Below the pieces are notes generated by a model. It saw only the letters and a list, made by a program, of their open reading frames with translations. It had not been told where the DNA came from and did no database searches. Shown here piece by piece: positions 1 to 64,000 of a DNA stretch of 64,000 bases. Position numbers and translations under genes: made by a program. Where the stretch lies: positions 6,260,001 through 6,324,000 of the forward strand of contig NC_079876.1 in NCBI RefSeq assembly GCF_029227915.1. Direction: 5' to 3'. Source of the DNA: Hydractinia symbiolongicarpus. Lineage: Eukaryota > Cnidaria > Hydrozoa > Anthoathecata > Hydractiniidae. Position 1 is the stretch's first letter, and each line of letters opens with the position of its first letter.

Positions 1-1580
1 ATGAGCGTTTATTAAAAGAAAATACTGGAAGGACAAAACAATAAATTGAGAAAGAATTTAAATTAACGTAGCGAGCGTTTATTCAAGGAATTTCAGTAGT
101 TTTCTCACAAAAAATTAAAGATAGGGGTGTACTAAAACGATAATTTTATAATAATAGGGAGGAGTGTGTTTGTGCATATTACATATAAACAATTTCGTGG
201 TCAGATAGACGAAAGTAAAAAGAAGATAATTTTAATTAAAATCATGGATTTTGTTGTTTACGTAAGTAGAGCGATATGAACTTTAGACATATCATATGAA
301 GTAGACGAAAGTGATAGCGATAGGAGAATGAGAGTAATTAAATAAAAATAGACGTGTATTGATTTATTGACGTCAAAGTTTGAAGTTAAAATAAATAAAG
401 ACATTAAATTATGATGGTGCAATTCAGTCTTTATGTAAGTTAAGCTAGTTACTTCCTAACCTCCGGACTAGAAGCAACCTCGTTCCCAGGGCATCTTGTA
501 TCTTTCTGACATCAATTTTTATATTTACCGAAAACCTCTTTGGGGAAGAGACTATTTAAAGCTAGTCCATGACCCGTTAAAAAATCCACGGGTTTTTTTT
601 GCTCTTTTTACACCGCTTTGCTTGCGTCTTGCTACTTACGGTACTATTTTGCGTGACAGACACATGTAGACGGGTATTAATAATATAAATTACTCGGTAG
701 CCCGTGGATAAACCCATATATTCCATAAAATATATGTTTGTAATTATGTGTATGTAGAACGCTCTTATCTGTAATTAGATATGATTGCATGTTATTTTTT
801 GTATGTAAGAATATTTCTTCTACAAAAGCGACTATATAAAACATCCCCCTATACCTTTTTGATTGGCTAGAACAAATCACATGACAAAATTAAAGTCATT
901 TCACTTGCTAGGAATTTCATTGTCTGCCAACTTAATCTCAATGGCGGGTTGTGTAACTACAATGAATGTAAATACTTTGTCACAAATTTATGTTGGGACA
1001 TATTCACGTTGCCTACTTTGTTTAAATCTTTTTCATTGAATTAACAAACGTTTTAGGATAAGAAACAACAAATTAAAAAAAAATTCTGCACGTGGTTTCT
1101 TTCACGGGTTTAAAAATGAGTATATTACTACGCTAGTTCCAGTCTGTCTGTAACAAGCAAAGTAGATGTGTTGTTTTTGATTAAAAAAATAGCCGTAGCA
1201 ACATTTGACATTTGCCAATTTATATTGTTTAAATAACACTTGGGGCATGAAGAAAAAAATCCAGTAAATTCGGACTTGCTATGGTTTCCAATTGTTTTGT
1301 CAAATGAAGAAATTATATACAATTAAATCCATGATAAAATGTCTGTTCCGCCTGTAAGTGCAGTTTTGTAGACTTGATTCATCCGTGCTCCGTCGGCGTT
1401 CACCTCCGCATTAGTTAAGAACCGCATAACTGGATTTCTTGTGTAAGACCTGGTTACCAACGACGAAGGGGTCAGGCAAAAGAGATTCATATCTACGTAG
1501 TTCTTTTAACTAAGTCAGGAGTCGGTGAATTAGCTAGGATGGTCAGGTTGGCTATGAATAGGCTTGCTCATGGATAAAAA
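1..1580. other. Non-coding stretch
   Basis: No exon-like frame is seen. At 478-493 it carries a copy of the dispersed motif AACCTCGTTCCCAGGG discussed under findings. Short ORFs here lack any family resemblance. Confidence 0.5.
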
Positions 1581-1599
1581 GGACCAGGACTAATCGATA

Positions 1600-1830
1600 A
1601 TTCTGAGATCTAAAAGTGTTCGACCAAGACGGAAATCTATCGACGTTTTGTCCGATGAACGTTCTAAACAAGCTAAGGACATCTCCGAACAAACTGGAAA
1701 TGTGGCGGGCATTTTGCCTGACGAGTCTCCAAAAATTATTTGGAGGGCTGCCATCGCACGTGATTTACGCGTGTGCCAAGGCATGCCTGTTGTTTTTAAT
1801 TTACAATCAAATATTCTCGTCGTCAACTTA
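1600..1830 (+). pseudogene. Possible relic of a repetitive-element ORF
   Basis: A frame with coding-like composition contains RRKSIDVLSDERSKQAKDI followed by a helical-looking stretch. It resembles short lysine/arginine-rich ORF segments that recur in cnidarian repeat proteins, but I cannot name the family. It stops after about 80 codons with no splice donor. Confidence 0.2.
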
Positions 1831-1899
1831 ATTAGTCTGAGAAAAATCAAATTCAGGTATTTCCATTCGGATTTGGAGATTCTCTACGTATGCTAGACA

Positions 1900-2640
1900 C
1901 GACACAAGATGGTATCACCCGACGAACACCTTTTCCCAAGTGGTTATGAACAAACCAACAAAATTTGCGGTATGCCGCATATCGATAAGATCTAAAAATA
2001 TCATCTTCAAAAAAGATTCGAAGCAAGAGTGCTAGCGACTTATTTGTTAGAAACTTCGTCCTTTTTTTTAAGTCCACGGCTTTCCTGATTGTGAAGAGCG
2101 ACTAACGCTGTCCACAAAGTGTTCTTTAAAATCACAACAGCATTGAAATCTTCGTGCTCTGTTATAAATTTCTTATCAAAAACACAATAGAAACCTTATA
2201 CCCAGGCGCTCATTTATAATACAACCGAAAGAAAAAGGTGAGGTCAAATTATATAAGTAGCGTAGCTGGAAGTAATTTATAGGGTCCACCTCGTTACAGC
2301 ACAAACAGTCAACAGCTATAGGCATCCTTTCGCACTTGCACATAGGCACCACTCACTGACCTGGTGTGTCTGCTTCATCGTCATTATAAAAGGGGAATTT
2401 GTTGTTCGTTTTTGAGTCGTTTTGGCTCAAACTGAAATCCAATTATGTTTACATTTCTGTTTGTGAACATAATTGATAAACGTAAAAAAATTCTGTTGGG
2501 AATATCATTAACGTTTTTTCTTTATTTCTCTTTTCTTTTTTATTGCATAAATTGCGCATATTAATGTTTTACCCAGTCCTTTTCCGCGTTCGAAGTTCAG
2601 GAAAGATGAGGATTGAAAATGGCATGGTCAAGTAAACAAA
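1900..2640. other. Non-coding stretch
   Basis: Nothing supportable seen. Confidence 0.5.
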
Positions 2641-2788
2641 TTCAGTTTAAACTTAAGCTGGATTTCCATCAGTGCAAGTTCTCTTATCGCTCTGGCTTTT
2701 TTGAACCTTTGATATTTTTTCGCTCTGGTGGAAATTCCAGAGCGACACTTTTTTTTGCTCTTATCATGGCGCCGTAGATTAGTGGTTT

Positions 2789-3146
2789 ATGGCGCCGTAG
2801 ATTAGTGGTTATAGCTCTCGTACTCTGTGCGGGAGACCGGGGTTCGATTCCTCTTGACGGGGATTCAACATGGGCGAGTGAATGTTACCATAGCCCCGGG
2901 TTAACCCAAGCCATGTGAGGGAAATTGGGAAGATGGCACACTGTGTGGGCCGTTGGATGTTGCCGGGAGTTGTCTAGTAGAGCGCGGGCCCTAATTGGGT
3001 CTGCGTCGCTCAAAATGAGCATTAAATACTCTAGGACTCTCCATCTAAGCCATGGCCCCTCCTAGAAGTAATAGACAGGGTATATCCCTCGATATTTGTG
3101 AGGCTAGCCATGTAAAATATGCACATCTATCTATCTATCTATCACT
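2789..3146 (+). mobile_element. tRNA-derived SINE with (TATC)n tail
   Basis: The 5' end is tRNA-like with Pol III internal promoter boxes: A box near 2798-2808 (TAGATTAGTGG) and a perfect B box GGTTCGATTCC at 2841-2851. A tRNA-unrelated body follows, then a (TATC)n tail at about 3123-3144. The first 23 bp (ATGGCGCCGTAGATTAGTGG) are duplicated immediately upstream at 2766. This fits retroposition by a LINE partner. Confidence 0.8.
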
Positions 3147-3413
3147 CAATTTCAGTGCGATAGAGCGACAATTATCACAAAGTTGTGATATTTATCGCTC
3201 TGGGTTTTCTCTCAAAAGTGCAACTTCAACGAAATACCGAATGCCCTTTTAAAGAAATTGAATAGATTCTATTGAAGTGTAACTTCAGCACATGCTTACA
3301 CGTGTTGAGCATAAGAAATAGTTTCACATGTGTTATGAAGCGAGCAGTGTTGTAAAACAAGTTTTATTAAATGGGAAAAACAAATAGGTGGAACTTAAAG
3401 GGAAGATGAGTAT

Positions 3414-3745
3414 TTAGCAGAGGCTTTTCGAAATTTTATTATGTCTATACGACAAAAGTTGCAAAGGAGTATCGAGAAAAAAGATCGAGTGGCAAATGCT
3501 TGGAGGAAAGTTGAGGATGAATTAGGATGTGAAGAGGGTAAAGTTTATCCTTTTTCGTCAGTTCAATGCGCTATATTTTTGCGCTGTTAAACCTTGCGCG
3601 TATTCAGCTTGTTCTATTACTTAATTGGAAAAAATGTTTTTAAATTCAACTGTTTTAAAGTTAAGCTTTTCAAAGATGAGACAACTTAAAAAAAGATACA
3701 GCAAGGAAAGGAATAACCTAAAAAGGAAATCTGCATCGGGATCAG
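3414..3745 (+). pseudogene. MADF-domain gene relic (PIF/Harbinger accessory type), two exons
   Basis: Exon 3414-3537 encodes a MADF-like helix with KKDRVANAWRKVEDELG, ending GAAGAGG|GTAAAG. Exon 3676-3745 encodes LKKRYSKERNNLKRKSASGS, the lysine-rich C-terminal part of MADF proteins that ends with SGSG. MADF/SANT proteins are the DNA-binding partners of PIF/Harbinger transposases. A stop upstream of exon 1 and lack of a start suggest decay. Confidence 0.5.
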
Positions 3746-3984
3746 GTTTGGCTGACGTTGAATCGTGTGTCAAATTTTAAAGGAATACTCTTTTTTGTCT
3801 TGGCTTGATAAGCATTTAAATTAGACACAAAATCAAATATAACGGGTCCAAAGGATGAGGAGGATATTGATTCTTATTTGGAGGCGGCGGTTGAAATTAT
3901 TTAGTTAACAAGAATGACCCTACAACAAAATCACCAAGTTTGGCCTAGATGACAACTATTGACCTCATTGTGCAATTTCACTTC

Positions 3985-4227
3985 TTAAAGCAGTTGATTA
4001 TGCACTCCTTTCAATTCTCTTTCTCTATAAATTTGACGAACACGAGAAAATGGCGATTTTCTTCGTCTCTTTTTTTTTACTATTAAGGCCACAGCTTCTT
4101 CTTTTTTCTGAACTGTCTGCCATCTTGAAATGCGTGTGTACACATAAGAAAATTTCGCACAAATAATAATTTGTATTGGCATGCTGTCGCACTGAAACTC
4201 ATTTGCAGCGTAGAACTCCTGTCGCAC
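3985..4227 (-). pseudogene. PIF/Harbinger transposase N-terminal relic
   Basis: The C-terminal part of this frame reads KKKRRRKSPFSRVRQIYRER and then ELKGVHNQLL. It matches the N-terminus of HARBI1-like transposases: an arginine-rich run, then W-V-R-x-I-x-x-x-R-x-x-x-G and LL. The DDE domain that should follow is missing; the frame stops right after LL. With the oppositely oriented MADF exons at 3414-3745 this looks like an internally deleted PIF/Harbinger element. Confidence 0.55.
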
Positions 4228-4259
4228 TAAATTTTTGTGTAATTTTAGAGCGATAGGAA

Positions 4260-6405
4260 GGTTGTATTTTAATACTTTTTTCTTTACTTTTCTACCAAGA
4301 TGTAACTAATATCAAGTTTTAATTTTTTACCAGACAATACCTTTATAACGCGTAAAAACCTCTTTGAAAAATTTTGCGCAACTTCGGTTTAAATAAGTCT
4401 AGTTTTGAATTTATTTTGCTTTATGATCATTTTTATCATTTACCAGTCAGCTATTTCAGGTTAACTGTCTATAAGTTTTTTTTAACACAAATATTTATAT
4501 ATGGTTTACTTGCAGAGATTTATTTTGATCACATGCGTCATCTGTGAAGAATACTCACCAGACCACAGACATTTATGTCAACATTCTTTGATCTCTTTAA
4601 TAAAAGCCGTATTCTATCTGTCTGTTTGCGCACGAGAAAAAAAGTCGTGTTGCGGAACATGAAATGCTACCAGTATAATAATTCTTAAAGAGTATTATGG
4701 TAGTTTTATTTATTTTTCGAATTTTTATTAGACACCTTTTGAATTTTCATCAAATTTTGTGTTGGACGTGATAAAAAAGGGAAAGTGAACAGAGATGTCT
4801 GCTTTTTGTCGATAACAGCGCTGGTTAATTAATCAAGTTTTGAATGTAGGTAATCCCCAGTTACCTAGGGTGGAGCAGCTGATGCCAGTTGCGTCTAAAA
4901 GATTTCCCTTTTTTAGTCTCACACTCAAAAGTGCAATGCAATGGCTTCGCTAATTTTATAACGGATTGACGGCAGTCTAAAAGGCTTTAACGTCTTGACG
5001 TAACGTCGATAAAGTTAACAAATTATACATAACGGTTTTAGCGGCTTCAAAATTAAATGAAAACAACCCATTCTTCTTATACACTGTCACCATATTATGA
5101 TAAAGGATTAAATAAGTAAATTAGTTCTCTCGAAGTGTGCTTATTACTACAAACTAGTCGTTATCCCGTGAAAAAATTCACAAGAATTCATCTGCCAGGA
5201 ATATCCACAAAAATATTCCCGTCACCATTTGCAGCTACCATTTGACACAGTGAGTATCCTAATATAGACTAGTCGTTAACCCATAAAAAACACACGAGGT
5301 GTCTCGTCTTTAAGTTACACGTTACTTTGTGTGCCCGTAACACGATATGTTTTTTGCGACATGCATGCAGAATATGTCTGTTGTTAATTACACTTGTTGG
5401 CATTCCGTGGAAAAATCCAAGAACCACAGGTGAATCAATATAACACCAAATATATTAATCATGTATTTATGATGCCATAATAATAGAATTTCATGACTAA
5501 CTGTAGCGAATGCTGTGCTGAGATCAATAAGGTTTGATATATCTCTTGACTCAACTGAATGATTACATGATCATTTGACTGGCCTGCCAAACAGCCAAAT
5601 GTCTTATTATACTCGCACTTTGTCGGAATTTAAGTTTATGTATATTTTTAAAAGTCTTAGGCTGTTTTCCTTACTGATAACGTTGCGTAAATAGACTGTA
5701 GTAACACATGGGTGTTAAAGCACAATCTGGAGTATTTCCATTCAGACTGAAGAAGTAAAGAGGGGTAGAGTGGAACAAAATTCGAAAACGGACTTCAAAT
5801 TCCAATCTTATCTTTTGTTTTTTCAAACCAATCAAAAATCAGTTATACAAAACTTTAACCCGCAAAATTATATCTTAAAAACAAATTGGGACACTGTGAA
5901 GTCTTAAGTTGTAAAGAATTCGTTTATAGTCTCCCTTTCTCTAATATTATTGTAAGAGAAAGTAAAAAAATGTGATCTCACATCAGTTTTAAAAAGTTGT
6001 GATGAAAAACAAATAAAGCAATACGGTAAAATTAAAAATAGCCATTTTACAAATTGTTTATCGGTATACTACAACCTGTATGCTGAATAATTAATTTAGT
6101 AGTATTAAAACTATAATTTGCTTCGTAGAAACAACGAACAAACGCACTAATAAACATTATATTTAGAAACAGAAGAAACGTTCTGTTAAGAGCATTTTTG
6201 AAGAAAGAACGTCAACGCGGGTGTGTTGTTGTTCTTTTAATTAATTGATCTAATGTTGCTACAGGACACAAAATAACAAATGCAATGTATCTCTATCGAC
6301 TTTGTTGCGATAGGCGAATTTCCATGAACTTCTAGTAATTTTGTTGATAAACAGTATGAAAAACTTGTATTGATATTTCTTGAATTGAAATTGAAATTAT
6401 CTTAT
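4260..6405. other. Non-coding stretch upstream of the HEPN-NTPase gene
   Basis: No exon-like frame. It presumably holds the promoter and 5' UTR. A possible 5'-UTR acceptor (TTATCTTATAG) lies at 6397-6407, just before the start codon. Confidence 0.45.
6387..6398 (+). promoter_or_regulatory. IRF-like GAAANNGAAA sequence upstream of the start codon
   Basis: GAAATTGAAATT fits the core GAAANNGAAA recognised by interferon regulatory factors. It is 20 nt before the ATG and may be in an intron, so function is only a suggestion; AT-rich DNA yields such matches by chance. Confidence 0.15.
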
Positions 6406-6418
6406 AGATATTATAGTC

Positions 6419-7479
6419 ATGGCAATGGCAGTACCTCCAACAGGATCTTCTCACCACGCATTGATCGCAAACAATGAATATCAAATTAAATTGGTCACGC
6501 TTCTCAATGAATGTTGTGACTACTTACGTGAAATTTTACATGATCCTGCCCGTGGCAACATGCCAAGGGATAAGAAACAATTATATCTGTCATTAAAACA
6601 ATATAAGAAACGTTTAAACCATTTGAAAAGAGATCAGCTGGAAATCGTTTTTCCACAAGATAAGGAAACAGATTCGGGATTGTTTGACATCACTATTTTA
6701 TGTGACGTTCTAATTAATTGTTGTCACGGTATACAAGCACCAATTGGTGGATGGAGGACCAGAACACCGCAACCAAATGATTTCAGTGTCGGTGCTGACA
6801 TCATTCGAATCAGAAATGAGCGGAATATTGTTATGCATGGAAGAGCAATGACTTCAGCACAATATAATCGGTTGTGGAACGCCATAGAAGGTATATTAAG
6901 AAGACTCGGATATGACATAACGAAAATTAGAGATTTGAAGTCTGGTTGTTTAAAAGACTTGGACTTATTTAAGATTGAAATTATGAAAGCAGTTACTGAA
7001 ATTTTAAATTTCAATGTTAACAAAAACCAAGACAATATAAAACAAAATCAAGATGACATCAAAGCAAATAAAGACAGTATTCAGCAAAACGAAGATGGTA
7101 TTAAACAAAATCAAGGTGACATCAAAGCAAATAAAGATAGTATTCAGCAAAACGAAGATGGTATTAAACAAAATCAAGGTGACATCAAAGCAAATAAAGA
7201 CAGTATTCAGCAAAACGAAGATGGTATGAAACAAAATCAAGATGACATCAAAGCAAATAAAGACAGTATTCAGCAAAACGAAGATGGTATTAAACAAAAT
7301 CAAGATGACATTAAAGCAAATAAAGACAATATTCTGCAAAACAAAGGTGGTATTAAAGAGAATAAAGAGAATTATAATCGATTAGCAGCCGAAGTGGAAA
7401 TAGTAAAGCAAACTATTTCTTCATCATCATGTGATCAGAAGAGTTCTCAGTTGGAAGAAACTATAAAAGAACAACCCAG
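6419..7479 (+). CDS. Exon 1: DZIP3-type HEPN domain plus 21-residue coiled-coil repeats
   Basis: Residues 1-353. The helical HEPN domain carries RNIVMHG, which matches the canonical RNxxxH nuclease signature, embedded in the IIRIRNERN context typical of the DZIP3-like HEPN family. From about residue 205 the sequence becomes repeats of a 21-residue unit, three heptads each opening with isoleucine (IKQNQDD / IKANKDS / IQQNEDG), predicting a regular coiled coil for oligomerisation. The donor is CCCAG|GTGTGT, with phase 2. The frame stays open to 7534, but the last 18 codons are intronic if this donor is used. Confidence 0.82.
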
Positions 7480-10400
7480 GTGTGTAATTCTTTTTCTATA
7501 TTGTTCTATCATTAAATTGATTCTGTCAACTTAACATAAAAGGCAAATATGGTAAAGTAAATAAGTTACCATTCAATTAAATTCCACTTTATCTTGGTGT
7601 AACTAAATCACTTTTCTGTAATGATTTCAATGCATTGGAGAGTCATCAGCAATAAGAGTACATCAGATTGAAATTATGACAGCACTGATTGAAATACAAA
7701 AATGTAAAGTAAATAAAAACAAAGACAACATTAAGTAAAATCTATATAACTTTAAGAATGGACTATTTATATTCAAGTTGATGTAAAAAAAACCCAAAAC
7801 GGAGTTAGGAACATTCAAAACGATTATGATTGAAAGACGGAATGGGAACAGTAAAGTCCTTTGTTGTCATCGCGTCGTTCAAAAACTTGTCACTTAAACA
7901 CTATTGACTTAAAACGGCCTAGAAAGAAGATACCTTTCTTTCAGAAAATAAGATTTTATCGTTTTTTAGGACAATATTTCATACAGTTACTTATTATTCT
8001 AATTTATATTTTAATGTTTATTTTAGTTATATACTATTAAAAAATTTCCGAGGAGATTTTCTAATACAATTTGAAGATGGCTGCTCCCACTGGTCTATGA
8101 AAAGTGTACAAGTCATCATTACTGAAAATTTTGTGATAGAATCAAAAGAACTTCATGTCGACAACGATTACATTGTGGAAGAAGAAGAAGGGACACTAAT
8201 CCTGATTATTTACAATCACATTGCCAAATCGATTAATGGGTTATCAGTTAAGTTAGTTGACAGTGAAAGTAAAACTCATTTGATTTCAATTGAAGGTGAG
8301 TAAATTTAGATAATGTATTCTATCTAGTACGGAAAAAATGAATAAGGAGTTGGAACAATAAAAACAAAACAGAACAAAAAAATACATTACTTACTAATGT
8401 AGCTGTGCATGGGGGCAGAGCACAAGTAAAATAAGTTGGGAAAGCTATATTTACAAGTAGAACAAATTTAATCTTAAGGGTTTATTTAAAATATTATTCG
8501 AACCATAAAGAAAACATTGTCAAGATTTTGTTAGAATAGCAATCATTTCAACGATGCAAGCCATTTACCTCGACAAAAGTTTTACTTTGGCTATGCGAAC
8601 GCAAAAATATATAAAAATTATTGCAAAGTTTCTTGAATAATAACGTTTAGTATTCTACACAAAAAACTTTTACGTCTCTAGCGCGTTGTTTTGTACAGCA
8701 CTTTAGATTAAAATTGTTTGAGTAGAAATGTTGCAAAGTAAAATAATTTTTTTAATTAGATATTGCACTGGTCCGAGCACATATGTGTACAACCAGCTAT
8801 TTTGATGTTAGAACCCACAACAGTGGAAGAATATCTGAACAGATAAAATGCATTGTAGGAGCAGAAAGAGAAGAAACAAATATTGAATTTATATGTGGTG
8901 GTAGCCTGCAAACAATGGAACCTAAGGAGTACGAAGCATTTGAAAGAGATTACATCCAGCGTTATTTCACCGTCAATGGTAAATGCATGGAAGAACCACT
9001 CCAAATTCCACCCCCAATGCCAAAAGTCACACATTCCTTATTCGCACAAAAGATAAAGGATGTTATAATCGAATTACAACCTCGTTTGTTTACAATATTT
9101 ACTCATTATAACACAAAGGAACATATTCGATTTCTAAAACTGGATAAAGAATTTTCTTTGAGTTTGGAAAGCACAATTACTGATAACAAAAGAATTCTAC
9201 TTGTGTTGCCAAATTATATCATCAACATTAGATACACAGAAACAACCGACGCAGTAAGAATACAAGATGAAGTCAAAGCGGGCGAAGAAGACTTGAAGGA
9301 GCTATCTATCATCACTAAAAAACATCTTAAAAATGGTCACCTGACAATGGTTAATGTTGTAGCTGCACCACATTTCGAAGATATCGAAAATATCCACCTT
9401 TGTGTAGATTGCAACTTACTCTCCAAAAAAACTTTGGCTGAGGATAGAAATATGACGAAGTTCTTTTCAAATATTTTGCAAAGCTCACAAGTACAAAATA
9501 ATGTTCAGGACAACAAGGAACGGTATATCAACATAGTTGGTAAAGTCATGTGTTTTATGGCTACAAGAAAAGCACTCTATTCTGTTCCTTCACTCAGTAA
9601 AAACGTCCACGAACAAATAAGCTCGTTAATACTTTCTCCACAGCAACTCCGTCATTTATACAACAACTCTTTAAAAAAAATTATAATCGGTCCTCTAGGC
9701 AGTGGTAAGACAGTGCTAGCTTTAGCACATTTGGAAATAGCTTACGAGCGCTCTAAGAATAGATCGGTCATATACTACGTTATTTGGGACGGCAACACAT
9801 TGCTTAAACGGGATATTGTCAATCATACTAAAAGATTTAATTACAAAGCCGCTGTCGAAGTTGTTGTAAAGGATAATGTCCAGTTAGCTAAGGATTTGAA
9901 AATGAATGAAGTGCCAACACCATACCAGTTATTAGAGTCATTGGTTAAGAAACATGTTGACCAAAACCTGCATCTAATAATTGATGAATTAAATGGAGAG
10001 TTATTTAACAAGGAAGAATCATCTTTGCTTAAACACTATCTGGAAACTAAAGACAAATTAAATAACTCTTTCATCATTTTTTTCCCACAATCCATTGAGA
10101 AACATAGAACATTAATTTCACACCAAAGAGTCACAATACATGACAAGTACAAGTATGAAGAAACAGGAATGAAAGTTTTAAAACTGAACAGAGCAATGAG
10201 AACAACCCGGATAATCTTTCAGTTTTTAAAGGCTTTTGAAAATGAAGTAGAACAAGACAAGGTAACAATGAAGCTTCCCGATCAGCAATCAAAAGAAGGA
10301 ATGTCCACCAAAAAAAATATCGAAAAAATACTGAATTTCTTTTCCAAAATTTGGAAAAAACAACCACAACAGCAGCAAGAGCCACAACGGCGACAACAAC

Positions 10401-13400
10401 AACAACAGCAGCAGCGGCAGCAGCAACCACCACCACCACCGCAACAACAAGGACAAACTACCAGTAGCAATGTCACGCCGATAATAAAAGGAGAAGAAGA
10501 AAGTTTTGAAACACCGGTTGATATTGATGTCGTTGCAGCTTCCATACCAGATGGGGATCTTTCGGGTAATGTTAGAATTGACACTTCATTGAAATTTAAT
10601 ACAGCTGATTCAATCGGTCATAATATTGAAGGAACAAAACCGTTATTGATACATCCGGCAAAAACTCCAACAACAGACAAAGAGTTTATACCAATGTTAG
10701 CACTTGTTTTACAAGATGTATGTTTACATCATGCCACTAAACGTTTGTTCATATATAACACATTTCCTCAAAAGGATATTTTTTACAGATTACTGAAACT
10801 GTTAAAAATTGATTTTCTTCGCTACGACAAGTACACTGACTGGAAAGTTTTAAATTCTGATGATATCACAGTTAAAAATCCCTTACAGAGTCAAACTTAT
10901 AACCTGCTCACTACTATTGAGGGAAGTCGTGGAGTTGAAGCAGCCGAATGCATCTGTATAATTGAAAGAAATGATTGCAAGTTAAAACATTTGACGTTAG
11001 AAGCAATGTCCAGAGCAACACAAAATCTGGTCCTTGTTTCAACGTCCAACGTTTACCAATCAGATACAGTAAAATCATCAACTGGTCATATCATAAGTAA
11101 ACTGTTAGCTGAACATTTGGTTGAATACAATGTAGAAGTCTCAAACGATAAAGATACGGAAATACCGTTCACAAAGTCTATGAAAAGTAACAATAAAATA
11201 GTTTTTAACATAAAACCACAATATTGGAAATTCAAAGAAATGATAAAAGATTTGGAACATGTTGGTTGTCAGGCAACGGATGAACGCCTAAATGCGCACG
11301 AGATCGTTAGGAAAAAGTAAGTAAAATTTTTAAACAATAGAGAACAAATTCTCTTCTGAATAGTTCCTAAAAGATTTTAAATTTAGTGATTCATATTAAA
11401 GAATTGGATGGTAATGGTTGTGTTATATTAAAATAAAAAGCTCCCACGAAATGACTAAAGTGTGATCATTTTACAATCCTCTCTCCTTTCTTTCGTGAAA
11501 TTTGTTCTAGAGAGGCAAAAAAATCACGACATATGTTTCAGGGCCTATTCTGTACTTAATAAAAACATTGTAAGAGTTTTCTGATGTTAAAAATGTTAAC
11601 CTGCTGCTAAGCATGAAAATAAAAAAAATTATTAGACAAAATTTTGATCATCTTTTAATTTATTTTATTAAGTAAAAGTCATTAGTTTTGTTAAAAAATA
11701 TGATATAAATGCAATATTAATAATTTTAGCCTTTATCCTCCTGGAAAAGTGAGCAATATAATTTGCTCATATTTGTCAAGTACATCATGTATATTGAGAT
11801 GGCAACAGCACGCTAATAAATACACCGTTAGTAGACAAGAAAGTAAAAGTTTAACCTGGAATAACTTAGCAACTGACATTTCTTGCAATCAATACATCGT
11901 TGATGACATGGAAATTGGTGAAACGTGCAAGTTTTGTGTTGTTGCTAAAAATCATCTTGGTATATCTGATGACAGCATTGTGTCTTATCGTCACGAGTAA
12001 GATTATATTCAACTTCTATTAAAAACATTTTATAGCCATGTGTTAAAAAATATGATATAAATGCAATATTAATAATTTTAGCCTTTATCCTCCTGGAAAA
12101 GTGAGCAATATAATTTGCTCATATTTGTCAAGTACATCATGTATATTGAGATGGCAACAGCACGCTAATAAATACACCGTTAGTAGACAAGAAAGTAAAA
12201 GTTTAACCTGGAATAACTTAGCAACTGACATTTCTTGCAATCAATACATCGTTGATGACATGGAAATTGGTGAAACGTGCAAGTTTTGTGTTGTTGCTAA
12301 AAATCATCTTGGTATATCTGATGACAGCATTGTGTCTTATCGTCACGAGTAAGATTATATTCAACTTCTATTAAAAACATTTTATAGCCATGTGTTAAAA
12401 AGTATGTCAGGCTTCAGGAATATTAACATGTGCTCAATTTTTTTAGACGTCCAAACGTCATGGGTGTCCAATTTGAAGGTAAGAGAAATAGTTATCGTTT
12501 TATCAGCATAATTTTAAGCTAGAAAATCACCACAACACTCTTTGTCACAAAATAGGCATAAAAAAAATTAGCGTGACAAAATAGACAGAAATAAGTGTTG
12601 ATTAATTGTGTGATTTAAAAAAATTAACATTTATTAAAAAATTTTGTTGTTCATGTTATTATTTACCTGTTACAAAAAGAATGCGGAATAGTTAAATATT
12701 TGCTTTCTTCGTTACCCATATTACAACAAACAAATTATTCTAATTATTTGTTAAACATTTAATTTATTTTAAAGTTACATTTACTGTACTTATACCATGG
12801 GACACGCAAAGTCAATTTAATGACACTATTGTCTGAAACGAATTTAGTCCTAGAACCTTTTAAGAATTTTTTTTCCATCTGGTGTTGCTTTTAAAACAGA
12901 TCTTTACTAAAAACGTAAGAGGTTATTAGACGTTTTTGTTTTCCTTTTGTAAAATTTCGACAATGTTTTCTTTCTCGGTCATATGACATTAATTAAGAGA
13001 AACTAAGTGTTATCAAGTAAAAATAAAGCTACTCTGCACATTGGTAATATATATCCTAAAAGGAGGCTTTGGAGTGACAAAACATCAAAGGCAAAAGTAC
13101 TTCCGCTAAAATGTAGTGTGCTGATGTTGCTGTTGTGTCAATAAAAGTGATACAAAACTTCTCACTTGGTATTAATAAAGTTTTCAAACTTTGTCAATAG
13201 AAAAAATTTTGTTCAAATATTGCCATTAATTTTATTACTATCTCGTGGTTGCTCGATTTATTCAAATCATTTGTTTAGCATAGATTATTAATAATTTAAA
13301 AGTAATACATATTTTCTGCATAATTTCTGGTGTAGTTTAGCCTAGTTAGCTAAGTTTTTTCTCGGATATCTAATTCAGTTTTTCTCAAACGAAAGTTTAG

Positions 13401-16400
13401 ACGCAAACAAATGTCAGAGCAATTCCCTTAAATTTAAATTCAAACCACGCATTATTTATGGCTATATCGTACTTTGCTGGGCATAGTTAAAGAAGCAAAG
13501 ATAAACTGCTCAACAAGTGTATGCAAAGTGAGAACGTCCTTTTGAGACCTACATTTACCTGCAAAAGGGATATTTTTACGAAGCGAATTGGGAATAGCGA
13601 ATTCGGCGGCTAATTACCAGCGAAATATCTATTTGATTTTCACGGGAAACAAAAAAAACATGTGACCAATTTAACATTCTGAGTGTAAGCACTTTTTCTG
13701 GTATTAAAAACCGGATAGTTATTTTGAATTCTAAATAAACAGTTTTCTTATTGGTTAAAAGATATTTTATAAAATATTTCTACTTTTCGGGGAAGAGAAT
13801 TTTTCAAAGCAAAATCAAAACAAACAAAACTTTGCATGCTCAGATATATTTAGTTGGCGAACTCGTTTAGCAATACAAACAATGAGGCTGAGGAAAAGAA
13901 AACAAAATAAGAACATCGGCAAGACTAAAACACCAATTTTCTCTCTACTCCCGAGAGAAATACATTTGGCAAAAAGAAATTTTAGCAGAATCAATCGCAA
14001 ATGTTTTTATGAATCTTTGAAATGAATAACAAAATAAAAACTACTTTTACCGGTACATGTTATAATAAGGAACATTTCAGGCTGTAACGAATATAAGCGT
14101 ATATATTGTAAATGTACCTTCAAGCTTCAAGTTTACTCCAATACAACACTAAAGCTTGCTGACTTACCAAATTTCACACCAAGTTTAAAAAAACTATTCC
14201 CTTTTGCCTTTTCTTTTTGAACCCGTAGCTAGCTCTCGGTCATACTTAAATTTCGCATAATAATTTGAAAGTTGATCACTTTGTGCAAAGTTGGACAATG
14301 TTGTATGATGCGAATCCTCCCTGTAAGTCGCTTGGCGCACTATTTACAGTAAAACTCTTATAACGACTACAGCCTCGTCTCTATGTTATATGGACTTTGC
14401 AGAGGGAAAAGCCTGTTATTCAAGTTAGTAATGAAAAGCCTTGTTTTCAAGTTACCCACATTTGAAAAATATTGCTAATAGTAACCACCCGGTGAGAAAA
14501 AACAAACAATCATAAGCAAATCAAATCATTTCGTCGTAAAATTTAGACTGATTTTTTCTTTCCTTGTTCTGACTAGAACGAACAAACTCCCCAAATTTAT
14601 AGTGTAGCGTGTGAGTCTGAGTTAGTGTTAGGCAGTTGATTTTGATATTTAAAGCGCATATTTTGTAAATATACATCATAGATTCAATTTTACTCCAACA
14701 CATACTCTAAAGCTGGCTTACCATACCGAATTTTGCACCAAGTTCGGAAACACTATTTACATTTACCTTTCGTTTTTGAACACATGGCTCTCGGCCATAC
14801 TTAAATTTTGCTGAATACTTTTCAAGCAAGATGCCTCGTACCACTTTACTGTTCCATGCAAAGTGGCTTTCCTGAAGTTGATCACTTTGTACAAAGTTGG
14901 TCAATGTTATATGATGCGATTTCTCACTGTAACTTGCATGGCGTACTATTAACAGCAAAACTCTTATAACGACTACAGCCTCGTTTCTATGTGATTTGAT
15001 TTTGTAAAAATTACATTAGAAATTTGCAGAGGGAAAGCCTGTTTTTCAAGTTAGTTACAATATAGTAATGAATAACCTCGTTTTCAAGTTTTCCACATTT
15101 TTTAAAAATTATTGCTAATACTAACCATCCGGCGGGAAAAAAACAATCATAAGCAAATCAAAAGTCATTTCATCGTAAAATTTAGACTCGGTTGGTTTTT
15201 TGTTTTAACAATATCTTTTTCCTAAAGCTGTTGAGTTTGAATTTTTGCAATATCTAAGGCTCGTGCTCTTTTTTGTTCTTATAAAGAAACCCGCACAGTT
15301 TTTAACCGATCGCGTGTCAGAGAAACATCTTTGAAATGTTCGTACAGACGAAATCGAATATATTGAGTACAGTCGTTCTATTTTTATCACTATATCATAC
15401 TCAACCAAAACGAATATGTTTCATTCAGCAAATAATGTTGATAGGTCGTGTGAGGTGAGAGAAAATTTAATTTTGATAAAAGCAGTAGCTAGTTTTTATT
15501 ATACATTATTTTTATTCATGAGAAACCCGTTTACAATTAATGGAGTATTTACTAAGAGCTGTGTACCTAAGTCTCGTGTTCTTTAGAATTTGTTCTTATA
15601 AAAAACCGATCGCGTGTCAGAGAAACAATCTTTAAATGGTTCGTGCAGACGAAATCGAATATATTGAGTACAGTCGTTCTATTTTTATCACTATATCATA
15701 CTCAACCAAAACGAATATGTTTCATTCAACAAATAATGTTGATAGGTCGTGTGAGGTGAGAGAAAATTTAATTTTGATAAAAGCAGTAGCTAGTTTTTAT
15801 TATACATTATTTTTATTCATGAGAAGTCTGTTCACAATTAACGGAGTATTTACTAAGAGCTGTGTAATTTTAATTTTTTTTTAGAATTTAAACTGAAAAA
15901 ACTAACAAACTCTTTTTGCGTGCTTGAGATTATGCTCTGTCTTGCAAAAAAATCCCTAGGGACAAGAGTGCTAGATTAGACAATACTAATATTTGGTAAA
16001 ATTTTTCCTTTGTTTTAAAAAGCTAATTGAAGATTCATGAAATAAGCAGACTATCCAGCCTCGTTTTCAGATCTAGCCCAGATTTATCTTTTTGTTATTT
16101 TCCGGCATAAGAAATAGATAAAAAATCCCTGGGAACGAAAGTGCTAGACTAGGTTGGTTTATAAAAACGCATTATGTTATCGTAATAATTGTAGGAATAG
16201 CTATATTTACTTCCGAGATTTTTATTAAAAATGTCATGTGAAATTATTTTAACAGGCGAAAAATTTTAGGGTCTCGACTTTAACTGAAACATTTCCGTGG
16301 TTCATACAAGTAAAACAATTTTCTCCTGATGCAAATTATCCTATACATGATGACGTCAACATATTAATATTAACTTGAATAAAAATAAATTATTACTATA

Positions 16401-17544
16401 CTTTTTGTTTCTGTGTTTTCACAATTACTTTTTTTTGTTTAATACATTATAAAATGTTTTACAATATAAAAAAGTATTTAACGATGTCATAAGTTTTTCG
16501 TTATCATGTTTCATTAATTTATAAATTTATAATTTTTATTCATTTATTATTTTATTTTTAGATATCGTGGAAATTATTGAATCTAACGATATCGAGAAAC
16601 TGCAAAAATTACTATCCATTCATCCAAACATCGTTCACATGAGAGATGATCATGAGTTCACACCATTGTTGTGGACAGTATGTTGCACCAACAATACATC
16701 AATGGTGGAAATACTCATCTCATATGGGAGTGATGTTTGGGCGGAAGATAGATTGAAACAAAACAGTTATCATTTTGCTGCATCAGAAGATCGTCACACA
16801 ATATTAGATATGTTATGTCGACATGATGTAACAAACATCAACCGTGGAAATGTTAACAACCGCACACCATTATATCTTGCTGCAAGGAAGGGTTACATCT
16901 CATGTGTTGATGTTTTGTTGCGTCATGAAAATATTGATGTGACGATCGAAGATGAATATGGAAACACAGCTTATGATGTTGTTGGATGGATAAATAAACA
17001 AATCCGGGAAATAATAAGACGAAAAATAAAAGAATACGAAGTAAGTATTTTTAATAAAAAATAGTGAATAATTATAGCTGTTAATAATTCTGACAGCATT
17101 AATTTTTATGTATGTAATAATAATGAGAAGAGATAAGTATATATTATAACGAAATTAAAAATAATAAATTTTATAAGAGAAAAAGAAGAAGTAAAAATAC
17201 AATTTCGTACCCAGACTGTTTTTTATTTTACATCTTCTGAAATTGATTGTTATTATTGTTAGCATGAATTGAATATTATAGATGTTAAAATATTTAAAAT
17301 AAAAGATATTTAAAACATTCAAAAAATAAGAATGCCACGATGTTAAACTTTTTTCGTAATCCGAAATTATTTTGTTTTTTGCACAGCGATTGTACAAATT
17401 TCGCGTTATAAAAGGATTTTATGAACACATTGACAGATTGTCTCTCATTTAGAAGACATGGCCATGACGATGGCTGTTCTAATACTTAAGTAGCTATACT
17501 TTAAAATAACACATCTATTTATCTTTTAGGACAGGACGAAGTAA
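6419..17544 (+). CDS. HEPN - coiled coil - SF1-helicase-like NTPase - FN3 x2 - ankyrin protein (8 exons, 1648 aa)
   Basis: Eight exons with matching phases: 6419-7479, 8027-8295, 8760-11316, 11730-11996, 12082-12348, 12447-12478, 16562-17040, 17530-17544. All introns are GT..AG and the sum is 4947 nt, exactly 1649 codons. Domain order: DZIP3-type HEPN (about 20-165, RNxxxH at R135/N136/H140); 21-residue repeats (about 205-320); beta-rich segment (354-443); P-loop NTPase with SF1 motifs (about 730-1210); two FN3 domains (1297-1384, 1386-1473); ankyrin repeats (1486-1644). HEPN with RNxxxH is typically an RNase; SF1 NTPases remodel nucleic acid; FN3 and ankyrin bind partners. I infer a cytosolic innate-immune or anti-transposon sensor. 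No signal peptide or membrane segment is seen. The start is the first ATG in the frame, just after a possible 5'-UTR acceptor at 6407. Exon joins are inferred from sequence only. Confidence 0.8.
7021..7365 (+). repeat. 63-bp coding tandem repeat
   Basis: About five copies of a 63-nt unit inside exon 1, encoding the 21-residue coiled-coil repeat. Copies differ by a few substitutions, and the last is more diverged. Confidence 0.85.
8027..8295 (+). CDS. Exon 2: beta-rich segment linking HEPN and NTPase
   Basis: Ninety residues running from a TTTTAG acceptor to a GAAG|GTGAGT donor. Phases match exon 1 (phase 2) and exon 3 (phase 1). The exon opens before the first ATG, with residues such as FRGDFLIQFEDGCSHWS. 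The alternation of short hydrophobic stretches suggests a small beta domain. I do not recognise the fold. The open frame with no stop and perfect phase agreement is the main evidence that it is coding. Confidence 0.68.
8760..11316 (+). CDS. Exon 3: superfamily-1-helicase-like P-loop NTPase
   Basis: An 853-residue exon. Walker A is GPLGSGKT (protein 754-761) after a Q-motif-like SPQQLRHLY. Walker B is LHLIIDEL (D852/E853). A sensor-like strand SFIIFFPQS follows, then LNRAMRTTRII (motif IV type, about 918). The C-terminal half has TTIEGSRGVEAAE (motif V type, about 1161) and EAMSRATQNLVLVS (motif VI type, arginine about 1195). This order matches SF1 helicases and the related DUF2075/Schlafen-like NTPases rather than NACHT or STAND. 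A Gln/Pro low-complexity loop (about 978-1009) is inserted between the two RecA-like halves. Whether it unwinds nucleic acid is unknown. The donor is AA|GTAAGT. Confidence 0.82.
11730..11996 (+). CDS. Exon 4: fibronectin type III domain, copy 1
   Basis: Eighty-nine residues with FN3 hallmarks: a proline-rich start (YPPGKVSN), the core tryptophan in CILRWQQ, the tyrosine in KYTV, a second tryptophan (LTWNNL), and the closing CVVAKNHLGIS, which fits the F-x-V-x-A-x-N-x-x-G pattern. Acceptor and donor are both phase 2, so the exon can be repeated without breaking the frame. Confidence 0.8.
12082..12348 (+). CDS. Exon 5: fibronectin type III domain, copy 2 (identical to copy 1)
   Basis: Same 267 nt as exon 4, and the flanking intron sequence is also the same; I saw no difference across the 352-bp repeat unit. 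Symmetric phase 2-2 boundaries mean inclusion of both exons keeps the downstream ankyrin exon in frame. It is a very recent tandem exon duplication or, alternatively, an assembly duplication. Confidence 0.75.
12447..12478 (+). CDS. Exon 6: 32-nt linker exon
   Basis: A short exon from a pyrimidine-rich acceptor (TTTTTTTAG) to GAAG|GTAAGA. It encodes RPNVMGVQFE and converts phase 2 to phase 1, exactly what is needed between the FN3 and ankyrin exons. The following intron is about 4.1 kb and holds tandem duplications. Confidence 0.6.
14100..15190 (+). repeat. Diverged tandem duplication in the 4.1-kb intron
   Basis: Sequence at about 14110-14560 recurs at about 14660-15185 with many substitutions and an extra segment. 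Shared landmarks include CTCTTATAACGACTACAGCC and GTTGATCACTTTGTRCAAAG. Confidence 0.7.
15268..15873 (+). repeat. 301-bp tandem duplication in the 4.1-kb intron
   Basis: Two close copies, spaced 301 bp, both starting near ACCGATCGCGTGTCAGAGAA and ending near TACTAAGAGCTGTGT. A frame of 82 codons in the second copy has no family resemblance. Confidence 0.8.
16562..17040 (+). CDS. Exon 7: ankyrin repeats
   Basis: About 160 residues forming three to four ankyrin repeats. Recognisable signatures include HEFTPLLWTVCCTNN, a degenerate second unit (NSYHFAASEDR), and NRTPLYLAARKGYISCVDVL, followed by EDEYGNTAYDVV. The acceptor is TTTTTAG and the donor GAA|GTAAGT, phase 0. Exon 8 (17530-17544) adds DRTK and a stop. 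AATAAA at 17719-17724 is a plausible polyadenylation signal. Confidence 0.8.
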
Positions 17545-17718
17545 ATATTTCAAATGATTTTGTTTTGAAAAACAACAATCAGTTTGTGAGGTGAGACGAT
17601 ACTTTATACAATTGGATATATTTATCTTTTGTTATTTCTATTTTTAACTTTCTTTCATGAAATTTATTTATTTTTTAGATGAGGAACGAGTCCATTTTTT
17701 AGTTTTATTTTATATTGT

Positions 17719-17724
17719 AATAAA
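17719..17724 (+). terminator. Candidate polyadenylation signal of the HEPN-NTPase gene
   Basis: AATAAA lies about 175 nt after the inferred stop codon. Such hexamers are common in AT-rich DNA, so this rests on position. Confidence 0.35.
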
Positions 17725-17980
17725 TTTATTTGTAGTAAAACGTACTGAAACATTTTTCTGTTCGATTTTTATCAAGCCTTGTTTCGTTTATATTTCATTC
17801 AGGAAGCGACACATGTCAAAGGTCACGTGTTTTTATAAACTGTCTCAAACTTGCCGCATGGTGCAATGTAGAGTAAATCTTATTTATTACAAACGTCAAC
17901 TGATATACTTTCTCAACCTCGTCCCCAAGTCTTGTTAGGCCTTTATATTTTGAAGGCCCTGGCTGGTCACGTGACGACAG

Positions 17981-18003
17981 AATACCCACGTATAGTGGGT
18001 ATT
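17981..18003. repeat. 9-bp-arm palindrome
   Basis: AATACCCAC / GTGGGTATT with a 5-nt loop, followed by a run of TATAAATATTTT repeats to about 18175. Function unknown. Confidence 0.5.
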
Positions 18004-18179
18004 TTGAAAATAATTATTTGTCTCGCTCTTCCAAAATATACACAAGCAGTCGAGAAAAAAATGAAAGAACTGACACAATTATTTAGAATGGTTAAAATAA
18101 TATTAATAAGAAAAAAATTATATATATTTTTATATAAATATTTTTATATAAATATTTTTATATTGTAAAAAATATTTTT

Positions 18180-20030
18180 ATTTATTTATAATAATATTAT
18201 TTAATGTTTAAAAGAACTGTTAATAAATATTGTATAATATATTAAACATTCACACTTGCTTACCTGTTTTTAATTTCCAGTACTTCTCCCCTTTTTTTTT
18301 AAACTTCTTCCCATTTTAAAAAAGTTCATCTTATTCTGATTATACTGAAGAACAGCAAATTAACATTTATTAAGTAAAATTCGAAATAATAAAGCAAATA
18401 TAAAGACACATTTTCTTGTGTTTACATGATACTCGTCAAAAGCCGCCATTATATGGTAATTTTTTTTGTGGGATGAAATCCAGATTGACGTCATCTCCTA
18501 GATGGTAAAAGAAACCCCATGAACATGTTGCCGCAAAACTCATAAAACATTCTTGTGAATAATTATAAAATTAATGTCTAAGTAAAATAGAAGTAGTGCC
18601 AGAAAGCATTCTTTCGTTTCAGTCTCCCAACAGGTCAGAATCAACGAGCTGCGTGAACCATCCTCGTCCCCATCCTTGTTGCCTGATAAGTCAAATCCGC
18701 TAGCGCTCGGGCTACATCTCAATAAGGCAAGAACTCCTGGGAACGTGGTTGTGCGTGGACCCATGAACAGAGTAGATACTTTTTCAAAACGAGTATAATA
18801 TAAGATGAACACTTTTCACCGGATGTTTTGATCAACGCTGTCAAAAAGCCTGTGGTAAATTTTAATCATAGTAAATGGAGTCCTGCGCAAATCTCAGCAT
18901 AGATCCTGCGCAAATTTCAATACGCACTCGTCTTTTACGTTGCACCTAGGGCTTCCCTTATTATAATACAGGAATTTACGGACTTCTATTTTGATCTGCG
19001 CGTTATTTTTGCTTGCCGGAACCTTTGACCGTTTGCGGGAATTCTATCCTCGATCACAGGACATGTCGTGATGATCAACGCTTTCTGAATCAAAAACGCT
19101 TGCTGAGTTAAACTGTGTAATCAACAAAAACTCTGTCCATGTGGGCATTGCTATACATTTTCTACTCTTTTGCGGACTTTTCCGTGAGGGAAGTAGCAAA
19201 ATAAGTTATTGCTCATCTCCAGTACCTGTTACAATCTCATCTTCAAACAAAACAAAACAACCGTATGATATATATAAAACCGCTTATCCATGTGGGTATG
19301 GTGACATGATCCATCGATTTGGGAGATCCGTTCTAGAACTACGTATGATTTCAAACTTCGTGTAAATTTGATTTATCAGCATTTTAAGTACAAATTGCGC
19401 GACCTCACTCAAAATTGGTTAGCTTTAATAAAGCTCAGAGAGTATGCTGATGCTGGTCATGAGTAAAATTCTGCCGGGGATTATTTCTTGATGGAACTAT
19501 CCGTCCAATATGTCAAACCAAAAGATGTCAACAAGCTATATACAATGGCAATAAACAGATCTATTCTTTTAAATTTTAAAGCGTTGTTGGACTAAACGGT
19601 TAAATTGCGAGTTTGTATGGACCTACGGAAGGTAGGAGACGCGATTGTGCTCTTTTGAATACTTCCGGATTACTTCAAAGTTTACAACATTCACATTCTC
19701 CTCATGAACAGTTATTGTGCATTTATGGTTATCTTGCATACCTCATTCGTCCACAAATAATATGGATGCGAATATAGTACTAATCAAAGACCGTTAAATG
19801 AGGCCATGAGCAAAGTGAGAATATCTGTGGAATGTATATTTGGTGACATTGTGAATTACTCGCATTTTTAGAAAAAGTTGAAGATAGGCTTGAGTGCTGC
19901 TGGAAAAATGAATTCACTTTGTGCACTTCTTCATGATGAATTCAGAATTCTTAAAGTTCTCTGGAGTTTATCGGTTCATGTTAAGAAGATTTTATACCAT
20001 ATTTGTTTAAAATCTTTGCAACGTCAGTGC
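18180..20030. other. Non-coding stretch
   Basis: No convincing exon. A CCTGGGAACGTGGTTG copy of the dispersed motif lies at about 18734. Confidence 0.45.
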
Positions 20031-20290
20031 AAAAATAACTTTTATATTCCATGCAAAGAACACGAGTTCGTGTAAAGTATTCACAAACTTTCTTTTGCGT
20101 AAATTTTTTGAAATATCGCGATACAATGTAAGAACTACGTTTATATTTTACACACAGAACACGAGTTCGTGTAAAGTATTCCCGAACTTTCTTCTTTGTA
20201 AATTATTTGAAATATCACGATACAATGTAAGAACTACGTTTATATTTCACACAGAGAACACGAGTTCGTGTAAAGTATTCACGAACTTGT
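20030..20290 (+). repeat. 99-bp repeat, about 2.5 copies
   Basis: CACGAGTTCGTG recurs at 20061, 20160 and 20259, a constant 99-bp spacing, in conserved context (ATACAATGTAAGAACTACG). Each copy has the inverted repeat ACACGA-GT-TCGTGT. Confidence 0.85.
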
Positions 20291-20689
20291 GATGATCCGT
20301 CAATTGATTCTTGATCTTTTGACTTTTTCGCTTCGCTCTTTTTCTCTACAAAAAATAAGTAAAATACATTACAAAGTCAATCTTTAACAGAGACAGTCTG
20401 TTTAGAATTTTGAGGTCGACAGAACAGGCCCTGTTTAAAATATCTCTGCCCTAGAACTGTAATTTCTAAAAGACAAGGAAGTAGCAAAAACATATCATAA
20501 CTTATGTTTATTAACATCAAAAATAAATATGTATTTCTAAATAACTATTTAGTGACAAGTATACAAATGTCGTCCACAGAACATTGTTTTTTTATGTTTC
20601 AGGAGTATAGATTTATAGCATGTGTAACAATATTTGTATAGTATGAAGAATAGAATTTTTATGATGATATGTTATGGCTAATTTTATGT

Positions 20690-21240
20690 TGGTGAAGTTG
20701 ATGCACTATTTTTTGTGAGATAGCTCTGTCAAAAACATACTCTTCATATGCTTGAAATTCTTTTAAAATAATTTCTGAGAAAACATTGTCCTAGTTACTA
20801 CATTTTCCAATGTCTTTCTTAAAAGTTTAGTTATAAATTCTTCGTCAACTAGTTCTTCCTTTTGTTCATCTTTCTTTTTAGCCTCAAACTCATTATTATT
20901 GTGCTTCTTAATGAAGTTTTAATCCACCTTTACTTTTGCACACTTTGTCACATACTTCACAGGAAAAATTGCCAAGTTCGATCCTAAATGATAATAATGT
21001 GGTCATATCTGTGACATACAAAAGGCTTTCCCTCCCTCCCCCCAGCAGCCTAGCTTGTTAGTCTTACTTTTTCTATCAAAACAGCACAAACAAAACAAAA
21101 AATTACTTACGTCTTCACATAGATCGTTTGCGAATTCATTTAAATATTCATCTTCGTTTAAAACTTCAATAATATATTCAAAGTGTCATCCTCAAAAATA
21201 TCTAAGGATACCAAAATACTATTATTTCCTCCTGCATTAG
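20690..21240 (-). pseudogene. C2H2 zinc-finger ORF relic
   Basis: On the minus strand, 21006 downward reads LGNFSCEVCDKVCKSKGGLK, then LH and a stop. Shifting one base continues KKHNNNEFEAKKKDEQKEEL, so a C2H2 finger (CxxC...H...H) is broken by a one-base change. Further down an acidic, helical segment continues to about 20690. Upstream at 21110-21180 an exon-like EYLNEFANDLCED ends at a GTAAGT donor. It looks like a repeat-type zinc-finger gene in decay. Confidence 0.4.
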
Positions 21241-21249
21241 ACGTTAGGG

Positions 21250-23900
21250 AGAACTGCAAATTAGATTATTTCTCATAAATAAGGTAGTAGCTAAATTAGG
21301 AGATTTTTAATAGCTTAACTTGGAGAGAATAGTCTAAGGAGATTGAAAATTTAATCGACGATATCTTCGCAATCTTTGTCGATCGCGCCATCATTTTTCC
21401 TGTACTACTTGCTGACTTAGTCATCTTTGCTTAGTTCGAATATCATAGAATTTGCATGTTGGAAACGTGCGCACCAACCAAAATCGTTTTCAATCGACTA
21501 GAACAAGGTCCTGGGCAAGATTGTCCAAATACCTTATTTTGTCTATGATAGCGTAATTAGGACATTATAGCCTAACCATCCGCCATCTTTTTTTAAATCA
21601 AAATAGTGTATTTAGGCTGTTTTTTACTAGAAATTAAAAAAAGGTTGCGAAGCATTACGCAATATGTTTTAGATATAACTGATTAATTTTTGTCATTTTG
21701 CAACATTTCAACGCCGTGTTACTTGTAAATTGTGTTTAATTAAGGTTGCTACTGTGAAGGTTTGACCGTGAAAAGTCTACCTTGTACCCCCATCGGAGAG
21801 CAACTCCTTCCGACCGCAAGAATATACATATTGTTCCAATGATCTCATTTTGGACAACTGTGTTCTTGTGAGATGCAGCTTTACCATGTTTGTATATATA
21901 CGTCAATATTGGAAGGATTGGAAATACGTAAATTTCGAATAGCTGCAACCTGGGGGAAATAAGATCGAAGTTTTACCATTATATAAATGCCATTTGTATA
22001 TACCTTTTTTGTATGATGTACCAAATTCATTATTTAGAGTCTATGTTTTGTCAAGCATGTGTCCAATGTAACAGGTGTGTCCATGTAAAATATGTTATCT
22101 ATTTAAGTGCTATTAACGATTTCTGTAGCTACCATTCTCCGGAGAGAACACGCGGATGAGCTGCAATTCTCTTTGAAGTTTCAGAACGTATCACCTCTCT
22201 TTTCAACTTAACGTTAACGGAGTTAACTGGGATAGGTAAAGAGGATTCTGTATGGTCAAATAAAATCTTAACATTTCCGTTGCTTTCCTTCCACTGCATC
22301 ACTACTTCCAAGCAAGCTCTCGTCTGCTTCAAACTTCCCATGCTCCAAGTTTAATAGAGCAGCAGGAAAAACAATTCCATTAATTATTTTACCCGATCAT
22401 TTACAAAGGAAGCTTAGAGGTGATGGCCAAAACAATATTCTTCTTATTCTTAACTGGAAAGAGATCAGCAAGTAAATGAAAAATAATTAATTTTCCAAAT
22501 ACATAGGCAAAACTGCCTTTAACAAAGCGATAAAATATATGATCTGCGTTGTTTTCAGGCAATATTCAAAAACATATACTTGCTTTAAAACAACAATATG
22601 TACTTTAGAGCCACCTCCACAACTACTTAGTCTTCACAGTGCAGTCTTCACTAAAAAGTTCCATTTTTAACGATCACGATAAGAAGTAAAAAATTCTGGA
22701 TAAGCGAGACACGAGTGCATTAATTAAAAATCTGCGAAAATCAAAGATTTTTGACCAGCCTCCACCAGGGCCATGTTCGTTTCGCCGTCCGATATGCCAA
22801 AAGAGACAACATGTCCTGGGATCGAGGTTGGTCCCTAGCGCTTTTTGTTTCTCTTTGATATAATACGGCGAGGTTCTAACACCTTGCTGCAGCTGATATC
22901 TGGAAATACACCAACACTGAATGTCATAGACGTAAAAAACCCTAGGGACGAGGTTGTAAAATAAACTCACCGCGGAACAACAACAACTTTTTGGCAAAAA
23001 TACAATACAACTATATATATGCGGAATATTTCTTCTCAGAAAGTACGAGAAGTTTAGATCACGCGAAACTAAAGAAAAACGATTACTGAGAAGTTTCGTA
23101 AAACCTCTTTCCACAGAACTATAAAATTAAATATTGATAATAATCACAATATTGTCAGTGTTGGCCGACGTAGATCCAACATTGATGAAGCTTTTAGCGC
23201 CAAAAATCCATGCAAAGTTATACTTTTATAAAGTTAAAACCCTTATTTTAAAAGAAATGCAACATATCGAGTTGTGCAATCCGTAGTGTGCGAAAATGTC
23301 ACGAATTAAGGGGATGCTCGTCGTAAGGTACACTCCTTCAACTGGAAAATAATACTCGGAACGCTAATAATAATAGAGACTTTCGCGTTAACGATAGCAG
23401 CTTGTGGGTTTTTCTTCACGTAAAAATAACGGCATTAGTTATGAAAACCGATTTCTTGAAGCCACGGAATCTGCTGCGATGAAACTCACGGGAAACAATA
23501 AAGAAAAACAAACAATCTACAGGAACGAAAACAATTTATTAACTTTATCAAGATTTATAAGACAGCTTCAAATTTTTGACAGAAAAACTATAACAACGCG
23601 GTGTGAGATTTCGCTTTCTTCTTTTTATCTCACGTATTGAAAGATAACATCTCTCGCTCTCATTGTACGCAATCTAAAAAGAAACAGAAAACATTTTTAT
23701 ATAGTATATTATATTATATATATAGCAAAGTCTCTAAATACATTAAAATCCAGTGCCTTTGAGGACAATATTTAGAGTTAAATTCTAAACTACAAATATA
23801 TATCATTTTCTGGGACAGAGTGCTCAAAAAGTATGTTTACTAGATACAATATGCTTGATATAATTAATAAAGTCACGCAACTCTGTGTACTTTGAGGGTT
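21250..23900. other. Mostly non-coding stretch
   Basis: Minus-strand frames at 22129-22341 (70 codons, possible exon, unrecognised) and 22674-23114 (146 codons) have no family resemblance. The second covers two copies of the dispersed CCTRGGRWCGAGGTTG motif and is probably chance. Confidence 0.4.
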
Positions 23901-23910
23901 CTCCTTTCTT

Positions 23911-24075
23911 GGGGATTGGTAGTTCAGTCGGTAGGGCGTTTACTTCATATTCATATGGGCTCAATCCCACGTAACAGTTGTTGCTTATTGAACAGAAAGT
24001 TAAAACGTTTCTGTAGCTCAAATGGAAGCTTTTTAACACTCTATAACCGTCTATGTTGTCCCTCCTGGAAAAAAT
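23911..24075 (+). mobile_element. tRNA-like SINE fragment
   Basis: It starts with a tRNA-like head: TAGTTCAGTCGGTAGGGCG fits the A box, and GGGCTCAATCCC (23957-23968) is a degenerate B box at proper spacing. A non-tRNA body follows. A 139-codon minus-strand frame across it is likely an accident. Confidence 0.5.
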
Positions 24076-24249
24076 TGACAGGGTAAATTTATTGGAATTA
24101 ATGACTAACCACATAAAATATAGATCACTACTTTTTGTGGCCAAGACAACAGAATTGAAAGCACTGTTTTTCATTTGGAAAGTACAAATTGTATTTAAAA
24201 ATTTGCCCAAGCTTGCCATCATACTTATGGATTTTTTAGCCATTTGACA

Positions 24250-25560
24250 CGCATACTAATCTACCATACTGAACACAAAAGTTACGAAAAACAAGAAATT
24301 TGATTAAGGTCTATTATGTGGTTTCTTAAAGGGTCATTCAAGAGTAGTTTCATAACTTAACATTACCACATTATTGTAAGCTCATGAAACACAATGGGTT
24401 GTAAAGAAAATGATGAAGCCCTAAATATTTTTTATCCTTTTTAAATATTTTTATATGTCCAAACTTAATCTCCCAGAAACAATAATTACATTAACGGTCG
24501 CCACCATTGAAGTCCACTTGCTCATTTGTGACTTCACACGTCGTACATAGCTCACTTCTTGAAAAAATTATTGCAAGGTTCGAGTGTTGAAGGATTTAAC
24601 AACATGCGAGAGTAGGTAAACAAAGTAGAACGTCCAGGTAAAGGCACCGTTTGATAAAATAGTTCAGATTTAGAACATATATCAGTAAAAATATGCTAGT
24701 AGCAACAACAGTACAAAAGTTTTTAACCACAAATGAGCAAGTACCTTTAAGAATGAAGAGGTATATTTTCCCCTGTTAGTTTTGGATTGGTGACTTTTTA
24801 TTTCCTCGATGCAACAATAAAAGAAGCAACTTGAGCTTTAGGGAATATTTAAAGATCGTATAATAAAAGAAAGAGTTTTGTTAATACTTTATGGATTGAA
24901 CTTTCTTCTTCTGACTGTAGCTAGAGGTAGCTAGCTAATGATTCCATTGAAGGATGACAACAAAAAATATTTTTCATGGTGGCCACAGGCACCAAAAAGT
25001 AATTTAGTTACCTAGCTACATCAAACCAAGGAAAAAACGTAAAAATAACTTTCACATCATCCATACCTTTGCAACTCACTTTTCTTCTGCTGTATGAAAA
25101 GGATACCACAAACATGCCAATTCATGCTGATAATTTGGTACTTTAAAATCTTCTTTTTGTTGAAGCCATAAATATAACACGTTTTTGCGCATTATAAACG
25201 GAAGATGCTTTATCCAAAATGCGATTCCGTGGTTTTAAATTTAAATTATTATTAGAATTACGTCATTCAAATAAGACGTATTGTTGCGGAATTCGCGGAA
25301 AAAGCCTGGAGGCACACGCACGTGTTTTTGAGATTTTGTATACCGTTGAAGCTTTCAACTAAAATAAACCTTTCGAACTGTAATCATCGTTCAATAATCG
25401 AAATAAATAAAACGAATAATGAAAATCTAGATGGTAAGTTGTCTAAGTTTTTTTTTATTATTCTTGGATATTATAAAGAAAAAATAAAAGCTAGAAATAA
25501 ATCAAAATCGAAAATTTTTTTCCACTGGATAGTTTGTAGATTGTAAAGAAAAACAGAAAT
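24250..25560. other. Non-coding stretch
   Basis: Nothing supportable seen. Confidence 0.45.
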
Positions 25561-25574
25561 ATATATTCGAATCC

Positions 25575-25668
25575 ATGGAAGATGTCGATGTAGCAGTTAG
25601 AAATCTCGAGATAAAATCATTACCATTTCTCTCTGTTTATCAAAAAGATAAATCATTCGGAGTTGCTG
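25575..25668 (+). CDS. Probable first coding exon of an unknown gene
   Basis: The ATG in context CCATGG opens a 31-codon frame (MEDVDVAVRNLEIKSLPFLS onward) that ends at a strong donor GCTG|GTGAGT. The next exon is not found with confidence. The SWIM-finger relic at 27.4 kb is the nearest coding-like sequence on the same strand, but satellite DNA lies between. Confidence 0.35.
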
Positions 25669-25904
25669 GTGAGTTTTAAGATATAACAAGAAGCCCTGGG
25701 GGCTCTAAGAATTTCCGCGCGCTACCAAAATATTTGATGAAAACCTGCTAATTCGTTGTGTTATTGTGCCAAACATTCGAAGGGGTTTGGTGCATGAACC
25801 TCTGAAGATAAAGCCCATCAGTGACATTATATCTTACAACAAACGCAAACAAAACGAAACGTGTCATATTAAACTCACATTTTAAAAGAAATTGCTAACA
25901 AAAA

Positions 25905-27040
25905 ATACAGGGGTGACAAAAAATCAAACTTTTGTACCATCATCATTTTCAGCATACTTTATTTGTTAACCGTGCCAGATTTAGCCGAAAATGAAGTGGT
26001 TTTAATTTTTGGACCAATTTTGGTCTAAAATGGCATTTAGGTGACAAAAATCAAAATTTTGATGTCACCATTATGTTCAGCATACTTTTTTTGTTAACTT
26101 TGCCAATTTTTGTTGAAAATGAAGTAGTTTTAATTTTTGGACCAATTTTGGCCTAAAATGGCATTTAGGTGACAAAAATCAAAATTTTGATGTCACCATT
26201 ATGTCAGCATACTTTTTTTGTTAACTTTGCCAATTTTTGTTAAAAATGAAGTAGTTTTAATTTTTGGACCAATTTTGGCCTAAAATGATATTTAAGGTGG
26301 CAAAAAACCGAAATTTTGATGTCACCATCATGTTCACCATACTTTTTTTGTTAATTGTGCCAAAATTTGTCAAAAATTAAGTAGTTTTAATTTTTGGACC
26401 AATTTTGGCCTAAAATGACATTTAGGTGACAAAAATCAAAATTTTAATGTCACCATTGTGTTCAGCGTACTTTTTTTGTTAACTTTGCCAATTTTTGTTA
26501 AAAATGAAGTAGTTTTAATTTTTGGACCGATTTTGGCCTAAAATGGCATTTAGGTGACAAAAATCAAAATTTCGATGTCACCATTATGTCAGCATACTTT
26601 TTTTGTTAACTTTGCCAATTTTTGTTAAAAATGAAGTAGTTTTAATTTTTGGACCAATTTTGGCCTAAAATGACATTTAAGGTGGCAAAAAACCGAAATT
26701 TTGATGTCACCATCATGTTCACCATACTTTTTTTGTTAATTGTGCCAAAATTTGTCAAAAATTAAGTAGTTTTAATTTTTGGACCAATTTTGGCCTAAAA
26801 TGACATTTAGGTAACAAGAAATCAAAATTTTGATGTCACCATCATGTTCAGCATACTTTATTTGTTAACTGTTCCAAATTTTGTTGAAAATAAAGTAGTT
26901 CTAATTTTTGGACTAATTTTGGCCTAAAATGACATTTAAGTGACAAAACTCAAAATTGATATGTCACCATTATGTTCAGCATACTTTTTTTGTTAACTGT
27001 GCCAAATTTTGTCGAAAACAAATATCAATTTTGGCCTGAA
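25905..27040 (+). repeat. ~128-bp satellite array with trimeric higher-order repeat
   Basis: About nine monomers of roughly 128 bp sharing TAGTTTTAATTTTTGGACC and AATTTTGATGTCACCAT. Variants recur every third copy: ATGTCAGCAT at 26201 and 26586, TGTTCACCAT at 26331 and 26716, both 385 bp apart. So two trimers form a higher-order repeat, flanked by more diverged edge copies. Confidence 0.9.
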
Positions 27041-27404
27041 GCGTCAATACTAGACTTCCCAGTAGTTAAGGAGCTTGGGTACGAAGTTTACATCTGTGAC
27101 GGTCCAACGTGAAATCCCAGGGTCGATTTTTTCTCAAAAAATGCTCCGAAAGAAAAAAACGACGGTTTTAAAGAATTTCCTACGCCTTCGGGCGCGGAAA
27201 TTCAATAAAAAAATTGATCTTTTGACCAAGAGAAACAAAAAGCAGTAGTTTTCTTTAAAAAAGAAAATCTTTGTGTGTGTTACAAACTTAATTTTTTGGA
27301 TATTAATTTGAAAAATCACAAGATTCTCTTCGAAGATATCAAGAACAAGGAGTCACCAAATCCTTTGGTCCGGAACTCCTTTTTTGTGATTGTTGGAAAA
27401 AAAC

Positions 27405-27900
27405 CTTTTTGGTACAAAGTTCTGTCCCGACTAATAACTACAAGGCTTGTTTGGGTGACGAAAACAACTATCCGTCATGTACTTGCTTGGATTGGCGTAA
27501 AACTTTGTTGCCCTGTAACCACATCCTATCCGTCATTAGTGGCAATGTCGCAGATGTATCCTGGAAATCTTTATCGTCGCGATACACTTTATCTCCTTTT
27601 TTTTATTTTGGATCATGAAGTTGTTAGCAACGATTTTATTGACATTAATGATGTCGAAACCGAGTCCGTTTTAATGGACTCGGTGGATGGAGGAAGACAA
27701 TTTGGTCGTGGAAAGACCAAAAGTTATAGGATCAACATATTTAAGTAAGAAATTCCAACCTCTCCCAAAACCAAAACCAAAAAAATCGGCGTTTTCGGGA
27801 AGAGTCGGTTTGGCTGCTGAAAAAAAGTTTTCATCCATAATCAACATTTGTCTCTCAAAAAGAAGAAAATCATGCGACGTCTGTGGTTGAAGAGTTCCCT
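27405..27900 (+). pseudogene. SWIM zinc-finger protein relic
   Basis: Frame 27409-27618 contains YKACLGDENNYPSCTCLDWR and then KTLLPCNHIL, a SWIM finger (CxC...CxH), followed by WKSLSSRYTLSPFF, the usual extension in ZSWIM/MULE-related proteins. It stops soon after. Coding-like segments downstream are in other frames, so at least one frameshift is present. Such proteins often derive from Mutator-like transposases. Confidence 0.5.
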
Positions 27901-28564
27901 GAATACGATGCATCTGTCATTACCAATGGAGCAGGAGCAGTTTAATGACGCTGCTGCTCAACTACCAATAAAATCTGGGTAAATGGCGGATCTGGGTAAT
28001 AAGTGCGTCTAAAGGAAGCCATATTTAATGCCGAAGTATTTTAAATAAGAGTTAATTTTAAAATTTTAAACCACGGAATGGCATTTTGGATAAAGCATTT
28101 TCCATTATAAACGTTCAAATTTCTTATAGTGTGCTTTCAAAAAAAAGGTACAACCTTTCCAACTCGAAATATTAAGTGAAAAAGCATACCAACTAAGCCA
28201 ATTATTATCAGGACTTGGTATGAGCTATGTATTTGTGTTAGGTCTGTAAAATACACGGTAATTCAAATTAACTGATAGCCGTTTTCTGATTGCTTGAGTG
28301 TACTTCCCAGTATTTCGCTTCCGGCAAACGGTAAATCGGTAAATAACGGGGGAGGAGGGGGGGCGGGGTAGCGGAAAGCACTTTATGGAAGGATCCATAT
28401 AGTCTGTGATAATGTCGTATACTTGAACCTCCAACACAACCTCACCTTTACCCGACATTGTCGTATTCCTTCCCTCACGACAGCTCAACTGAATCCGACA
28501 CGCGACGTTAAACAAATTATCAACGTTGTGATGTTGTTAATACATACTACTGCATAACGTAACA

Positions 28565-29312
28565 TCTTTGTAATATACAGTAATACACTGTAGTACTTAG
28601 TTATATGCCGCATTGTATACTGTAGTACTTAGTAATGTGCCGTATTACTTTGTAGTATCCAGTAATGCACTGTAATACCTTGTAGTAGTATACAGTAACA
28701 TACTGTAATAATCTTGTAGTATTCGGTAATATACTGTAATACCTTGTAATATTCGGTAATATACTGTAATACCCTGTAGTATTCGGTAATACACTTTAAT
28801 ACTTTGTAGTATTCAATAATGCACTGTAATACCTTGTAGTATCCAGTAATACACTGTAATACCTTGTAGTATTCGGTAATACACTGTAATACTCTGTAGT
28901 ATTCAGTAATACACTGTAATACCTTGAAGTATTCGGTAATATACTGTAGTGCCTTGTAGTATTCGGTAATACACTGCAATGCCTTGTAGTATTCAGTAAT
29001 ACACTGTAATACCTTGTAGTATTCGGTAATATACTGTAATACCTTGTAGTATTCCGTAATACGCTGTAGTACTTTGTAGTATTCAGTAATACACTGTAAT
29101 ACCTTGTAGTATTTAGTAATATACTGTAATAAGTAGTATACTGTAATACCTTGTAGTATTCAGTAATACACTGTAATACCTTGTAGTATTCAGTAATACA
29201 CTGTAATACTTTGTAGTATTCGGTAATACACTGTAGTACTTAGTAACATCTAACTGTAATATTTTGTAGTATTTGGACACTGTAATACTTAGTAACATAC
29301 TGTAATACACGT
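28565..29312 (+). repeat. 30-bp minisatellite (about 25 copies)
   Basis: The unit is approximately CTTGTAGTATTCAGTAATAC plus ACTGTAATAC. Copies are irregular at both ends. On the minus strand the 30-nt period leaves open frames of a decapeptide (VLQCITEYYK), most likely a by-product. Confidence 0.92.
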
Positions 29313-29319
29313 AATAGAT

Positions 29320-30960
29320 CTTTCACGGTTGCGCAAAGCATTCTGGGTATTTTTCTTTCCCGGCGTGGGTTGGATCACATATCACATGAAACGTTGGCTG
29401 CAGATACAGATATGGATACAGATACAGATAATCTTTTCTGAGAAGGAAAGTTTACAAAAATTGAACTGAATAAATACAAGGAAGTATTAACAAACTATCA
29501 CAACCGCCAGGGGACCTCTCAAAACAGCCCGAAGGCCAGTTAAAAGAGGCGAGTAGGACCTTTGTAAAATCTCTGAACTAGTTCTGGGTTGCATGCAAAA
29601 AAAAATGTACAAACTTCAATACTGCAAGAGCTCTGATTGCTCATGAGCAAAAAGCAGAAGTAAAAGCCACTGCTGAATCTACGATTTGCTTCTGCGTAAC
29701 ATGCGAAAAGACCCCCCCTCTTTTAGCGGATTTCCGTCCGTGAAATACATACATTCGGATAAATCTTAGAAGGCTCAGGGGCGTGTTTTGTAGATAAAAT
29801 TTATCGGAATTGATGACATGAGGAATTATGCTCGCGAACGACGAAGAATTTTCAGGCCGCAAACAAATTTTTGAAATTTCTCAATCGTTCGCGAAATCTT
29901 TTTTCAAACTTCAGACCCTCCTTTTAGCGCCGATATCCCACTAACGGGGCCCCAAAAAATTTTCAAAGGCCCCTTAGGGCTCAATTAGGAAACTCTGATT
30001 GTATTTCGGCCACAAGAACACAAATATTGCTCTCAACTGTTACTTACACAACTTCAGCTGCCATTTTCCTTTGTTGTCTTGCTACAATGGCAATGTTGAT
30101 GCTTTGCGCACTTTTTTCTCTTTAATCCGCCTACCCATCCTGTGCCCAAAAGGGACGTGGAAATAATTAAGAAGTGCGAGTATGTTAACTTTGACCTGCT
30201 TCTTCTCCTATGTCGAAGTGAGCGCAACGAAGGTAATTAAATACACAACAGTCGAACACCCTACTTTCCACTGGCTATTTTGTGTCCCTCGTACATGAAC
30301 TAACGATCCTCGTACAGGTGAATTTTAAAAATTACTCTCAAAGTGTTATAAACTTCATTCTACGTAAAAAAAATAATCACAATACAAAAAGTCGATCTTT
30401 TGTTATTCATTTCATAAAAATTTCCGATTTGAATTAGCAAGTAAAGTGTTGTTTTGTTGGGGTAACATATGTATTTTAGACGCTCGTTAAAAAAGATGGT
30501 CGTCGCATTACCGAGTAAACACTCCACACTCTTCCAAATTCTATGTTCTAGCTATTATCGTTAGTTATTATCATGGTAATCATTAGCATTCCTGATTGAA
30601 ATTATTGAAAAGATTGAAATGTTGGTTTGTTATTTATTGCATTGAAGAGTAAATTCCAAGGAAACAGAATGAGTCTTGATTTTTTAATCCCAGAACGATA
30701 TAATTGGATAATATTTCACTAAATATAGTGTATACTGTATTCTCAAAATTCCCGGAAATAAGGCGCGGGATAGTAAATTCTACCGAAATTTTGCAGTTTT
30801 TATATTTTAAAGAATGGAGTGTTGTGCATTTACAGCGATCGCTATTCTGATGATTCCGTCAACTATTGTTTTTTCTCATCAACATTTTCTGGTGGTTCTC
30901 AACCAAGACTACTCGTTCTGTCATAGTACTGCCGGTTTGCTGCTGGTTCTCTGGTTGTTC
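29320..30960. other. Non-coding stretch
   Basis: Short (GATACA)n-like run at about 29402-29430. No exon-like frame. Confidence 0.45.
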
Positions 30961-30979
30961 TACGGAGACTGGTGATTCG

Positions 30980-31285
30980 CTGCTTGTTCTGTGGTGGTTC
31001 TGCAGAGACTGGTGGTTACCTGTTTTAGTTATTGCGGAAGTGGGAACATTGTCCATATTTTTACAACATTTATATCTGAGGAATAAGAAAAGGGCATGAC
31101 ATGATTCACATAACTTAGGCATAACCAAGGATCATTGGGCCTTGTTTAATGAAATAGGTATTCAGAAGTATAGATTTCATTGCAATTACAGTGGGACCAC
31201 TCATCACAAGAATTGCTTAAAATTGCATGTCTGTTGTTTTTAACTGGTTTTCCACACACACTACAGGGAAACTGTGTCATTTACA
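30980..31285 (-). pseudogene. PHD-finger relic of a LINE ORF
   Basis: Minus strand reads CSVCGKPVKNNRHAILSNSC and DEWSHCNCNEI, then after a stop DPWLCLSYVNHVMPFSYSSD. This is the CxxC...CxxCxxWxHxxC...CxxC...PFS pattern of the PHD-like finger found in some cnidarian LINE ORFs. Substitutions of finger cysteines and an in-frame stop show decay. Confidence 0.45.
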
Positions 31286-31299
31286 CTTTAAACAGAAAA

Positions 31300-33560
31300 A
31301 GTAACAAATAAGAAATCGACAAAAAATCGAAAGTAAAAGCGATCACAGAAAATGAGGAAAAAAAAGAAGATAAAAAACATCTACTTGCAAGAATTACTCC
31401 TGGCACCATTTTAAACTGGAGTTATTACGATAGCAGAGAATCGGTGATGGGGCCGTCAAGATTGGGATCTATTAAAGATCAAAACTAAGGAGGCGTCCAG
31501 GGCCTCAATCTTGGCAACATATGCATATTGTACCAGGAATTCCATGAAAAAAACAACACGCATGAAGCTATATTTGTGAATTTGCGCATGCATTTTTTTA
31601 TTTTTTATTATTCACTTATGGAGTGGTTCAAAAGTGTTAAATATATTAACGAAACACATTGCTTTGTCGTTAGAAGTAAGCTATAGTAAATATATGACAA
31701 AGAGAGGGCTTTGTTGTACCATGTTGTATTCACTGCGATCATCTACTCTTTTTTTTGCTATGTCAATCCGCCCCTCAACATGGCTGCAGACTATATTTTC
31801 ACGGCAGGTTATATTTTCTCCATAACGATTCTATTTTTTACTAAAAGACATTTTTTTAAACTCCAGTTCCATTTCGATCTTTTGCTGCATACAATTCTTT
31901 TTTTGTACGCAAGATGCGTGTCCATTGATGTTTGAAAAAAGATTATCATTCCAATTTCTTTTAATTTTTTTTATAATTTGTTAGAATTTGTGCATATAAT
32001 GTTTACAAAATCAAGATTTTTAATTTTAAAAATGTTACCACAAGATTTTTAGTTGTGTAAATTCTCGGTGATCTGCTGTTATAAGACCAAAAAATAACTT
32101 TTTGAGGAAAATTATGAATATTGGTAAAATTTTCATATAAAAATTGATTCTTCCAGGATACAATTTCTGGCAACAATAAATTTTTTAACTGTTATACGTC
32201 ATAATACGTAATAAAGCCATGCTATTAAAAAGTTTAAATTGATATGTTTTTTTTAGTTATCTGTTGAATAATAATTTTATAAAAAAATTAAAAAAATATT
32301 TTTTTGAGAAAAACGTTAGTTTTTAAAATCTGATGTGGTAAAAAGTAAGCCAGAGTTGATTTTTTATATAAAGAGAATACTTTTTTAAAATATATTTTCT
32401 ATCAACATGAAAGGTAGCTAATTTCATACTGAATACATGTTCCAAAAGAGCTAGTGCATTTGCATTTATTGTTGAAAAAAAGAGACAGTGTATGGCATCT
32501 TTTCAAAAATACCTGAGTTAAGCATATAATTAACTTTTTGTAGCCTTAGCTAGATTGGATTTTGTTAACTAATTATTTTAGTTAATCTTATTTTTTAAAG
32601 CAAGAAGATTAGTGTTGTGTGCTCACTTAGTAGTAAGAATGCTTTGTCTTAAAAAGTTATTTTTTACATTTATGATACATTTATCTTTGATGTTAACATG
32701 CTTTATTAAATAAAATACCGGTCATGCCACTTGAAATACAATTGCTCGGAAGATATTTTTTGTCTTGTATGAAAGAAATTTGTGAATACTTTAAGGCAAA
32801 AAATTCTATTGTTCTTTGCTCACGTGATCATTATTGAGAAATCTTTAATGTTAGATGTGGTCTTGCTGGCTTTATGTTTATTGGTTGATTTTAATTCGGG
32901 TTTGCACTGGAAAATAAATATATAAGAAGCTCAATTTTAATATCTCCAAGAAAACTTAGTTAACTAGGCTAGAAATGTCTGAAATCTGGACAATCCTTGT
33001 TAAGTTTAGACAGTGTAGAGATACTGTTAACTTGATACCATAATTATTCAAATAAATAGTCAAATTTTTATTTAGTATATTGACTTTCAGGAGGGACATA
33101 TTATATGTACAGGAAATATTGTCAGTTGAAATACCCTTAAGTTGAAGTGTATATCCCTCTCTTCAGTGAGCTAATTTCCTACCTTTTTTATTGTTGACTT
33201 GTGCTGAAAAATTAAACAAGCAACACTAAATTTCGGAAAATTTTATGACCCATTTCAATTTATTACCACTTCTCATATTAAACAAAATCGTTGAGTGGTG
33301 GAATTAGTTTTACAGTGTAATGATTTTAAAAACTAGGTAAATTTCTGTTGTTTTAATTTAATGATGATGCACAATGTTTTTTTTGTTCACAACTCTTTTT
33401 GGGATTCTTCTGTTCTAATTTATACTTTGCTTTTTATGTTAATCAATTTGGTGGTAATGGCAGTTTGGTTTGATTTTTGCTTCTTTACCTTTTTTTTGTA
33501 TTTCTAATGCAGGTAATACCCAACATAACTTTGGTGATAATAATTCGTGGAAGAGTGGGA
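31300..33560. other. Very AT-rich non-coding stretch
   Basis: No exon-like frames seen. Confidence 0.45.
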
Positions 33561-33565
33561 TAAGG

Positions 33566-33640
33566 AATTTTTCATCATCAACATCATCATTCTCGGCTTA
33601 ACGCCTGTTGGACGGTGTATATTGTATTATTGTTCTGGTA
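33566..33640 (-). mobile_element. 3' tail fragment related to the 56-60 kb LINE
   Basis: The reverse complement contains CGTCCAAC..., CGTTAAGCCGAGAATGATGA and a TGATGATG tail. The same order closes the LINE at 59842-59905. It is a severely 5'-truncated insertion or a SINE sharing the LINE 3' end. Confidence 0.6.
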
Positions 33641-33649
33641 ACAAAATTA

Positions 33650-34470
33650 GTTTTGTATAAATGCTGATATGTGTGACCTTTTGTATTTCTATGTTATGTT
33701 ATTTAAAAAATATTTCTATAGTTGTAAAACCATGAAAATTATTGGTTCGAATCCAATCCATCTTTAAAAGGTGGTAGTTCAAATGGAAGAACAACATGGT
33801 GTGTAATTAGTTTCATACAGCAACAAACAATAATGCAAATCAATTCAAAATTTATTACAAACAAAAGTTTCAAGAAAAGAGGTAAAAAAGAAAGCAAGGA
33901 ATTTATTTGGGATATACGTTCAGTTATTCAGGTTTTGCTGAGCTATAGTAACTAGTTGTTGCCATGTGAAAATCAAATCTAATAAGTAAAATTTAGTTGA
34001 AAAATAATTTTTTGAGGAAACTAATTTATCACACTTCCGTTTGTAACATGTAATTGGTAATAATGTAATAATGTAATTGAGCCTTCAAAGATGGATATGT
34101 TTTGGATAAAGTAGCAGATTGGATTAATGAATAAAAGATGCTGAGTAAAATTGCTAAAACAGAGTCGCAAGGGGCATATAGTAGCTGGCTACAAGCATAA
34201 ATTAACGTACTGTATGCGAACATACCACACATTAATTATCGGAAGAAGTACTTGTAGTTATTGAATTCGAATTAATACCAGCACTGACGGGATGTATTAA
34301 AGTAAAAAAAAAGAGAGACAACTGCTGTCACTCCCAATTAAACTTGGTGGTCTTACCAATATTCTAAAACTTGTCACCAATAACTGAATATCTTGGTAAA
34401 CAAATAAAACAACAGACTCGACAATATGAAGAAGATCCAGAATTAAAACAAAAGAAAACCAATCAAACAA
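33650..34470. other. Non-coding stretch
   Basis: Nothing supportable seen. Confidence 0.45.
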
Positions 34471-34476
34471 AATAAA

Positions 34477-34880
34477 TTGCTAAGATTAGTGTCATTCTCG
34501 ATCATTTCATGTTACTCAAATGAGTACGCAGGAAGTCAGAATAAACGACATCAACCAGGAAGCAGTGTATCTAGTCGACTGACTACCTTTAAGGAACGAA
34601 GGATACACAATTACCAAGCTATGCTTCTGGGCTCCGATTCAAATTTCAAGTTCACAATTAATTATGCTTTGTCGTGCAAAAAATGTGGCTTCGTTTCGCT
34701 TAGACATAATGAAATCCGTAATGTCACGGGGATGTAACTAAAAGAAGTTTGTCAGATGTACGCATTGAACCGTGTCTACAACAGTTACCTGGTGAGCCAT
34801 TCAACGAGTGGACAGCGAATGTTTCTCAGGAATCGAGAGTTATGTATGCACAAGAGGTTTTTGGAACACTGGTCAAATAG
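34477..34880 (+). pseudogene. Relic of a repetitive ORF (ALSCKKCGFVSLRHNEIRN type)
   Basis: The frame ends NYALSCKKCGFVSLRHNEIR before a stop at 34735. The next frame reads DVRIEPCLQQLPGEPFNEWT and stops at 34876. I know this motif order (CKKGGFVxxRHNExRD ... VxIEPxLQPLxGE) as a common repeat-borne ORF in cnidarian and sponge gene sets; its biochemical role is not known to me. It is broken by a stop and a frameshift. Confidence 0.45.
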
Positions 34881-35303
34881 CATTTTTAGATGTTACCAAT
34901 AGCATATGATGTAAAAAAAAAGGAAGAAAAAGAAAAATTACAATCAGTGGATCCTAAAGTTAGCGAAACTACTTCCCGCATTTCTTACAACGTGTAGTTA
35001 GGAAAATCATAAATTTTAGTCAAAAAGTTGCCCAAACTCTCTCTTATGCGGGCATTTGGGGCTTATCAGCACCCTCGTAATCATTATGAAAGTTTTTCGT
35101 CACCGGCTCCTAAAGTGAAAGTTTATTCAAAGCAAAGGAGGTTATACATGAGGAGAGTATAATTATGATTGGGAACTTGGCTAAAAACATATTTTTTAAT
35201 AGTGTGCAGTATAAAAAATTGATGTTGGCTGACATTATGAATAAAACATACCTTTTTTTTCCTAGCGATCTATGTTAAATATAATATATATACATTATTA
35301 ACA

Positions 35304-38300
35304 ATGCCATTTGCAAAAACCAAACGTAAGGGTGCTAGAATAGTTAGCAGTCGGTTGCATAATGGCAGAGTTAAAAAAGTTTATAAGAGTGCACCACATC
35401 AGCCATCTACCAACAATGATATCACAATAAGTCAACCTTCATCATCTAGCAACAATATTTTTGATGCAGAACTTCACAATGCTTGTGAGTTTCTAATAAG
35501 TGGCGAAGCTGTTGTTAAAACTGGACTGTACGAAAAGACCAAAGAAAAGGAAATTGAAGAATGGAAATTAAAAACTGAAGATACTATATTGGCATATGGA
35601 AATAAGTATCATCTTATGCTTTCATCCAATTGTGTAAAATGTGGTGTAGATTTTCAAATACAGCTTATGTATGGTGTCAATCATGTGGTCCAGATGTTAC
35701 TTATTGCAGCAGTTGTTGCAAAGAATTTCATAGCAGTATTCCATTTCATTGCATGAAATAAATTACTGTGAGTTATTTCTATGATTTATTACACAGTGTT
35801 TACTCTCAGCCTTTTACATGCAAAACTAAAACTTTATTATAGGGCTGATATAATAGGTTTATATTTTTGGTATGGATGCAACTTTGTGGCTTTGTGTGTA
35901 ACAAAAAATATCTACTGATTCTTTTCATTGGGTTTTAGAATCATTTTGAAGTAAAAGAGTACAAATACTCCCGAACGTTGTGCAGCAAACATGTACAAAT
36001 GTGTTCGTCAAGATATACTCGTAATATGACAATTATTGGTGAAAGTGGTTAGTATATATATACATATATTTGCAACAATTTGTATATATATACAAGACTA
36101 AGCAACCATATTTGTAGTATATATATATGTTATTAAAATTAAAACATAAATTTTCTCGTTTAGGGTATTTGCATGAATGTTGTGTGTATTTTTGTTCATG
36201 CGATGAAGAACTGAATTCTCTTGTGCAGTACAATGTGTGGCCTGCAACTCCTACAAAACCACTAACAGCTGTATCTATGGAACTACTTTTCACCTTCATA
36301 GCTTTGCAATTAGAAGGGAAAATATCACTATTATCTTTTTGTGATGCACTTTCTTGGAAAAGTGGAATTCTTGATCACCAGTTGGTTAGTCGATTGCAAT
36401 ATTGTGTGTGTGAGTTAAATGTGAGTCAGAGGAACATTTATAATAATTAGAGCTTGTGTAATTTTAATCATTTTTCTAGAGAAAATGTCTTTATCGCTTT
36501 TTGAAAACAGATGCAATTGACCAATTTAGACAATTTCGCTATGGCTTACTTAATTTGAAGACAGTAAGTCCGAATTATTCTAAATTTAGGAAATGTGCAG
36601 CTTGCCCAAAGGTAGGAATAAGCTTATGTAGCAATTATAAACTTTACTACCAACTTTAGGATCTTGTTAGAATAGTTTATATATATCTAATTGTGAATAA
36701 ATCTAGAAAAATGGAAGCTTGTTTTATTGTATGGATGCCAATTTTGGGTTGGTCTTGAAAAAATCTTCTTCTAAATCAAAAAAGATGCCAATACGGTCAG
36801 AGCAGTTGTTTGTTGCAGATACTGAAGTTGTTAATTTTATGGAGAAATACGACGATTCATCAGGGGAAACAAAGAAAGTGAGTATATAATATATATATTT
36901 AAAATATTTGTACAAAAACACTTAACTTTAATCAACAAAAATGTTATTTATGTATGTGACATTATGTGCATATATATATGTATATATATATGTGATATAT
37001 TTTTTAGGATTGCAGTAATTTTCAAGCTGGCAACAACATCCGTTCTAAGCGGAAGACAAATAAGCTCAGTGTTACTAGTGTGTTTGGCATGTCGTGTCGA
37101 CATGAATATCCAAAATTATTTTTAAATATGTGCCATGGGGAAAGGTGGGTTAAGCATATACTTATTTTTGGTTAAATTGTGTAGATATGTTCATGATTTT
37201 TATATGATGGGAAATTTTGTTTTTGACATTTTTCAGGTTGGGTTATGCTGTTATGCTGTTAGATAAGATTTTGCAAGAATCTAATGGAAAAGAATTAGAT
37301 GTGCATATAGTATACGATATAGCATGTGTTTTAAAGCGACACTTAGAGGTTAGTTACAAAAACTTTCAAATATCAAGTGTATGAGAAAGCGGTTCTTTAA
37401 CAGAAGAGTGATAAAACAATGTTTTATAATACAATTTTTATACAGAAAAAACAAACCATGACGAAGTACAAACATTTCAATTTTAGTATACCCTTGTTTC
37501 ATTCTTATGGTTACAACGGTAATTGCCAGGTAGGTAATTATTATCACTTGTTTAAGTGCTTAAGATCATAATATTGTTACTTCAATGTAATGCATACCTA
37601 GATAAAGAACTCCATTCGAAGACTAGAGTCATTTGGTCTCATGTACGGAGAATTAATGGAAAGACTTTGGTCATACTTGCGCTCGTTTTCCAAAATTACT
37701 AAAGAGATGACCCCCGCTCATCGCATGGATTTACTGGGTGACGCTTTAATGCATTTTGGATCAATCAAAATGGGCAATATAGGTATACATAGGTAGAATA
37801 AGCAAAAGAGGTAAACATGATTAAGTAATGTAGTATTTATAAAAGGTTTATTAATTTAGGAAATACATTGGTAAATCTTTATGAAAAAGCCAATAAAACG
37901 ATGAAGTCGTGCTGTGATGAACTTGATGCAATATGCTCAAAACTTCAAGGTATGTTACTTAGTGAAGATGTTCTATAACCTTAAGACAGGGAATGCTAAG
38001 AAAACTATTCTTTTCTCTGAGTTTTTTTTTTTTTTACGCATGCGCATATTTTAAATCGTTATCTTTAAGAATACTTCTGCGTCAAACTTGCGAACGCAGA
38101 AAGATATTTAAAAACCTTTTTTTGTTAAAACATCGAGGGCAGAGAATTTTTATTAGAAAAAGTACTTTTTAAAGCCTATATATAATTTGTTTGTCAATTA
38201 TATTCTTAGTAAGTATCACAGAAGGCGTGTTGAATGCGTGGAAAAGCAAGGAGGATGAAGCGGTAACAAAACAGCCTTCAAATGCGAAAGGTAATTTTTA

Positions 38301-39610
38301 GTAATTTAAACGGGCGCGCGTAGGCGAGAATAAGCGAGAGAATGGACTCAGTGCTACTATCGAAAGCTCAAAGAATTTTGGAAAGAAAAGCGCCTGTCAC
38401 TGATGAGTGAAAAGCTATCAGATCGAGCTTGTCATATTTCTAAAGCAGCAAGGTTTAAAGTTTGCCCTGTTATATTATATAAGAAGTAATATAACATATA
38501 TATAAGAAATAAAAAATAACCACATCTGCGATTTTTAGGATTGATATCACTCTCAAAAGTCTTGAAAAGAAGCATAACATTCTTGCACGTTGGACCGTTA
38601 GCACTCCTGAATATCGATTCGAACATAAAAACGCCTTGCAATTCTCACAAGATGAAGCCATATGCCAACTATACCACGGCGTATCAGAACGAATGATGTT
38701 GTTGGTATTAAAAAGCGCTATGGAGGTACTAATGAACTATTCAATTGTCCTTAGTTCACATTACCATGATTTGATGACTTGTTACTGATTTAACCTTCCA
38801 TCGTTAATCGTTCAAATTTGATACGTGGTTCTTTTTAAAAAACTTAACCTTCTTAATCTAAGTTTATTACGGCGTAATAGCTCTTACTATAATCAAACTA
38901 TTTGGGTTTCTCTCTTAGATGGATTTGCAATTGCTAATCGTCTCAGCGCCCAAATAAATAAAGTGTGTAGAGAAATAAAGAATCAGCTGGACGGATTAAA
39001 TGACATACGGAAGGAGTTAAACGAGAGCTATTCTAACCTCAAATAGAGTGAAATATTGGATGTGAACTCAGCTGTCTACCAAAGTATTTCAATCCATGCA
39101 AGTGTTTAACTCGTGTGCCGTATTTCGTGACTTTTTAAGTAATTCTTGTTTCCATGTTTTTATAATTTAGTATAATTAGTAAGTTTTACGCAAATGTCAC
39201 GTGCATATTGCAATACTTGTTATTTTAGAAAACGTCAATAATTCCAAAAAATGTGAAGAGAAATGGCGTCCAATTATATTTGAGACAGCAACGAGCGTCT
39301 GAAGAGATTGGTCTTGTAAAACATGAAATGTCATGCGTTATAGATTATTGGCAAGAGCAATTTCAAATACTAAAAAATACTTGGAAACATGCGACAAGCC
39401 TGCCGAAAAGTTTCTCATCAGTGAAGTTATGGGCCGCGTGAGCGATACTTTAAATCGAAATAAAGCTCTGTTCAATAGTTTCGTTCATATTGAAAATCCA
39501 GTTGCGAATGATGTGCGAAGTACGAAGACGACGAAACGATAGATTTCGCGTATTACTCTGAGGACAGTGAAATATACTCAGATTCAAGTGAAAGTGCAGA
39601 TGGTGAATAA
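35304..39610 (+). mobile_element. KDZ (Kyakuja-Dileera-Zisupton) transposase gene, eroding, about 14 exons
   Basis: Exons: 35304-35767, 35939-36047, 36164-36384, 36480-36611, 36707-36877, 37008-37144, 37237-37348, 37446-37529, 37602-37782, 37860-37949, 38210-38290, 38335-38452, 38539-38725, then 38919-39046 and 39229-39610. Phases agree from exon 2 to exon 13. KDZ hallmarks in order: zinc ligands WCQSCG...YCSSC, WPATPTKPLTAVSMELL, CAACP, YCMDANFGL (first Asp), CRHEYP, VYDIAC (second Asp), FSIPLFHSYG, GELMERLWS (catalytic Glu). The C-terminus is acidic (YYSEDSEIYSDSSES). Breaks: a one-base loss near 35655 inside the zinc motif, a TAA at 35759, and a phase mismatch into 38919. It moves DNA by a DDE-type RNase H fold; this copy looks recently inactivated. 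No termini were identified. Confidence 0.72.
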
Positions 39611-39959
39611 AAGTTATATTGTAAATATATTTATGAAGCTGTGGTTCGATTATATAAAAATACAACGGCAGGGAATAAGGAGTATATAACCAAAAGTGTT
39701 GCGCATGACTTGTACCTGAAACAACCATCTTCCTTAGACTTTTCTAAACAAAACAAATGTATTTAATACCTAAGATATTTGTTTACATATAGTTATAATT
39801 TATTTTTGTTTTAAATTTCATGACTAGATATTAAAATTCGTGTACCTTACTTAACTATATAATATAATTGTTGGCGTAACTTCCTTCCCACTTTGTTTCT
39901 TCACGAACCTGTTGCCTGTGTAGCGCAAAACGATAATTGTCACAGTAAGAAAGACGTAG

Positions 39960-40135
39960 AAATGAATCAGCGTCAAGCTAATGTTTTACTCTGGTTAGCC
40001 TATGGCCCATACCGATTAACTCGGAGGCTCTGATACGGTCATTTCGAATACTGACAGAACGAACTTTATAAACAATGCCGAAGTGAATCAGCGTCAAGCC
40101 AATGTTTTACTCTGGTTAGCCTATGGCCTATACCC
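39960..40135 (+). repeat. 52-bp direct repeat, 120 bp apart
   Basis: GAATCAGCGTCAAGCYAATG followed by TTTTACTCTGGTTAGCCTAT occurs at 39963 and again at about 40084, between the KDZ gene and the next gene. Possible element termini; not proven. Confidence 0.7.
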
Positions 40136-40475
40136 ATATTCAGAACAGATTTTCATTTTTCATAAAGAACATACAATATTGATAAACTTTTATGATTTCA
40201 CAAAACCAAAAGAATTTTTGAATAGCCCGCAGAGGAATTTATCTTAAATTAAATTTTACAAAAATGCCCAGACGTTTAGTTGTCCTCGTCTATTTAAAAC
40301 AAAAGCTGTCTATAAGAGAAGCAACGATGGATATAGTGTATCATATACTAGAGTGAAACATTAGTAATCTGTTGTTTGCAATGCCTACTGCTATGTTACG
40401 TTCAAGTCCTTAGTCGTGAATCCGAACGCTGTTTTCACGCCAAAACCTATTCCTATTTTAGTTGAGTATAACGAT

Positions 40476-42793
40476 ATGGCCTCCAGCACAGTAACGAAAA
40501 GAACACAAAAATCGCAGGAGCAACTTGATATACTAGAAGCTATGTACGACAAGGGAATGACGTGTTACGGAAGAGACAACATTGGTTCTTTGACTTTACT
40601 GAGGGAAGCGGTAGAACAAACAGGGCTAACAGAGATCCAAGTCAAGGTTCAGTTTCCGCTCTATCGCCATTTACCAAAAGACAATGAGTCACGAAAATAA
40701 TTTTACACTTTATCTTTATTTAGAACTGGATTGATCAAAAAAGAAGAAAAAAGCAGGAAAAAACAGAAAATATCCGTGCACGACGGATGCGAGGATTTGA
40801 TATATTTCGATCCGAGTATATTTCCTCTCTGACAGGCAATATGAGCTAGTTTTTGTAAAAAATAATAACATTCATTTCACATGTTAAGATATAAGTTTAA
40901 TTTTGAATTGATATATTTTGGGTACTAACCATGATAGCGCTTTAGCATTAAAAAACGCCAATCGAGCATGGGGTGGAATGTCAGAAATTGAAAAGTCATC
41001 GTACTGTGATAAAGCTACAACTTTCAAACTTCCGGAATTCAAAGACATGAGCGCAGAGCAACAACGGCTAAAAATTCAACAGACTCGCCGAAAGATTGAA
41101 TTCCTGGTAAACAATATTGACTATCAGGAGAGAAATTTCTGTAAATTTATTTTAGCAAAGGTTCTTTAACAATTATTAACGTAATGTAACCCAATGTTGA
41201 AAACATTTTTCTTAATTACCTTGTTATTCTAGTGCAAAGAAATGTTGTCATTTAACATAGAAACATTGGTTATTGATGTTGATTGCAAGAGGAATAGAGG
41301 TCACACTTCTGTGTACGGCAGCCAACGAGGTGTAGACTTTGTAGAACAGCATCATGATATCGAGTGGGAGTTTTCATGTTTCGCTGCAGGTTTGAAGTTT
41401 CCGACAAAAATATGCTTTCCTCCAAACAACGTGAATAAAAATGTTAGCTTTAGCAATTATTCTGCTATTTATAATTTTAGGTGTTTCTGAGAACAGTGCC
41501 AAAGCTTCAAAAAGTGATGGAGACAAAGTTACTGAAGCGCTTAACAAAAAGATATGTAAGTATTTTTGCACTTTCATGCATCAGAGCTAATAGCGTTTTT
41601 TGATATGAGGATTATCCAAATATTTGATATAAGATATCAAAAAAACGCTACATGCCCTAAATTTGGCGCTGGTATACGAGGCTTTCTGCGATATTTATGA
41701 TGTTCATACAAATATTTAGATAGATTTAGCATCATGTGGGAAATGGACGCGTGTACCGTACCGAAAGATAACTGAAGGCGAAGTAAAAGTTCTCGGAATA
41801 CCACCGGGTTTCATTTTTAAGAAACCGTCAAACTGTACGAAATTGGAACTATCCATATTATTGGATAACATGGAACATATAAAATTTTTAGGTATAAACA
41901 TCTTTTCTTATCCATTACAGAAAAACAGTTCTTTTTTTTACATCATATCATACCTTAAGGGAATTATTTTTGCGGGAAAATGTTTCGAAAATAAAAATGA
42001 TTTTCGCGAAGTTAGCAAGTCCTAATATTTTTGCGAGAATGAATTCCCTAAAAATTAATTCCCTTATGGTCAGGTCAAGTGCCAAAACTAATTTACCGCA
42101 GTCTAAGTCGTTTGTTTATATTTGTCATTTAAAAAGATTTATGAAAATAATATTTCTTCAAGAAAAGAAACTTTGCGGTTTCGCGGTTTTTGGCATTTTT
42201 ACTGGGAAAGTTTAGCAAATTGTTGCCAACATTTTTACAGATTGGCAAAAATTTGCTAAACTTTCCCAGTAAAAATGCCAAAAGTCGCGAAACTCAAAGT
42301 TTCTTTCCTTGAAGAAATAAAACCTTATTTTGCCATAGTTATTCAGCGAAAAAACCAATCCCACCAGGGTCATCAGGTTAGTCTCCAACCTCCTACCGAC
42401 GCAGTCGTAGAAAATAGTGAGGTTGTCAATGAAAATATGGAAGCTGCGGTGACTGAAATTTTGACAGATCCTGTTCCCTCAAATGTTAAGAAAAGAAAAA
42501 AAGGAAGTCATAAAAAAATGAGTCAGCTTGACGACAATTGTCAAATGCTTGAGCTGACCGATAAAGTCCCGAATTCAAGAGAGCTTGGCATAACCCTTCA
42601 AGAAGTAATGTCCCAAGCCAGTGTTGATAAAGGCTTTGTCGATTACATCCTGAAGGATAGAGAAAGAGAAAGTGGACATCAAAATATTACTGAATACCTG
42701 ATAAAGTGGATTGGTTATGAGGTACCAACGTGGGAGCCGGAGGAGAATGTAAATTCGGCGGATATAAAAAGATATTTTTTGAACAAAAAGTAA
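40476..42793 (+). CDS. Divergent homeodomain - HMG-like - chromodomain protein (7 exons, 473 aa)
   Basis: Exons 40476-40646, 40724-40835, 40946-41160, 41233-41389, 41481-41555, 41724-41891, 42270-42793; the sum is 1422 nt and phases agree throughout. Residues 8-70 form a homeodomain-like unit (QEQLDILEAMY ... TGLTEIQVK|NWIDQKRRKK), with Gln where invariant Asn51 is expected. Residues about 80-130 look like an HMG box (FDIFRSEY ... ANRAWGGMSEIEKSSYCDKA). An unrecognised domain has KWTRVPYRKITEGEVKVLGI. Residues 421-468 are a chromodomain (YLIKWIGYEVPTWEPEENV). Intron 2 has a GC donor (ACAG|GCAATA) with a TACTAAC branch site. The last join (exon 6 to 7) is the weakest. Probably a nuclear chromatin-binding protein, perhaps transposon-derived since it abuts a KDZ element. 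Confidence 0.6.
41955..42066. mobile_element. MITE-like inverted repeat in intron 6
   Basis: TTAAGGGAATTATTTTTGCG at the left faces ...TTAATTCCCTTA at the right, about 112 bp in total, with TTTCGCGAA between. Small foldback elements of this look are common in cnidarian genomes. Confidence 0.4.
42170..42300. repeat. 50-bp-arm inverted repeat spanning a splice acceptor and exon start
   Basis: Left arm 42170-42220 and right arm 42251-42300 are near-perfect reverse complements (shared core GGCATTTTTACTGGGAAAGT), with a 30-nt spacer. The inferred acceptor at 42269 and the ATG at 42275 lie in the right arm. Confidence 0.85.
42275..42793 (+). CDS. Chromodomain-containing terminal exon
   Basis: A 172-codon open frame. 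The C-terminal 50 residues are a chromodomain: VDYILKDRERESG, then EYLIKWIGYEVPTWEPEENV. They supply aromatic-cage positions Tyr, Trp and Trp for methyl-lysine binding. A basic stretch (KKRKKGSHKK) precedes it. The frame is open from 42260, and an acceptor TTTCCCAG|TA at 42269 allows the join to the upstream exons. AATAAA follows at 42875-42880. If the join is wrong it could be a separate gene starting at 42275. Confidence 0.7.
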   Translation: MPKVAKLKVSFLEEIKPYFAIVIQRKNQSHQGHQVSLQPPTDAVVENSEVVNENMEAAVTEILTDPVPSNVKKRKKGSHKKMSQLDDNCQMLELTDKVPNSRELGITLQEVMSQASVDKGFVDYILKDRERESGHQNITEYLIKWIGYEVPTWEPEENVNSADIKRYFLNKK

Positions 42794-42874
42794 AGCGTTA
42801 TTTTAAAACAACAAATTTATTTGCGCCTTCGCTAGTTTCTTATATTGCTTTCTGCTCAAGTAGTGAACGATAAA

Positions 42875-42880
42875 AATAAA
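42875..42880 (+). terminator. Candidate polyadenylation signal
   Basis: AATAAA 82 nt downstream of the chromodomain stop codon. Confidence 0.4.
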
Positions 42881-42889
42881 ACTAATCGG

Positions 42890-43430
42890 GCCGCAGGATC
42901 GTAGTGGCCTAGGAGGCCGGGGGCCACAGCCCTCTTAAAATATTTGTAAATCATGGTTAATATGAAGGAAAACGCAGAGGATGCGTTTTTACCAATTTAA
43001 AGGGTAAAATCTTAAGATTTACATCCGTTTCTCCCTTTCAACAACAACAACAAAAAATTAGTGTCAGTTACGGCCCTGAGTCAATGTAATCGCCTGGGTA
43101 ATATAATTGTACAGGGGACTTGAGATGGTAAGGGAAATTATAATTTAATGCTAAATTGCACATGCAAAATTACACACATAATTTTTTTCTGTTTTACTTT
43201 ACAATACTTTTACATAAAATATAACTAATTTGGTTTATCTATTGAAATCGAAACCTTTCGCAAGATGCTGACCGTGCAATGAACTCCCCTGAAAATCCAT
43301 TCACGTGACTTACTGAAAAAATAGTCAAAACACTGTACTCCAAGGCAATTGAGATGCTATAAACTATTCTTAACTCGAGCAAATTATAATACATGTATGC
43401 ATGCCTAACAATACAAAACCCTCTCAACCT
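42890..43430. other. Intergenic region between convergent genes
   Basis: No exon-like frame. It separates the 3' ends of the chromodomain gene (+) and the pseudokinase gene (-). Confidence 0.45.
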
Positions 43431-43440
43431 TTCTAGAAAA

Positions 43441-44429
43441 TTATGTGGGGGGACGCAAACCACAATGATTATCCATGCATTTAAAAACGAAACGTTCAAT
43501 GCGAGCTTCAAGTAGCGCATCTTTGAAATTCAGAGGTTTTAATTCCATAATTGTCGCAATAGTAAATCCAAACGCGTAAATATCGGTCATGTATGACACG
43601 CCGCTTCCCCTATACAATTCTGGTGCCACGTGATGATGGTCGGTTAATTTTTTTAAAACGTCTTTAACGTTAGATTTCGCACAAGACGCTCGACATGCGA
43701 ATGAAAACCCGATAATGACCGGAGTGAAGTCACTACCTTTTACCATGACATTTTCAGGAATTATGTTGTTGTGTAACACTCCTTTATCAAATAAAAAAGA
43801 GAGTGCTTTAGCTAGCCCAATAATAATTTGTTTTATTATGTCTTCTGTGGGAAATATTACCTTCCGCTTCAGCAAAATTTTTATGCTGCTATCCCCTTCA
43901 TAGCTAAGCACAGAATGAAATTTTCCTTTGGCGTGTACAATACCAAAGACCTGTACAATATTGGGATGATTCCCAACAAACTGTAGCAGTCGTGCTTCGT
44001 GGCTAACATAAGCTAGGTTGCGCAGAGATGTTTCCTCTTTACCAAGTGCTAAGTAACTTTTTAAAATTACAGAATCTCCTTCGTCAAACACAGCACGGGT
44101 CACTTCTGCGAAATGACCAGAAAATATGACATTGGAAGCCAGGCCGGAGATTACCTCACTTGTCAAAATTGTGGGCGTTTGTTCTTGTAACAACGGATCG
44201 CCATTATGGAAGAACGATGAAAACAACGATGCATCAACCATTAGTGACGATCGAGAATGTCCAAGCTGTTCAAACATCTTTAGCTTTGTGAAATCCGCAC
44301 ATTGCAGCATCATCGAAGCATTTTTCTCTCTCAGAATGTGTATAGTCTTCTTTTGACTCGCTACGATCTGCTTGTATCTTTCAACAGCTTCTTTTGCTTT
44401 CTTCAATTCCATTTTTAACTTTTCGTTCT
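43441..44429 (-). CDS. Coiled coil - pseudokinase exon
   Basis: The 332-codon frame is probably a terminal exon: no good ATG, but an acceptor (TTTCCTGTGCCCATAG) lies at its start. Residues 5-45 are a charged coiled coil. A protein-kinase fold follows: Lys127 (VILKSY), Glu148 of helix C (SHEARLL), LHNNIIPENVMV at the catalytic loop, IGFSFA at the DFG site, APELY and TDIYAFG. Catalytic Asp (HRD) and metal-binding Asp (DFG) are both replaced (HNN, GFS), so it should be catalytically dead. Layout (LHNDxKxxN ... HHHVAPELYRG) resembles the invertebrate HND-type kinase-like family. It ends at RPPT, just short of the last helix. Upstream exons are unassigned. Confidence 0.72.
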
Positions 44430-44520
44430 CTATGGGCACAGGAAAGGTAAAGGTAAGCCGTTGTTATTTTGAGTCACGAGAACAATCCTAAGTAAAATAA
44501 GCGAAAAAGAAAATTTAATG

Positions 44521-44526
44521 TTTATT
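44521..44526 (-). terminator. Polyadenylation signal of the 124-aa gene
   Basis: TTTATT on the plus strand, i.e. AATAAA on the minus strand, 32 nt past the stop codon. The position is well suited. Confidence 0.55.
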
Positions 44527-44557
44527 AAAGAAATTTTTGAGCAAGAAAAAACAACAT

Positions 44558-47387
44558 CTATTCTGCAGACTTTTTCAACTCATTAGTTTGTACTCCAGAG
44601 TGTAAATCATTATGTACTTCGGCTATGTCGTTTTCACTTTGTAAATAATTACATTCAGTTGAGGAATCGGCCTCTTGTGAAGGTGCCTATGTATGTTAAA
44701 ATTGGAAACAAAGTGATGAGCATATTATAATTGCCATAGAAGTGGAAATATGGAAATGAAATATCTCCTACCAGAGTACTTTTCAATGCTGCCATACCAA
44801 GTGTTAAATGAAAGTCAACCTGAAGGTAAACAATAGTAACAGCCGAGTTATACACAAAAGAATTTTCTCCTTAAAAAGTTGAACTAATATTCTCTATAGT
44901 ATTTGCTTTTCAAAACTGTGTAAAACTCGATAAATTTTGTCTTTAAGCCACGTCATTTTTAAATTCAACAAAATCGTTAACACATAATTGTTGCTTTAAA
45001 GATTTACCAAGTCAAAGCGTTTGGTCAAATCCTCTTCGATATGACGAAAGAAATCTTCTACCAAGCATGTCTTTAACATACATTTAGCTTTTCGCTGAAA
45101 AGAACAAATTATATATTGTATTGCAAAAATAGTTGTTTTAAATGCACAAGAACAGAGCTCTTTTATTGTTGACAAGAACTTTCCCAGAGATGTACAGCAA
45201 GCATTCTTTCTAAAAATATATAAACAAATAACTAGTGCTACAATACCTCCAGATTTTGTTTGGAATTGCCTTTAAGTACGGGAGCTACAGCCATTCTGAC
45301 TTGATTCCACGTGTCTAAAAAAAAGATCCTTGAGCAGGATTAAAACCACCCAAGATAGATAAATGAAGCCTTGTCGACTAACTCTTAATTTGATAATTTA
45401 ATTTTTATAACACCTATCTTATCAGGTAATGCCAGGTCAATTCAATTATGCTTCTTATTTTACCCTACCTTACCTTAATAATTAATACATGGTTAAATAT
45501 GGTTAGACTTAATTATTAATTATTTAAATAATATATAATTAATATATATATAATTAAATATTGTTAACTCCATACATGATTGTGCTTATTCGCATCAATA
45601 TCAAAGAAAAAATTTTAACGACAGAAATATATAGTAAAACACATTATTCAAATTTAACAGAAGGTATTCTAACTAAGGGGTTGTTAATCTCATGTTGAGA
45701 TTTTCCATCAAGAATAATTCAGCTGCAACAAATTTCTTCCAAAATATGCCCAATCGGGATTTGAACCCGAACTTCCTGTGATCTTACATGTATAAAACGG
45801 GCCTTGAAATTAAGGATATTTTATGTGAGAGCACGAATTAAGTTTAAAATTGTGTATTTTTTAGACATGCACCCACACACATAAGATTCAACAGGTGTTC
45901 TACCATTACACTATTGGGCAGCATTTCTTAAAGTCTTTTTTCAAACATTTAAATTTGAAAAAATTCTGTATATATGTATATATAAAGATTTTTTAGTTGG
46001 CATCATGTGTGAGAGGAAATCGTGTCCTCTGCACGTTTCGTTTATAGCATTGCAAGCACACAATACTCAATCGTTATCAAAATACAAACAATTATAAGGT
46101 CAATTTTTGTATAGGCTGTTAAATATCAGTAATTCTTGATTAGGACACCTAAATATACTTTAAAGTTCTTTAATCAAGAAGCACCAAATTTAAAATTTAT
46201 TTAGTGAAAAAAAACTGTGTAAATCCGGTGGGAATATGTACAAGTTATAGACATAAAAGAGTAATACAATTGATAAAAACAGTTAAAAGAAAGACGTATA
46301 AAACTATTTGTCCAGAGGAACAGATTTAAAATTGTTCAAATAAAACTTGTTACTATGACGACACTTCGATATTAATTCTGTTCTTTTGTTTAGCAATTTC
46401 AGTTTGGATGTTATAATATGGTATTAAAACCTTTGTTCCATGACAAAAGACTTAAATCGACTCAATATTTGCTTTGGTTAACAATAAATTTCTTTTTACA
46501 CTTACTTGAGATATTATATAAGACAAAGTTTTTTATTCACTTACTCACCAAATTTAAATATATACACTAACATTTATAAGGTGACATACTGGAGAATGCA
46601 AATAAAAAGAAAACCTAAAATATTGCAACTTAACGAATTAAATAAGATAAACTTCTTTTGTTACTGGAGCTTTGAACAGATGGATGAAAGATGCTTTTAG
46701 TTGTTTTTAACATGATATATATAAATAGTTGGCTTTGTAGGGACGCTAAGCTACAGCCCCGCACCCCCTCCCCTCCCCCCTTCTCCCCCCTCCCTCTTAA
46801 AAAAGGCTCACCCGAAAACAAATTGGCTTCCTACCGCACCGCCTTCATGCTGAAAATGCTGTGATTTATATTTTATTTGATTGGCATCCATAATATAGTT
46901 TAGCTAGCTACCTAAAGCTCAGTCGATACAGTGCTTGTTTTGCTTTGCAGAAATTTGTGGCTTTTGATAGCCACTCTACTGCATATACTGGCAGAGCTCC
47001 TTTCATTGCCTAGTGTTGCCTAGTGGGAAAAAATTCCAGATTACTGTAGCTAACTTAAATGGGAGCTTTAAACACATACTCTTTAAGGTCTCTCTTGGAA
47101 GCATTTGAGAGAAGGTAGATTGGTAGTTAGGTAGTTAGGTAGCTAGCTAGCCTATCCCTTGAATGCGAAGGGGAGAACCGAAAGAAGCCAGCTAGCTATA
47201 GCTAGCTAGCTATATATACATCACACCACCACTACCTAGGCCATTTGCCAACAATTTGATGCTTTGGTCGTAGAATAAGGAACTCGCAAATTAAGTTAAT
47301 CTTCGATCATAAATATAAAGATCCATATTAACCTGAAAAATTACTTTCCAAGAAGCGTGTTGGATCACTTGCATCTACAGTCGCCAT
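44558..47387 (-). CDS. Small five-exon gene, 124-aa protein, family not recognised
   Basis: Exons on the minus strand: 47387-47345 (ATG, MATVDASDPTRFLE), 45314-45247 (TWNQVRMAVAPVLKG...), 45094-45008 (KCMLKTCLVEDFFRHIEEDL...), 44819-44772 (VDFHLTLGMAALKSTL), 44686-44558 (acidic tail, stop). All four introns are GT..AG, the phases 1,0,0,0 match, and the sum is 375 nt. The first three quarters look helical and globular; the last 42 residues are polar and acidic. No signal peptide or membrane segment. The consistency of five short exons makes it a real gene although none is long enough to stand out as an ORF. I cannot name its function. AATAAA (minus) lies at 44521-44526. Confidence 0.78.
45617..46119 (-). 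mobile_element. 503-bp repeat element, copy A (in intron 1 of the 124-aa gene)
   Basis: Same length and nearly the same sequence as 50041-50543; I noticed only about three substitutions. It begins AACGACAGAAATATATAG and ends TTTTGTATAGGCTGT. It contains a split tRNA-like sequence read on the minus strand. The element type is not known to me; a tRNA-bearing SINE-like unit is one option. Confidence 0.8.
45746..45920 (-). tRNA. Split tRNA-like sequence (possible intron-containing tRNA or tRNA pseudogene)
   Basis: On the minus strand TGCCCAATAGTGTAATGGTA opens and ...TTCGGGTTCAAATCCCGA-TTGGGCA closes. The ends pair as a 7-bp acceptor stem, the T arm is perfect (TCGGG-TTCAAAT-CCCGA), and A-box (TAGTGTAATGG) and B-box (GGTTCAAATCC) sequences are good. 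Between the halves lie about 100 nt that extend the anticodon stem (CCTGT...ACAGG, then ATCTTA...TAAGAT), as a long intron would. The anticodon cannot be set with confidence. TTTT follows at 45738-45741. Confidence 0.5.
46125..47340. other. Intron 1 of the 124-aa gene, non-coding
   Basis: It holds a C-rich run at about 46757-46792 and AGCT/TAGC simple repeats at about 47120-47215. Nothing else is supportable. Confidence 0.45.
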
Positions 47388-47527
47388 TTTGTTTTTAGCC
47401 TAACAGGCTGAGACCGATAGCCAGCGTTATCAGCTATCTCCAGAGATACAGACATACGGCTGTATCCGATAAACAACGCGTCACAGTGCACAACTGTTGC
47501 CGATCTATATCGCATACAGTTAACAGA

Positions 47528-47747
47528 AACGGGTGGTTCTTTTATTCGTGTCAATTTCCTTCCTGTTTCTCCTATGTAATATTTTCCACAATCTCCACAC
47601 GTTACTTTATATGCAACACCTGATTCATTGTCTTGGTTTCCGTTTTTTAATATTTTGTTGCTTTTTACAACATTTTTTAGCGCTTTGTTTTTCGTATGTG
47701 TTAATTTTACATTAAATTTCTTGCATACTCTGGCGATTTGTTTGAGA
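47528..47747 (-). mobile_element. Penelope-like element fragment with GIY-YIG nuclease
   Basis: The minus strand reads FLKQIARVCKKFNVKLTHTK, then after a linker SGVAYKVTCGDCGKYYIGET and GRKLTRIK. This is the CxxC...YIGxTxRxL region of the GIY-YIG endonuclease found at the C-terminus of Penelope-like retroelements. It breaks off before the expected EH motif. Confidence 0.65.
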
Positions 47748-47890
47748 AAATAGAAATTCTCTATAGGGAAAACAATTTTATTAAAAGAAAATTTAAAGAG
47801 GCATTAGCGATTAAACAACACAAATCGGATTTATTGAACAAAAAAGATGAAATAAGACGATTATCTGAAATTTGGGAAAACATATTATAA
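47748..47890 (+). mobile_element. Penelope-like element C-terminal fragment, opposite strand
   Basis: The plus strand reads EILYRENNFIKRKFKEALAI and NKKDEIRRLSEIWENIL then stop, which fits the last part of the Penelope GIY-YIG region (R-x-x-x-EALAI ... LSxIW). It begins where the minus-strand fragment starts, so the two halves of one ORF are joined head to head. Confidence 0.55.
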
Positions 47891-48059
47891 TTTTAACGAC
47901 TTTTATTGTTAATAAACGATTTTTATACATTTTATTTTTATCAAGAGAATTTTTAACATTTTGTACATGCATGTTGAAAGACGTTTTTAGTTGTGATCTG
48001 AAGATGCTCTGACAAAGATCAGGGAGAAAATTTATCAAATTTAATTTGTTATTTATTGC

Positions 48060-49410
48060 CTTAAACCCAAGAAATATTTACTAATTAAGGAAATATAACA
48101 CTAAGATTTATTTATTTACGCCATCATCGGTATCTACAAACTTGAGAAGCCGCCACTTACACTAGACAGCAGAGGCTGTAGCCAGGATACCCAGCTCAAC
48201 CTTCCACAACATTTCATATTATAATTTATGGCTGGCCTAGTTATTTAAGCTTTCTTTGATAGAGAAAGAAAAAATGATTATAAGGGTGGTTTGAATGGAC
48301 AACGCTGTGTCTCCTGGCCAAATTTATGGCTAGAAAGACTGAAAACATTTGGAGATGGACAGTCAGTTAGGCGCGTACAAGAGTTATCTCACCTTCTTTT
48401 TTGCCTCCAGCGGTAAGTTAAGGGGCCACCAATACATACTGTATATTTTACTGTGGTCACTCACAAACAGAGTTGTTTGCCATGGTATAGTCAACTGCAC
48501 AAAACTAAATTGCTTAAAAAGGATAGCTATCATAACACAGGAACTCACAGTAGAGTACTAAACACAAAGTATAATGCTAAGAGTATAAAATATCAATTGT
48601 TAATAACAGTCTATGAAGTTTTCTATAACGGAAGATCATTTGAGACTTGAGTAATCAGCATGAGATAGTTTGTTGTGAAAGGTTGCTGAACATTGTTCCA
48701 TGATTTAAAAAAATGAACGTCGAGCGAATGTAGATTGAAGGTGGTTGTATATCTAGGTAGCTTGTGAGTGAAGTGCAGAAAAATTATATTTCGAGCTAAA
48801 AATGGTTCCTTCCTGACCAATATAGTAAATTTCAAAAGGAATAATTGAAACAAGAACGTGTTGAAATTTCAATAAACACATTGAAAATGTGTATGTACTT
48901 TTCATGAAACAATCACACAATGGTGCCATGGCGAAAATTTATCTCATGAAATTTGATTTCATTTTTCGAAATTCTTCTTCAATTCAATTCAATCTTGCAA
49001 AGTTTCTATGATCAAAGTAGGTAAGATATATTCTATCCTCTGGATATATCTTCTCTAGAGTGGATCTCAACGAAGAATTATCCTACTAGCAAAATGGGAA
49101 AGTTCCTCCGTGAAAAATTTAAATATAACAACAGCTAGCGAAAAGGACAACGACAGCAGATAATGAAAGGAGAATTGAATTACATATTTCTGTGAAGACT
49201 CTGATAAAAATTTTAAATGTTGAAAATTATATTGTATGGTAGTAAAGCTTGCGAGCCAATACTGTTTATGTATAAAATTGAAGTAGAGGGTTTAAATTTT
49301 ACAATTTTTAAAGTTTTTAAACATTACAAGGAATGCTTGATGCTGAAATATTTTGCTCAATGTGTTTTTATTTCTAAATGTATACAGTATTAGGATATGG
49401 TTATTAGAAT
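48060..49410. other. Non-coding stretch
   Basis: Short frames only, none recognisable. Confidence 0.4.
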
Positions 49411-49415
49411 TAGGT

Positions 49416-50040
49416 AACATACTATATATTATTATCTTAAAATATACGTCAAATCATTTGCAGATTTTCTTGGCTTGATATTCAAAAACATTTTGTTTGT
49501 TGTTTTGAATTTTGGATAGTGAAACAAACTCCAATACGTTTTTTGTTGATACATGTTGTGTCATCATGCTTTTTTTTCTACTTTTTCAGATTTGAAGGAA
49601 CACATCAATTAGCATTGGATTTTTTGGCTACAATGCCGCCATCACAAAACAGTTCTCAACTATGGGTAGACTTCATGAAGTGTCATCCCATGGATGGAAA
49701 ATACCGGAATTGATGGTAAGTAGAATTGTTGTTAAATTTCTTGACACTTCGTATATCACGATTTTACACTTATTGTGAAAACATTCGGATAGAGGTACTG
49801 TAGGGCTTAAAAAATAGTGGCAACAACGAAAATGTTGTTACACAAAATTTTCTCCCAATATATACTACATCGTATTTTTTAAAGGATTGTCGATGAAATT
49901 TAAAAGAGTTGTTCTGATTGAATTAGAGCATACTCAAAAAGATATGTCTAGCTACTTGCTAGAAATTTCTTTATATTATGGAATAATTGAAAAATGGTCA
50001 ATAGCTCCAACTTTTATGCAAATGAGGTATGGTGAATACT
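49416..50040 (+). repeat. 625-bp direct duplication, unit 1, with two exon-like segments
   Basis: It contains 49591-49716 (acceptor TTTTTCAG, frame FEGTHQLALDFLATMPPSQN onward, a TGA five nt before a GTAAGT donor) and 49886-50026 (KRVVLIELEHTQKDMSSYLL onward, donor ATGAG|GTATGG). Nearly the same as 50544-51169. Confidence 0.8.
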
Positions 50041-50543
50041 AACGACAGAAATATATAGTAAAACACATTATTCAAATTTAACAGAAGGTATTCTAACTAA
50101 GTGGTTGTTAATCTCATGTTGGGATTTTCCATCAAGAATAATTCAGCTGCAACAAATTTCTTCCAAAATATGCCCAATCGGGATTTGAACCCGAACCTCC
50201 TGTGATCTTACATGTATAAAACGGGCCTTGAAATTAAGGATATTTTATGTGAGAGCACGAATTAAGTTTAAAATTGTGTATTTTTTAGACATGCACCCAC
50301 ACACATAAGATTCAACAGGTGTTCTACCATTACACTATTGGGCAGCATTTCTTAAAGTCTTTTTTCAAACATTTAAATTTGAAAAAATTCTGTATATATG
50401 TATATATAAAGATTTTTTAGTTGGCATCATGTGTGAGAGGAAATCGTGTCCTCTGCACGTTTCGTTTATAGCATTGCAAGCACACAATACTCAATCGTTA
50501 TCAAAATACAAACAATTATAAGGTCAATTTTTGTATAGGCTGT
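50041..50543 (-). mobile_element. 503-bp repeat element, copy B
   Basis: Second copy, lying exactly between the two halves of a 625-bp direct duplication (49416-50040 and 50544-51169). The tRNA-like part is at 50170-50344. Confidence 0.8.
50170..50344 (-). tRNA. Split tRNA-like sequence, second copy
   Basis: Same architecture as 45746-45920; the boxes, acceptor stem and T arm are intact here too. Confidence 0.5.
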
Positions 50544-51169
50544 AACATACTATATATTATTATCTTAAAACATACGTCAAATCATTTGCAGATTTTTTTG
50601 GCTTGATATTCAAAAACATTTTGTTTGTTGTTTTGAATTTTGGATAGTGAAACAAACTCCAATACGTTTTTTGTTGATACATGTTGTGTCATCATGCTTT
50701 TTTTTTCTACTTTTTCAGATTTGAAGGAACACATCAATTAGCATTGGATTTATTGGCTACAATGCCGCCATCACAAAACAGTTCTCAACTATGGGTAGAC
50801 TTCATGAAGTGTCATCCCATGGATGGAAAATACCGAAATTGATGGTAAGTAGAATTGTTGTTAAATTTCTTGACACTTCGTATATCACGATTTTACACTT
50901 ATTGTGAAAACATTCGGATAGAGGTACTGTAGGGCTTAAAAAATAGTGGCAACAACGAAAATGTTGTTACACAAAATTTTCTCCCAATATATACTACATC
51001 GTATTTTTTAAAGGATTGTCGATGAAATTTAAAAGAGTTGTTCTGATTGAATTAGAGCATACTCAAAAAGATATGTCTAGCTACTTGCTAGAAATTTCTT
51101 TATATTATGGAATAATTGAAAAATGGTCAATAGCTCCGACTTTTATGCAAATGAGGTATGGTGAATACT
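50544..51169 (+). repeat. 625-bp direct duplication, unit 2
   Basis: Differs from unit 1 by a few substitutions and one extra T. Both exon-like segments are kept. Confidence 0.8.
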
Positions 51170-51651
51170 TCTTTTTGTGTTAGTTTATATTTATTATTTT
51201 AGTTTTGTCAAATGTACAGGATTCTTCTTTATTGTGTGCTTCTGATTGGATATCTTGACAACAGCTGTTGCACTTTTAAAACTTAGGATTAGATATGGTT
51301 TCTCAAATGCTTCGCTATGACATTTTTTTTTATATTTCAGTGCTTACCAATGGCGAAAAGGTTAGTCCTGAAGAGAAGCATAGACTTCGCGGAAAGGGAA
51401 CTGTTGGGAGGGTGTCAGGAATTTATTGCCAGGGTTTTATTTCCATCGATCAAAACATATCTACCATAGACAATGAAGATTATTTGAGCGACAAAAAAGT
51501 GACAGTGCAAGCGATTTTTCCTTGCTCGGCTCAGACAGTATTCCGGCATAATGTAGCTTTTATCGTCCGTATTTATTATTTGAACCACCATAACTTTTTT
51601 CCGGGATTACATATTTTTAAGATTTCGTATCGTATCCGAAAGTTTGTTTAA
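50718..51651 (+). CDS. Unknown gene fragment (exon-like segments)
   Basis: Exon-like pieces at 50718-50845, 51012-51154 and after a TTTCAG acceptor at about 51340 (LTNGEKVSPEEKHRLRGKG onward, frame open to 51651). The helical pattern ALDFLATMPP...LWVDFMK and LTNGEKVSPEEKHRLR made me think of death-fold domains, but the match is too weak to claim. The internal TGA before the first donor and uncertain phases argue for decay or for missed small introns. Confidence 0.3.
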
Positions 51652-52261
51652 ACGGGATTTTTCCTCTTTCGTTTTCTCCTTCTCCTTCCCACTCACTCCA
51701 CGCAACATGTTCTATTGTTTGTAATCAATTTATGTTATTAACTTGCGTCAAGTCATTAAAGTATGTTTCTGAACTACAAAGGGAATAAAGAAATTGAGTT
51801 TGTTCCAAAGTCTTTTAGCCCGCATTCATTTCATTCTACTTCAATCAAGAAAAGAAAAACTATTAGCTGTATACTATTTCAACTATTTGTAGAATATATA
51901 TTTTTTAACAAGTACTTATTTGCTTCTTATAATAATACAAGGCGTATAGTATACGTATAACTAGCTCACCTGATACGTGACACTGTATTATATATATTCA
52001 TTTGTGGAAATAAATTGAAATCAATCACAATGGGATATCAAACGGAAAGTGAATGTTTCAAAATATAATTCCGGGCATGCTATGTAATATATTAAAAAAG
52101 ACGGCCTCAAGCTTAATCATATTTGTTTTGAAATAATCACATAAAAAACTTTCTATATTAACTAAAAGCAATACATAAAGAAGTAGTAATCTTCTTGTGA
52201 AACATTCTGTGATGCCACGGATGCTAATGGTTTTGACTTTAGTAGTGCATGAGCATATTTT

Positions 52262-53210
52262 TTGAAAAAAATAATTATTTGAGGAAACTACAAAGAAAAT
52301 TTGAGTTACTGTCAGTACATTCATATACATTATGAGAACCATCATAAAACCATTCCATAAACCTGAAAGTATATTTCATAACTTTCAGTCTGTGAAATAC
52401 ACAAACACCACTAGATTTCATCAAGAAACTACAACTACAAACTACGATCGTTCAATATATATTAACAATTGTTTCACAAAAAACGGATTCTTCTATATTC
52501 GAAAGCATAACAGATTAATCCTTAACGAAGACGACGTGATAAATGTTTGCCTAAACTTTATTTCAGTATATGTTAACAAGTTTTAATGTTGTGAAACAAA
52601 AAAAGGTTTCGTTCAACCAAGAGATAATCGCTATATACAAAAGTATTCAGGGCTTATTTCATCGAAACAAAACAAGTAGAGTTCGTATATGTGATGATAC
52701 CTTAGACACAATTCATTTCCGGCCAAAATTAATCGAAACGAGAGAATGCATGTTATGAAAGCCCCATTTATCAAAACAACTAAACCTGCTATGTATGGAT
52801 TGCTTCTAGAAACAGGACCATTTTCCTAAACTTTTATCAACGACCTAGCTCACCGAAACAATCAAATCTATTATGTACGGATACCTTTTAGAAGCAGGAT
52901 CCTTTTCCTGAATGTTTACCAATGGCTCAATTTACCGAAATAACCGAATCTGTGATGTATGAATTGCTTTAGGAACAGAAGCTTTTTCGTGAATGCTTAA
53001 CAATGGGCCAATCCACCGAATCAACTGAATCTGTGATGTAAAAACATTTATATATGTACAAATAGTAATGAATGGAAACATTTAAGAAGTTTCCTCAAAT
53101 AATTATTTTTTAATCTTGCAAAAATAAGAAATATAAAAACATTAGTAATGAATGGAAACATTTAAGAAGTTTCCTCAAATAATTATTTTTTAATGCTGGA
53201 AATATATAAA
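52262..53210. repeat. Inverted and tandem repeat cluster
   Basis: AAAAATAATTATTTGAGGAA at about 52267 is inverted at about 53095 and again at about 53172. The right side carries tandem copies of about 80 bp (AGTAATGAATGGAAACATTT). Between them, 52700-53040 holds about four degenerate repeats of roughly 90 bp. Confidence 0.55.
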
Positions 53211-53259
53211 TAAAAAAACCCATCTATTTATGCATGCAGATAGTAATGAATGGAAACTC

Positions 53260-54610
53260 GTTGTTCTTAATTGATCAAATTTTTTTATATGCATTTTTGC
53301 TGTTTTTTAGGCTGAATTAAAAAGAAAAAAATTTATGTGGAGTATTTGTTCCACTAGTACTAGTGCCTTTATACCATTGGTTATAACTGTGTGCCGTTTT
53401 CATAAATACAAATAGGTCCAGAATTTTTAAAAGCCAATTGCTCTTTCCAAGTACAAGTTTCAGAAATTTCATAAAGTTTCTTAATTGACAGTATTTTTTG
53501 AGCTTGGTGATTTGTTGATTATATTTTCAGCCTGAACACATATGTATTGGTTTTGACGCACAATTAAACACTTGCAACACTGACACTGGTCCATTGTGGC
53601 CAAAAAGTAGCGATGTATGTCACTCACTAACTGCACATGCTTGTTGATTCTTTTTTCCTTATTGGTTTATAAAAATCCAAGCAATGTTTTCAATTCTGTT
53701 GACATAGTCACAAAAAGACAAATAGAAATAAACAGACTTCGTAGACTACACATTCATTGACAAAATTGTATTACATCCAGACTATTAGAGAACTCCATTC
53801 CAATTAAATTTTAACAAAGTTTTGTGATATATAGTATGATTTTTATTAAGTATATGCGGGAATATTGGAATACCATGCTTGACTCTGTACAGTTAATCAG
53901 CTAAAGCTAAGATGGTAATGGATAACAATATAGAACCACTGAATTATGTTTCACATGAATTAAATTCCATGTGGCCTATTTTTTTGTGGATGTCACATCG
54001 TCTGTCATTAGTTTGCAGATATATTTTGAGCTGATTAATTAATGTGAATAACTGTTTTTTGTAGACAGACTTACTTCAAATATCTCAAGTGGACTTAATT
54101 TGACAATTTTTTTTTAAACAACAATACCATGAATTTTACCCATGCTTAACATAATTCACGTAATATAAACACTGTGATCAGTAGGAAACGCATGTTTGGC
54201 CAATGTAGCTTTGATACACAAAGAAATATTGACATAAATTCTGTATTTTTTTCTTAAAAAAAACAAAAAAATGTTTCCTGATTTTTAAAATGTATGTTGG
54301 GTTTATAATTAACGGACTAGTTTTTATGTGTCTTGAGCCATCGTGTTTTTGCAAAATGGAAAATGTTAGGTGGCTAATCCTGCTGGAAAAGGTTTTAATA
54401 TGGTGTAGTTATTTCGTGCTTTTTTCACCGCTACTTGCGAGATTTTAAAATATATAATCAGGTAGAGGGTACAGTACATTTGAATAAAGCGCTCCGCCAT
54501 GATGTGTGACATGGTTTAAGTGATCCAACTGGCATTCAATGTCTTATAAATAACTCAATTTTATTTGAATTGCACTTGAAGAAAACTTCTTTCTATAACA
54601 ACTCAACAGA
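53260..54610. other. Non-coding stretch
   Basis: No exon-like frame seen. Confidence 0.4.
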
Positions 54611-54721
54611 GTTTAGCATAACGTATATCTGCACTAATCACTGCACTTCAACATAGACATTGAGGTCAACATACCCATACTCATCGAAAAGGATTGGAAT
54701 GAGTACTAGTACAGGAAGCTG

Positions 54722-55045
54722 TTACAATTCAGGCATGAGCCATCTAACGAGGTGGACGGAAATGCAATAGCAATAATAAGAACTGATTCTTTACAAAACG
54801 AAAGCATTGTGGGACACATGCCACAAAACAAATAAAAAATATGTTTCATGTTCTTGAAAGTCCGGAACAGTTCGATTACAGCTTAAGTTTGTGGAAAGAG
54901 AGTTAATCGTGGAGGTGGATATGGTCTGGAAATACCAGTTGTGTGTAAGTTTTATGGACAGCAAAAATTGATTGACTGGTTTGCGAAGAAAATTGAGACT
55001 GTAAAAGCAGACTTTTCCTGCAAAGTTTCAAAGTGTTTAAAATAG
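54722..55045 (+). pseudogene. HIRAN-like domain relic
   Basis: One frame reads LQFRHEPSNEVDGNAIAIIR and then ESIVGHMPQN, a stop, a diverged stretch, a second stop, and VCGKRVNRGGGYGLEIPVVC-KFYG. The order REPxNxxDxxAIAV ... VGHVP ... GLEIPCxYxFxG is that of HIRAN-type proteins repeated in cnidarian genomes. Two in-frame TAA codons (54833, 54884) show it is dead. Confidence 0.5.
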
Positions 55046-55295
55046 ATATTTAAAATTAAATGCTGATCCCTAATTTTTTGGATTGTATGCTAATTGGAGA
55101 AAAAAAAAGCCTATAGTTGCCATTTCGTGCAGGGATAGGGGTAGGGGTAGTTTCGAGTAATGGCCAATATCAAAGCTTCTGAAAGGAATGGGACCCACAA
55201 ATTTAGCGTGCAGGTCTCTAATAGATAAATGTTGAAACTCAGCAAGTATCATAGCCATATAAGAAAGAAATCAGGAGTTATTAAAAAAACCGTCA

Positions 55296-55320
55296 GGGGG
55301 GGGCGGATTCCGCCCCCCCC
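55296..55320. repeat. Perfect GC hairpin
   Basis: GGGGGGGGCGG / CCGCCCCCCCC, 11-bp arms and a 3-nt loop, in strongly AT-rich surroundings. Confidence 0.8.
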
Positions 55321-55466
55321 GGACCGAATAGGGTTAAGCTCTACTCAATAAAGGCGACGGGGAAACAAATTCTAAAAAAAATTTTTTTTGTGTATTCACT
55401 AAGTATATTTTTCTACGGGTCTTATCGGCTAGTGTAGGTGCTTAACCCTAACTGAGTTAACTATTT

Positions 55467-55943
55467 TTACTCGATAAACAATAAAATTACAAGACAAAAT
55501 TTAAGCAACAAATTACACATGTAAGATGACATAAAATATAATAAGAAATAAACACTTACTAGAAATATAGTGGCGTAAGCCAAGCCAACTACATGTGAGA
55601 GAAAACAAATAAAACAGATGCTGAGATACAGGACATCTCCTGTGATGTATGAAAGAAAAATTTCACTCAACAGCGAATTTATTACAAAAAATGTTTGTTC
55701 GACTCTGTCATTACATGTTGAAGACTGAATGCACAGAAACAAGATGTGCAAGATGTGCAGAAAATTTACTAAAAATAGTACCAAATTTACAATTATTCTC
55801 TTTACATAATTAACACTGGACATTACATCACAACACAAAACTAACAAAATGCATCTTGTTCTCCACCGCAGAGCGTCTCTACAGCAGAGCACATACGCGA
55901 CGCCACAAGGACAATACAAATGACGTATCAAAATAAATGTCAA
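55467..55943 (-). CDS. Hydrophobic ORF, possibly membrane protein
   Basis: A 158-codon frame with an ATG and about four hydrophobic stretches (e.g. IIVNLVLFLVNFLHILHILF and ATIFLVSVYFLLYF). The second stretch (INSLLSEIFLSYITG) is loosely like the TM2 region of rhodopsin-type receptors, but no DRY, NPxxY or other hallmark is present. It could be a degenerate receptor or a chance frame in T-rich DNA. Confidence 0.25.
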   Translation of the reverse strand: MTFILIRHLYCPCGVAYVLCCRDALRWRTRCILLVLCCDVMSSVNYVKRIIVNLVLFLVNFLHILHILFLCIQSSTCNDRVEQTFFVINSLLSEIFLSYITGDVLYLSICFICFLSHVVGLAYATIFLVSVYFLLYFMSSYMCNLLLKFCLVILLFIE

Positions 55944-56691
55944 TACGGCCGGAAATTCATGTAGACTGTTGTTTTGCGAGCTACTTTACGTACCGGCACC
56001 CTAAGCAACGTTCATTTACACATATGCGCGAAGAAAGACTGGACTTTCATTGTTTTCAGAAACTTTTATTAGAAAAAAAAGTACTTTCTTCAGGGATATT
56101 AACGTAACGAACTTTAAAAACATAAAGATATAATTATTACATTGATATGTTATCTTATAATAACTCTAGTTATCTTACAATTAGGACATTAATGTGAATA
56201 TCCACGCATTCCAAAATTACATTGATAGAGTTATCTTAAGATAGCACTTGTTATCTTAAAATAACTGTATTATGGTGACTTTTGAATGCCGTAGAGCTAA
56301 GCCGAAACCATCGCGCTATCGCAATTAAAAAAGTATTAAAATTAGAAACTTAAATTTAGAGTTAAAAACTCTAATTTAGTATTTTTAGAAAAAATAACTT
56401 TTCTTTTTTATTCCCAGATCTCCTTCCTGGTTATTCTGGAAGTTGGATATGTCAGGTTAACAATAACAAATTTTGAAGAGGTTTTTCTGATTGTGTAAAA
56501 TTTTTCTGACGCTAACGTTAATTATTTACTAAGGGTAATCCACCATACCTTAGTTTAAAGGGGCGATTGTGGAAGTCCCATGAAATGCCACATAGTGATG
56601 GTGTCACTTTAAAACACACCCAGTCCGGTCTGTGAACGGTTGGCGCTAGGAAGGGCATCCAGCTGTAAAACAATGCCAAAACTCTTTATTA

Positions 56692-58191
56692 ATGGCCGTA
56701 AGAATAGTTAATCAGACAAACTGCGTAAACGGGGCTGGAACTCTAAGGAGTGAAGGTGTCGCGCACGGTAGGACAGATGTCAGATGTGAGCATCGTCAGA
56801 CCGTTACCCAGCTATCACATCACAAGGTAGATAACACTAGGTTGAGGATGGCTAGTGTAAATGTTGGTACTCTGAGAGGTAGAGCAGGTGAAGTAGTTGA
56901 AATGTTAGAACGTAGATCTGTTGATATGTGTTGTGTTCAGGACGTTAGGTGGAGAGGAGCTTCAGTGAGATTTGTGGAAGGTAGGAGGGCAAGGTATAAG
57001 CTTTTTTGGATTGGTAATAGTGATGGATATGGAGGAGTTGGCATATTCGTTGCAGAGAAGTGGGTAGAAAAAGTAATAGATGTTATGCGTGTTAATAGTC
57101 GTATTATAGTGATAAAGTTTTTGATAGGTAATAGGATTGTCACTTTTCTGTCAGTTTATGCTCCACAGTGTGGACTCAGTGAGGAAGATAAAGATAAGTT
57201 TTATGATGAGTTAATAGCAGTCACATCAAAGTTTGGAGACACTGAACTTGTCATGGTGGGCGGCGACTTTAATGGTCATGTTGGGAAGTCATCTGAAGGT
57301 TATAGAGGTGTGCATGGAGGCTATGGATTTGGGAGCAGAAATAAGGAAGGGGAGAGATTGCTTGAGTTTGGAATGGCAACGGACATGGTCGTTTGCAACA
57401 CATCATTCAGTAAGAGACAGAGTAGGCTGATAACATATGAGTCAGGTGGTTGTAAGACACAGATAGATTACTTTTTGGTTAGAAAGTCAGACAAGAAAGT
57501 GGTGAAGGACGTGAAAGTTATATTGGGGGAAGAGTGTGTTTCCCAGCATAGGTTGCTGGTTTGTGATATTATCTTGAAGAGTGTCAGAGAAGCCAAGAGA
57601 AAGTACAGGCCTCGTCGAAAAGTCTGGAAGCTGAAGGAAGAGATTGTAGCAAGACAATTTAGTGCAAAAGTTCAGCAGTTAGCCTACAATAGTCAATGTG
57701 ATAGTGACAATGTTGAAAGTACTTGGACTACCTTGAAGAATTGTCTTCTAGAAGCTTCTGATGATACCTGTGGGTGGACGAAAGGACCAGCTAGACATAG
57801 ACAGACCTGGTGGTGGAATAATGAGGTTGACCAGTGTATAAAGGAAAAGAGGAAACTTTGGAAAGAGTGGAAGTCAGGTGGTAGTAAAAATATTTACTTA
57901 GAAGCTAATCGTCGGGCTCGTACAGCAGTGTATAAGGCAAAATCAGAAGCAGAGAGAAACAGATTTGCAGATGTGTTAAGAAGGGAAGACCAGCGCAATG
58001 AGGTATTCAAGATAGCAAAGCAAATGAAGAAGACTAATCAAGATATTGTAGGTGAGAAGTGTATACGTAATGATGAAGGTGTTTTGGCTAGCACAGAGGA
58101 GGAGAAAAGGGTAGCTTGGAAGAATCACAGAGGTTGCTTAACACTGAGTTTGATTGGGACGAGGATAATTTGTCTGATGATGATGTCGTAG
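56692..58191 (+). pseudogene. LINE endonuclease segment
   Basis: A 499-codon frame. Endonuclease hallmarks are present, but two catalytic positions are changed: the usual QETRW is QDVRW and the usual SDHRL is SQHRL. The frame after about residue 475 is spurious because the reading frame shifts. Confidence 0.75.
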
Positions 58192-59880
58192 AAGGGCCAG
58201 CCATGCAGATCAAGACAGAATGGGTAGTGGAGGCTATTAGGAAAATGAAGATTGGCAAGGCTGCGGGAGTATCAGGTATTGTTGCAGAGATGGTAAAAGC
58301 ATCTGGATATATTGGAGTTGAGCTTATTACAAGTCTTGCTAACCAGATTATAAAGGATGGTGCTATTCCGAGTGAGTGGTAGTCGAGTGTAATAGTGAAT
58401 TGTTTCAAGGGCAAGGGTGATGCATTAGAAAGGGGTAACTATAGAGGTTTGAAGTTGGTTGATCAAGTAATGAAAGTTATTGAAAGAGTGATTGATAAGT
58501 TACTTAGAGAAAGAATTGATATAGATAAGAGGCAATTTGGTTTTGTTCCAGGGCGTGGCACTACAGATGCAATATTCTTACTCAGACAGCTTCAGGAAAA
58601 GTATTTAGGAAAGAGAAAGAATCTCTATTATGCCTTTGTAGATTTAGAGAAAGCTTTTGATAGAGTGCCACGTAAAGTTATTTGGTGGGCTATGAGAAAA
58701 TTAGGTGTGGATGAGTGGCTAGTTACGATGGTTCAGTCTATGTACAGCAATGCTAGAAGTCGTGTCAGGATTAACGATTCACTTAGTGATGAATTTAGTG
58801 TAAATGTTGGTGTACATCAGGGTTCTGTACTTAGTCCTTTGTTGTTTATTCTAGTCTTAGAAGCGCTGTCGATGGAGTTCAGAACAGGTTGTCCATGGGA
58901 GTTATTGTATGCAGATGATTTGGTTCTCATAGCAGAGTTGATGGAAGAATTAGTTGAAAAGTTTGAGAACTGGAAGAAAGGACTAGAAGAGAAAGGGCTG
59001 AAGGTAAACACAGCAAAGTCTAAAGTCATGGTAAGTAGCATTGCAGCCAAGTGTGACCTTGTAGTTGGAAAGTGGCCTTGTGGAGTTTGCAGGAAAGGGG
59101 TTGGTAGTAACTCAATTTTTTGTCAGACTTGCAAGCATTGGGTACATAAGAAGTGCAGTAGTATTAGTGGAAGGTTAAGAGCTGGCATACAGTTTGTATG
59201 CAAGCGTTGCAAAGGTGAGATTATAGAGAATGAAGTATTTCCAGCTTTAATGATGTACAACAGTGGCTCGTTAGAGATAGTCAAGAACTTCTGTTACTTA
59301 GGTGATATGTTGGGCAGTGAAGGGGGTGTTGGAAGAAGTGTTACTTGCAGGATAGGTTCTGCTTGAAAAAAGTTTAGAGAGTTACTTCCTTTATTGACTA
59401 GCAGAGTCCTGTCAATTGAGGTAAAAGGTAGGTTGTATGAGGCCTGTGTAAGAAGTGTTATGTTGTACGGTAGTGAGACATGGGCAGTAAAGCAGGAAGA
59501 TCTTGACCGTTTAGAAAGGAATGATATGAGAATGGTTAGGTGGATGTGTAAGGCCAGTCTGAGAGACAGAAAGAGTTCAGATGAGCTAAGAAGCAGGCTA
59601 AGTCTCCGTAGAATTAAAGATGTTATCCAGATAAGAAGATTGAATTGGCTGGGGCACTTGGAAAGAATGGAGGAGGATAATTGGGTAAGAAAGTGTAGAG
59701 ACTTGATAGTTCCTGGGGCAAAGCCCAGAGGCAGACCGAGAAAGACTTGGTAGGAGGTTATAAGGACAGACTTGATAGAGAGGAAGTTGAGTTTAGATCT
59801 AACACAGTCTAGATCAGATTGGAAGAGGGTCATTAATATACCCCGTCCAACCCATGCTAGCATGGAAAACGGACGTTAAG
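58116..59880 (+). pseudogene. LINE reverse transcriptase and C-terminal segment
   Basis: One frame interrupted by TAG 58380, TGA 59364 and TAG 59751. RT blocks, including YADD, are intact at 58540-59035. The PHD-like finger lies at about 59073-59216 and the C-terminal domain at 59394-59753. Confidence 0.78.
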
Positions 59881-59911
59881 CCGAGAATGATGATGATGAT
59901 GATGAATCAAT

Positions 59912-62850
59912 TTCATTGTAGCGCGCTCTCAAAATGAGCCCTAAAAGAAAGTCAGCCTTTAGCAAAATAATGGCTATAAATATTTCATAAGTTATTAAAT
60001 GTTTCAATCTAAATATTTAATCATTACGGTTCATGACATTTCTTTACATTTCGGGGATCGTGTGCGCGGGGTTGATGATGGATTACAGGGCTACGTTACG
60101 GTAATCCCCTAAAAATGAGTTACTAAAATGGGAGAACAAAAGCGCGAATGGTCTTAAAAAGATCCTGAATCCAAACGTAGATCTTGATAAACGTAGGTCT
60201 CTTTTGATGTGTTTCTTTGTGAACTAAAGAATCTCAGTATAGTAGTCTCACAGGCTCTTTATAGGAGAACAGAGGTTTCTATTTTCACATGTATGTTATC
60301 AATTTATTATGTATAAATATGCCTCAGGGTAACATATCAAAGTTTCCAATAATCTGTTAGGTTTACTGAATTTTGTTTAATCTGACCTACATACTAACTA
60401 TGAGTATAGCCTAACGCAACTATGACATCATAACCATTGAAATTTTAAATTGCTTCTAGTCAACATTAGAGTAAAAATAAATAATAATAACATGTCTGTC
60501 ATGTCACATCATACTTCATTTTAAGTGAAGAAAATAAAAAAAAAAAGTTTGACCTTTGTTTCTCATTACTGCGAACATTTATGTCTGTTTTATAAAATAA
60601 TGTTTTATTTGAGTAAAAAATTTTGGAATGAATTTCTCTACAAATTGTCATTTTGCTCGTTATTCAGCAAATTATAAAGTGTAACCTTTTTGGAGTATGG
60701 CATTGAAAAATAGGTGCAAATTACACTCGTTTTTCCGTAGTATATTTCGTGCATATTAGCCAATCACAGAAAAACTTAACCACGTAAGAATATAAAAACC
60801 ATTTCCGTTAAGGTGGATTTCCACTTAAAATCAAACAAATCGAAAAGGAGCAATAAAAATACTGAAATTTGATTAGATATCTGCTAATTATTTTGTTTCA
60901 AAATTTTTTGTTCTTGAAAGTTGACTGGCTTTAAACCTTTCTGCTTTCTTAGCATTGAAATAAGCCACTCGGCCGCTATTCCTTTGCAGGCTTAATTTTG
61001 TTTTAAAAAGATTTAATCTTTGACGTCAGTTAACTAGAGAATTGATATTAAAACTGGCTGAACTGACTTGAACAACGCTCAATCAATAGTCATGTCTATG
61101 CCAAACCTACAATCTTGGGCGGCGTTTCTGGTTATAAAACATGGTGGAGGTAGGACCAGCTCATACATGTTGTCAACATTTCTGAAAGTACGGAGAGAAA
61201 AAGATATTTTTATATTCCCATTTTTTGCTAAAATTGACCCAGTTCCAAGTCATTCAACGTACAAAACGCCTCAGATTATTCTGGAGCCTGTTAACAATCC
61301 TGTTGATAACTCCAGCATTCATTATATCAAATCACTTTCTCCAGTCTCTTGAACTTTCGTTAATACTTCATAGAGAAAGACATAAACAGAAAAATAACTG
61401 ATACAAATATAATCTGATTTCTAACATATATACATTGTGCTTTTAAGCAATGTTAGCAGAGCTACATATCAGTCCAGAACCTTTAGGACTATGAAATATT
61501 TCTGCCAATTAATTGTAAAAAATGTTTAGTAGAATAAAAAAGTAATAAACCTATGTAAATAAGCAAAATAGAAAGAAAACAAAGCACTCAACACTACCAA
61601 AACAAAAGTAAGTACAAATAAAAAAGATATCGTTCTAAATTTTAAACACTTTCTGGACAAAGTAGTGATTTTATATATGTTTTTTTTACTTTTCGACCAA
61701 TAACAGCCTTGAAAAATTGTGCACTTAATAAAGTTCAGCATAATTAACGTAATATATATACACAAAAAGTTATTAAACAAAACAAAGATGCACGACATTT
61801 CATATTTTGTTACCACTTGCTATTTTAATATTACGCAGTAAAAGAAAGGAGGTAATTCAGCACGTCTTTTAACTCATTTTCTTTTCCGCTTCCCTTCCAC
61901 CCTCTCATTAGCGCTCAGGCTGTCAAATAGTATAACGCTTTCTAAACGTAAGTGTAATACAGCTAGTTATTTATATACTAGTTTATACTTCATGCATCTT
62001 TAGCACAAAGTGTAGATTATGAACGATTAGTTAGTGCAACACCCCAGTTCTATAAAACATCGCCTAAAAATTTTCTAACTATTTCGTCGGAATTTTTTTA
62101 TACGCCGGTTTTTACAACGGGAAATGTAATTGTTTTGTTATAAATTGGTGTATTGGTATTTTTTTGTTTCATTTAAAATGTTTTATCTGCAACATTTTTT
62201 AAAAAATTAGGGTGATAAGAATGCACGAAAAAAACGTCGATATTTCGACTAACAAGAACACTGTCAAGGAATATTAGAGCCAGTATTAAACACTGCAGGA
62301 CCTCTGAGGCAAGTTATATATATCCTAACATGGGGAGCAATGATTGGTGCATATTATAGTATCAGGATACGAAATTGAAGGAATCCCGCAACCCCCCTTG
62401 CCTCTGCATTCCACCACGCCACACGCAGATCGATGTTAAAAATTCCCAATTAGAAATACTGTCGTCCCAAAGTTTACAAAATTAAAGATAATCTTAAAAG
62501 CTCAAAAATAAACAACTTAGCTTTGGTCTAATTTAGGTAACACAGTAGTGTTCATCTTATTGGCGTATAGATATTTGAAAATATAAAAAATCAAACAAAA
62601 ACAATAGGGATAATACTAATAATTTGTCAAATTACAGAGTACCACTGTTTATTCAACATGCTGTCGTCGAGTGTTTAAAGTAGCCTCTTTGCAACGGTTG
62701 TTGGTTTTCGACTAGTGACTTACACGAAAGTCAAGCTAGTTGCGGGGGAAAGTGTATGATCACTGAGGACAAAAAAAACAAACTTAAATCATCTTAAATA
62801 TCACACTGAACATCCAAATATAACTACAAATGACAGGAAAGTTTCATATA
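59912..62850. other. Non-coding stretch
   Basis: A 94-codon frame at 61068-61352 has an ATG but no recognisable domain. Nothing else is supportable. Confidence 0.4.
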
Positions 62851-62856
62851 TAGTTT

Positions 62857-63486
62857 TATTACCCAGGTAAAAGGGCGGCATGTCATTGGTTACAACTTAC
62901 GGCATAGCGGGCAATAGCAACCGTGTTTAAAGTTTTAATAATCCATATAACTACGTCATTAACCCTATAATAACTGTTTATGAGGGCAATACCGGAGAAT
63001 ATTGACCGACGTCAAAGTATTGCCCAAGCTTGCGAAGGCAGTACGCGACAATAGCAACCATTCAATATTCGAAGGTATTGCCCGAAATAAACAGTTATTA
63101 TATGGATTATTAGCGACAAAAGTATAACATTATAAGCAAGATGTAGAAATCATGTCTTTATAGAAACTATTCCCATATGGAACGTACATTCGAAGTAAAA
63201 ATATATTTTTTTTAAATCGAATATCGTGTAAACATTACAGGTTTCATTGTGTAGCTACAACATAAAATTCTTTAAAAGATAAAAGTAAGTTTTACTTCTG
63301 TTTCGCTTTTTTGTTTACCGTTTTTCGTGTTTATTTACATTTAATGCTACCATATTTAAATTTTAAATATGGTTGCTATGGTAGCGGGCAATACCATGGA
63401 ATATTGTCCGCTATGACGTAAGTTCTAACCAATGACATTGGGCGATTTTTGGAAATATTGATGCCGCCCTTTTACCGGGTAATAAT
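62857..63486. mobile_element. ~630-bp inverted-repeat (MITE-like) element
   Basis: The left end TTATTACCCAGGTAAAAGGG then CGGCATGTCATTGGTTACAA mirrors the right end, whose reverse complement starts TTATTACCCGGTAAAAGGGC and also carries GTCATTGGTTAGAACTTACG. A second nested inverted repeat lies inside (TAATAATCCATATA at 62935 against its complement at 63103). No coding capacity, so a non-autonomous DNA transposon is likely. Confidence 0.7.
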
Positions 63487-63489
63487 TTC

Positions 63490-64000
63490 AAATATCCCAG
63501 TTAACACGGACTATTATTACAACTTCATGGTTTTCTCTACGACTGCGAGATATACTAGGGACCTTACACAACTGAAGTATTTTAGTCAATATATATTTTC
63601 TTTCAAAATTATCACATTCTCATAATTTTTTAAGAAAAAGGAATTTCAGCAGAGGTAAATTACTCACTTCTTTTTCCGCTATAGCCGCCTAAAACAAAAT
63701 TAACTTTAGTAGCTAGTAGCATACTAAAAAAAAAGACGGATGTGGCCTCCTTTTACAACCATATATACGCCAATTCTGGAGGCATTTTAGAGGATTACTT
63801 AAAGTTTTAATTTGCTAGTAAATATACACATTACACACTCAGAAAGAAATAATAAATCGTGAATTTAAACCCTAGAAAAACAAAACAAAACAAGGAAGAG
63901 CCAACAAGGCACTCGCTAACTACCTATCAATTTTCTTTAATTTTGGAACCTTGATTATCAGAAAAAATTATTTATGTTAAAATATTCATGTAAAGTATAG
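63490..64000. other. Non-coding stretch
   Basis: Nothing supportable seen. Confidence 0.45.

Follow-up and report, generated by a model that had tools for sequence, protein, structure and literature searches.

By sequence comparison with its paralogues, a single gene in which HEPN, P-loop NTPase, FN3-like and ankyrin exons are united is confirmed in the window, the 64,000-nucleotide stretch of Hydractinia symbiolongicarpus contig NC_079876.1 analysed here. This gene probably belongs to a family of predicted cytosolic immune receptors that has expanded in this lineage. In this species the NTPase exon occurs in 53 scored copies, 23 of them (window included) at least 91% identical, counts that retained haplotypes may have inflated.

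Exon structure of the window gene

The gene lies on the forward strand, and its frame starts with an ATG at 6419. One open frame of 1648 aa runs without internal stop across phase-compatible exons with GT..AG borders. Both the frame and the joining of the four domain types in one gene had been proposed in the earlier note, and both hold up, as the order of the exons and their splice sites recur in many paralogues. A Pfam search of each exon, which that note had also proposed, placed HEPN_DZIP3 and Ank_2 above their cut-offs and fn3 below.

Exon 1 (6419..7479) encodes a DZIP3-type HEPN domain (residues 59-178; Pfam PF18738, 5e-19, 69 bits, cut-off 27), followed by a coiled coil made of a 21-bp-spaced repeat family within 6949-7430. 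The predicted RNase site RNxxxH, which the earlier note had seen to be kept, reads RNIVMH (6821..6838) and is present in all 32 HEPNs read among the 34 linked to an NTPase exon. A pN/pS of 0.36, below 1 (P=1.3e-6), indicates purifying selection on the HEPN. In PADLOC, NCBIfam and PHROGs no specific match emerged; such PADLOC and SMC-like matches as there were fell on the coiled coil. No relative of the HEPN was found in viral contigs, the sole collection tried for this domain.

Exon 2 (8027..8295), a beta-rich linker with no significant Pfam match, recurs by tblastn in 23/23 close copies and, within the flank compared, in two of seven more distant loci. Exon 3 (8760..11316) carries a conserved pre-NTPase region (exon residues 1-271) and the P-loop NTPase, again under purifying selection (pN/pS 0.43, below 1, P=7e-9). 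From the exon 1 donor, itself kept in all 23 close copies, to the exon 3 donor, all five splice dinucleotides are conserved in the same 23.

Two FN3-like exons follow (11730..11996 and 12082..12348), whose Pfam fn3 match (2.8e-4, 21.4 bits) lies below the cut-off of 25. They are a 100% identical tandem duplication with a spacing of 352 bp, whereas each of 29 other loci has a single FN3 in the 1.5 kb examined downstream of the NTPase. The second copy, found in the window alone, therefore arose by recent duplication or through a slip in the assembly, and a double FN3 was dropped as a family feature. In a first comparison the single FN3 of the other copies was aligned to the second one of the window, which left the FN3 borders legible in just 2 of 23 close copies. 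A second comparison found these borders, and both borders of the small exon 6 (12447..12478), kept in all 22 other close copies.

The ankyrin exon 7 (16562..17040; Ank_2, 2.1e-20) is preceded by an intron of 4.1 kb and followed by a terminal exon (17530..17544) encoding DRTK and a stop. The last acceptor, DRTK and the stop recur in four of the eight sequences searched; two of the misses are too short and two diverged (L045 and L082). An ending within exon 7 by read-through was rejected, as the donor 3' of this exon is kept in nine other copies with downstream sequence. A break in homology 3' of the ankyrin exon, where similarity is about 50%, was likewise rejected: the window copy has a deletion of about 450 bp, beyond which homology resumes.

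Motifs and class of the NTPase

Motifs Q, I, II, III, IV, V and VI occur in this order in 30/30 loci; we assigned them by what we take to be the SF1 consensus. In the window they comprise a Q-like LSPQQLRH (9632..9655; QQ in 30/30), Walker A or motif I GPLGSGKT (9689..9712; GxLGSGKT in 30/30), Walker B or motif II LIIDELN (9974..9994; DE in 30/30), a motif III-like FFPQSI (10079..10096; conserved across the 30 loci), a motif IV-like KLNRAMR (10181..10201; final MR in 30/30), a motif V-like TIEGSRGVE (10913..10939; GxRGxE in 30/30) and a motif VI-like EAMSRAT (11000..11020; MSR in 30/30). One distant member, L045, has lost the arginine of motif VI. A poly-Q/P low-complexity insert of variable length among copies (10355..10453) separates the two halves of the NTPase. 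The combined motif V and VI pattern, an expression written after the sequence had been seen, arose in 2 of 200,000 shuffles.

The earlier note had claimed that Walker A, Walker B and the late SF1 motifs are kept, and that the NTPase is SF1-like instead of NACHT/NB-ARC. The motifs stand, as does the absence of NACHT/NB-ARC from the matches that Pfam lists for this exon in the window (E up to 1) and in 14 family members; no profile search returned a significant SF1 match, and we call the NTPase SF1-like by motif only. Pfam matches were weak and scattered over ResIII, AAA, STAND-like and Schlafen group 3 helicase models. The SLFN-g3_helicase model reached 0.027 in one of 14 members and 0.051 for the family consensus, below its cut-off, and no Schlafen core (AlbA-like) domain was matched in the exons scanned. 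Schlafen group 3 and UvrD-like SF1 helicases have the motifs Q, I, II, IV, V, VI in the same order, whereas the Hydractinia NTPase stays below every curated cut-off and has no Schlafen core match. Neither single pieces nor a 14-member profile retrieved a relative from the PDB by sequence, and searches of the NTPase exon against viral contigs, prokaryote genomes, plasmids and phages likewise gave none. One attempt at a single-sequence structure model of the fold gave a pLDDT of 30.9.

The NTPase could instead be an AAA/STAND-type switch, which would make the gene an ordinary HEPN-STAND-repeat receptor, that is, an NLR with a divergent NOD. We consider this unlikely, if well worth weighing. The weak Pfam matches include ATPase_2 and, below cut-off, NPHP3_N and nSTAND_NTPase5, and the HEPN-NACHT pairing is described as common in cnidarians (PMC8260672). 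When the NTPase-family profile was aligned with single proteins, MalT (4.9%) came close to RecD (5.7%), and the C-terminal half by itself does not favour helicases (UvrD 0.8, MalT and RecQ 0.4, HelD and RecD 0.1; none stood out). However, the best single-protein alignment was to HelD (12%), ahead also of viral UvrD (2.6), UvrD (1.7), RecB and DnaA (0.4 each) and RecQ (0.3). The N-terminal half also passed the ResIII cut-off of 22.5 bits, barely and with one consensus query (23.7 bits; 21.8, below cut-off, for a longer version of that query). Further against a STAND switch is the full Q-to-VI order with GxRGxE and MSR in every one of the 30 loci.

Variation and exchange of the ankyrin exon

Among nine ankyrin exons, amino acids vary at 20/22 ligand-contact positions and at 21/90 other repeat positions (P=6e-9); the contact set, which we take to be that of designed ankyrin libraries, was brought in once the variability was known. 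When the register was shifted in either direction by 1 to 12 residues, the variable contact positions fell to at most 14. The ratio N/S is 5.7 at contact positions and 0.65 elsewhere in the repeats, so that in these nine exons selection is concentrated on the ligand-contact face. Against the receptor reading, the overall ankyrin pN/pS is just 1.55 (P=0.03), the strong signal being confined to the contact positions. In all six pairs among four close copies dN/dS is 1.5-5.6. The ankyrin exon is 88-91% identical where the 201-400 bp of intron directly upstream reach 96-99%.

Redundant copies might vary in this way through relaxed constraint or decay, without any role in recognition. An in-frame stop in the NTPase exon of 2 of the 23 close copies would fit, as would the FN3 pN/pS of 1.8, which is not significantly above 1 (P=0.11). 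We nevertheless regard decay as very unlikely, considering that the changes are limited to contact positions and that the HEPN and NTPase of the same genes are constrained. Moreover, none of 57 linked ankyrin matches (to 1.9e-3 in the match list) requires frame repair, and no internal stop interrupts any of the 43 exons that are full-length and at least 76% identical.

Ankyrin exons of at least 76% identity are also found behind NTPases just 39-58% identical. Ankyrin and NTPase identity are uncorrelated in 41 genes (rho 0.07), whereas they are correlated in eight others (rho 0.87). Similar ankyrin exons behind diverged NTPases thus point to exchange of this exon between otherwise distant gene copies.

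Genomic setting, relatives and proposed function

The genes cluster mainly on contig C2. This bears on the idea that the variable surface reads self and non-self between colonies, since the colonial Hydractinia serves as a model of allorecognition and has highly variable genes (PMC13119343). The complex described in that source lies on chromosome 3, apart from the main cluster if contig and chromosome numbering agree, and the predicted protein looks cytosolic; we hold allorecognition, as opposed to pathogen sensing, to be very unlikely.

A HEPN exon lies upstream of the NTPase exon in 23/23 close copies and 34/53 overall. In the other 19, 16 of which belong to the most distant group, no HEPN was found within 20 kb upstream, and the HEPN is therefore not universal in the family. 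Downstream, an ankyrin exon is present in 23/23 close copies and 50/53 overall, as counted from 61 of 150 listed ankyrin matches; the others, compared by eye with the three ankyrin-less copies, include none within 20 kb downstream. Conversely, of the 43 ankyrin exons that are full-length and at least 76% identical, 42 sit behind an NTPase exon; one more match of that identity, outside the 43, is a 48-residue fragment on C3. Even L045, a paralogue from a different chromosome with 40% identity in the NTPase, keeps the order HEPN, exon 2, NTPase, FN3, ANK. Many ankyrin exons of weaker similarity occur elsewhere, notably on C1. That HEPN, NTPase and ankyrin are separate adjacent genes whose phases fit by chance, as the long intron before the ankyrin exon and those scattered weaker exons might suggest, is highly improbable in view of the recurring order and strand, the linkage counts and the conserved splice dinucleotides.

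The large gene family, the copy-specific FN3 duplication and the hypervariable, exchanged ankyrin exon had escaped the earlier note, which knew of no named animal family with this exact domain order. That claim needs narrowing: fusions of DZIP3-like HEPN to ankyrin, NACHT, CARD, TPR and other domains are already published, together with lineage-specific expansions of DZIP3/hRUL138-like HEPN proteins in Nematostella and oyster (PMC3710099). Like the window gene, these proteins carry a PF18738 HEPN with RNxxxH (Rx4-6H motif); in contrast, the ATPase reported for them is NACHT (PMC3710099). As far as that source reaches, the novelty of the Hydractinia family lies in its NTPase type, a P-loop NTPase with SF1-like motifs, in FN3 and above all in its diversification through an exchanged, hypervariable ankyrin exon.

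DZIP3-type HEPN-NACHT fusions have expanded in cnidarians, with 17 to 83 proteins in anthozoans (PMC8260672). These NLR-like proteins share the N-terminal HEPN, the central NTPase and the large expansion with the Hydractinia family; as described there they carry LRR, TPR or WD40, whereas the latter has ankyrin, no NACHT match and its NTPase in one exon. In fungal NLRs whose ankyrin, TPR or WD repeats are hypervariable, positively selected ankyrin sites similarly map to the concave binding surface, and repeats are shuffled among members (PMC4986451). The fungal proteins, however, diversify tandem repeats inside the array, whereas in Hydractinia the whole ankyrin exon is varied and exchanged, and the putative effector is HEPN.

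The order HEPN, NTPase, ankyrin follows the NLR layout of effector, NTPase and C-terminal repeats, while the NTPase departs from the NACHT/NB-ARC type of NLRs. RNase L consists of N-terminal ankyrins, a kinase-like domain and a KEN-type HEPN. It too joins an ankyrin sensor to a HEPN-superfamily RNase, as is predicted for the Hydractinia gene, although of its three parts just the ankyrin is matched there.

We favour, with some reserve, a putative NLR-like receptor family in which a conserved RNase/NTPase effector is coupled to a hypervariable sensor, and we predict a role in RNA-cutting defence for the window protein. The ankyrin face, perhaps aided by FN3, would bind a fast-changing foreign or altered protein. 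Binding would release or trigger the NTPase, whose ATP cycle, together with the coiled coil, may gather HEPN domains; the HEPN dimer would then cut RNA, viral or the cell's own, as RNase L and the abortive-infection HEPNs of prokaryotes do. The range of specificities would come from the number of germline copies, from exchange of exons and from selection. Opinion is evenly poised on the broader proposal of a natural counterpart to a designed ankyrin-binder library. In it, dozens of genes with a constant HEPN/NTPase effector, and with an ankyrin exon varied at just the contact positions and passed between NTPase clades, would form a combinatorial, germline-encoded recognition repertoire inside the cell that sets off RNA cleavage.

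If this is true, an early-branching animal would possess a large intracellular receptor repertoire with a constant putative RNase effector, in which variation falls on the binding face of a small ankyrin exon that passes from gene to gene. It would be an animal parallel, with a different NTPase, to the hypervariable NLRs of fungi and plants. As the host species can be crossed, cloned and genetically modified, the ligand, the trigger and the RNA target would then be open to direct search.

Gene structure and copies in the genome

To establish the gene model, the exons were rebuilt from the sequence. The eight exons obtained (6419-7479, 8027-8295, 8760-11316, 11730-11996, 12082-12348, 12447-12478, 16562-17040 and 17530-17544) join in phase at GT..AG borders without a stop and encode 1648 residues, reproducing the frame claimed in the earlier note. 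Pfam matches to HEPN_DZIP3 (5e-19) and ankyrin repeats (2.1e-20) lay above cut-off, confirming both assignments, while the proposed FN3 domain was matched just under its cut-off. The NTPase exon carries a clear Walker A motif, but in the window copy no Pfam family matched it at or above its own cut-off. The FN3 exon of the window is duplicated exactly (352-bp tandem, 11689-12340), which is absent from 29 other loci and represents either a very recent event or an assembly slip. Around 17050, ~450 bp just 3' of the ankyrin donor, present in other close copies, are missing.

We searched the genome (480,894,487 bases, 76 contigs; window at C2:6260001-6324000) and found 108 HEPN_DZIP3 matches and 75 pieces of the NTPase exon, merged into at least 53 places, a lower bound given that 53 of 118 candidates were scored. 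By identity to the window's NTPase they form group A (23 copies including the window's, 91-100%), group B (11 copies, 46-64%) and group C (19 copies, 35-43%). A HEPN match lies upstream on the same strand within 20 kb in 23/23 A, 8/11 B and 3/19 C copies, and an ankyrin exon downstream in 23/23, 10/11 and 17/19, respectively. Splice dinucleotides are conserved in all close (group A) copies, and even L045, a group C member on contig C14 with 40% NTPase identity, retains the order HEPN, exon 2, NTPase, FN3, ankyrin. The case for a single gene made of these parts rests chiefly on this conservation of order and splice sites.

The 16 group C genes that lack an upstream HEPN match within 20 kb include loci on C2 at 12.6-13.9, 6.0, 10.8 and 11.5 Mb; for two of the 16, L043 and L044, 4.5 kb of sequence was read and showed no N-terminal domain. 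The NTPase exon is interrupted by a single stop in each of two of the 23 close copies. The copy counts may include retained haplotypes, because the copies at C2 6.27, 11.07 and 11.78 Mb share 99% identity in the NTPase; the ankyrin exons of the latter two, however, have only 80-81% identity to that of the window.

Elsewhere in the window, we observed non-LTR retrotransposon pieces (56650-59753; endonuclease-like 2.4e-5, reverse transcriptase 5e-32, PHD finger 4.3e-7), a protein kinase-like frame on the minus strand (43441-44463; Pkinase 3.6e-21), a chromo-domain frame (42260-42793; 4.9e-8) that we guess is probably from a mobile element, and tandem repeat blocks with 10/30-bp (28653-29221) and about 128-bp (25767-27093) spacing. 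By eye, short frames at 19604-19868 resemble PIF/Harbinger transposase remnants; one of them had no Pfam match.

Predicted active sites and NTPase class

The RNxxxH motif reported for the HEPN domain is present in all 32 of the 34 NTPase-linked HEPNs that were read, the window's included. Of eight HEPNs that fall outside this linkage criterion, six retain RNxxxH, one carries RDxxxH instead and one has lost the arginine.

The product of exon 3 is certainly a P-loop NTPase. Thirty loci keep the Q-like, Walker A, Walker B and III-, IV-, V- and VI-like motifs; L045 has lost the motif VI arginine. Regular expressions written after the sequence had been seen matched 2/200,000 shuffles for motifs V and VI and 0/200,000 for motifs IV, V and VI. 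Judged from this motif order, SF1, as first proposed, is our best call for the class. Profile comparisons did not bear it out: weak Pfam matches among 14 members were scattered over ResIII (10), AAA_22 (10), AAA_14 (8), ATPase_2 (4), NPHP3_N (4) and the Schlafen group 3 helicase (1), profile alignment to single proteins placed HelD on top with a probability of just 12%, and aligning the C-terminal half by itself gave helicases no advantage, all of which count against SF1. A PDB profile search with the family returned no match. The N-terminal half of the family consensus matched ResIII (5.2e-5) one bit over cut-off, and a longer construct fell under it.

Selection on and probable exchange of the ankyrin exon

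Among close copies, median pairwise dN/dS was 0.22 for HEPN (200/210 pairs usable), 0.34 for the NTPase (225/253), 0.47 for the pre-NTPase region (exon 3 residues 1-271; 211/253), 0.60 for exon 2 (186/253) and 1.24 for FN3 (150/253). Per-column change counts gave pN/pS values of 0.36, 0.43, 0.50 and 0.64 for the first four and 1.8 for FN3, the last being not significantly higher than 1 (P=0.11) and differing from HEPN (P=3e-4), from the NTPase (P=5e-4) and marginally from exon 2 (P=0.06). Constraint thus acts on the effector end but not on the sensor end.

In the ankyrin exon, dN exceeded dS in 6/6 pairs of four close copies (ratios 1.5 to 5.6); ratios to the distant family members L082 and L045 were 0.17 to 0.44. 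The intron just 5' of the exon is 96-99% identical to the window's and the exon itself only 88-91%, so that the exon evolves faster than its neutral neighbour. We marked repeat positions 2, 3, 5, 13, 14 and 33, those randomised in designed ankyrin libraries, in nine close copies (the window's and eight chosen out of the 23) over residues 1-139, ahead of a one-residue indel. With this set, applied after the variability had been seen, 20/22 contact positions varied in amino acid compared to 21/90 other repeat positions (P=6e-9). Replacement changes outnumbered silent ones 74 to 5 at the contact positions and 33 to 13 at the others, for ratios to the exon's silent rate of 5.7 and 0.65. When the set was slid 1 to 12 residues either way, variable positions never exceeded 14 and replacements never exceeded 38. 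A ten-sequence variant, its frame shifted after the indel, gave 23/27 vs 38/106 (P=3.6e-6), and the ratio for the whole exon was 1.55 (P=0.03). In fungal NLRs, a precedent, selected ankyrin sites map to the same face (PMC4986451).

Of 43 full-length ankyrin exons with 76% or higher identity to that of the window, 42 sit behind an NTPase exon (in 23 group A, 5 group B and 14 group C genes), with a mean identity of 80% in each group. Ankyrin identity did not track NTPase identity in 41 of these shared-type genes (rho 0.07), whereas it did in eight other linked genes (rho 0.87). In L044, whose NTPase is 38% identical, DNA similarity to the window comprises intron repeats, the ankyrin exon and ~130 bp before it, with a 40-bp NTPase match as the sole addition. 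Every B or C gene carrying this shared ankyrin type lies on C2; group A is also represented on C6, C10 and C11. The simplest reading of these sequence comparisons is that the ankyrin exon has been exchanged or converted among genes of the C2 cluster. An intronic element at 15327-15866, in two copies 96% identical, also precedes the ankyrin exon in L043 and L044 (93-95% identity) and is a possible substrate for such exchange. Contig C1 holds many more ankyrin exons (about 36-47% identity), mostly far from any NTPase copy found, which are another ankyrin family.

Known systems and a working model

Animal DZIP3-type HEPN fusions with ankyrin, NACHT, CARD, TPR, RING and LRR are already described (PMC3710099); HEPN-NACHT is expanded in cnidarians (PMC8260672) and in pearl oyster (PMC9646362), and the Hydractinia allorecognition complex is located on chromosome 3 (PMC13119343). 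The present architecture did not appear in the accessible literature on Hydractinia HEPN or Dzip3/hRUL138 HEPN plus helicase, a weak negative as subscription literature lies mostly outside it. Judged by comparison within this genome, the apparent novelty of this putative HEPN receptor lies in its unusual NTPase and in an ankyrin exon that is hypervariable and apparently exchanged.

Its working order is probably ankyrin sensing, NTPase action, HEPN assembly and RNA cleavage. The ankyrin repeats, possibly together with FN3, would sense a changing ligand, as the selection data support; the NTPase would serve as switch or motor and, together with a coiled coil, would gather the HEPN domains, whose conserved active-site motif and family precedent suggest that they cut RNA. 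By analogy, the expected output would be cell death or translation arrest.
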